Shown: one piece after another, positions 1 to 37,997 of the stretch
Layout of the letters: each line of letters begins with the position of its first letter
How positions within the stretch are numbered: the first letter of the stretch is position 1
IMG/VR virus record: IMGVR_UViG_3300032086_004090
Span: 1 to 37,997 of that record
Direction: 5' to 3' (one strand)
Origin: a virus
Length of the DNA: 37,997 nt
Notes under the pieces: generated by a model
The model's database searches: none
What the model saw: only the letters and a program-made list of their open reading frames with translations
What the model was told of the DNA's origin: nothing
Position numbers and translations under genes: made by a program

Positions 1-1513
1 TTCCGTATGCAGAATCTGGTTGGTAAGCATCAACAAAAAATGCTGGTGCCATTCCTCTAGGCAATAGTGAATCATCTTTATCAAAAGCATCTTTAGAATA
101 ATTATTATGTTCAATATTCATTTTACCATATATGGCAAAATCTATATCCTCTGCTAAACTATTAAATGATGTGCTAATATTAGGTCTAATGCTAATATGA
201 TTTTGTGTACTAGGTTTAAATGAATACAAAGGTTCTTGATTAGGAGAGGTTGCAACATCGTCTGTGCCGCAGACCAACTCGTTTGTAGCATCGGCATCAA
301 GACCCATACTAAAATATGCACCACGCGTAACAGAATAAATGTAATAAGCGCCATCTGGTATACCGCTCACATCTGAAGTATAAAAACCATCTAGACCATC
401 GTTAGAAGATGAATCGTATCCAGGTTTATTGAGGCCTGTATTTCCTTGACCTTGGCCACTTGCGCTTCCGCATATATCAATACTTAATACAGATACGCTA
501 TTACCAAGACTATCTGTAATTCCGTCAGTTACTGGAGTAAGATCTGTAACTTCTGTATCTACGTCTTCAGAATCTGTAAATAAGTAAGAAACTGATGAGG
601 CAAATTTTACATAAGTTGTTTCTCTCGTGGTTGCTTTGATGATAGCAAGGGTGTCGGCCATACCAAATTCTTTGTCAAAATCTAAACCATCAACCTGATC
701 TGCATCTAAAGGATCAGGAGTTCCAGTAGCTTTAAGGCCAAGACCTGCCCACGAGGGGCTAGATGTAGCAATTAATACTGTACTATTAGCTGTTGAAGCA
801 GGTCTTCTGCCATAAATATAACATGGTCTCTTTGGATATCTACTAAATATAGCGCCTTCAGCATCTAGGTAACTAGCTGGAGTCCAAACAGCAGCGCCTT
901 CTTCTCCTGAGTGTGTTAAAATAGAGCCACGATAAGCTGGAAAAGCTCGACCAATTTGTATATTTTCGCAAATAAACTGTGCATCATTTCCAGAAGCATA
1001 AATTTTTGGAGGTATAACAGTAGGATCTTGTCCTGGCTCTTCTGCTGGTATAATTTTTTCTGCTTCTAAATATAATTGAGGAAATGATTCTAATTTATTG
1101 CCAGAAGGATTAATCCATAGAGCATTAGATCCTCCCATTAGGGGCATTGTTAATTCACCGCTTACAACAACTATATTGCCATCGACACCGTGAGTATCAT
1201 CTGTTTCCTTGTATATAAGACCACCAGATGCTCCTACATATCGTGGCTGTACATTGCCTGAAGCATCGACGGATCTTATATTTTGCGCTCTTAATTCTAT
1301 TGCTCTAATACCGCTAGCGTCAACAAATCCAGGAGTAATAAGTTCTATGCCACTACCACCAACAATATACATAGTGGTTGGAGCAACAAGGCAGGAGTAC
1401 TGACTGCTGAGTATGTTTTTATATGTAGTATCTATAGACCTATTACCAGTTTCTAGCTTTAATCCATTCCAGTCATTTGGGCCTAGTATTGTATACCATT
1501 TTTCAGTTGCCAT
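1..1513 (-). CDS. Partial virion-associated (tail tip/baseplate-like) protein, C-terminus outside window
   Basis: An uninterrupted reading frame runs from an ATG at 1511-1513 to the left edge (504 codons plus one base), so the C-terminus is missing. The start follows the stop of the upstream fibre gene by 14 bases, and an AGGGAA site lies about a dozen bases before the ATG, partly inside that stop. I do not recognise the family. The protein is rich in Ser, Thr, Gly and Asp, without signal peptide or membrane helix, and repeatedly uses words such as DASG and Gly-Ser turns, as in beta-rich phage structural proteins. A short acidic stretch near residues 310-325 (DSEDVDTEV) may be a linker. Position, directly after the tape measure and the tail-tip candidate, suggests a tail tip, baseplate or fibre component. 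This role is inferred from context only. Confidence 0.75.
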   Translation of the reverse strand, partial: MATEKWYTILGPNDWNGLKLETGNRSIDTTYKNILSSQYSCLVAPTTMYIVGGSGIELITPGFVDASGIRAIELRAQNIRSVDASGNVQPRYVGASGGLIYKETDDTHGVDGNIVVVSGELTMPLMGGSNALWINPSGNKLESFPQLYLEAEKIIPAEEPGQDPTVIPPKIYASGNDAQFICENIQIGRAFPAYRGSILTHSGEEGAAVWTPASYLDAEGAIFSRYPKRPCYIYGRRPASTANSTVLIATSSPSWAGLGLKATGTPDPLDADQVDGLDFDKEFGMADTLAIIKATTRETTYVKFASSVSYLFTDSEDVDTEVTDLTPVTDGITDSLGNSVSVLSIDICGSASGQGQGNTGLNKPGYDSSSNDGLDGFYTSDVSGIPDGAYYIYSVTRGAYFSMGLDADATNELVCGTDDVATSPNQEPLYSFKPSTQNHISIRPNISTSFNSLAEDIDFAIYGKMNIEHNNYSKDAFDKDDSLLPRGMAPAFFVDAYQPDSAYG

Positions 1514-1527
1514 AACTATTTATTTCC

Positions 1528-4500
1528 CTATGTAAAGAAACCTGGACCTGTTAAATTATCAAAAGGAGGATTATTAGGATCTATTTCATCCGGTTCTGCT
1601 CCTGGTTCAAAAAGATCAGGTGGGTCCGCATCCAGACAAGAGCATCCGCCACCAGCCAAAGCTACACAATTATTGTCTGCACAAGGACATATGCAGTATA
1701 TGTCTCCGGCATCTGATGTAGCAACTTTAGTCGCATTAACCAATAGTGGACTGGTCAAAGGTACGTCTGCTGTTCTAATAAATTCTTTGCAGTTGTTTGG
1801 GCATAATCTACCAACTTCAACATCTGCAGGTGGTACCCATGTATCACTAAGATCTGGTATGACCTCGTTATCTGCGTTAAGCTCTACTGAAACACTACCA
1901 GTACCGGTATCGGTGGCTGGAGCTCCTCCTATGCCTCCAACAACATCATTACCAGTACCTCCAGCAAAACTACCACTACAATTAATGTATCTACTAGCTG
2001 ACTTTATAATACCATCTCCAACTATAATATGATCAGCATAAAGCCATCCCTTAACGCTAAGATTTGCATAAGTATTGCATACTAATCCTTCGTTATCTAC
2101 TCCGCTACCAACTAAATATGGGTCCTCTCTTTTTACAGTAACAGCAGATACGTCTTGACGAGCAAAATTATCTAAATTTTCAAAATAAGCTGATTTATGC
2201 CATTCGTTTAGATTGGGTATATAATATTTTTGATCAGCATTTTTAGTAATAATATAAGAATTTGTACCTATTTCAAATACGTTGTATGCTCCATCATCAA
2301 TGACAGAATCTATATCAGAAGGAGAAAGTGGGGCGTTATTATGAAGCCAGTTAATATACCTTAAAGAGCTAATATAGTCTATAAATACCAACGGCTTATT
2401 ATCCATACCTGTTTTAACGCTATATTCCCAAGGAGAGCCTGAGCTTGATCTGTATCTTGATATACCACCAACAGTTTCTGAACCCATTCTGCTATCGTAC
2501 AAACCTCTATCGTTATACTGAGCAACAGCGTTTAGGAAATCTACATATTGAGCATTGGTCACAGGATATTTGCCGATCCTGTATTTCTGTTTTACATTTC
2601 CAAGATTAAAAATTTCTGATGGGATATACTTATCGTCATCTTCAGAATATTCATAAATATATTGAGAATCTGCTATATTATTTTCGTATCCGACTGTAGC
2701 AAAATCCAAATTTAATCCTGTTGCATTTTCTATATAAGAGGTAATGGCAGGAGTTTCTAAGCCTGGTATGCTAGCAATTCTCAAGCCTACATCATCATAA
2801 CCAGAAATAGCATTAAGAGACTGTAAGCTTCTTAAGCCACTAGATTGTATATCATTACCAGAAAAATCTAAGCCTGAAGCACTAGTTTTCCAAGATCCAC
2901 CAGCAGCATATATAAAACTAGGTCTAGATGTGACAGCATTATCATCAATCCATTCGTATACATTGCCATTTTGATCATAGGTACCAATAAAAGAAGGTCT
3001 ACCATTTGTACCAACATCAGATAATAAACCGGTATATAAAACGTCGTCTGCGTTTTCATTAGTCCTATTATAATTAGCAGAATTATTAGAGTTACTAATG
3101 CCTTCACCGCTAGCGTTTAAGGTAATAGGAAATGGATCATATTCCTGAGCTATTCTGTCTCTTGGACAAGGTTCACACTTTGGCAAACTCATAGCAAAGG
3201 GATGATAGAAACCAGAAGGAGTATTTATCTTGCCAACATTAGCTTTTACATATAATGCAGGCTCTGGGTCCGTGCCATAAACTCTAAAATCAATCTCTTT
3301 ATTTCCTTGATTGAATGTTGTATCTACTCCAGCTCTAGAGCTTAATATATTTTGTGAGGCATCACTTACTGTTCCAGGTGCTACATTTTTACCCATTACA
3401 AAATAGCCACCCTTAGTGATATTGATCATTTCTATATCAGTAAGCTCTGTGTTTCCTAATGATTGTCCAACCGTTAATTCTGTTACTATGCCATCATCTA
3501 CAAAAACAGAACCAATCGTTCTGTAAGTTTTTACTCCATCGATTAATAGTTCTATCTGATCACCAACCTCATACTCTACAAAAGAAACAGATGTTTGAAA
3601 GATAATTTGTCTATTATATATAGTAACTAACCTAGTTGGATATTTATACCAATTAATATCATTGTCTGTTCTGAAAAATTCATCAATATCGTAAATACCA
3701 GTAATGTAGCCATTTGTTGCAGTAGTTAGGACTTTATTGGCTGTGATTGGTAATTTGGGGGATGTAGCAGCTACTATTTGATTATTTTCATCTATAGATA
3801 ATAAATTATCCTCAGCAATAGTTGGAATAATAATAGTATTAGAAGATAGTTCTGTAGCAGAGGCTATAGGCAAGGAAACAGTATTTGCTGAATTATTGCC
3901 TATATTAATAGTATCTGCTTCTAGATTAATAGTGGATGCATTTACGGTAGCTGTGCCATCTGGGCTATTAATATCCATATCAGTACTACTAGAAATATTA
4001 ACACCAGTACTATTTATTTGTACTAGCTCGCTGCCGTGTTTCAAGGTAATGCCAGAATTGGCATGTAATTCAATATTATTAGTAGAAATACCTAAACGTG
4101 AATAATCTGATGAGGTTCTAAAACTACGAATGTAGGAACCGGCATCAGAAGTGTAAATATCGAATCTACCTTTTCTGTTAGCATCATCAGCAAGCTCTGC
4201 CACACCCTTTAATCTAACGTAGTCAATATCATTAGAAGTATTGTCTGATGAGTTAGATGCCATATAAATTTCTGAAATAACATCATTATCTGATATTGTA
4301 GTGCCACTAGGCTTATGGAATAGTGTGATGTTAGCAGCATGACAGCTTGATCTGTTATCTAGTCTAATACCTTCAGAACATGACATATTGACTAAATGCA
4401 TCAATGTTTGTGGCCTGGTGCCAGATGGGATGTTCAAGCCCAATCTGCCATCATAGTCAAAATAAAGATTCCTGATGCCGCTACCATTAACAATAAAATT

Positions 4501-5331
4501 ACTATTATTATTTTGTTGATTGATTAGTGTGTCGTAATTACCAGAAGTTGGCAGCACGGAAAACGCATCTTCTTCGGAGTTGGATCCAAGTAGTAGTTTG
4601 TGCTCTATACTATCCCAATATAATTCTGAGCCAGTAAAGTTACCAGCGCCATCATTGTATTGTATGCTACCAGCCGCACCATCAGCAGTTGATAGTGCAG
4701 TAAAGTCTTGTGCAGAGAACTGGTTAAAGGACACGCCAGGATTGTTGCTATCTTTATGATTTAAAATTTTCCAACTATTATTAACAGATAATAATCTACA
4801 GCCATCGTTAATGAGTAGGATCTTCAAAAGAGATTTGTTTGAATCTTTGATGAAGACTTTGTGGCTACCTTCTACATGCTGAAATTCCAACACAATATTA
4901 TCGGAATCATTAGCTTTGGGTAGAAATACGTCTATGTCAGAATCATTAGAATCCAAAACATAAATAGCAGATATGTTATCTGTTTTGAAAGAAGAATTTT
5001 TTAAGATAATATTTTTAAGACCAGAGTTAAAATTGTAAGAATTAGCATATATGTAAAATTCATTTTCTACGCCAAAAAAACTACCAGTATTCTTTTTATT
5101 CAATACCTTAAATTTTTCTACTATAATTCTACCATCTGGTTTTTGCTTGACTAAGCCTATGCCAGTCTCCCAGTGAATACCGTTTCTGGCCAAATATGGC
5201 ACATAGGCATCGCTATGCTGGTTAGAAAGAGGGTTAAATTCTGCTAATTGTCCCGTAACTAGAAAGTGGTCCTTTTTTTCACTAACCGTACAGCCTATAT
5301 TGTCAAACAGATATATGGGATAATTAAGCAT
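1528..5331 (-). CDS. Large tail-tip/fibre protein with permuted FGE-sulfatase-like (C-type lectin fold) domain
   Basis: This 1267-residue protein follows the tape measure, where tail-tip and receptor-binding genes usually sit. Residues 1-700 are Asn/Ser/Gly-rich, beta-type sequence resembling phage fibre shafts, including a PxLPIT-type junction near 525-530. Residues 735-855 match the C-terminal half of formylglycine-generating-enzyme (SUMF1) domains: SANYN, a LSDVG step, GTYDQNGNVYEW, GGSW and DDVGLRIAS. Residues 873-1052 match the N-terminal half: DFATVG, NIADS, KYRIGKYPVTNAQY, INWLHN and IPNLNEWHKSAYF. The two halves are thus in reversed order. FGE catalytic cysteines are not seen, so the fold probably serves as a binding surface. 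A Gly-rich linker (1120-1150) leads to a C-terminal cluster of eight Cys (1177-1232) and an acidic, Pro-rich tail. The ATG start has AAGGAA just upstream. Adhesion or receptor binding is inference. Confidence 0.8.
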   Translation of the reverse strand: MLNYPIYLFDNIGCTVSEKKDHFLVTGQLAEFNPLSNQHSDAYVPYLARNGIHWETGIGLVKQKPDGRIIVEKFKVLNKKNTGSFFGVENEFYIYANSYNFNSGLKNIILKNSSFKTDNISAIYVLDSNDSDIDVFLPKANDSDNIVLEFQHVEGSHKVFIKDSNKSLLKILLINDGCRLLSVNNSWKILNHKDSNNPGVSFNQFSAQDFTALSTADGAAGSIQYNDGAGNFTGSELYWDSIEHKLLLGSNSEEDAFSVLPTSGNYDTLINQQNNNSNFIVNGSGIRNLYFDYDGRLGLNIPSGTRPQTLMHLVNMSCSEGIRLDNRSSCHAANITLFHKPSGTTISDNDVISEIYMASNSSDNTSNDIDYVRLKGVAELADDANRKGRFDIYTSDAGSYIRSFRTSSDYSRLGISTNNIELHANSGITLKHGSELVQINSTGVNISSSTDMDINSPDGTATVNASTINLEADTINIGNNSANTVSLPIASATELSSNTIIIPTIAEDNLLSIDENNQIVAATSPKLPITANKVLTTATNGYITGIYDIDEFFRTDNDINWYKYPTRLVTIYNRQIIFQTSVSFVEYEVGDQIELLIDGVKTYRTIGSVFVDDGIVTELTVGQSLGNTELTDIEMINITKGGYFVMGKNVAPGTVSDASQNILSSRAGVDTTFNQGNKEIDFRVYGTDPEPALYVKANVGKINTPSGFYHPFAMSLPKCEPCPRDRIAQEYDPFPITLNASGEGISNSNNSANYNRTNENADDVLYTGLLSDVGTNGRPSFIGTYDQNGNVYEWIDDNAVTSRPSFIYAAGGSWKTSASGLDFSGNDIQSSGLRSLQSLNAISGYDDVGLRIASIPGLETPAITSYIENATGLNLDFATVGYENNIADSQYIYEYSEDDDKYIPSEIFNLGNVKQKYRIGKYPVTNAQYVDFLNAVAQYNDRGLYDSRMGSETVGGISRYRSSSGSPWEYSVKTGMDNKPLVFIDYISSLRYINWLHNNAPLSPSDIDSVIDDGAYNVFEIGTNSYIITKNADQKYYIPNLNEWHKSAYFENLDNFARQDVSAVTVKREDPYLVGSGVDNEGLVCNTYANLSVKGWLYADHIIVGDGIIKSASRYINCSGSFAGGTGNDVVGGIGGAPATDTGTGSVSVELNADNEVIPDLSDTWVPPADVEVGRLCPNNCKEFIRTADVPLTSPLLVNATKVATSDAGDIYCICPCADNNCVALAGGGCSCLDADPPDLFEPGAEPDEIDPNNPPFDNLTGPGFFT
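1636..1803 (-). other. C-terminal cysteine cluster of the tail-tip protein
   Basis: Eight cysteines occur in 56 residues (1177, 1181, 1213, 1215, 1217, 1222, 1230, 1232) with the spacing CPNNC, then CICPC, NNC and CSC. Elsewhere this protein has few cysteines. The arrangement could bind metal or form disulfides at the tip of the fibre. No known family is recognised. Confidence 0.5.
2178..3129 (-). other. Circularly permuted FGE/SUMF1-like domain inside the tail-tip protein
   Basis: In normal FGE-sulfatase domains the order is YRIGKYPVTNAQY, then the WLHN and NEWHKSAYF block, then the aNYN block, then GNVYEW, GGSW and a GFR-type ending. Here the last three elements (bases about 2769-3129, residues 735-855) precede the first two (bases about 2178-2715, residues 873-1052). 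The join between the natural C- and N-termini is a short linker (856-872) and the new ends fall in the loop that normally links NEW(Y/H)KAAY to the aNYN segment. All hallmark blocks are present once, which argues for one permuted domain and not two broken ones. Confidence 0.7.
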
Positions 5332-5364
5332 TTTGATTCCTTGTTGTATCTATAGATAACACAA

Positions 5365-5376
5365 TATTATACACCT
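5365..5376 (-). promoter_or_regulatory. Candidate phage promoter motif AGGTGTATAATA before tail-tip gene
   Basis: In the gap between the tape measure stop and the tail-tip start, the minus strand reads AGGTGTATAATA. The GTGTAT core (5369-5374) lies 37 bases before the ATG. The same core is found at similar distances before five other genes. It contains TATAAT but has no convincing -35 hexamer. A 12-base palindrome, TATCTATAGATA (5347-5358), sits between motif and start. Confidence 0.45.
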
Positions 5377-5388
5377 ACTAATTGATAA

Positions 5389-8300
5389 TTATTTGTAACG
5401 CTGTGGAATAACAATAGATCCTTCATTAGCTAGTCCTAAATCTCCAAAAGCTTTCTTAATAGCACTGTCAACTATGCTTTCTGCTGCCTGGGTAAGACCA
5501 GTAGCACCTGTTAAATTAACCTGAACATTGCCCGTAAATTGAATTTGTGATGGAATGCTAATGCCAGATAGGCCATTAATAATATCTCTTACACTATTGG
5601 TAAATGACGCAATGGCGCTGATAGAATTTTCTGAAAGACTAATACTTTCCAATACAGAAGCTACTGCTGTGGCCCCTGTTGTAAGAGCTTCGCTAATGGC
5701 TGTTCTGGCTGATGAAATACTTTGCTTGTTGATTTCTGCTTGTACAGGTTTTGCGGAACTGACTCTATTGTTGGCTGTTACCCGACCAGCATCTGCGTAA
5801 TATTTAGGTTGAACAACACCACCATAAGCAAATTTTTGAACCATATCACCTGCTGATACGCCACTAGGGCCAGAATTATTGATAGCTTTGAGTAGTGGTA
5901 GGTGTTTTTGTGTGGCTTTTCTATTAATAACAAACTCACCAGGAGTCAACATGGCTGGTACAGTGTCTGTGCCTTGAGGTTGGAAATTTACAAGAGTACC
6001 ATTAGCCGCATATATCAAACCTCCACGAGCTCTGGTTTGTGGTTGCATCGCTTTTTGTTGTTGCGATCTAGCAGCTTTAAGTTGATCTAATTTGTCTTTA
6101 TTTGGTATAGCTCCTAATACTCCTCCAGTAAGCAAGAGCAAATCTCTATTTAATTTGTTAAGATCTGCATTTTCTGCAGGATTAATTGCGTTATTTGGAT
6201 CTGATAGGAACTTATCTTGCAGAGTCAAGTGCTCCGTAATACCCTGGATAAGCGGAACAATTCTCTGATATCCATTTTGACTCAATACGTTATTAAGTGG
6301 TGTTGTTAGGTTCTTTCTAGTTTCTCCAGGAAATACACTATAAGGATTAAGAACCATCTTGCCGATATCTTTGAATGTTTTAGGTGCTTGAGCTTCGCTT
6401 GCTTGACTAGAAGAAAATGTACCTGCTTGAGCATCCACCTCTGCTAATTGCACCTTACCGCTTTTAAAAATATCAGCAATAGTTTGATCACCAACTGTAA
6501 GATTACTATCAACAGTCTGATCTACAGCAGCAGCATTACCACCCATAAATAATGCGCCCTGCTCTGTTAAAAATCTACCATAATCTCTGATAGCTGAAGC
6601 AGCACTTCTTGCGTTTTCTATATTAATAGGTGATATATTACCTCTTCTGTCTGGCGTATATTCAGATATTCCTAATTTAGCTAAGCCGAAAGCTTCGTTA
6701 CCTGAACCAAAAGCAGAGAATATTTCTCCAAGACTTTTTAATTGTCCATAAGCATTAGCAAAATTATCCCTACCACTTCTGGCAAAGCCTCCAACGGTAT
6801 CGCCAGCCCTAATAAGTCCAGCACCATACTCTGCAAGATTGGCTATATCTGATATATTAGGAAAAGCTATTCCAGCATATCTTAACGCCCCAGTAACTGG
6901 ACCTACAACTGCTTTAACGATACTTTGTGCGGTTTCCAGACTGTCAAAAACACTTTTGCCACCAGCATCCTTTACTAAATCAGCAGTTTCGCCTCTGCTA
7001 ATCTCAGACCCAACCTGAGATAGAATTTTATCTTTTAATCTTAATAGGGTATCAGATATATAAAATGGTTGAGATAGCGGCTCTAGCTCTCTAGCGTTGC
7101 CAGAAGGATCTATTTGAGCCATCGCCTCATCTTGTATTTTTTTAAGCATGAATGCCCCTACAGATGAAGGATTATATGGCTGTTCATTGTTTAGAATTTT
7201 TTGTTTTTTATCATATTTTGCTGCAATATCATTGTTGTAATATTTTTTAAGAGATTGCTCTAAAGCATTTTGATCTGGGAAAAAGATTTCGCCAGCACCA
7301 ATAAGAGATTTGCTTTCGTCAGATGCTATAAAGGGATTAACATCATATAAACCACTTTTTGTGCTCATTGCAGCCACTACGCCTTTAATATTCTCGGCTT
7401 CTGGTTTGGTATAGCCGGTTGTTTTGGAATACTTTGGCATATCTATAGTTTTATAAGCATAGGCTAAATTCAAATCTTTATCTGGAAATTCATCCCCAAA
7501 TATTTTAGCAGTATTGAGTCTTACACTGGCCTCTGTTTTCTGTCCTAATACAAATTTACTATTCTCTATAGCTTCTCTTTTTGCGGTTTCAGCCTCTCCC
7601 CTAAAATATTTATCTATGATTTCTTGAGCTTTACCTTCCTGTACCCAAGGAAATTCTTTAGTTGTGGTATTATCCTTAGTTACTTTAAATGGGCTCGCAC
7701 CTTGATAAATAGAAAAATCTATAGGTTTAGGTAAAAAGTTTGTAACCCTATCATTCCAGGAGTCTTTCAGATTACTATTAAATACTGCCAGATCTTCTGT
7801 TCCTAAATTAGCAGCGCCTTTAAATTGTTCGGATAATAAATTATTTTTTATAACTTTGTACAACCCTGGTAGTGTACCAGAGAATAAAGATTCTAGAACA
7901 GCATCTTGTTTGTTGACGTCTATAATAGCAGATGACAAAGTATTAAAGTAAGAAGCTTTATTATTCTTTAGTTCATTAAGCAATTTAATATGGTTTAGTA
8001 GTTTTGATTTATTTTCCAAAACGCTCTGAATAATACCATTAACTGACGATGGTTCAACATTATATTTGCTTGCTGTTTGAGATACCTGGTATGCGCTTCC
8101 TTGTTCTGATATTTTTAAACTACCATCTTCAGTAGGATGCAATGTTTTAACATTAGTATCAATAAGGTCTAATGGTCTTAGATTACTGCCGCTTGGAATT
8201 GCAGATAAACTAAAATATTTGTCCACAGGTTTAGATATAGTGTCTATAACGCTCTTCACGCTCTGATCAGTTAATGAGTAATTAGACAAATTTGATTTAT

Positions 8301-11300
8301 ATCTAAAATCTGTATCGCCAGGTGCTAACTTGCCACCGTCTACAAATTGAGAGGTGTCCAGCGATTGGTTTTGGAATTGATCCAAATATTTGTATAATTC
8401 ATTTGCTACGGCTGATTGAGTTGCTAAGCTTCTTGAATCATCATAATCTTTATCAGAATATTTATAGTCATTTTGTTCTATAACAGATGTGTTTAATTTA
8501 CCACTGCCCTTGAACACATCTGCAATCATTCCGTTTTTAAGATCTGCAATAGTGCCAGGTAAACCAGAAATAAATTTCTTTTGGGTAGCTCCTCTTGTTC
8601 CGGTAGCGGATCGTCCAAAATATTCAAATACAGGATAGTACAAGGCCGCCTGTCTATTACCTAGCATGGCATTAGATCCAGCTCTGCCAGCTATAGATTC
8701 ATTAATACGCTCCCACCAAGTCTGATCTCCTGGTCTATATACTTTTTCTATTCTTTTTGGTTTTCCAGCCTCCCAATGTTTAACCCCCTTTGTCAAATCA
8801 AAAGTCAAATCTTTAACGATGCCTGCCGCCTTTAATTGTACGAAATATGAGGCCAATGAACTAAGAACAGGAATATCATCCAAGAAACCAGCGTTATTGA
8901 TACGATCTCTCATTTTCTTAGTTATGTCAAGATCAGCTCCATAAACCGGATAATAGTCAGCTTGTGCAGCAAATAGATCTGAAAACTGTGCAGAATTAAC
9001 CAAGTCATCATTAATAAGATGGTAATCTTTGTCAGAAACTTTTACTCTGCTGGCTTTTTCTTCTGCTTTTTCTTGATCAGTATCTTTTTGCTTAAGATTA
9101 GGAGATACTAAACCACCAGCAGCATAATATCTTGTAGAAGAAGACTTTCCGCTATTTATAGATTTTAATAATGGTAAGTTTTTTCTGGTAGAATCTCTAT
9201 TCACAACAAATTCACCAGGAGTTAACATTGCTGGAACTGTATCAGTACCTTTGGGTTTAAACACAGTGTTAGCAACATTACCACCAACTGCCTTGTAAAT
9301 CAAGCCGCCAGTAGCTCTTCCTGGAGCTGGTAGTGGTCTATCTAAATCAGGTCTATTTGTTCCGCTCAGTATATCTTTTAGTTGAGCCTCGTCAAACCTA
9401 ACTGTAGTCTGAGCTATAGCAGCAGCGACTGCAGCTCCAGTCTTTTGGGATATGTCATTAGCTAAGTTTTGATTAATAAGAGCTAATTGAGTGTTGGCAT
9501 CGCTTTGTTTTTGAATAGCTTCATTATAAGTTTTTATAGCCTGAGCTTGTACTGGATCTGCTTGCGGGTTACGCATAGTATCCAGTATTTGCTGGAACAT
9601 AGGAGTAATTCCAACTCCACTTTGCTGTAGCATACTCTGAAGAACGTTAGCCTTTAATGGCTCAGCCTGATCTCCTAATAAAGGAGCAATCATATTGAAA
9701 AGCTCTAAATCTTGTTGTCTCTGTTCTGGTGAAGCGCCAAAGTTTAAACCACCAGCCATGTTTCTGCTAAGTCTTATGGCAGAATTATTAAGTTCATTTA
9801 GTTGTTTTGGTGTGCTGGTTACAAGTTTTTCAATAATGCCTATACCGGCTCTTTGTTTTTCCTGGGCTTGTTGCAGGGTGGATAAGGCGGCAGATGCAAG
9901 ATCGGTATTTTCTGCCATGTTTTGTAAAGCTGCTACGTTTTCGTTCAAGCTTACAGAAGTTTTCTGTATTTGTCTTTCAAATTCCAATACTGCGTCAGTA
10001 TCCTGTGCTGCCTGAGCTGCGGCCTTGCCTTCTTCTAAATTTTGTTTTTGGTTAGACAGACCAGTTATATTCCTTCTGATTTGAGTGGGATCTGTGGTTC
10101 CTCCTGTTCTGGCTGTAATCTGACTTTCTATAGCATATCTTTTTTGTGCAAGCGAAAGGTTTTTCCCAAGAGCTTGGGCTAAATTAGCATACCCATCAAT
10201 GATAATTTGTTGAGACCTTAAAAATCTGTTATTGGAATCTATCTGTAATTCAATAAGGGTATTGGTTGAAGCGGAAAGTTTTTGGAAAGCTGTTTGTAAA
10301 AATTTAAGATTACTGGTCACTGCATTGGTAGCAGTTTTGACAGAATCTAATGCTTTTCCAAGACCAGGAACTTGTTCTACAATTTCAGAAAAATCAATTT
10401 GATCATCGCCAGAAGTTCTGAGTTTAGATACTTGATTACCAATTTCTTTTGCTAGTTTATTAGATAGTTCTGGTGGTAAGCCAATGTTTGCTAACTGTTT
10501 AGAAATTGCAGTAGATACTTGCGCTCCTATGGCTTCATTTGTTGTGCCTGGGGCAGCATTGGCGCTAATACGATTAATAGTCTTTAATACTGTATCTTCT
10601 AAGGTTGCTCCAACCTCAAGAATCTTTGAGATATTTCCAGAACTAGCTCCGAAACCCTGAGTAGCTGCAGCAAAAGATCCCGACCTTTCTGCACTAGTAA
10701 ATCCTCTCGGAGACTCTAATACAGATATAAGTCTATCTAATTGAGGAGTTCCGGCAGAAGATGCTTGACCAGATAAAGATGATCTTAAGTCAGATGCGCT
10801 ATTTTCTAACTTATTTAATTCTGTATTGGCCCTAGCAATAGAGTCCTCCATATTAGAGAGTATTCTATTAAAAGAATATACAAGTTTATTGCTAGCATTA
10901 GCAAGATCTGCAAGATTCTTCTCTAGTTGTACCTGCTTAACTTTCTCTTGTGCTATTCTGGAGGCCTCTAATGTAATTATATTTTTTCTTCTAGCTTCTT
11001 TTTCCGCTTCGCTAAGATTGGTATTGCTATCAATAGCAAGAATCATCTGTTCTATTTCTGCATTGGAACGTGCTAATACTTCAGATTGTTTATCCCAAGC
11101 ATCAGCACTCATCAAATCCTCAATGGAAGCTCCAGATTTTAATTTTTCAACAAGCACATTCTCTATATTTTTAGCCTGCTCTTTAAAAATAGTAGATGAT
11201 TCTTTTGCAAGTTTGGGGAGGAGATCTGTCATGTATGATAGTTCTGCATTTACACTCATCAAACTTCTGAAATAGGCAGCAGTACCTTTTTCTTGCAAAA

Positions 11301-14300
11301 TAATGGAGCGATTAATAACACCTCTATCATCTCCATTACCGCTATATTCTACCGTATTTTGTACAACGCTAGCTCTATATTGACTATTCATAGCCTTTGC
11401 CGCATTAAGAGCTGCCTGCGTAGATTGCTCAACAGAGCGATCTAATGCTACCATAGTGGCTGGAAGTATGCTTCCTGTTTTGGCTATGTCTTCAAGTATC
11501 TCTGCTAATTTTTCTGATTCTGATTCTATTTTTTTTCTACTATCTTCTATGGTGAATTTTCTTGCTGCCTCCGAAGCATCGGCGTACGCCTTGGCTATCG
11601 AAAATGCCGCTGTAGCCGCAAGACCAATACCGGTAACAAGCGGACCTAAAGCAGCGCCTACGCCAGGTATTTTACCAGCCATATCTCCCAGAGTGTCAGA
11701 TACTAAAAGTCCAACACCAGCTGTAGTGGTCAAACTCTGAACGAAAGCCTGCGTAGAAGCAGTTGCAGCATCAGTTGCTTCAGCATTACTACTAAAAGCA
11801 TCTGCTAATAAAGGCAAGGCAATGGCTATAGCTGTAGTGCCTCCACCCATTCCTACACCACCACCACCTCGTACTGGTTTTCCTGATAATCCTTTTTGTC
11901 TCCAGGCTGGATCGCTAGGCATATTCATTCCGAGCATCCTGGTAGCTGCTCTTTTAGTGCTGGCCGTTAACTTTGCAACGGATGCTTTTAATTTCTCATA
12001 CACAGCGTCTATCTTAGAATATAGAGTACCTGTTTTCGCAACTCTGGCATTTTCCTGATCAATAATTGCAACTTTTTTGACTATTTGTCTATTAAGCTTA
12101 GCTAATCTTTGTGCGTATGTCGTAGTATGCGTATTACTGTTCATAATCGAAGCTATTTGTCTCTCGACTTCTTTAGCGATTCTAATCTGCTGCCTGCCGG
12201 TTCTTTGATTAAGATTGTTATTTAAACGAATAGAATCTGCTAATGGTTTTGACGCTCTCTCAATCATACGCATGCTAGCATTGTACTCGTACATTTGTGC
12301 TTCAGTCGCGCTAAACCCACTTATTAAGCCTCTCGACTCATCGATCAGTCTTTCAAAAGCACTTTTTAGCTTGCCGCTAATGCCAGAAGGTAGTCCTAAG
12401 CTTCCGAGCTGTTGTGATACTGTCGGTCCTCCATTTGCTAATTTTTGTACATCTCCTCCAAATTTGAATTTCTGTACCATGCCACCATCATGATATTTAT
12501 TTAAACGATTAAGATTACCGTATCCTATTGATCTAGCAGACTTTTTATTGATTACATACTCGCCCTCTTGGGCCATGATAGGTACTTCGCCACCAGAAGC
12601 CATTGCTTGCTTCTTATTTTTTGGATAGAATTTCTGTAAATATCTTTCGACCTGTCCTTTAAATTTAGCAATACTTTTTCCTCTCTGCCCCAAAGCTTTA
12701 CTATCTCCGACTGTTCTGGTAGCATCTGTTGGAATATTTCTAGCTATTTTAAATTTTTTAGCAACCGCCCCTAGCCCTGCAGGAAAATCTATAGGAGCAT
12801 TAGTAGAGTCCTTAACAAAAGGAGCACCAACAGCAGCCAATGCTGTTTCTAGATAAGAACCTACAGCGTTATAAAAACCAGTTTTACCTAAAGTGCCTCT
12901 AATTTGATCATCAGGGGCAACTGAAACACCTTTAACCTCTTGTGCTAAGCTTTTAGCAATGTCTCTTACTGTACCAACAAATTCATCCGTCATTTTTCCT
13001 TCGTATTTATCTCCGACACCTGGAGGTAATGTACCTCCCACTAATGTAACCTTTCTATTATCTGAAGTTTTAACTTTTTTATTAAATCTTGTTCCTCTTA
13101 AGCCAACCAGGCCGAAAGTTTTTGGGTAGGTAGCCGAATCTGATTGTTTTTCATCTGTATCTTTAGGTTTAGCGGCTGCTTTTGTTTTGTTCGCAGCTAT
13201 AGTTCTTTCGTTAATTCTGTTCCTAAGAGCACTAAGCACATCCACCTGTTGGTTTTGTAATGGTCTAGTCTCATATGTCTTTAGTAATTGCTGAGCTTGC
13301 TTAGGAGATAATTGCGTCAAAACAGATTTATTAATTTTTCCTGTGCCAGCAATCTTAATTTCGTCTACATTTCCTCCGTATTCAAACCTCTTGACAAACT
13401 TAACATTTCCTCCATCTGCAAATTTTCGTCTACCTGATGCAATATCTTTTATTGTTCCATCACCCATAGCTTTGGTTGCATCTGTTCTAATAACATAGCT
13501 ACCTTCTTCAAGCTGTGTATAGAAACTATCCCTCCTACCGCTGCCAGGCACTTTAGCTAAACCGCCACTAGCCATCTTGTCAGCTTTATTCATTCTGTCA
13601 AGGGTAGACATACCAATTTTTTTAGCAAGCTTGGGGCTTATAACAGTTTCGCCGGGCATTAAGGCAACGTCTACCATTCCTCCACTAGCATACGGTTTTA
13701 TAAGACCTCCATCAGCCTGCCCTTTAAGTCCGCCAAGAAAACCCTTGGTAAAACCAAACCCTGCTTTAAGACCCTTGCCGGCTAACAAGACTCCTAGTAC
13801 AGGAAGCACACCTTTAACGCTATCAGCTATTTGTATTAATGCGCTAGCGAGATCAAGTGCGCCTTTTGTAATAGCCTTAAAGCTATCTGTGCCACCGATT
13901 TCTCTAATAAGATCAAGGAATTCTTCTCTAACTTTTGCAATTTGATTTGCTAAGGATAATTGAGCTGTTGCTGCATCTTCTGCTAACGAACCCTGCCCTC
14001 TTTGTGCTACAGCCAGAGCCTGTTGCGCTGTTGCGAATTGTTGAATTAATGGAATCACTTTACCAATCTGTCTAAATCCACCAAGTTCTTCTACCAGTGT
14101 GGAGAATTTGACATCTCTCGGATCCAGTTGATTAAGCCCTTGAGATAATAACTGTATGGCTTTATAAGCACCAACAAATTTACCTTCAGCATCTTGTAGT
14201 TCTACACCGAATTCTCTAAGAGCATCAATAGTAGACCCTCTCTGTATTCTTGTGAAAATGGTTCTTAAACCAGTAGCGATTGTTTCGGCACTTTCACGAG

Positions 14301-15267
14301 TAGTAGCTCTAACGCTGGTAAAAACAGCAACAAATTCATTCAGAGCATCTGTACCTTCACTAACCCCACGACTAGCGGCAGCAAACACACCACCAGTACG
14401 CTGAATAGCAGCGATAATATCACCAGCTTCGACAGCAAAATTAGCTGCTACAGCATTAACAGAACCCAAGGCTTTTTCTAGGTCGCCGGCACTAATACCA
14501 AACTGACGCATTAAAGCAATACTACCTTCAACAGTTCTATTCAAATCATCAAATGATGGAGCTAATGCACTAAGAGCCAATGCCTTTAAAGCTTTTTCTG
14601 TTTCTCTTGCAGATAAACCAGCCTGAGCAAGCGTAGTAGATACGCTAATTAAATCAGAAGATGAAACACCAAGACTCTGAGATAGATTACTGATTTCTTG
14701 GGAAATACCTTTAAGACCAGCAGCAGTTTTACCTGTAACCTGCTGTAATCGCACTAGCTGTCTATCGAACTCCACAAATTGTTTAAAAGCTTGATTGATA
14801 GCATTAGTTAGAGAAAATACAGTACTTGTTACCAAGCTAAAAGCAGCAAATCTTTTAACAGCCAGGGCAGACTGTTTACCAAAACTTTCCATTAAAGTTC
14901 CAGCTTTACCTATTTGATTAGCAGCAGCTTGAGATTGCTGTCCTACGCTATTGATATTTTTGGCCGCATTTTGTGTTGTCGTGGCTGCCTTTGTAGCAGC
15001 AGTGCTAATATTATTAAACTGTTTACCAATACCAGATAAATTGCTAGAAACAGCCCTAGCAGAAGATCTAACATTGTTTAAGTTCTTTTGTAATTGAACT
15101 AGATTTTTATTAACTTGAGCAATAGATTTAGCACTATTAGGATCTATGGTGAGATTAACAGTTCCCTTGATATTCTTAAGCTGTTTGTTAATATTAGAAA
15201 CAACCTGTCTAACATTAGCAGGTCCTCTAAGATTAAGTTCTGCAGTTAAGTTAAAGCCTTTGGCCAT
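5389..15267 (-). CDS. Tail tape measure protein (TP901-type core), 3292 residues
   Basis: The tape measure sets tail length during assembly and is ejected with DNA. Residues 1-140 are helical with many Ala, Asn and Gln. Residues about 165-455 carry the TP901-family core, with the words FDRQLVRLQQVTG, LAQAGLSA, TRESAETIATGLRTIFTRIQ and VEELGGFRQIGKVIPLIQQF. Hydrophobic segments lie near 480-515 and 1143-1225. Five Gly-Gly/Gly-Glu modules (519-560, 566-602, 889-927, about 1985-2040, about 3078-3131) interrupt the protein. A globular domain at 716-880 lies between modules 2 and 3, and an insert of about 1040 residues lies between modules 4 and 5. Much of 960-1980 is predicted helical or coiled coil. 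AAGGGAA precedes the ATG. It is far longer than lambda's 853-residue gpH. Function is certain; the roles of the inserted parts are not known. Confidence 0.95.
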   Translation of the reverse strand: MAKGFNLTAELNLRGPANVRQVVSNINKQLKNIKGTVNLTIDPNSAKSIAQVNKNLVQLQKNLNNVRSSARAVSSNLSGIGKQFNNISTAATKAATTTQNAAKNINSVGQQSQAAANQIGKAGTLMESFGKQSALAVKRFAAFSLVTSTVFSLTNAINQAFKQFVEFDRQLVRLQQVTGKTAAGLKGISQEISNLSQSLGVSSSDLISVSTTLAQAGLSARETEKALKALALSALAPSFDDLNRTVEGSIALMRQFGISAGDLEKALGSVNAVAANFAVEAGDIIAAIQRTGGVFAAASRGVSEGTDALNEFVAVFTSVRATTRESAETIATGLRTIFTRIQRGSTIDALREFGVELQDAEGKFVGAYKAIQLLSQGLNQLDPRDVKFSTLVEELGGFRQIGKVIPLIQQFATAQQALAVAQRGQGSLAEDAATAQLSLANQIAKVREEFLDLIREIGGTDSFKAITKGALDLASALIQIADSVKGVLPVLGVLLAGKGLKAGFGFTKGFLGGLKGQADGGLIKPYASGGMVDVALMPGETVISPKLAKKIGMSTLDRMNKADKMASGGLAKVPGSGRRDSFYTQLEEGSYVIRTDATKAMGDGTIKDIASGRRKFADGGNVKFVKRFEYGGNVDEIKIAGTGKINKSVLTQLSPKQAQQLLKTYETRPLQNQQVDVLSALRNRINERTIAANKTKAAAKPKDTDEKQSDSATYPKTFGLVGLRGTRFNKKVKTSDNRKVTLVGGTLPPGVGDKYEGKMTDEFVGTVRDIAKSLAQEVKGVSVAPDDQIRGTLGKTGFYNAVGSYLETALAAVGAPFVKDSTNAPIDFPAGLGAVAKKFKIARNIPTDATRTVGDSKALGQRGKSIAKFKGQVERYLQKFYPKNKKQAMASGGEVPIMAQEGEYVINKKSARSIGYGNLNRLNKYHDGGMVQKFKFGGDVQKLANGGPTVSQQLGSLGLPSGISGKLKSAFERLIDESRGLISGFSATEAQMYEYNASMRMIERASKPLADSIRLNNNLNQRTGRQQIRIAKEVERQIASIMNSNTHTTTYAQRLAKLNRQIVKKVAIIDQENARVAKTGTLYSKIDAVYEKLKASVAKLTASTKRAATRMLGMNMPSDPAWRQKGLSGKPVRGGGGVGMGGGTTAIAIALPLLADAFSSNAEATDAATASTQAFVQSLTTTAGVGLLVSDTLGDMAGKIPGVGAALGPLVTGIGLAATAAFSIAKAYADASEAARKFTIEDSRKKIESESEKLAEILEDIAKTGSILPATMVALDRSVEQSTQAALNAAKAMNSQYRASVVQNTVEYSGNGDDRGVINRSIILQEKGTAAYFRSLMSVNAELSYMTDLLPKLAKESSTIFKEQAKNIENVLVEKLKSGASIEDLMSADAWDKQSEVLARSNAEIEQMILAIDSNTNLSEAEKEARRKNIITLEASRIAQEKVKQVQLEKNLADLANASNKLVYSFNRILSNMEDSIARANTELNKLENSASDLRSSLSGQASSAGTPQLDRLISVLESPRGFTSAERSGSFAAATQGFGASSGNISKILEVGATLEDTVLKTINRISANAAPGTTNEAIGAQVSTAISKQLANIGLPPELSNKLAKEIGNQVSKLRTSGDDQIDFSEIVEQVPGLGKALDSVKTATNAVTSNLKFLQTAFQKLSASTNTLIELQIDSNNRFLRSQQIIIDGYANLAQALGKNLSLAQKRYAIESQITARTGGTTDPTQIRRNITGLSNQKQNLEEGKAAAQAAQDTDAVLEFERQIQKTSVSLNENVAALQNMAENTDLASAALSTLQQAQEKQRAGIGIIEKLVTSTPKQLNELNNSAIRLSRNMAGGLNFGASPEQRQQDLELFNMIAPLLGDQAEPLKANVLQSMLQQSGVGITPMFQQILDTMRNPQADPVQAQAIKTYNEAIQKQSDANTQLALINQNLANDISQKTGAAVAAAIAQTTVRFDEAQLKDILSGTNRPDLDRPLPAPGRATGGLIYKAVGGNVANTVFKPKGTDTVPAMLTPGEFVVNRDSTRKNLPLLKSINSGKSSSTRYYAAGGLVSPNLKQKDTDQEKAEEKASRVKVSDKDYHLINDDLVNSAQFSDLFAAQADYYPVYGADLDITKKMRDRINNAGFLDDIPVLSSLASYFVQLKAAGIVKDLTFDLTKGVKHWEAGKPKRIEKVYRPGDQTWWERINESIAGRAGSNAMLGNRQAALYYPVFEYFGRSATGTRGATQKKFISGLPGTIADLKNGMIADVFKGSGKLNTSVIEQNDYKYSDKDYDDSRSLATQSAVANELYKYLDQFQNQSLDTSQFVDGGKLAPGDTDFRYKSNLSNYSLTDQSVKSVIDTISKPVDKYFSLSAIPSGSNLRPLDLIDTNVKTLHPTEDGSLKISEQGSAYQVSQTASKYNVEPSSVNGIIQSVLENKSKLLNHIKLLNELKNNKASYFNTLSSAIIDVNKQDAVLESLFSGTLPGLYKVIKNNLLSEQFKGAANLGTEDLAVFNSNLKDSWNDRVTNFLPKPIDFSIYQGASPFKVTKDNTTTKEFPWVQEGKAQEIIDKYFRGEAETAKREAIENSKFVLGQKTEASVRLNTAKIFGDEFPDKDLNLAYAYKTIDMPKYSKTTGYTKPEAENIKGVVAAMSTKSGLYDVNPFIASDESKSLIGAGEIFFPDQNALEQSLKKYYNNDIAAKYDKKQKILNNEQPYNPSSVGAFMLKKIQDEAMAQIDPSGNARELEPLSQPFYISDTLLRLKDKILSQVGSEISRGETADLVKDAGGKSVFDSLETAQSIVKAVVGPVTGALRYAGIAFPNISDIANLAEYGAGLIRAGDTVGGFARSGRDNFANAYGQLKSLGEIFSAFGSGNEAFGLAKLGISEYTPDRRGNISPINIENARSAASAIRDYGRFLTEQGALFMGGNAAAVDQTVDSNLTVGDQTIADIFKSGKVQLAEVDAQAGTFSSSQASEAQAPKTFKDIGKMVLNPYSVFPGETRKNLTTPLNNVLSQNGYQRIVPLIQGITEHLTLQDKFLSDPNNAINPAENADLNKLNRDLLLLTGGVLGAIPNKDKLDQLKAARSQQQKAMQPQTRARGGLIYAANGTLVNFQPQGTDTVPAMLTPGEFVINRKATQKHLPLLKAINNSGPSGVSAGDMVQKFAYGGVVQPKYYADAGRVTANNRVSSAKPVQAEINKQSISSARTAISEALTTGATAVASVLESISLSENSISAIASFTNSVRDIINGLSGISIPSQIQFTGNVQVNLTGATGLTQAAESIVDSAIKKAFGDLGLANEGSIVIPQRYK
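5865..6034 (-). repeat. Tape measure Gly-Gly/Gly-Glu module, copy 5
   Basis: The segment begins RARGGLIYAANG and contains TDTVPAMLTPGEFVINR and HLPLLKAINNSG. Fourteen residues, TDTVPAMLTPGEFV, are identical to copy 4. It precedes the conserved C-terminal part of the tape measure. Confidence 0.75.
9150..9315 (-). repeat. Tape measure Gly-Gly/Gly-Glu module, copy 4
   Basis: The segment begins ATGGLIYKAVGG and contains TDTVPAMLTPGEFVVNR and NLPLLKSINSG. It is nearly identical in its core to copy 5, about 3.1 kb downstream, suggesting a recent duplication or selection on both copies. Confidence 0.75.
12487..12603 (-). repeat. Tape measure Gly-Gly/Gly-Glu module, copy 3
   Basis: Residues 889-927 contain MASGGEVPIMAQEGEYVINK and end NLNRLNKYHDGG, matching the TLDRMN-type ending of copy 1. 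It directly follows the possible nuclease-like domain. Confidence 0.6.
12628..13122 (-). other. Inserted globular domain in tape measure, possible PD-(D/E)xK nuclease-like fold
   Basis: Residues 716-880 are not tape-measure-like. They start with FGLVGLRGTRFNKKV and contain YLETALAAVGAPF (Glu807), NAPIDFP (Asp827) and IPTDATRT (Asp848). A Glu in the first helix, an Asp after a strand and a second Asp-x-x step resemble the layout of the restriction-endonuclease-like fold, but the usual (D/E)xK lysine is missing (Thr850, Arg851), so it may be inactive or a false match. The domain sits between Gly-Gly modules 2 and 3. Confidence 0.3.
13462..13572 (-). repeat. Tape measure Gly-Gly/Gly-Glu module, copy 2 (diverged)
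   Basis: Residues 566-602 contain ASGGLAKVPGSG, then QLEEGSYVIRTDATKAMG. The Gly-Gly start and the EEGSYVI core align with the other copies, but the proline is replaced by Glu. Confidence 0.55.
13588..13713 (-). repeat. Tape measure Gly-Gly/Gly-Glu module, copy 1
   Basis: Residues 519-560 contain DGGLIKPYASGGMV followed by ALMPGETVISPKLAKKIG and a TLDRMN ending. The pattern GG, then pxxL.PGE.VI, basic residues, then a leucine-rich helix is shared with four other copies in this protein. A conserved module of unknown function. Confidence 0.65.
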
Positions 15268-15289
15268 ATACTGTTCCCTTTATATGAAA

Positions 15290-15326
15290 TTATCCCCAAA
15301 CAAAATCAATGCTTGAATGGGGATAA
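15290..15326 (-). promoter_or_regulatory. Stem-loop in the leader of the tape measure gene
   Basis: A perfect 9-base inverted repeat, TTATCCCCA with TGGGGATAA (15290-15298 and 15318-15326), encloses a 19-base loop, 23 bases before the tape measure ATG. There is no strong U-tract, so it is at best a weak terminator or attenuator. A TTGACA hexamer lies at 15344-15349 on the minus strand, but no good -10 follows it at standard spacing. Confidence 0.4.
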
Positions 15327-15353
15327 AGCAAATTTTTAATGATTGTCAAAAGG

Positions 15354-16256
15354 CTATTTTTTTCTTGATCTTGTTTTTGGTTTATCCTCTGATTCTGCAG
15401 TTTCCTCTGAGTCATTTGTATCTTCGGTAGATTCTTTTGGTTCTTCAGTAGAATCTTCTTCATCAATAATAATTGGGTTTCCATCTTCATCCAGAAATGG
15501 CTGACTATCAACAATATAATCTCCGTCCTCATCGATAAGCTTTCCGTATTTATCAACGTATTTTCCTTCTTCATTAATAAATCTGCCATTTTCATCAATA
15601 AGTCGCCCTTCTTGATCAATCAATCTTCCCTTTTTATCAATATATCTTAAATCTTTGTCTACAAATTTGTATTTCTTCAAAAACTTATTTTCTGGCAAAT
15701 TGCTTTCATAATTACTATCCAAACCATACATCATATTAGCCAACATTTGAGCCCCGTTGAGAGCAACCTCATCTGTGGATCTCTGTAAATAGTCTGCTAA
15801 ATTTTCAAAGTATTTTTTCTTACTATCATTATACACCACACAAACACTAACCAAATAATTAAATCTAGCATTATCAGCCTGTCCTTCTGCTGTATGAGAG
15901 TCTAAATTAGTTCTAACACTAATTAATTCTCTAATTTTATCACGTTTATCCTTGATCTGAATAGCAAGATCCCTAGCCTCGTTAAGACTAAAACCACCAG
16001 CAGCAATTCTTTGCTCAGCATCCAGAATCTCTTTTTGCAACGTGTTGAACTCTGCTTGCTTATTATCGTTCCATAATCCCTGCTCTTTTAATAAATCGTC
16101 TAGTTTTGCCCTAACAATACTATCTGACTTTAAGGCATCTGTAAAAGCCTGATTATATGCTTTCTGACCACCTCTCTGATCCTCTAGCGTTGGACTTTTT
16201 ACTAGAAAGGTGGTTTCTTTGCCGTCTACTGTTGCTGTAAATGTTTTAGTATTCAT
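15354..16256 (-). CDS. Tail protein upstream of tape measure, with 7-residue tandem repeats
   Basis: This 300-residue protein lies just before the tape measure, the position of tail assembly chaperones in siphoviruses, so a chaperone or tail-length role is possible. Residues 1-195 are mostly helical and charged, with TATVDGKETTFLVKSPT at the start and LNEARDLAIQIKDKRDKIREL near 91-111. Residues 197-262 form about nine 7-residue repeats (RYIDKKG, RLIDQEG, RLIDENG, RFINEEG, KYVDKYG, KLIDEDG and others). A highly acidic tail (265-292) ends in a basic TRSRKK. AGGAG lies 5 bases before the ATG. No programmed frameshift into a longer product could be made out. Not assigned to a known family. Confidence 0.8.
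   Translation of the reverse strand: MNTKTFTATVDGKETTFLVKSPTLEDQRGGQKAYNQAFTDALKSDSIVRAKLDDLLKEQGLWNDNKQAEFNTLQKEILDAEQRIAAGGFSLNEARDLAIQIKDKRDKIRELISVRTNLDSHTAEGQADNARFNYLVSVCVVYNDSKKKYFENLADYLQRSTDEVALNGAQMLANMMYGLDSNYESNLPENKFLKKYKFVDKDLRYIDKKGRLIDQEGRLIDENGRFINEEGKYVDKYGKLIDEDGDYIVDSQPFLDEDGNPIIIDEEDSTEEPKESTEDTNDSEETAESEDKPKTRSRKK
15477..15647 (-). repeat. 21-base tandem repeats encoding x-aromatic/Leu-Ile-Asp-x-x-Gly units
   Basis: Eight or nine consecutive 7-residue units with Ile/Val-Asp at positions 3-4 and Gly at position 7 are encoded by degenerate 21-base repeats. The protein pattern is kept better than the DNA, which suggests selection on protein structure, perhaps a small beta-solenoid or Asp-rich metal-binding ladder. 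Confidence 0.75.
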
Positions 16257-16276
16257 CTTAACTCCTGTTTCTATAT

Positions 16277-16552
16277 TTAATCACGAAAATTTCTGTATTG
16301 TTCTACTTTTTTAAAAGGTAAACCACCAGCCATATACTCTTTTAATTCATTAATTGCTGCCCTAGATTGTTTATTCCCATTATTTAATATTTCGTTTCTG
16401 GTATTATCCCATATTTCTTCAAATTTTTCTCTGTTGCTGTTATCTTGTAGCCATAAATACCCAAAAGCTTTTTCAAATTTAGCTAAAGATCCTATCATTG
16501 TTGTTTGGAATTTTTTGTGTACAGAATTTAATATATCTTGTTCTCTGGTCAT
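16277..16552 (-). CDS. Small helical protein of the tail module, unknown function
   Basis: A 91-residue product starting MTREQDILN is preferred over a longer in-frame form that would begin 26 residues earlier inside the upstream gene: AAAGGAA lies about 7 bases before this ATG (16550-16552), and the upstream stop TAA is one base away. The protein is charged and helical, with FEKAFGYLWLQD near 25-36 and a C-terminal YMAGGLPFKK. I do not recognise it. Its place between tube and tape measure makes a tail assembly chaperone role possible. Confidence 0.7.
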   Translation of the reverse strand: MTREQDILNSVHKKFQTTMIGSLAKFEKAFGYLWLQDNSNREKFEEIWDNTRNEILNNGNKQSRAAINELKEYMAGGLPFKKVEQYRNFRD

Positions 16553-16553
16553 T

Positions 16554-17606
16554 TTATTTTCCTTTGTTAGACTGTATCTTGGCTTGATGTTGTTGTATAT
16601 ATCTGTGTTGCGAAGATGGTAACTCTGCATCTTTTAGGCTTCTGCCCTCTGCGGCTGCTTTTCTTAATGCCTGTCTATCCTGTTCTATCAGAGATTTAGA
16701 TTCAAAACTATTAAGATTCATTATATCTTGTCTAGATTGCTCATCAGAAGCAGGCAAGTATATTGATTGAGCATTTTTCATTTTGGGATTTAGTTTTTGA
16801 TCAAGAGATTTTTGTTGTTTTTGTTTCTTGTTCTCTTGTTTCTGCATAATCATCCATCCGTCCAAAGCATCACTATCTTCTATGATATCATCTTCAGGAC
16901 ATTCTGGATGTTCATAAATGCTATCATACATTTTTGATATATTGACTAAAACTCTTTGGTCATCGCTCCAAGAATCTACAGAACCACTAAAAACATTATT
17001 TTTATTGGCATTCCAATAGGATCTCCAAAATTGAGATCTAGCCAAATATTTAAAATCTTCTATCGATATAGAATAGGTGTTTATTTTAGAAAGCATACTG
17101 TTAAAAAGTATAGAATCTGTATCATTGTCCTTAAAAATTTGTTTATTATTCTTTTTTAAAGTTCTGCATATTATATATTGGTTTTTAATATTAGAAGCAT
17201 AAAACTCTAATGTGTTAGTATAAAAATCATTTTTTGGTCCTATTAATTGATCTATGCCTTTTCTTTTTGCAGATATGCTGTTCTGAAATTTTTTACGATA
17301 TGCTGAAACTCTATAATTTTTATACAAATCTACTTTATCGTTCTCAATCTGTTTTTCCATAAATTCAATCTGAGACTTGCTTTGCATATTCCATATTCCT
17401 AGTCTTAAAAGATTATTCTCTACATCCTTTTCTCTTGGCCATGCGTCATATTTTTCGTCATTAATAATCTGTTCATATATTAATTGTGCTCTATATTTAA
17501 TTTCACCATCTGATTGATATAGAGTATATTCTTCTTCATTGTAGTAAAAGATAAAATATTTGTTAATAATTCTATACAGAAGAAGCTCCAGGTCTGAATC
17601 ATTCAT
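16554..17606 (-). CDS. Tail-module protein of unknown function, 350 residues
   Basis: The ATG overlaps the stop of the 49-residue gene (TGA at 17599-17601), and the gene ends one base before the next ATG. The product is rich in Lys, Asn, Tyr and Gln, helical, with no membrane segment. Visible words are YDAWPREKDVENNLLRLGIW (near 53-72) and SQFWRSYWNA. Residues about 260-350 are very polar, with KKQKQQK and a Gln-rich C-terminus ending QAKIQSNKGK. The position between tube and tape measure suggests a tail assembly chaperone or minor tail protein. Family not recognised. Confidence 0.75.
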   Translation of the reverse strand: MNDSDLELLLYRIINKYFIFYYNEEEYTLYQSDGEIKYRAQLIYEQIINDEKYDAWPREKDVENNLLRLGIWNMQSKSQIEFMEKQIENDKVDLYKNYRVSAYRKKFQNSISAKRKGIDQLIGPKNDFYTNTLEFYASNIKNQYIICRTLKKNNKQIFKDNDTDSILFNSMLSKINTYSISIEDFKYLARSQFWRSYWNANKNNVFSGSVDSWSDDQRVLVNISKMYDSIYEHPECPEDDIIEDSDALDGWMIMQKQENKKQKQQKSLDQKLNPKMKNAQSIYLPASDEQSRQDIMNLNSFESKSLIEQDRQALRKAAAEGRSLKDAELPSSQHRYIQQHQAKIQSNKGK

Positions 17607-17748
17607 GTTCCTTGCTTACAGCATTTTTTAAAGAAAGAATTTCCTGATCTTTTTGTTGAATTTGTTTTTGCATATCCTCGATGTACATTTTCATTTGATA
17701 AAAATCAACGTACATCTTGCCTATAATATTAAATATTTCTTCATCCAT
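17599..17748 (-). CDS. 49-residue coiled-coil protein
   Basis: A small gene starts at ATG 17746-17748 and stops at TGA 17599-17601. Its product begins MDEEIFNIIGKMYVDFYQ and continues into a Gln/Lys/Glu-rich heptad pattern (IEDMQKQIQQKDQEILSLKN), a short coiled coil. TAGGA lies about 6 bases before the ATG, and the stop overlaps the next start, as expected for translational coupling. It may be a small tail assembly factor. No family assignment. Confidence 0.65.
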   Translation of the reverse strand: MDEEIFNIIGKMYVDFYQMKMYIEDMQKQIQQKDQEILSLKNAVSKEHE

Positions 17749-17799
17749 AATTCCTATATCCTAATAAGTATTCCTTAATCTGATTTGTAAAATATCTAA

Positions 17800-18723
17800 T
17801 TAGCTATAAGTAACAGTAAAAGTATTATAGTTTCTATAGCTATATGTTACTGTAGCATTTCCACCACCAGCATCACCGCCACTATAATTAACACTAGTGA
17901 TAACATTAGAGTTACCGGCACTAACAACAGTCTGGGTGCTACCGCTACTACCACTACTTGCAAAATGACAAACAGTTGCAGCTAAAGTACCGCTATACGA
18001 ACCTCCAGCGCTATAATTCTTGCAACCGCTAGAATCTGTACTAGCAGTACCATCCAGTGCGTTAGTGGCAAGGTATTCGATTTCTGTAGTGACCTCGATA
18101 GGAAATTGAGCGAGTCTAACAGTTGGTAGCAACTGCCCAAAAGCATATAAAGGTTCTCTGCTCAAATCCACACTAAAAGTAACATTTTGTCCACCTATAC
18201 CAGTAATGTGTTGTCTAGCAGCAATCACTTTCGTTCCTAGAGCAGCAACGCCTGTATTGGGAATAGAACTACCACTACTGGCACCACTACTAACATTACT
18301 TTTCTTAACATTGCCAACAAGGGTAATATCTTCAGTAGCATTGCCTTCAACAGAAAAGTTATAACTAATGTTAGAAATATACATATCTGGCATACTTGCT
18401 GTATTAATATGGCTGCCAGTTACATCATCATAGGTACTTAGTGTAACATCACATTGTTTTTCTGATAATGCTGTAATACTTTGGCCAGAAGCACTGCTTC
18501 CACCACAAGCCAAAAGATACATAGGCATGGTACCATCCATAAGTTTAGAAATGGTTACTTCTACGTCAGCAATACTTTCCTGATCTAAATATACTGCTAA
18601 TTGCCCTAATTGGAAAACAGGTTCTCTATTGTATGTAGTGCTTACACCGACACTTTGGACACCTGTTAATGTGGTGCCGCCTATGGCTACTGAGTGTGAA
18701 GCATAATAAATTCTATTACCCAT
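17800..18723 (-). CDS. Tail tube (major tail) protein with internally duplicated domain
   Basis: This 307-residue protein is placed after the neck genes and before the tape measure. It is beta-rich, Ser/Gly/Thr-rich, with no helix-rich part. Two segments align: residues 21-63 (NREPVFQLGQL then VEVTISKL) and 175-218 (SREPLYAFGQL then VTTEIEYL). The shared REP..x.GQL words point to two copies of the tube fold in one chain. In phage T5 the tube protein pb6 likewise holds two tube domains and forms trimeric rings in place of hexamers. The C-terminus (225-307) is Gly/Ser-rich and may face outward. A candidate promoter core (18771-18776) precedes it by 47 bases, fitting high expression. Confidence 0.85.
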   Translation of the reverse strand: MGNRIYYASHSVAIGGTTLTGVQSVGVSTTYNREPVFQLGQLAVYLDQESIADVEVTISKLMDGTMPMYLLACGGSSASGQSITALSEKQCDVTLSTYDDVTGSHINTASMPDMYISNISYNFSVEGNATEDITLVGNVKKSNVSSGASSGSSIPNTGVAALGTKVIAARQHITGIGGQNVTFSVDLSREPLYAFGQLLPTVRLAQFPIEVTTEIEYLATNALDGTASTDSSGCKNYSAGGSYSGTLAATVCHFASSGSSGSTQTVVSAGNSNVITSVNYSGGDAGGGNATVTYSYRNYNTFTVTYS

Positions 18724-18766
18724 GTTTAATTCTCCGTATTGTATTTTGGAAAGTGTGCTGTTAAGT

Positions 18767-18778
18767 TAACATACACCA
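18767..18778 (-). promoter_or_regulatory. Candidate phage promoter motif TTGGTGTATGTT before tail tube gene
   Basis: The GTGTAT core (18771-18776) lies 47 bases before the tube start, in a 59-base gap. An inverted repeat GTTAA-C-TTAAC (18760-18770) abuts it on the downstream side. Same core and spacing as upstream of the tail-tip, adaptor, anchor-protein, protease and portal genes. Confidence 0.45.
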
Positions 18779-18782
18779 AAAA

Positions 18783-19706
18783 TTATGGAAATATCTCGAT
18801 TATCCATTTAAGTGTAGATCCAAATAATCTGGAAGAAAAAGTATTAAATTCTATTGTGGTACTATTATCAATATTACACCATAAAGACGGATAATTAGAA
18901 ATTAGTTGTTCATACTGATAGCCATTGGTATTTAATGAGCCATTATAATTTAATGTATATTTTTGATCTGCTACTGCGGATTTGCTGTCAAAAAGTCTAA
19001 AGTGTTTTTCTTTTTGATATAATAGTATTTCTGAAATAGTGTTTCTTTGATTAATATTTTCAGTAAAAATATGTAAAAATACATCTTGGTAAATAATATT
19101 TCTTGTAGTACCTAAACCCCAGGGCTGTAAATTAGTTCCTGGCACAATTTCGATCATTATGGCTGGCATCTGCATTCTGTGTAAAGAATCAATTTTGTAG
19201 TCTGCTTGATTATTAATATGATTAGCTAATAAATATGTTTGTTTTTGCAATTCCTTCCACCAAACACAATCACTACTTTTGTATGTTTGTATGTATCTAT
19301 AGCTGTAATTTAGTCTAACATTAGCATTAGCTGAAATAGTATTATCAAAAACAATATTACCAAGAGGATAATTGATTGTATAAGTATTATTGCCAGATCC
19401 TGTTGGTCCAGCAATAAAATTTGAATCTATATATATGCCAGAAATAGGAGTGGGAGAACTGCCATCAACACTCACGCCAGTTTCATAAACCCAATCTTTC
19501 CTGGCAGTTTGCCATATTTTAGGATTAGATTCTGTAGGTTTTAGCACATTAAAGTGGTTACCTCTCATATCTTCTGTAGCAGAATCCACATTTATAAAAC
19601 CACCTATTTGCAAAAATGACCAATCTAGAAAAGATTTGATATTTTCTTCTAGTGTTGCTATGCTGTACCTTTGTGAAATAGAAGAAACATTATGAAATTT
19701 TGTCAT
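18783..19706 (-). CDS. Tail terminator or tail-joining protein candidate
   Basis: The ATG overlaps the previous stop (ATGA at 19703-19706). The 307-residue product has mixed composition with helical ends and a beta-rich middle (IAGPTGSGNNTYTINYPLG, near 103-121, then VRLNYSYRYIQTY). Its place between the tail-completion candidate and the tube matches the tail terminator of siphoviruses, but such proteins are usually 130-200 residues, so this is large. Family not recognised by motif; the role rests on gene order. Confidence 0.55.
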   Translation of the reverse strand: MTKFHNVSSISQRYSIATLEENIKSFLDWSFLQIGGFINVDSATEDMRGNHFNVLKPTESNPKIWQTARKDWVYETGVSVDGSSPTPISGIYIDSNFIAGPTGSGNNTYTINYPLGNIVFDNTISANANVRLNYSYRYIQTYKSSDCVWWKELQKQTYLLANHINNQADYKIDSLHRMQMPAIMIEIVPGTNLQPWGLGTTRNIIYQDVFLHIFTENINQRNTISEILLYQKEKHFRLFDSKSAVADQKYTLNYNGSLNTNGYQYEQLISNYPSLWCNIDNSTTIEFNTFSSRLFGSTLKWIIEIFP

Positions 19707-20347
19707 ATATATCTTTCTATATTTTTTTGTACTATATTGGTTATTTCGTTATCACTAATTTTAGAAGCAGCTCTAGTAGTCCAATTATCGTTAACTCTGC
19801 CAGAAAAATTAGATGGTACAGACCAGTCGGATTGTGAATGAACCATAATAGCATTGCCTGTTCTAGAATTAGGATTTGGACCATATTCTACTTGATATCT
19901 TTTGATGATAGGAGAAGTGCCATGATAAAGTAGCCATTCCAACCAGGGTAAAACCTTACTATCTTCCGTAATTACTGATGCAAGATCTGTGTATATTAAA
20001 CCACTCATATCGTCGGTTTTCATAAAACCTATTGATATGCCACCAGATAACCGTCCGCCAGTAGCGGTCACAGGTCTAAGTTTAGCAGTGGAGCTTGCTG
20101 CCAAAGCTTCGACAACTCTGCTTATGCTACCAGAATCACGGATACCAAAATCGTATCTTAATTTACCAGAAATTAATGATCCATATTCTGGCTCGTTTTG
20201 CAGAGCTTTGACTACCAGTGGTCTTAGGCTATCTTCTATGGGTTTCAGGGCCTTGCGGAATACCACATTTATTTTATCCGCTATTGCGACTTTAATCTTT
20301 TTGTTCACATCAGAAACAGTATCTACAAGTTTAAGGCTAAAATTCAT
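19703..20347 (-). CDS. Head-tail joining/tail-completion protein (HK97 gp10-like position)
   Basis: I prefer the ATG at 20345-20347, which overlaps the upstream stop as ATGA with GGAAG just before, over an in-frame ATG four codons earlier. The 214-residue product begins with a long amphipathic helix, then SGKLRYDFGIRDSGS (near 60) and a Trp-rich segment WLEWLLYHGTSPIIKRY, followed by WSVPSNFSGRVNDNWTTRAA. The helix-beta layout and gene order (adaptor, stopper, this, terminator, tube) suit the HK97 gp10 class of tail-completion proteins. This is inference from order and overall make-up. Confidence 0.6.
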   Translation of the reverse strand: MNFSLKLVDTVSDVNKKIKVAIADKINVVFRKALKPIEDSLRPLVVKALQNEPEYGSLISGKLRYDFGIRDSGSISRVVEALAASSTAKLRPVTATGGRLSGGISIGFMKTDDMSGLIYTDLASVITEDSKVLPWLEWLLYHGTSPIIKRYQVEYGPNPNSRTGNAIMVHSQSDWSVPSNFSGRVNDNWTTRAASKISDNEITNIVQKNIERYI

Positions 20348-20868
20348 TTTTTCTTCCACATGGTAGTAATATATTTGTTTGAACCTAAGCCTACTGGTGT
20401 TGGATCTCCAGCTCTTTCGTAACGATATAAGCCATATTTCTCTAAACTGGTGTCGAAAATAATTTCACTAGCATTTCTAATCTTGCTAATCATATCTATT
20501 TTGGATAATGTTTGAACGTAGCCATCTGAAATTTTAACATAATCTGAGGATATATTAATCCAATATTTGCTGTCAAATACAGCAATAATATCTATAACTT
20601 CAGAAGATTCAGAACTAATAAAACCATGTCCTATACAAACAGGACATATGCCACCATCAGGAAAAGGAGAAGGACCAGTACCATTATATACTGAACCAGA
20701 AAAATGAGATATCGGATCTCGTATACAGTTACTACAGGTAGTCTCTTTACCGCCATAAAATAGTAACTTACTCTTGACACTAAGACCATTTTCACTTAAC
20801 AGATAGTCTATGGCCGAATTAAAAACTTCTTTAAAGTCTGTTGTAATAAGATTTTCAAAATTAATCAT
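20344..20868 (-). CDS. Zinc-binding head-closure (stopper) candidate
   Basis: The 174-residue protein has two Cys pairs, C45-x2-C48 (TTCSNCIRDP) and C75-x2-C78 (GGICPVCIGHG), a four-cysteine zinc ribbon with a CPxCxGxG second half. Similar small zinc-ribbon proteins occur in phage neck regions. The C-terminal half is beta-type. It follows the 68-residue gene with an 8-base overlap and is followed by an ATGA overlap. Head-closure (stopper) role is inferred from gene order. Confidence 0.6.
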   Translation of the reverse strand: MINFENLITTDFKEVFNSAIDYLLSENGLSVKSKLLFYGGKETTCSNCIRDPISHFSGSVYNGTGPSPFPDGGICPVCIGHGFISSESSEVIDIIAVFDSKYWINISSDYVKISDGYVQTLSKIDMISKIRNASEIIFDTSLEKYGLYRYERAGDPTPVGLGSNKYITTMWKKK

Positions 20869-21067
20869 TGATAGTAATCTTTGGAGATATTAAGCTATTA
20901 TTATTAACAATAGTGCATATATTTTTATCAGCAGTCTTAAGATAACTAGACTGTATTATCTTTTTAGAAATAGAGTATGTATTAATAGAAGAATCTACTG
21001 ATAGTTGCATGTTTAGTATCGAAGCTTTGAGATTATCAGAACTAACAGATGCAGATGTAATATTCAT
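20861..21067 (-). CDS. 68-residue neck-region protein, unknown
   Basis: The start MNITSASV (ATG 21065-21067) is chosen because GAGG lies 7 bases before it and the upstream stop (21070-21072) is immediately adjacent; a longer form would run back into the P-domain gene. The product is Ser/Asn/Ile-rich with no clear motif. It overlaps the zinc-ribbon gene by 8 bases, so it belongs to the neck operon. Confidence 0.6.
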   Translation of the reverse strand: MNITSASVSSDNLKASILNMQLSVDSSINTYSISKKIIQSSYLKTADKNICTIVNNNSLISPKITIND

Positions 21068-21069
21068 AT

Positions 21070-22239
21070 TTATGCCTCGTATGTTATAATAACTTTCCAG
21101 GAATCTATAGAGCCAGATGCTATGGGGTCGGTATCCTGGATATACAATGACCAATCTCCGGAACCAACATGGCCAACCATATGGTCAAATGAGGATAAAT
21201 AATCTGGATTAGACTTGTCATAAATTCTACAGTATTCTCCATTATTGATATTGTGTAAATATTTTGTGGGCGCAGCCTTATTAGAGAATATGTAGTTAAA
21301 ATTATCTACATAATTTGGTATTTTGTGATTAGATGAAAGTAATATACCAGAGCCAGATGGCGGAACCAATGAAAATATTAAATCTTGAGGATTGGTATGA
21401 GATAGACCTCCTATTGCTATATCAATAGAATCAATAGTACGAATAGTTTCGTCCACAGATATGGTACCACTAACTGTACTCTCATCGAGTATTGTAATAC
21501 CTGAACCTGTATATACAACAGAATACAGATCTAGCGATAAACACTGATCTATACATAAATCTGATTGATTTACTCCGGTATCAGTATCAGTGGTGGTGTC
21601 ACCATCTGTACCTCCGTCAGAAACAGAATCAACCTGAGAAAAAACAGCATCGGTAGTAGTAGATGTAGAAAAATCCGCATTACTAAAAACGCAATTATTA
21701 AATATAGCATTAGAGAAATCTGTATTATTAAATTCACTAGCAGAAAAATTAGCATCTGAAAATATTAAATCATTGTAAGTTGTCCTTGTAACAGTATTGC
21801 CACCACCTCCACCGCAAGCACCTCTATATGAAGTAGAATTTGGACAAGATTTTAAATACGCTGTAGCTCTACCGATAATAAAAATATTGCCAGTGGCTAG
21901 TCTGCTACTAGAGACCAAGGTGTTATTTTGACTATAATCAATAACATCCAAATCATAGGAAGATTTGGTAAAATCTAATTGATTGGTTTCTGATCCTAAT
22001 AGTTTAAAAACTATTTGACCATCACTATTACCAGCAAGCGACCACCCATTTACATTTAGACTAGCATTGGCAGCAGAAGAAAAGGTTAAACAGCCGCCAT
22101 CGCCATCAACAGGCTTCATCTGCAATACTACGCATTTATTTAATAAATTTATAGGATTGTTATTTGAGTCATTGTATTGAAAAGTAATTTCAAAATCACT
22201 ACCTTGCTCTATGCTGTAATTTAAAGTGGCAGCTGGCAT
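21070..22239 (-). CDS. Modular virion protein: anchor domain, pentapeptide repeats, P/Homo B domain
   Basis: Residues 1-130 form an anchor domain (YSIEQGSDFEITFQY, NPINL, YDLDVI) homologous to the 134-residue protein encoded at 29742-30146. After a Gly stretch (GACGGGGG), residues 156-200 show about eight pentapeptide units with Phe at a fixed position (SDANF, SASEF, NNTDF, SNAIF, NNCVF, SNADF), predicting a short square beta-helix. An acidic linker with two Cys (201-235) leads to residues 240-388, which fit the P/Homo B domain found with proprotein convertases (HTNPQDLIFSLVPPSGSG, then GSGDWSLYIQD, GSIDSWKVII). No protease domain is present. It sits between adaptor and stopper genes. A neck or capsid-surface binding protein is likely. 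Confidence 0.7.
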   Translation of the reverse strand: MPAATLNYSIEQGSDFEITFQYNDSNNNPINLLNKCVVLQMKPVDGDGGCLTFSSAANASLNVNGWSLAGNSDGQIVFKLLGSETNQLDFTKSSYDLDVIDYSQNNTLVSSSRLATGNIFIIGRATAYLKSCPNSTSYRGACGGGGGNTVTRTTYNDLIFSDANFSASEFNNTDFSNAIFNNCVFSNADFSTSTTTDAVFSQVDSVSDGGTDGDTTTDTDTGVNQSDLCIDQCLSLDLYSVVYTGSGITILDESTVSGTISVDETIRTIDSIDIAIGGLSHTNPQDLIFSLVPPSGSGILLSSNHKIPNYVDNFNYIFSNKAAPTKYLHNINNGEYCRIYDKSNPDYLSSFDHMVGHVGSGDWSLYIQDTDPIASGSIDSWKVIITYEA

Positions 22240-22250
22240 TTATATACTCC

Positions 22251-22772
22251 TTAGCTATATATGTCTCTACGAAAATCGCCCGGATACGACAAGGAAGTTG
22301 GGTCAAAGTTATTACCAACAAACGGACTAAGTACAGCTCTAATAGCTTGCGCACCTCCAAATTCATAATCCATTCTCAGCTTAGTATATAAGGCACATGG
22401 TCCTTGATTGATTATAGTTTCATAACCTTTAAGTGCTCCTCCTATAGCAAGAGAGGCTCCTGCCAGAGATGCCCTGATACCTTCCATTGCAGCTTTTGTT
22501 CTTAAAGAGCTATGATCAAGTATGCAGGCGGCCTTAAGAGCTGTAAGTCCAATAAAATCCAAATCTTTTTCTCCCAATAGGGTAGGGTCAGGAGTAATCT
22601 CCATATCTACCAAGTTTATGCTGTATGTGTTTTTTAAATTGACTTCCAACGAAACATATTGACCAGCAACAAGAATTAACTGTTGTATTCTTTCATCACT
22701 ATATGTTGGCGAATCTGATAGATCATTAATCCAAGATCTGACAATGATAGGTATTTCTAGCTGCCATGACAT
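22251..22772 (-). CDS. Head-tail adaptor (head completion) protein candidate
   Basis: The 173-residue, largely helical product includes YSDERIQQLILVAGQYVSLEV (near 24-44), a pattern I associate with gp6/gp15-type adaptors that sit under the portal, and a conserved-looking ALKAACILDHSSLRTKAA. It begins the neck gene set, with AAGGG before the ATG. A candidate promoter core lies 43 bases upstream. The adaptor role is inferred from position and the N-terminal pattern. Confidence 0.6.
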   Translation of the reverse strand: MSWQLEIPIIVRSWINDLSDSPTYSDERIQQLILVAGQYVSLEVNLKNTYSINLVDMEITPDPTLLGEKDLDFIGLTALKAACILDHSSLRTKAAMEGIRASLAGASLAIGGALKGYETIINQGPCALYTKLRMDYEFGGAQAIRAVLSPFVGNNFDPTSLSYPGDFRRDIYS

Positions 22773-22793
22773 AATAAAGGCCCTTAAATGTGT

Positions 22794-22807
22794 TATATTG
22801 CAATATA
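22794..22807. promoter_or_regulatory. 14-base palindrome TATATTGCAATATA before adaptor gene
   Basis: A perfect palindrome between the candidate promoter core (22816-22821) and the adaptor start. It could be an operator or an AT-rich coincidence. A palindrome also lies close downstream of three other copies of the motif. Confidence 0.35.
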
Positions 22808-22811
22808 TCTA

Positions 22812-22823
22812 TTCAATACACTA
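22812..22823 (-). promoter_or_regulatory. Candidate phage promoter motif TTAGTGTATTGA before adaptor gene
   Basis: In the 95-base gap between the glycosyltransferase stop and the adaptor start; core GTGTAT at 22816-22821, 43 bases before the ATG. This is the copy with the least complete flanks (AGTG in place of GGTG). Confidence 0.4.
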
Positions 22824-22867
22824 AATACGGTTTTCTAAGGATATATTCGTTATAATGGTCAAATAAT

Positions 22868-23815
22868 TTATTGGAAAATATGCTTATTATTAATATAGAT
22901 ATTTTTAGATATTTGTGAATACTTAGCCATAATAAGAGAGCTATTTTTATTCCAGATTATACTCATATTGTCACCTATTATATCATGAGCTTTACCGTAT
23001 ATGCTTGGCTGAAGTACACAATAGATGTCTTGATTGTACATGTGTCTGAACTGTAAAGATCTGTATTTAGCTTTTTGATCGTTTACTCTGATGTTAAAAT
23101 TGTTTGTCACACAATTACCAATACCATGTTGAGCGGCTATGTATCCAAAAATTCTTTCCAGTGAATGGCAGTAAGTTCCATCGTGTGTTTCATTTACCTT
23201 ACCGAATTCATTACTGATTAGATATTTGAAATACTCTCCATAATTTAAAAAGTAGTTGTGATATAGGTCTAACCTACCCATAAACATATTCCCTCCAATA
23301 AATTTTCTTTCTTTAGGTTTCAAATTGATGCTTTTTAATACTTGATCAATTTTTGATGCGTGATTATGCTCTGTGTTTTTGTAGATCAGAGGACGACAGC
23401 CAATTGCTCCATATCCATATTTATTCATAATTTCTATATTTTTATGTATTGTAAACCTATCACCAATTAAAGAATCCAAAAGCATAGCTCTCCAATTGCA
23501 AATATTTTTTATTCCCCATTTACTTTTTTTACTATGAATCTTAATGAAATAATCATATTTGGATTCGTCGATTTTTTGTATCTGATGAATAAAAGAGTAT
23601 ATATCGGCACCAACATTGGGATAAAAACTTATATCTTTTAGATTAGGCAAAAAGCTAAAATTAAAGATAGCTTTTGTATTGTTTTGGTTCTCGTATAAAG
23701 CAAGATATATGTCAAAAATATCTTCAGTGTCACTCAAAAGAGATATGAACTCTTGAGTTAAATCTGTGTGATATAACCACAAAAGTACCGCTATTTTTTT
23801 ATTATTGCGAATCAA
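22868..23815 (-). CDS. RgpF-type (rhamnan synthesis F) glycosyltransferase
   Basis: The 315-residue protein matches the RgpF family of sugar transferases: IAVLLWLYHTDLTQEFISLL (8-27), FYPNVGAD (64-71), YDYFIKIHSKKS (87-98), KFIGGNMFMGR (171-181) and HDGTYCHSLERIFG (211-224). No membrane helix is seen, so it is probably cytoplasmic. Members act on surface polysaccharides in bacteria. Here, inside the structural operon, it could glycosylate virion surface proteins or host surface glycans. The start is TTG (23813-23815), supported by a GGTGAG site 8 bases upstream and by homology beginning within the first ten residues. It follows the surface-protein island with a 9-base gap and precedes the neck genes. 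Confidence 0.8.
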   Translation of the reverse strand: MIRNNKKIAVLLWLYHTDLTQEFISLLSDTEDIFDIYLALYENQNNTKAIFNFSFLPNLKDISFYPNVGADIYSFIHQIQKIDESKYDYFIKIHSKKSKWGIKNICNWRAMLLDSLIGDRFTIHKNIEIMNKYGYGAIGCRPLIYKNTEHNHASKIDQVLKSINLKPKERKFIGGNMFMGRLDLYHNYFLNYGEYFKYLISNEFGKVNETHDGTYCHSLERIFGYIAAQHGIGNCVTNNFNIRVNDQKAKYRSLQFRHMYNQDIYCVLQPSIYGKAHDIIGDNMSIIWNKNSSLIMAKYSQISKNIYINNKHIFQ

Positions 23816-23824
23816 AACTTATTC

Positions 23825-24001
23825 TCACCAGGTAGATAGTGCCAGTCTTTTCCATGTATTAGTAGCGGTGCAGATATAGATATAGTCACTATCCCATGCT
23901 ATATCTCCAACGCTTCCGATAGCGTAGCCACTAGTAGGAGTGTCAGTTGCTATATTTAACCCATTTGCACTTGCTATATAATCTATTAAGAAATTAGACA
24001 T
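23825..24001 (-). CDS. 58-residue stand-alone copy of lectin-protein N-terminal module
   Basis: The start is the ATG at 23999-24001, which shares a base with the upstream stop (TAATG). The product, MSNFLIDYIASANGLNI followed by GSVGDIAWDSDYIYICTATN and TWKRLALSTW, aligns over its full length with residues 1-62 of the lectin protein encoded at 24333-25184. It lacks any lectin domain. It may be a minor virion protein, an assembly partner, or a fibre reduced to its attachment module. Confidence 0.7.
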   Translation of the reverse strand: MSNFLIDYIASANGLNIATDTPTSGYAIGSVGDIAWDSDYIYICTATNTWKRLALSTW

Positions 24002-24336
24002 TATAATAATTCCGGTTCCGGAAACCAAGAAGAATCATAAGTTTCTTCTGTGGCTGTAATACCATTTATTACACTATCTAATGACACCGGACCCAAAGCA
24101 TTTTGTGTAGGTTTTTCAAAAACCCATTTACCATCCAATCTTTCCTTTGGAATAGCCCACTTGGTTGTATAAACTTCTACAAGTTCACCAGTTTTAGCGT
24201 TTCTACCCCTAAGACTATTTCCATCTGGACCTATAGCATCTGGCGAATATGTTTGTACCCATGTTTTAATATTGGTAACAATAGTATTTTCAGCAGCGAT
24301 TGCTTCAGCTTCTGTGTCAAATACATAAAATATCAT
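24001..24336 (-). CDS. Small protein of the surface-protein island (possible fibre accessory)
   Basis: I choose the ATG at 24334-24336, forming ATGA with the upstream lectin stop, over a form four residues longer. The 111-residue product starts MIFYVFDTEAEAIAAEN and includes GRNAKTGELVEVYTTKWAIP and a Pro/Glu-rich end. Small proteins of this type are common beside fibre genes in aquatic phages, but I know no assigned function. Coupled translation on both sides suggests it works with the lectin protein. Confidence 0.65.
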   Translation of the reverse strand: MIFYVFDTEAEAIAAENTIVTNIKTWVQTYSPDAIGPDGNSLRGRNAKTGELVEVYTTKWAIPKERLDGKWVFEKPTQNALGPVSLDSVINGITATEETYDSSWFPEPELL

Positions 24337-25184
24337 GATATACCCCACTTTATAGATAGGTAAGACTCAACGCTTTGTCTGTCTGATGTAGACAGTGCGG
24401 AATTGTATACAATAATCTCAGCCACATCTCCATTAAGCTCTCCCCCAGCAGTACCGTTACCAACAATGAAGCCAGCGGCGGTATTTAGAGTTCGTGCTGA
24501 TGTAAGATTGGCAGTTAAGATAGAACCATTTTTCCATGCCGATAGACCTGTTGTACTAGTTCCATCTAATACAATAGTTACTATTGCATGAGTAGAGTCT
24601 ACAGCAGTAGTCCACGTTCGATACCCACTATTTACTCTAACGGCAATTTCTCTACTCACACCAAAGCTTTCTCCATTTGAAGTAGAATCCCCAAGAGTAA
24701 CGCCATACGCTGGCGTTGTACCGAAATTATTACAATTAAAGACAACAAACACTGTTCTATTTGTAGAGCCTCCAACAACAGTGGCAGAACCGTTTAATTC
24801 ATCGCCCCCGTCAAAACGCACAACACTTTTGCCATTTAAGGCGGAAGCTGTATAGGTTGGTTGATTACTAGCAGTACTCTGACTCACATTATAACCATTA
24901 CCAGACTTATCATTCCATTGACTTACAGTGCCACCATTTAATGTAATTGTATCACTATCATCAGCATCTAGCCAAAGTTGTAATCCTGCAATATCCGGAA
25001 GCCACGAAGATAGAGCGGCCGTTCTTTTCCATGCATTTGTTGCCGTGCATACATAAATATAATTACTATCCCAACTAATATCGCCAGCCGTACCAGTATC
25101 TGTAACAGAAGAAGGTACTGTTGGACTTGTTAAGTTTAATCCACTTGCGGCTACAATATTATCTATTTCTAATTTTGAACCCAT
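24333..25184 (-). CDS. Concanavalin/LamG-like lectin virion protein
   Basis: Residues 1-62 are an attachment-type module (GDISWDSNYIYVCTATNAWKR) also found alone in the gene at 23825-24001. Residues 65-283 fit a concanavalin A-like/LamG domain: GLQLWLDADDSDTITLNGG, QWNDKSGNGYN (90-98), VVRFDGGD, GVTLGDS, an AWKNG strand and the typical ending NGDVAEIIVYNSALSTSDRQ. Such domains bind carbohydrates. The gene follows the 744-residue fibre gene by 8 bases; AAGGAA precedes the ATG. Likely a sugar-binding head or tail appendage. Confidence 0.8.
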   Translation of the reverse strand: MGSKLEIDNIVAASGLNLTSPTVPSSVTDTGTAGDISWDSNYIYVCTATNAWKRTAALSSWLPDIAGLQLWLDADDSDTITLNGGTVSQWNDKSGNGYNVSQSTASNQPTYTASALNGKSVVRFDGGDELNGSATVVGGSTNRTVFVVFNCNNFGTTPAYGVTLGDSTSNGESFGVSREIAVRVNSGYRTWTTAVDSTHAIVTIVLDGTSTTGLSAWKNGSILTANLTSARTLNTAAGFIVGNGTAGGELNGDVAEIIVYNSALSTSDRQSVESYLSIKWGIS

Positions 25185-25192
25185 GGTATTCC

Positions 25193-27427
25193 TTATGGTA
25201 TAATATCAGGATCAATATCTAATATATTGGCCTCTGTATAGCTGCTAATGTCTCCGCCAACTTCCAGTATTTCTAGTTTAGCTACCCAATTAATATTCTT
25301 GAAAGATGCTCCTTTAACTTGTATATTTAGATAGTCACTACCTCCAGCACCAGCACCAGAAATTGTTGCCTGTACATCCCAAGAAGAATCTGTTTCTCCT
25401 ATAGTTGTTTTTACCGGAGTTCCTATTATAGAAGCTCCATAACCATCGTTGTACAACATTCCCTCAAGTTTATAAGAAGCATTATCTGAGCCATTTGTTC
25501 TGCGTCCAACTATATTTGCGGTGAAAATCATAGTTCTGTTTGAAGCTAAGATTACATCAGATCCGTTGTTCTGAATGGTTGTAAAAGTAGCATTTGTGGT
25601 CGACCCCCTAAGCATATAAACGCTATTTTGGGCATCTCCATTCGAACTAAAGCTGCCATGAGAAACTGCAATTTGACCATCGTTATAAAGCCATCCATTT
25701 GTACCAATCATAACGCCTGTTGGACTAGCATAAAATCCATCACTTGTTAAACCAATATTTCCATTAACTTCTAACTTGTATGATGGAGAAGTTTGTCCTA
25801 TACCAATGTTTGTTCCGTCATCATAAACAACACTATTAGTCAAAGTATCAGTATCACTCCATTTTGGTAAATAGCTTGCTGTGCCATTGCCATCAACATA
25901 GTTAAAAGCATCTATCTCAGTCTCTGTGTAATATCTACTATCAAGGTCAATAGAACCTAAAGCAGTAACGTGACCATTGCTATCGAGCGTAATGTCTTGA
26001 ATAACAGTTCCGTTTGAGTTATCCACAGAGCTAGCAGCAGTAATGGTTGGATGAGCTGTCAAGTATCCTTGTATACTATGATCTGTATATGAAGTAAATG
26101 CATTAGATCCAAAAGTGTAATCTTGATCTGATGTACCATTAACACTAAAAGTAAGAGTGTTGCCAGACTTTGTAATTCCATCTAAATAGTAATTAGTATC
26201 TGTATCTGTAACAGTTTCTGTGGCAGTAGCTATGCTGGTTACATGGCCAAAAGAATCAAGACCAATATCCTGAATATATGTACGACCACTATTGTCGCTA
26301 CTAGAGGCAGCAGATATGGAGGGGTGAGAGGTTAGGTATGTACTACTGTCTGTACTTCCGTCAGCCTTTAAAAACTGACTACTAGTTCCTCCAGACTTCA
26401 CTAAACTACCAGCAGTAACACTATTGGTAACGCTTAATATGTCAAAATTTCCGCTATTTGGAACATCATTAGTTCTACCAGGACCTAATACAAGAATTCT
26501 GCCCTGACTAGCATCGCTACGTAATACTCTACCAATATTTTGAACTAAAACATTACTAGCAGTTGGTCTGGTATTTGTTATACCTTCACCGCTAGCCACA
26601 TAAACAGTATCTCCGACACTAAAAGAAGCGGTGCTCATGCCTATAGATAAGCCAAAGCAATGAACATAACCTTCAGAATCATCGTTAAGAGCTATCTCTA
26701 ATAAGCCAATAGCTGGCATCTTGCTCGAATCTGCCGCATCAGCAGGTGCAATCAACGCTTTACCATTGGTTCCATAGTATCCACTTACATAAACAGGGGT
26801 TCCAGCAGGTATGGTTGAACCAGTAGAATTTTTACATTCAATTACAATTGGTCCATCAAGATCACTATATATATAATTAGCTTCTATAGTTCCATCTATA
26901 TTTATATTGCCAACACCGGTAACACTATAAGAATTAAGGTCTAAATTACCTCCTAGTTGGGGCGTGGTATCTTCTACAACATTATCAAGACCTCCTCCAG
27001 CGCCTCCCACAGCACTACCATTAAATTTCAGGGTTCCACCATCATTGTATAACTTATTTGTGGTGTCAGAGGGCACGTTAGAGGCTAATTCGAGGCTATA
27101 TCCAGCTAAACCTGTACCGTAAATACTATTAAATCTATTGCCAGACTCCCCGATATTATAGCTGCCTGATATTGGTAAAAAATGTCCCTCGTGAGAAATC
27201 TTGAGTTTGGCACTAGCAGCATTGGCATCGTTATCAGAAGTTATAAATACCAGAGAAGCAGGGTTGGATGAGGAGCTAAAAGACCCCTCACCCATACCGT
27301 ATATACCAGCGCCTATTAAACGAGCCGCCCCTCCATCAGACTCTGCAGAGGCGGCAAATTGTAATCTTCCTAGTATATCTCCAGATACCACAATGGTATC
27401 ATTGGTCTGTAAAGTTATACTTTGCAT
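25193..27427 (-). CDS. Fibre-like virion structural protein, 744 residues
   Basis: The sequence is Ser/Thr/Gly/Asn/Asp-rich and beta-type, without helices or membrane segments. The N-terminus (MQSITLQTNDTIVVSGDILGRLQF) is followed by GLDNVVEDTTPQLGGNLDLN (residues about 150-170), a motif widely seen in aquatic phage fibre proteins. A segment with VYVASGEGITNTRPTAS resembles shaft modules. Two related 38-residue repeats with IQDI.LDS.GHVT occur near 365-402 and 455-494. A KLEVNGNIGL motif marks a later shaft segment. AAGG precedes the ATG. Likely trimeric fibre on head or tail. Confidence 0.75.
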   Translation of the reverse strand: MQSITLQTNDTIVVSGDILGRLQFAASAESDGGAARLIGAGIYGMGEGSFSSSSNPASLVFITSDNDANAASAKLKISHEGHFLPISGSYNIGESGNRFNSIYGTGLAGYSLELASNVPSDTTNKLYNDGGTLKFNGSAVGGAGGGLDNVVEDTTPQLGGNLDLNSYSVTGVGNINIDGTIEANYIYSDLDGPIVIECKNSTGSTIPAGTPVYVSGYYGTNGKALIAPADAADSSKMPAIGLLEIALNDDSEGYVHCFGLSIGMSTASFSVGDTVYVASGEGITNTRPTASNVLVQNIGRVLRSDASQGRILVLGPGRTNDVPNSGNFDILSVTNSVTAGSLVKSGGTSSQFLKADGSTDSSTYLTSHPSISAASSSDNSGRTYIQDIGLDSFGHVTSIATATETVTDTDTNYYLDGITKSGNTLTFSVNGTSDQDYTFGSNAFTSYTDHSIQGYLTAHPTITAASSVDNSNGTVIQDITLDSNGHVTALGSIDLDSRYYTETEIDAFNYVDGNGTASYLPKWSDTDTLTNSVVYDDGTNIGIGQTSPSYKLEVNGNIGLTSDGFYASPTGVMIGTNGWLYNDGQIAVSHGSFSSNGDAQNSVYMLRGSTTNATFTTIQNNGSDVILASNRTMIFTANIVGRRTNGSDNASYKLEGMLYNDGYGASIIGTPVKTTIGETDSSWDVQATISGAGAGGSDYLNIQVKGASFKNINWVAKLEILEVGGDISSYTEANILDIDPDIIP
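25945..26063 (-). repeat. Fibre repeat copy 2 (IQDITLDSNGHVT)
   Basis: Encodes TAHPTITAASSVDNSNG then IQDITLDSNGHVTALGS, aligned with copy 1 about 270 bases upstream in the gene. Confidence 0.7.
26221..26334 (-). repeat. Fibre repeat copy 1 (IQDIGLDSFGHVT)
   Basis: Encodes TSHPSISAASSSDNSG then IQDIGLDSFGHVTSIATA. The pair forms a repeated shaft module of the 744-residue fibre. Confidence 0.7.
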
Positions 27428-27448
27428 CCTGTACCTTTTTAAAAACTA

Positions 27449-29212
27449 TTATACAACAAACCAATTTGTTCCATCAGAAACAAAGGTGAAACTTTCATAT
27501 TGATAGTATAAAGCAACACTATTTGCGCCATCAATAGATTCTGAACTATTTCTAGCAACAGTCACAGCGCCTGCAGCACTATCGGTTTTCTTTACAATTA
27601 CTAATTTACCACTTGCTGGAGCTGGCAACTTAACAGTGATACCGCCAGAGCCACCTGCTACCAAATTAATATCAGAACCAATGGTATCGTTATCAGCAAA
27701 AGAGCTGTCAACAGTTCTTTCAATTTTTGCTTCTGTAACAGCACCAGCAGCAAGCTGATCAGTATCAATACCTCCAGTAGTAACAGAAAGAGTATCGCCA
27801 GTTAAAGTGATAGTAGTACTATCTACAGCTAAATTGGTATCATCACTAATATCAATTAGGCCAAGTGTAATCTCTTGCCCAGAAATCGTTAAATAATCAC
27901 GACCAGCAGCCAGAGTAACATCTGTAGAATTATCGGTACCTGCCACGTCCACATTGATAGCTGTTCTAACATCAGCAGCAGAAAGATACGTCAATTTGCC
28001 TGCAGAGTCATCCCAGCCAACAACGGCATCGCTACCATTGTCAACAGCAGATAATTCTTGAGTCGACAGAGATAAAACGTCAGTTAAAGCCGCATTAAGC
28101 GTAACATCTGTAGAATTATCAGTACCAGCAGCATCAACACCCAAAGTGGTTCTTGCAGCAGATGCGTCGGCATCGTCAATCAAACTTCTACCGAAACTAG
28201 TTAAATCAGTAACAGCATAAGTATCAGAAGCTGTGGTATAAATCATCTTATCAGCAGCTGTTGTTAAGCTAGCGATAGAATTTAGACCAGCATCGGAAAT
28301 ACCAACAGTCACTAAACCTGTAGCACTAACAGCAACATCGATATTAGTACCGTCTACAAATGTTAATGTATTACCATCTTGAATAGTCTGAGTGGTACTA
28401 CCGTCACTAATATCAAAACTACTCATAGCTCCAAGACCACTAACAAAATTAGTTCTATTAATTTTCTTTAAAGCTGTTGCGCTAGCATCATAAATCAGTA
28501 TATAATCATTAGTAGCATCAGGAGCTGATGATAACTCTGTCTGGCCGTCAATAGCAGATGTGTCTAAGGAAGCAGTAATACTACAAGTATCTCCAGCATT
28601 TTGGAATGTAGAACTACCACTTAGTTCTCCTCCTAACGAAACAGTAACAGAACTAGATAAACCATCAGCATCGTCTGCGGTTCCTGTTAAATCACCAGTA
28701 ACATTACCCTCTAAATTTGCAACAATAGTACCAGCAGCACCACTTACGACAACTTCATTACTAATTGCAGCATCTGGAACAAAAGTAAACTTTCCAGTGC
28801 TATCATCAAAACCAAAAAAGCCTGTTTTAGCAGCTACACCATTGTGCCAGTTAAATGAGATACCACGATCTTTATTGTCATCACTACCCGGAGCAGTATC
28901 TCCGCCTAATGTAAAAATAGGATCATCTATTGTAACAGTAGTACTATTTACTGTGGTTGTTGTGCCATTAACAGTAAGATTACCAGTAATACTAAGACTT
29001 TGACTCATTGTAACATTACCATTACTAGCAATCTGTATAGAGTCATTATCATCCTGACTACCTATATATCCTCCATTTGGAATTTGCAAAGAAGCGCCAG
29101 CAGTATCGATAGTAAAACTAGCATTGCCGTCTAATACTTTATCGTCTACATCAGCTCCAAAAAATACTATACCAGAAGGAACCCTACTGGCAGGTATCGG
29201 TAAATATGACAT
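27449..29212 (-). CDS. Fibre-like virion structural protein, 587 residues
   Basis: The N-terminus begins MSYLPIPASRVPSGIVFF. Residues about 70-170 hold a module often found in marine phage fibre or structural proteins: GNLTVNGTTTTVNSTTV, DDPIFTLGGDTAPGSDDNKD and GFFGFDDSTGKFTFVPDA. The middle contains repeated DAAGTDNSTDVTLNA / DVAGTDNSTDVTLAA units. The C-terminus (SIDGANSVALYYQYESFTF, ending DGTNWFVV) is homologous to the end of the next-upstream gene product. GGAGA lies 9 bases before the ATG. The protein is beta-rich and likely forms a trimeric appendage; head attachment is suggested by its closeness to the capsid gene. Confidence 0.75.
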   Translation of the reverse strand: MSYLPIPASRVPSGIVFFGADVDDKVLDGNASFTIDTAGASLQIPNGGYIGSQDDNDSIQIASNGNVTMSQSLSITGNLTVNGTTTTVNSTTVTIDDPIFTLGGDTAPGSDDNKDRGISFNWHNGVAAKTGFFGFDDSTGKFTFVPDAAISNEVVVSGAAGTIVANLEGNVTGDLTGTADDADGLSSSVTVSLGGELSGSSTFQNAGDTCSITASLDTSAIDGQTELSSAPDATNDYILIYDASATALKKINRTNFVSGLGAMSSFDISDGSTTQTIQDGNTLTFVDGTNIDVAVSATGLVTVGISDAGLNSIASLTTAADKMIYTTASDTYAVTDLTSFGRSLIDDADASAARTTLGVDAAGTDNSTDVTLNAALTDVLSLSTQELSAVDNGSDAVVGWDDSAGKLTYLSAADVRTAINVDVAGTDNSTDVTLAAGRDYLTISGQEITLGLIDISDDTNLAVDSTTITLTGDTLSVTTGGIDTDQLAAGAVTEAKIERTVDSSFADNDTIGSDINLVAGGSGGITVKLPAPASGKLVIVKKTDSAAGAVTVARNSSESIDGANSVALYYQYESFTFVSDGTNWFVV

Positions 29213-29235
29213 TTTTATATTCTCCAGATTTTAAT

Positions 29236-29745
29236 TTATACTATGAACCAGTTGCTATTGTTAGAGGCAAAAGTTGAACTTTGAAATTTGAAATTAATAC
29301 TAAAAAAAGCAATATCATCTATTGTTTCAGAACCACTACCATGTACTATAACATTATTATCTCCAATATTTTTAACCAATATTTCATAACCTCCAATACC
29401 ACTAGCAGTTGGTAAATACACATTAACATCGGAAGAGCCAGAATCAACAAAAATAATCTGACTCTCTTGATCTAGATATGTATCACTACTAATATTCAAG
29501 TAACCTTTATTAGTATTTACACCAATATCTTCAGACTGAAGAACATCATTAATTTGTGAGGTAAGACCAATTATGTCAGCAGCGTGAATAACATTATTAG
29601 CCAGTCCTGTATTTACTTCTACTGTATTTGATACAGGGTCGCTGATTTCTATAGCAACAGAAGAGGATAGGTTGTCAGAAGAAGTATCAACTTCAATTGT
29701 ATAGTTATCTGTACTAACTGCTACCGAATATTCTTCATCGCTCAT
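29236..29745 (-). CDS. Short fibre-like protein with shared C-terminal knob
   Basis: I choose the ATG at 29743-29745, which overlaps the upstream stop as ATGA, over a GTG three codons earlier. The 169-residue product is acidic and Ser/Asp-rich; residues about 110-169 (DVNVYLPTASGIGGYEI, VKNIGDNNVIVHGSGSETID, ending NNSNWFIV) align with the C-terminus of the 587-residue fibre. This looks like a C-terminal knob with a short shaft. It is likely a minor head or tail decoration. Confidence 0.7.
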   Translation of the reverse strand: MSDEEYSVAVSTDNYTIEVDTSSDNLSSSVAIEISDPVSNTVEVNTGLANNVIHAADIIGLTSQINDVLQSEDIGVNTNKGYLNISSDTYLDQESQIIFVDSGSSDVNVYLPTASGIGGYEILVKNIGDNNVIVHGSGSETIDDIAFFSINFKFQSSTFASNNSNWFIV

Positions 29746-30146
29746 GTCTGGCACTCTAGTAGATCTGTAGATTTACTAAATCTCTTGACTATGGTTACTG
29801 TTCCATACAAAATTCTAATAGTATATTTACCACCATCGGCATAATAATCATCATCAGATTGTAACTCTAAGTCATATTTAGCGTTATTGAAAGAAAAACT
29901 ATTAGTCTTAGAAGCTGGAAATCTAAGATCTAGCCTTCCATCAGATCCTGTAATCTCAAATTTGTAATCGCTATAATCAAGGTTTTCAGTAGAAAAAATC
30001 TGAACATTATTATTGCTTGTTTTCCAAATTAGTCTAGCGCACCAATCGGTAATATCAACAGGATTACCATTAGCGTCCTTGTAAACAACAGACATATGAA
30101 ATGATGATCCTTGCTCTATGCTAAAGTCGTGTTTGCCTGCTGCCAT
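29742..30146 (-). CDS. Anchor-domain (IEQGS-type beta-sandwich) virion protein
   Basis: This 134-residue protein is a single domain: FSIEQGSSFHMSVVYKDANG, NPVDITDW, GRLDLRFPASKTNSF, KYDLEL, then YGTVTIVKRFSKSTDLLEC. The same domain forms the N-terminus of the P-domain protein (21070-22239). Related IEQG domains occur at the N-terminus of phage baseplate upper and fibre proteins. It is the first gene after the capsid terminator; AAAGGTG lies 8 bases before its ATG and a candidate promoter core 44 bases before. It probably attaches fibres to the virion. Confidence 0.7.
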   Translation of the reverse strand: MAAGKHDFSIEQGSSFHMSVVYKDANGNPVDITDWCARLIWKTSNNNVQIFSTENLDYSDYKFEITGSDGRLDLRFPASKTNSFSFNNAKYDLELQSDDDYYADGGKYTIRILYGTVTIVKRFSKSTDLLECQT

Positions 30147-30175
30147 AGAACTTACACCTTTGTTTCTTTAGAAGA

Positions 30176-30192
30176 ATACTATATTGTAGTAT
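30176..30192. promoter_or_regulatory. Inverted repeat ATACTA-N5-TAGTAT beside candidate promoter
   Basis: A 6-base inverted repeat with a 5-base centre overlaps the downstream end of the GTGTAT motif core, between the terminator and the anchor-domain gene. It could be an operator or a 5-prime RNA hairpin. Confidence 0.35.
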
Positions 30193-30198
30193 ACACCT
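30187..30198 (-). promoter_or_regulatory. Candidate phage promoter motif AAGGTGTATACT after capsid terminator
   Basis: Core GTGTAT at 30191-30196, 44 bases before the anchor-domain gene and just downstream of the intrinsic terminator. A promoter is expected here because the terminator would otherwise starve the downstream genes of transcript. Confidence 0.5.
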
Positions 30199-30203
30199 TT
30201 AAT

Positions 30204-30232
30204 AAAAAAGCCGCCCCGGAAAGAGCGGCTTT
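30204..30232 (-). terminator. Intrinsic terminator after major capsid gene
   Basis: On the minus strand, an 8-base stem AAAGCCGC with GCGGCTTT encloses a 10-base loop and is followed by a run of six T. It lies 32 bases after the capsid stop, so it ends or reduces transcription after the highly expressed capsid gene. Confidence 0.85.
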
Positions 30233-30263
30233 AAATAAACCCTATCTCTTAAGGTGTCTACTA

Positions 30264-31280
30264 TTAGATAGCACCAAGAAGAACACGACGGTTATCTAGA
30301 ACAGCAAAGCCTTGCTCAGCCCAGCCGTAGAAACCAGCTCTCTTCTGACGATGTAAGCTATCGTCTTCAAAGATCTGAACTTCTTGTCTGACTGGCATGA
30401 TAAAGCTATCTCTGCGAGACAGGTCGAGGCCAACAACATACTCTTCCTTGGAGCTGATGCTACCACTGAAGGTTCTGCCAAGAGTAGTAACAGCAAAGTC
30501 TTGATACTCTTGGCCAACACCTAGCTCATCAAGGTCATGAAGATTGACGCCAAACACACGGTTGACAGCGCCATCGGCTGCAGTGTAAACTTCTCTACGA
30601 GTAACCTCGTCGAGCTGATCAACACCCCAGTTACGAATATCTTCCATTGCCTCTGGTGAAACATAGAGATCAGTTAAAGAACCACGATTGTTGCTAGCAC
30701 TATTACCACCACCATTACGACGCATGACGGTCTTCATGAGGCTAACAAGTCTCTTCGTAAATTGACCCTGATCACCATCAGCATCATAAACTACGAGATC
30801 TCTATCGACTGCGGCGGCAAGAAGTGTGTGCCACCCGTCATCGTTCATCTTTTTGACGAAAGAACCTTCAAGAACTTCCATCGCACGACCAACGACATCC
30901 CAACGAGCATCACGGGCATACTTTAACAGATAGTCAATGCTGGCACCGATATCATAGGTTGGAACCATGACATAATCGCTTTCGACATGACGCTCTGGAA
31001 TATATCCATGATTAGGGATAGTATAAGCAACGAAATCTCTTTCGTCACCAGGAGCCAGAAAATCCAATGGAAATTCTGGAGTTGCACTTTGAGCTAGTCT
31101 GATTGGCTCAAAGATGCCATCAAGAATATTACCACTCATCAGACCCTGACGGAGAGGTAATTCTAGTGCCTTAGCAAACTGAGAATTTGCCTCGACAGAT
31201 TCTTGTTTGTTAGCGGAGCCAGAGCGTACGAGTAGTTCAGTTAACTCTGGAGTAGGTTGAAAATTATCGACTTTGGACAT
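30264..31280 (-). CDS. Major capsid protein (HK97 fold)
   Basis: The 338-residue protein forms the shell. It follows protease-scaffold and cement genes, as is standard. The N-terminus (1-60) is helical; residues 65-110 contain FPLDFLAPGDERDFVAYTIP (E-loop-like) and YVMVPTYDIGASIDYLLKYA with a spine-helix pattern. GNSASNNRGSLTDLYVSPEAMEDIRNWG (about 195-222) and the C-terminal QKRAGFYGWAEQGFAVLDNR are typical A-domain and P-domain elements. A strong AAGGAGA site precedes the ATG, the DNA seems more GC-rich than its neighbours, and an intrinsic terminator follows, consistent with very high expression. Confidence 0.9.
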   Translation of the reverse strand: MSKVDNFQPTPELTELLVRSGSANKQESVEANSQFAKALELPLRQGLMSGNILDGIFEPIRLAQSATPEFPLDFLAPGDERDFVAYTIPNHGYIPERHVESDYVMVPTYDIGASIDYLLKYARDARWDVVGRAMEVLEGSFVKKMNDDGWHTLLAAAVDRDLVVYDADGDQGQFTKRLVSLMKTVMRRNGGGNSASNNRGSLTDLYVSPEAMEDIRNWGVDQLDEVTRREVYTAADGAVNRVFGVNLHDLDELGVGQEYQDFAVTTLGRTFSGSISSKEEYVVGLDLSRRDSFIMPVRQEVQIFEDDSLHRQKRAGFYGWAEQGFAVLDNRRVLLGAI

Positions 31281-31307
31281 AAGTTTATCTCCTTAAACGT
31301 AAATTAA

Positions 31308-31766
31308 TTATAGGTTAACTGAAACTTTAACGTAATCGTCTGAATCTTTGGAACTTAAAAACGTTCCAACTTTTGCATAAGTACTGTCTGTTGTGAACTC
31401 ACCAGCATCTCCAAGATGTGCTGGATCGCCAGCTTTTGGGGTGTCTGTTGATACAACATTATCGGTAACAATCTGACCTTGACGAAGCAGGGTCACCTTG
31501 CCACCCTTAACAACCTCATCTTTATGCCAGTTGATGTGCTGTCTGGTCAAATCGATGTCAACAACATCGTTTAACAAAACCCCAACTGGTAAAGTACTAG
31601 CAGATGCAGTTGCAGCATATTCAACAACAGCGTCTGAATCATCCATGGAAACGCCTACACCACTAGCAGTGTTTACAGCGCAAACAATGCCACCACGAGT
31701 GGCTGCGGTGTTCATGAAAAATGAAACATCGGTTAAAAGTTCGATACGATCTGGTTTTAGAGCCAT
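31308..31766 (-). CDS. Capsid decoration/cement protein candidate
   Basis: The 152-residue, beta-rich protein (MALKPDRIELLTDVSFFMN, RGGIV, ASTLPVGVLLNDVVDIDL, then GGKVTLLRQGQIVTD) lies between scaffold and capsid, where cement proteins such as lambda gpD are encoded. The layout PVGVLLNDVV and KVTLLRQGQIVT is typical of small capsid-associated beta proteins. GGAG lies 9 bases before the ATG. Role inferred from position and make-up. Confidence 0.7.
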   Translation of the reverse strand: MALKPDRIELLTDVSFFMNTAATRGGIVCAVNTASGVGVSMDDSDAVVEYAATASASTLPVGVLLNDVVDIDLTRQHINWHKDEVVKGGKVTLLRQGQIVTDNVVSTDTPKAGDPAHLGDAGEFTTDSTYAKVGTFLSSKDSDDYVKVSVNL

Positions 31767-31796
31767 AGTTTTAATCTCCGTTAAAAGAAATAGTGT

Positions 31797-32633
31797 TTAT
31801 TTTTTGCCTAATCTGGAACGAACAAAGTCTACAAGAGCCGCTCTAGTAGATTCGCTTTCATCAATAAGCTCACCTCCAACACTCACAGCAGCAGTTGCAT
31901 CTACCTCAACATCATCTAATAAATCTTCATCAGATGATTCGTTTTCTGTAGCTGACTCTTTTGTGACTTCTTCTTCAGTAGCTTCTTGTGTATCTTCTGT
32001 GCTTGCAGCTTCTTTCTTGGCCATCTCTTCTTTTTTAGCCATTTCTTCTTTCTTGGCCATTTCTTCTTTTTTCGACCATTCTTCATTCTTCTTGGCTAAT
32101 AAAGTTGTCATGGCATCAAATGCTGCGTCGTCTAACTCTTCGAATTTGCTAACAAATTCTTCTGCTTCTGAATGCTCAACACCAGACTGTGTTAATGAAG
32201 CCATTCGTTTTTCCATTTTCTCTTTTTTCTTCATTTCTTCTTCTTTTTTCATATATTCGGCTACTGTTTCTTTCAGTGAATCGATTTCCGATTGCATTTC
32301 TGCTTTTTCTTTATTCAATTCAGCTAAAGCTTCTTCATTAGCCTTATTTGTTTCCTCTAAAGAAGTTTGAGCTTCAGTTTTCTCAGCAACAGATGCTTCT
32401 AGATCTGATACGCTCTTTTCTAAAGTAGCGATTTTTTCGTTGTACTCAGCCTTAACTGATTCTAGTTCTTCGGTATGTTTAACTTCTGCACTACTCATGG
32501 CTACCTCATGTTCTTTAGTTAAATCGGAAATAGATGAAATTAATGTATTGTTTTGCTTTTCTAGCTCGGATACCTTACCCTCAAGCTCAGAGGCTTTAGT
32601 GGATAGTTCTTCGTAAGCTTTGTTTTCATTCAT
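31797..32633 (-). CDS. Nested scaffolding protein from internal start (predicted)
   Basis: ATG at 32631-32633 begins MNENKAYEELSTKASELEG exactly where the coiled coil starts, and ACGGAG lies 9 bases before it (GGAG at 32643-32646). The product of 278 residues would be pure scaffold without the protease. Nested scaffold genes of this kind are established for lambda-like phages. Not proven here. Confidence 0.5.
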   Translation of the reverse strand: MNENKAYEELSTKASELEGKVSELEKQNNTLISSISDLTKEHEVAMSSAEVKHTEELESVKAEYNEKIATLEKSVSDLEASVAEKTEAQTSLEETNKANEEALAELNKEKAEMQSEIDSLKETVAEYMKKEEEMKKKEKMEKRMASLTQSGVEHSEAEEFVSKFEELDDAAFDAMTTLLAKKNEEWSKKEEMAKKEEMAKKEEMAKKEAASTEDTQEATEEEVTKESATENESSDEDLLDDVEVDATAAVSVGGELIDESESTRAALVDFVRSRLGKK

Positions 32634-33461
32634 ATCTTCTTTCTCCGTACTAGAAATTGACTTATGATTAGATACACCTAAAAAATTAAATTTGTCATTT
32701 TTTCTGTCATCATAAATTTTAGCAAAAACATCTTTTGTAAATATTATACTATCTTCATTTGCTGGTTTGTCAACAAAACCTTTACCACTAAAAGTTATCT
32801 CTTTTAAAACGCGACCAATTTTGTAATTATCTTTTTGTCCGGTACCACCATATGCTCTAAGATGTTTAGTTAAATGAGAAGTGTCTTCGTTTCTCGCTAA
32901 TACACGATACTCTCCTGTGTCAAGATCTTCAATGCCATAATCAAAAGATTTGAAATAACATTCCATACTAACATATTTGGTACCTTCTTCGATTTCAGCG
33001 ATTAGCTTAGAAGCTCGATCTGATAGGCTTTTACTACTATAACCTTTGTAGATAACAGAACCTGTAACAATGTGAAATTTATCTGGAATATTTTCTGGAT
33101 CACTGTCTTCCGGAATAATTTCTCCATCTACAGTTATCGGGTAATTAGAAGTAATGTGACCAACGATCTCATGCTCATCATGCTCAATATTTGTTGGCTT
33201 ATCTTCAGGCGTATGTCTTGCTGCCCAAACTTCTTTTTTGTCAAAAATATCATCATTTTTATTCCAAGACGAGCTAACTAAAATAGATCTGACATAAAAC
33301 AAATCTTTGTCATCAATAGCAGCTATGCTTTTTAAGCAATTCGGAATAGATATATTTGATTTATCATCTACTATGATAGCTTCAGAAGCCATCGCTATAG
33401 AAGCTGTACTAGTAAGAGCTTCTGTTAAACCGTCATCTATTTCATTTTGATATATTATCAT
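31797..33461 (-). CDS. Prohead protease fused to scaffolding protein
   Basis: Residues 1-250 are a head maturation protease: SSWNKNDDIFDKKEVWAARH, then NIEHDEHEIVGHIT (His near 94-102), VTGSVIYKGY and KYVSMECYF (Ser165 in SMECYF), with GFVDKPANEDS near 228-238. Residues 277-480 are coiled-coil scaffold, rich in Glu and Lys, with three KKEEMA units; an acidic segment (485-520) and the C-terminal ALVDFVRSRLGKK fit a capsid-binding tail. An in-frame internal ATG (M277) with good ribosome site suggests that a shorter scaffold is also made, as with lambda C/Nu3. The upstream start has a GGGG site 6-7 bases away and a candidate promoter core 36 bases before it. Confidence 0.85.
   Translation of the reverse strand: MIIYQNEIDDGLTEALTSTASIAMASEAIIVDDKSNISIPNCLKSIAAIDDKDLFYVRSILVSSSWNKNDDIFDKKEVWAARHTPEDKPTNIEHDEHEIVGHITSNYPITVDGEIIPEDSDPENIPDKFHIVTGSVIYKGYSSKSLSDRASKLIAEIEEGTKYVSMECYFKSFDYGIEDLDTGEYRVLARNEDTSHLTKHLRAYGGTGQKDNYKIGRVLKEITFSGKGFVDKPANEDSIIFTKDVFAKIYDDRKNDKFNFLGVSNHKSISSTEKEDMNENKAYEELSTKASELEGKVSELEKQNNTLISSISDLTKEHEVAMSSAEVKHTEELESVKAEYNEKIATLEKSVSDLEASVAEKTEAQTSLEETNKANEEALAELNKEKAEMQSEIDSLKETVAEYMKKEEEMKKKEKMEKRMASLTQSGVEHSEAEEFVSKFEELDDAAFDAMTTLLAKKNEEWSKKEEMAKKEEMAKKEEMAKKEAASTEDTQEATEEEVTKESATENESSDEDLLDDVEVDATAAVSVGGELIDESESTRAALVDFVRSRLGKK
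32013..32072 (-). repeat. 18-base tandem repeat encoding KKEEMA
   Basis: Three and a part copies of an 18-base unit encode KKEEMA repeats (residues 464-483) in the scaffold. The copies are nearly identical in DNA, so this is a recent, unstable-looking expansion of the helical rod. Confidence 0.85.
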
Positions 33462-33485
33462 ACTTAACCCCTATTATGTTGTTGG

Positions 33486-35678
33486 CTATTTAGCTGTATA
33501 CACCATGGAATAATATGAAGCCTTAATTTGTCTTTTTTCTTCCTGTGATAATTCTCGACCAAAATCCTTCTGTATATCCAAAAGCCAACTTATATACTCA
33601 TCGTATATTTTATTTTGTGATGCAATAGCACTGATAGAGTCGGCGGATATGGTTTGGTTTGGAGGAGTGTTGAGCAGGATATTTGTTTTGATTTTTTCTA
33701 GTTCTTTATATTCTTCGCTCGATAGTGCCCGTAAACTTTTCTTGTTGACGATTTCTAAGAATAGTGGGTTTATGGCTTGATTGATTTTGTCCTGTGCAGA
33801 GAGTGCCCAAACATTAAGTTTTGCCCCAGTCTGAGGTTTGAATGTTTTTTCTTCTCTCTTGGTTGAATCTTTAGAGTTTTTGGGGCGACCTTGCTGTGGT
33901 TCTCCGGGCAAAGATTCAGTGTTAGAATCATTTGCCAACTTTGTTCTTTTCTGTTCCTGTTGCTTAAGGTCCAACACTGAAGATTCTCCATTTTTCTTAG
34001 GTAAAAGCTCTAAGCCAACTTCACTAGGACTAGCAATACCTGACTGCAATGCGATTTTCTTCAATGAATTTTCAGGTTGAGGATCATGCCAAGGGCCAGC
34101 TTTTGGTGTCATTTTTTTGGATTTCCTTGATCTGTGTTCTTTCTTTAGTCTGATTTTCTCCATTTCTGAATCGAAACCAAATCTCGAATGTAATAGCTCT
34201 TCGGATATTAAACTTCTATCAGCTAATTGTATTAAAAGTGCTTTTTCAGATTCTTCATTTGATAGGTCCATTCTGTCAAATTGAATTCTAGCCGGATATT
34301 TAAAACCCATGGCCTTTTGAACATTTTCTATTTCTTGATTCCAAAAAGAAGATAATACATCTCTGCCATACTGTAGTCTTTGTGTAAGTGTTTTTAGACT
34401 AATGAAATTATTAGTAGTACCAGCTGCTCCAAAAGTACCTGTAAGCGTTGGGGGAATACCAAGACCAGCATATACACTATTTAAATGTGGTACATATTTA
34501 CCTTCTCCAAGAAACTGATGTACATTGGTTCTACTCTCTAATAGCTCAATATCTGGACCCCATACCAAATCCATTGTTCCACCACCAACATTATTTCCTA
34601 ATATCTGTGCTAACTTTGCAGTTGCAGCTTTAGTTGGAGCTATTTTATGTTCAAGATTACCTAGTTTAAAAATACGAATATTAGAAATAGCACCGTCTAG
34701 TGCGGCCATGTCTGCTAATTTAAGTTTCTCAATAACTGTAATGTCGTCCATAATCGAGTAAATCATTGGGAATGCCCAACTTTGCCAATCGTCTTTTTTA
34801 TAATGGAAAACAGAAACTTTACTAGGGTCAAGCGGGTATTTATTTTTTCCCTTAGCTGCTTCAACAATATAACTCGGTAAATTATTTACTATCTCTTTTT
34901 CTGCTTCACTTTTTGGAGAGTTGATAATTTTTCTAATCGAAGTGGGCAATACCACCTCGTATCTTTTATTGTGTACAAATGAAGATAACGAACCTCCAGC
35001 AGATTCTACATACGCAGGATCAAGGAATGTATAAATCCAAGGTATTTCTTTTTTTGAGATGCTAGAATCATTTTCTTTAATGTCTATTGATCTCAGATCT
35101 TCAAGGCCTATGGTTTTGTATAAAGAATCTTCAATTTTCTTATTAATTTTAGCTGTTTGCTTACTGATAACAACGTTGCCAGTTTTATACAGATTATTTA
35201 AAAATCTTTCACTTCTGTCTTTACCGTTGATTTTCTTAAACCATTTACGATAAAATCTTTGGATTTTTTCATCTGGATGCACTAAAGAAATGCCTTGAGT
35301 TGCAAAATCGCCCATAAGATCAATAACATTTTTTACTAAGCCAACCCTATTGTATATATCTTCTGCCCGTTTGAGAATAATTTTGACATGTTTAGAGCTT
35401 GGAACAGCCTCATCTGGTCTAAAGTAATCATAATCTGTTCTGGTTAAACCTGGTCTGCCAGAAGTATTAGAATCTAGATTGGAATAGTCTATACTGTATC
35501 TTCTGCTTGCAGCTGTAGACTTCTGAACAAGCGTAAACTCATCTAAAGATTTAGATGCTTCATTAAGAGCAGACTGCTTACCCTCTAAATTATCATCAGA
35601 CCATGTAACATAAGCCTGTTCTGGTATAACTGAGGCGTCCTGAATTATTTCTTGCGGTGATTTTTTTTGATTGGCCAT
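33486..35678 (-). CDS. Portal protein
   Basis: The 730-residue portal forms the ring through which DNA enters and leaves. Gene order (terminase, portal, protease) and the core words support this: RVGLVKNVIDLMGDFATQG near 115, VFHYKKDDWQSWAFPMIYSI near 285, LADMAALDGAISNIRIFKLG, LVWGPDIELLESRT, then YAGLGIPPTLTGTFG and SLKTLTQRLQYGRDVLSSFW with the stem helix. The C-terminal 200 residues are longer than in small portals, with a basic stretch (EHRSRKSKKM) and a helical end (RELSQEEKRQIKASYYSMVY). The ATG lacks a clear ribosome site. A candidate promoter core precedes it by 47 bases. Confidence 0.9.
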   Translation of the reverse strand: MANQKKSPQEIIQDASVIPEQAYVTWSDDNLEGKQSALNEASKSLDEFTLVQKSTAASRRYSIDYSNLDSNTSGRPGLTRTDYDYFRPDEAVPSSKHVKIILKRAEDIYNRVGLVKNVIDLMGDFATQGISLVHPDEKIQRFYRKWFKKINGKDRSERFLNNLYKTGNVVISKQTAKINKKIEDSLYKTIGLEDLRSIDIKENDSSISKKEIPWIYTFLDPAYVESAGGSLSSFVHNKRYEVVLPTSIRKIINSPKSEAEKEIVNNLPSYIVEAAKGKNKYPLDPSKVSVFHYKKDDWQSWAFPMIYSIMDDITVIEKLKLADMAALDGAISNIRIFKLGNLEHKIAPTKAATAKLAQILGNNVGGGTMDLVWGPDIELLESRTNVHQFLGEGKYVPHLNSVYAGLGIPPTLTGTFGAAGTTNNFISLKTLTQRLQYGRDVLSSFWNQEIENVQKAMGFKYPARIQFDRMDLSNEESEKALLIQLADRSLISEELLHSRFGFDSEMEKIRLKKEHRSRKSKKMTPKAGPWHDPQPENSLKKIALQSGIASPSEVGLELLPKKNGESSVLDLKQQEQKRTKLANDSNTESLPGEPQQGRPKNSKDSTKREEKTFKPQTGAKLNVWALSAQDKINQAINPLFLEIVNKKSLRALSSEEYKELEKIKTNILLNTPPNQTISADSISAIASQNKIYDEYISWLLDIQKDFGRELSQEEKRQIKASYYSMVYTAK
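33494..33505 (-). promoter_or_regulatory. Candidate phage promoter motif ATGGTGTATACA at the end of portal gene
   Basis: Core GTGTAT at 33498-33503 lies inside the last portal codons, 36 bases before the protease-scaffold start. As it is coding sequence (Val-Tyr), it may be chance, but distance and flanks match the other five copies. Confidence 0.3.
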
Positions 35679-35721
35679 TATAATTCTATTGTATTGGTTA
35701 TGGTATTTATATTAGTTAATT

Positions 35722-35733
35722 TTCTATACACTA
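35722..35733 (-). promoter_or_regulatory. Candidate phage promoter motif ATAGTGTATAGA before portal gene
   Basis: Core GTGTAT at 35726-35731 overlaps the terminase stop codon by one base and lies 47 bases before the portal ATG. A TATAAATA octamer (T4-late-like) also lies in this gap but is not repeated in the other gaps. Confidence 0.35.
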
Positions 35734-37755
35734 TTTCCTATAGATACCGCCGTAAATATTGTCGTCATTAACAGCGGACGTAAACCAAGCAGGTCCTTTA
35801 TACATATCTCCTTTATGAGATACTATATCTCGTGTATTGCCTCCAACAACATCATATTGTATTGCTGGCATAGTATTGCGTAACTGCCTAGCTAGCATAT
35901 TAGCTATTACTAAAGAACTATATCTATCTTTCCTGAGTCTGCCCTTTTTCCCATTCTCTAGTTTAACTTCTGGAGTATCCCATCTGTCTCTAGAGTTGGG
36001 TCCAATGCTAGTTTGACTCATAACGATGGTTGTTAATTCATTCTTTAATTCTTCTATTTCTAGAATACATGTAGTAAGATTATCGTATAGTGGATCTATA
36101 TCGTCTTCTTCTACACTTTGTCCGCTTTCGGCCATAGACAACCCTATACTGAGATTGTCAAAAAACGGAAATAGTAAAACTTTGTCTTCCATGTCTTTTC
36201 TAAGTCCATGATTGGCTTGGCTCGTCCAGTCAGCCTTGGCAAATTGAACCAATTCCAATATGTGTAAACCTGGCTGAGCGTCAGAGTCTTTGTTTTTATT
36301 TTCCTCTATGACTGGCCATAATGGCAATTCTCCTTCTTGTATTTTAGCTGGATCGTGTAAAGCTTCCTCAATAGCTATACCCCCACCCTGTGCATCCATA
36401 CCAATCCTCGCTGGAGGAAATATCTTCATAAGATCTCTAATTTTCCTGGCGCAAAAACCATAGAAATCGTGATCATTTGTAACTCCTGCTTTATTTCTAA
36501 CTCTAAAATTTGCTCTGTTAGTAGTCCAACAATATACTATTCTTGAATGATCAGAATGTTGCTCTAGGATTACTATGCTAAAATTATCTTTCTCTGAAGC
36601 TGGGTCAATTCCATATATATATTCTAATTTAGGATCACCTTTAATTTTTGCTTCGAACCAAATATCTTTACCGTTAATACTTATTGGATTATCATTTGAC
36701 ACTACACAACTTTCTATCAGACTCCTTTTGAAAAATCCCCTACTATCATTTACGAAGCATGCAGCATATTCCATATTGTATATACCAGAATGAATTGTAG
36801 CTTTAGCTCTAGCAACCTGTTTATCGTCCATAAAACCTTTTGGTATAAGCTCGTATGGAACTCTAATTACCGAATAGTCTCTCCAATTAAAATTTTCTGG
36901 CACCTCGCCCTTAAATATTTTAGAGAGCTTATCTATATCTCCTTCACTTTCTACAATAGCTTTATATCTTTGCCAGTACTGCGCAAAATGCTTAAAACCA
37001 TAATCTGCTGTACCACTAATAATGGCTTGGTTACTAGTTTTCTTAGAAAGCTCATCAAGTTCTTCATTCCATAAACCAGCATCTATAAGTGCCTGTCTCT
37101 TGGCTTGTTGTTTAACGTTTTCTATTGGAGTTGCACTTACAGCTGCGAAACCAGAGACTACAGTTTCATATATTTCTGGCGACATAGAAGCAAATTCATC
37201 AGCGATAATGATGTGGGCTCTAAGTCCTCTAATCTTGCTGCCATCACCCATAGGAATAGCTATGGTCCAGCTGTCACCTAATCTCAGGGTGCACCTATCA
37301 ACGTCTCTTCTTGGACCATCCTCATTACCTCCGAATATACTACGGAGTATAGGACTATTTCTCCAAATAGTTTCCATGTACTCGAACAAAATCTTACTCT
37401 GTCTGAACCCGGCACCAACCACCACGATTTTGGTACCGGGAACAAACGAGCACTTAAGTATACAATATAAACTCATTAAAAAGGATTTACCAAAACCACG
37501 ACTCGCAATAAACATGGGGAATGGCCTATGCCAAAATTCTTGTAATATAGCTATCTGTATCGGATGTAATTCTATATTAAATAACATCTTACAGGTAGCT
37601 CCCAAATAATCCGTCTGTCTCATGATTTTTAACAGATGTTTATCTGGATATTCTATATCATTTTTTGACCTATTTACCATTAGATTTGTAGTTGTATCTA
37701 TGGTAGATAGATCGCCAAGTCCTAGCCAAGCATTTTCGTACGATGAATTTGCCAT
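35731..37755 (-). CDS. terL: Terminase large subunit
   Basis: The 674-residue packaging motor and nuclease is clear. The ATPase has Walker A SRGFGKS (85-91), Walker B HIIIADE (181-187) and the coupling motif SGTA (247-250). The nuclease has YGIDPASEKDN (Asp384), RIGMDAQGGG (Asp453) and KDRYSSLVIANM (Asp610). The C-terminus (645-674) extends beyond the nuclease. It is longer than many siphovirus terminases (about 450-550 residues) and closer to the large types with an insert near 205-285. The ATG shares a base with the upstream stop (TAATG), which implies translational coupling with the small gene. Confidence 0.95.
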   Translation of the reverse strand: MANSSYENAWLGLGDLSTIDTTTNLMVNRSKNDIEYPDKHLLKIMRQTDYLGATCKMLFNIELHPIQIAILQEFWHRPFPMFIASRGFGKSFLMSLYCILKCSFVPGTKIVVVGAGFRQSKILFEYMETIWRNSPILRSIFGGNEDGPRRDVDRCTLRLGDSWTIAIPMGDGSKIRGLRAHIIIADEFASMSPEIYETVVSGFAAVSATPIENVKQQAKRQALIDAGLWNEELDELSKKTSNQAIISGTADYGFKHFAQYWQRYKAIVESEGDIDKLSKIFKGEVPENFNWRDYSVIRVPYELIPKGFMDDKQVARAKATIHSGIYNMEYAACFVNDSRGFFKRSLIESCVVSNDNPISINGKDIWFEAKIKGDPKLEYIYGIDPASEKDNFSIVILEQHSDHSRIVYCWTTNRANFRVRNKAGVTNDHDFYGFCARKIRDLMKIFPPARIGMDAQGGGIAIEEALHDPAKIQEGELPLWPVIEENKNKDSDAQPGLHILELVQFAKADWTSQANHGLRKDMEDKVLLFPFFDNLSIGLSMAESGQSVEEDDIDPLYDNLTTCILEIEELKNELTTIVMSQTSIGPNSRDRWDTPEVKLENGKKGRLRKDRYSSLVIANMLARQLRNTMPAIQYDVVGGNTRDIVSHKGDMYKGPAWFTSAVNDDNIYGGIYRK

Positions 37756-37997
37756 TAGGTAGCTGCTGTTTGTTGAGTCTCCTTAGACTTTAGCTTCCTG
37801 GATTTGTTAATAGCTCTATTAACCATAACCCTAGCTACTGCCTCAACAAAAGGAAGACTTCTCTTCTTGCTTTCATCCTTAAGCCAATCCAAGATAGTTT
37901 GAATATTTTCTTCACACCAATCTGGCCCCTTATCATTCATTTCAAGAGCGTGTCGCCTGCAGCTGCAGGTTGAGCTACTCTTAATGCCAAGACTACT
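37755..37997 (-). CDS. Partial small gene upstream of terminase (CxC ... GPxWC protein)
   Basis: The frame is open from the stop at 37755-37757 to the right edge (80 residues), so an ATG at 37938-37940 is probably internal. The upstream part reads STCSCRRHALEMNDKGPDWC, and the spacing Cys-x-Cys, His-Ala, Met-x-x-x-Gly-Pro-x-Trp-Cys, then LPFVEAVARVMVNRAI, looks like a conserved small domain I associate with phage-related and environmental proteins but cannot name. A small terminase subunit is conceivable by position, yet the size (unknown, at least 80 residues) and lack of a recognisable DNA-binding motif do not prove it. The N-terminus is missing. Confidence 0.65.
   Translation of the reverse strand, partial: SSLGIKSSSTCSCRRHALEMNDKGPDWCEENIQTILDWLKDESKKRSLPFVEAVARVMVNRAINKSRKLKSKETQQTAAT

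Follow-up and report, generated by a model that had tools for sequence, protein, structure and literature searches.

Reversed half order and circular permutation of an FGE-type domain in a phage tail protein

The domain described here belongs with the FGE-sulfatase/SUMF1-like family (PF03781), which comprises FGE, PvdO and the C-terminal domain of EgtB; family and motifs are held in common, and each half of the domain matches. The domain differs from PF03781 members in that its halves stand in the opposite order, its termini lie in a mid-domain loop, and it has no conserved catalytic cysteines. The nearest relatives found are PEP-CTERM-type or secreted FGE-like proteins of bacteria (Planctomycetota, Verrucomicrobiota and others), which exhibit up to 67% identity over the best segment with a viral query (L047), the sequence around the cut included. 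In these proteins, however, all domains examined run N-C, some as tandem N-C-N-C arrangements with a short linker. An earlier note had given N before C as the known order of FGE-sulfatase domains.

The variable proteins of diversity-generating retroelements (DGRs), Mtd, TvpA and TaqVP, possess a binding domain of the same FGE fold subtype, which in Mtd is carried in a phage tail. In these proteins and in the permuted domain alike, the variable segment lies ahead of a final strand; however, in Mtd, TvpA and TaqVP the variable region stands last, at the extreme C-terminus (PMC6328139), whereas in the permuted domain it occupies the first third, and no reverse transcriptase was found in 24 virus records of relatives. 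The permutation moves the putative ligand-binding segment away from the C-terminal place that it has in these three structurally known proteins. In the literature searched, which was limited to open-licence papers, nothing was found on a permuted FGE or C-type-lectin domain. The permuted family is large, is seen in environmental phage proteins, and is apparently undescribed.

The window and its tail protein

The window, meaning the whole stretch of 37,997 nucleotides that was analysed (IMG/VR record IMGVR_UViG_3300032086_004090), is a minus-strand structural cassette of a tailed phage, which carries other virion proteins besides a terminase and a head-protein match. The relevant genes, and the parts of the permuted domain, are as follows.

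35731-37755, minus strand: terminase large subunit
30264-31280, minus strand: major-head protein, weak match
5389-15267, minus strand: tail length tape-measure protein, 3,292 aa (PHROG 4211, E 9e-31; synteny)
1528-5331, minus strand: tail protein with the permuted domain, 1,267 aa, directly downstream of the tape-measure gene
2-1513, minus strand: next tail gene, truncated by the window end
2152-3087, minus strand: circularly permuted FGE/C-type-lectin-like domain, aa 749-1060 (C-half, linker, N-half)
2770-3087, minus strand: C-half, first, NNSANYN ... GNVYEW ... GGSW ... VGLRIAS, aa 749-854 (PF03781 142-193)
2950-2967, minus strand: GNVYEW, aa 789-794
2890-2901, minus strand: GGSW, aa 811-814
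2770-2790, minus strand: VGLRIAS, aa 848-854
2704-2769, minus strand: linker from ancestral C-terminus to ancestral N-terminus, aa 855-876
2152-2703, minus strand: N-half, second, FATVGYENN ... KYRIGKYPVTNAQY ... INWLHN ... NEWHKSAYF, aa 877-1060 (PF03781 34-122)
2545-2586, minus strand: KYRIGKYPVTNAQY, aa 916-929
2338-2355, minus strand: INWLHN, aa 993-998
2182-2208, minus strand: NEWHKSAYF, aa 1042-1050

Two further proteins of the window (21070-22239 and 29742-30146) have a common N-terminal PHROG 1084 domain; in the longer one it is combined with pentapeptide repeats and a P-domain of the proprotein-convertase type.

The earlier note had claimed, from sequence alone, that the C-terminal hallmarks precede the N-terminal ones in one frame with each present once, and this held. 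An uninterrupted minus-strand frame (ORF 1528-5331) holds every hallmark motif once, C-terminal hallmarks first, and the PF03781 profile is inverted, with positions 142-193 matching the front half (E 0.004 taken alone) ahead of positions 34-122 in the back half (aa 913-1048; whole-protein E 3e-9). Given that PF03781 matches both halves, the motif matches are not due to chance, and the score of 37.3-42.1 bits, against a family cut-off of 23.3, satisfies the sequence criterion. The regular order of PF03781 halves, N before C, fails in this domain, which is a permuted variant of the family and no regular member. A profile from 75 relatives matches the solved structures of SUMF2 (1y4j, E 1e-11), 5aoh, TvpA (2y3c) and human FGE, and in chain alignments to 1y4j and 5aoh the front and back parts are inverted relative to the structure. 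The same half order is present in a 76% identical gene from an independent assembly and in about 20 further homologues, and nine close relatives were aligned. The reversed half order in the window tail protein is real.

The position of the gene is also conserved. In 20 related loci, defined as those whose protein matches the window tail protein outside the domain, sequence homologous to gene 2-1513 follows the permuted-domain gene in all 20, and the tape measure precedes it in 19, which is every locus reaching that far; in six contigs (L021, L028, L030, L031, L032 and L035) the permuted-domain protein and the next tail gene form one reading frame. Since related loci keep this position after the tape measure, the half order in the window is no local accident, and the window protein satisfies the tail-tip/fibre criterion of a gene that follows the tape measure. 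A search for copies without the domain, with the N-terminal 677 residues of the window tail protein as query, found none.

Half order, cut site and completeness of the rotation

Classification of viral ORFs with half-domain profiles yielded the order CN in 57, CNCN in 11, CNCNCN in three, a five-unit array in one and NC in one, the last of which ends in a bacterial PEP-CTERM-like tail. The corresponding counts for bacterial ORFs were NC 81, NCNC 9, NCNCNCNC 1 and CN 0. The bacterial relatives were retrieved with a CN-profile query, yet there was no CN among them, and among some 100 bacterial-genome domains none had the permuted order. To control for order bias the viral scan was repeated with an N-C query; CN again predominated, and the rest comprised NC proteins of the PEP-CTERM-like kind and a small number of NC domains within fibre-like proteins. 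IMG/VR matches in conventional order that end in a PEP-CTERM-like tail were counted as sequences of cellular type. The search for the reversed order in metagenomic phages, which the earlier note had proposed, yielded 157 permuted (CN) domain instances from IMG/VR contigs (107 after near-copy removal), which stand in arrays of up to about five units. When the CN profile was compared with 294 Planctomycetota genomes, none of the 20 matches spanned the whole profile, whereas virus records gave full-length single matches. For the permuted domain, tblastn found no match in 50,697 deposited phage genomes and one weak, partial match in plasmids. A bacterial C-then-N candidate in L110 was rejected, as it is a repeat region ahead of the domain. 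The two halves in viral contig L033 (2760-5279 and 5114-6331) lie in overlapping, different frames, owing to a frameshift in this contig or to an error in its sequencing.

For the cut site, the cellular profile was rotated between GSAG and NFAN and rescored on the viral domains, and cut points were scanned. Rotation at this site, which amounts to the alignment with swapped halves that had been suggested as a check, improved the fit of 110/110 viral domains, with the median rising from 199 to 283 bits; the cut-point scan has its maximum at the predicted cut, and the converse rotation test holds in 98/98 cellular domains. Aligned to a doubled cellular profile, the typical viral domain runs from positions 190-195 to positions 189-193 of 287, and a start near 192 with an end near 191 indicates that the rotation is complete, with no loss or duplication. 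Divergence is greatest in the window's own group, whose rotation scores show only a flat peak (common cut 171.6, a neighbouring cut 177.2); domains of this group begin at about 162-177 and finish at about 158-163, which is the same region, and have a diverged tail. The breakpoint is common to about a hundred dereplicated family members. The sequence criteria for a natural circular permutation, namely a complete domain, colinearity only when rotated and a common breakpoint, are satisfied.

The core claim of the earlier note, a natural circular permutation in a tail protein whose new ends separate the NEWxKAAY helix from the ANYN segment, is supported by order counts, rotation scans, doubled-profile alignment, the confident single-domain model and independent homologues. 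Its suggestion that the permutation perhaps served to accommodate both ends in a fibre does not hold in general, as 85 of 153 permuted domains are internal to their protein, 39 are at its start, 27 are at its end and two span it.

Predicted structure, function and rival explanations

AlphaFold2, run on the permuted domain with 75 viral sequences, returned a single confident domain (pLDDT 83.5, pTM 0.85) in which both halves mostly score >90. Compared at rotated positions with the model of an unpermuted bacterial control, the permuted domain has 34% identity over 260 columns and a secondary-structure agreement of 0.26, against a null maximum of 0.14 from circular shifts. In Foldseek searches of PDB and BFVD, the 50 matches shown for the permuted model included no FGE structure and no single half of one. 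With the unpermuted control, although its model is the less confident, many FGE-family structures were retrieved. A search that follows chain order makes this blank partly expected, but that not a single half was recovered remains a reservation. The family also shows how a common phage binding module can escape sequential profile and fold searches. That aa 749-1060 form one FGE-type domain in three dimensions is inferred from the confident model and the matching secondary structure, which the chain-order Foldseek search did not back. In the TaqVP structure the N- and C-termini are antiparallel strands and the putative ligand site is the segment between strands 3 and 5 (PMC6328139); because the termini of this fold are antiparallel strands, joining the ancestral termini is structurally easy.

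No cysteine exceeds 10% in the GGSW catalytic segment of the permuted family, and in the window this segment reads GGSWKTSASG, without the copper-binding cysteine pair after GGS. Formylglycine chemistry is not indicated, given the lack of conserved cysteines there. The earlier note had counted domains of DGR targets among the known FGE-sulfatase domains; no DGR reverse transcriptase (RVT_1) was found in 24 virus records of relatives, which may be fragments, and diversification by a DGR is unlikely on that account. Sequence entropy peaks between GNVxEW and GFR, equally so in cellular relatives, and by analogy this region would correspond to the putative ligand site of the fold. Fold and gene position make host binding at the tail tip the likeliest role, an inference that is untested and not shown.

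The rival that survives best, though unlikely, is inter-subunit closure, in which the order is swapped in the chain and the fold is completed between neighbouring fibre subunits by strand exchange or a domain swap. Oligomers are the rule among tail proteins, and a monomer model cannot judge them. Two viral proteins (L186 1374-5921 and L208 2254-4857) also contain a lone C-half followed by about 140 unrelated residues and then an N-C domain, and the gene upstream in L208 (3-971) carries a lone N-half; these orphan halves may represent a split or rearranged domain. Against this rival, the C-to-N linkers are short and conserved, many domains are single-copy, some span nearly the whole of a small protein, and the monomer model is confident.

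A chance fusion of two independent incomplete folds, rather than one domain, is very improbable. It can draw on the absence of an FGE-like Foldseek match for the permuted model, but the two pieces are exactly complementary, they are co-inherited with an identical breakpoint in about a hundred dereplicated members, and the model is a single domain with a pTM of 0.85. Also very improbable is a permuted enzyme that retains formylglycine-generating or related activity: homology to FGE, EgtB and PvdO at family level speaks for it, and the GGSW segment without conserved cysteines and the structural gene context in the window speak against it. Reversal of the halves by misassembly or frameshift, conceivable in a metagenomic virus record with a relative whose halves lie in two frames (L033), is all but ruled out by the single open frame and by the independent contigs with the same order, the 76% identical assembly and about 20 more. 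The earlier note had held that two incomplete folds, or a frameshift or misassembly, would refute it; neither applies, as the model is one compact domain and there is no frameshift or misassembly.

Origin and variant architectures

The evidence establishes the half order of the permuted domain, that it is complete and recurs, that its gene keeps its position, that it is confidently predicted as a single domain and that its members cluster phylogenetically, and the tail protein in all likelihood carries a complete, circularly permuted C-type-lectin-like domain of the FGE subtype. Under this explanation, a short linker would join the ancestral termini, which are neighbouring antiparallel strands of the fold, and new termini would have opened in the loop that leads from the NEWxKAAY helix to the ANYN segment. 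The permuted chain is inferred to close on itself as a non-catalytic ligand-binding domain, without a predicted aligned error on the packing, and its display at the tail tip would serve to recognise the host, a ligand and receptor function that is untested. The putative binding face is the variable GGxW...GFR segment.

The permuted domain is likely to have arisen by excision of one C1-N2 unit from a tandem N-C-N-C protein. In tandem NCNC proteins of present-day bacteria the C1-N2 linkers are about as short as the one between the viral C and N halves, which shows that there is a plausible intermediate. This excision would probably have happened once, with spread and duplication among phages afterwards. 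On a FastTree phylogeny built on concatenated halves, 108 of 109 permuted rows fall in one clan (support 0.97), along with two domains of L186/L208; one row counted as CN in the tree, L283, is a chance pairing around a nested domain. A quick tree under a mixture model, a better substitution model, places three bacterial rows among the permuted ones, but the best tree in which the permuted rows all stay together scores 30 log units higher, without being rejected (p-AU 0.76). A single origin of the permutation is favoured but not proven. The duplication-and-deletion route to circular permutation becomes testable with natural sequences, because the family is large and has normal-order relatives, intermediate-like tandems, a second cut site and a nested domain.

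In a bolder reading, which is also likely, a whole lineage of uncultivated phages uses the permuted C-type-lectin-like domain as its standard tail and fibre binding module, which has been shuffled in tandem arrays, re-permuted at a second site and made host to the insertion of an ordinary domain; if true, nature would here offer a case study in which the connectivity of a single binding fold is remodelled by phages. The second, different cut site is found in two independent contigs that are 61% identical, L220 (2896-3975, aa 33-345) and L280 (2779-5022, aa 78-376). It lies about 50 residues upstream of the common cut, such that the domain starts before the NEWYKAAY helix and ends just ahead of it, and the ancestral GNG...GNYANF linker is kept intact. 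The insertion is found in L087 (ORF 348-9536), in which the permuted domain (aa 818-1417) holds a complete ordinary N-C FGE domain at aa 1011-1294. In L036 (ORF 1-3399) and L212 (ORF 1-4716) a conventional N-C domain close to the Planctomycetota protein L110 comes straight after the permuted domain, suggesting recent acquisition and hinting at a possible planctomycete host for the phage.
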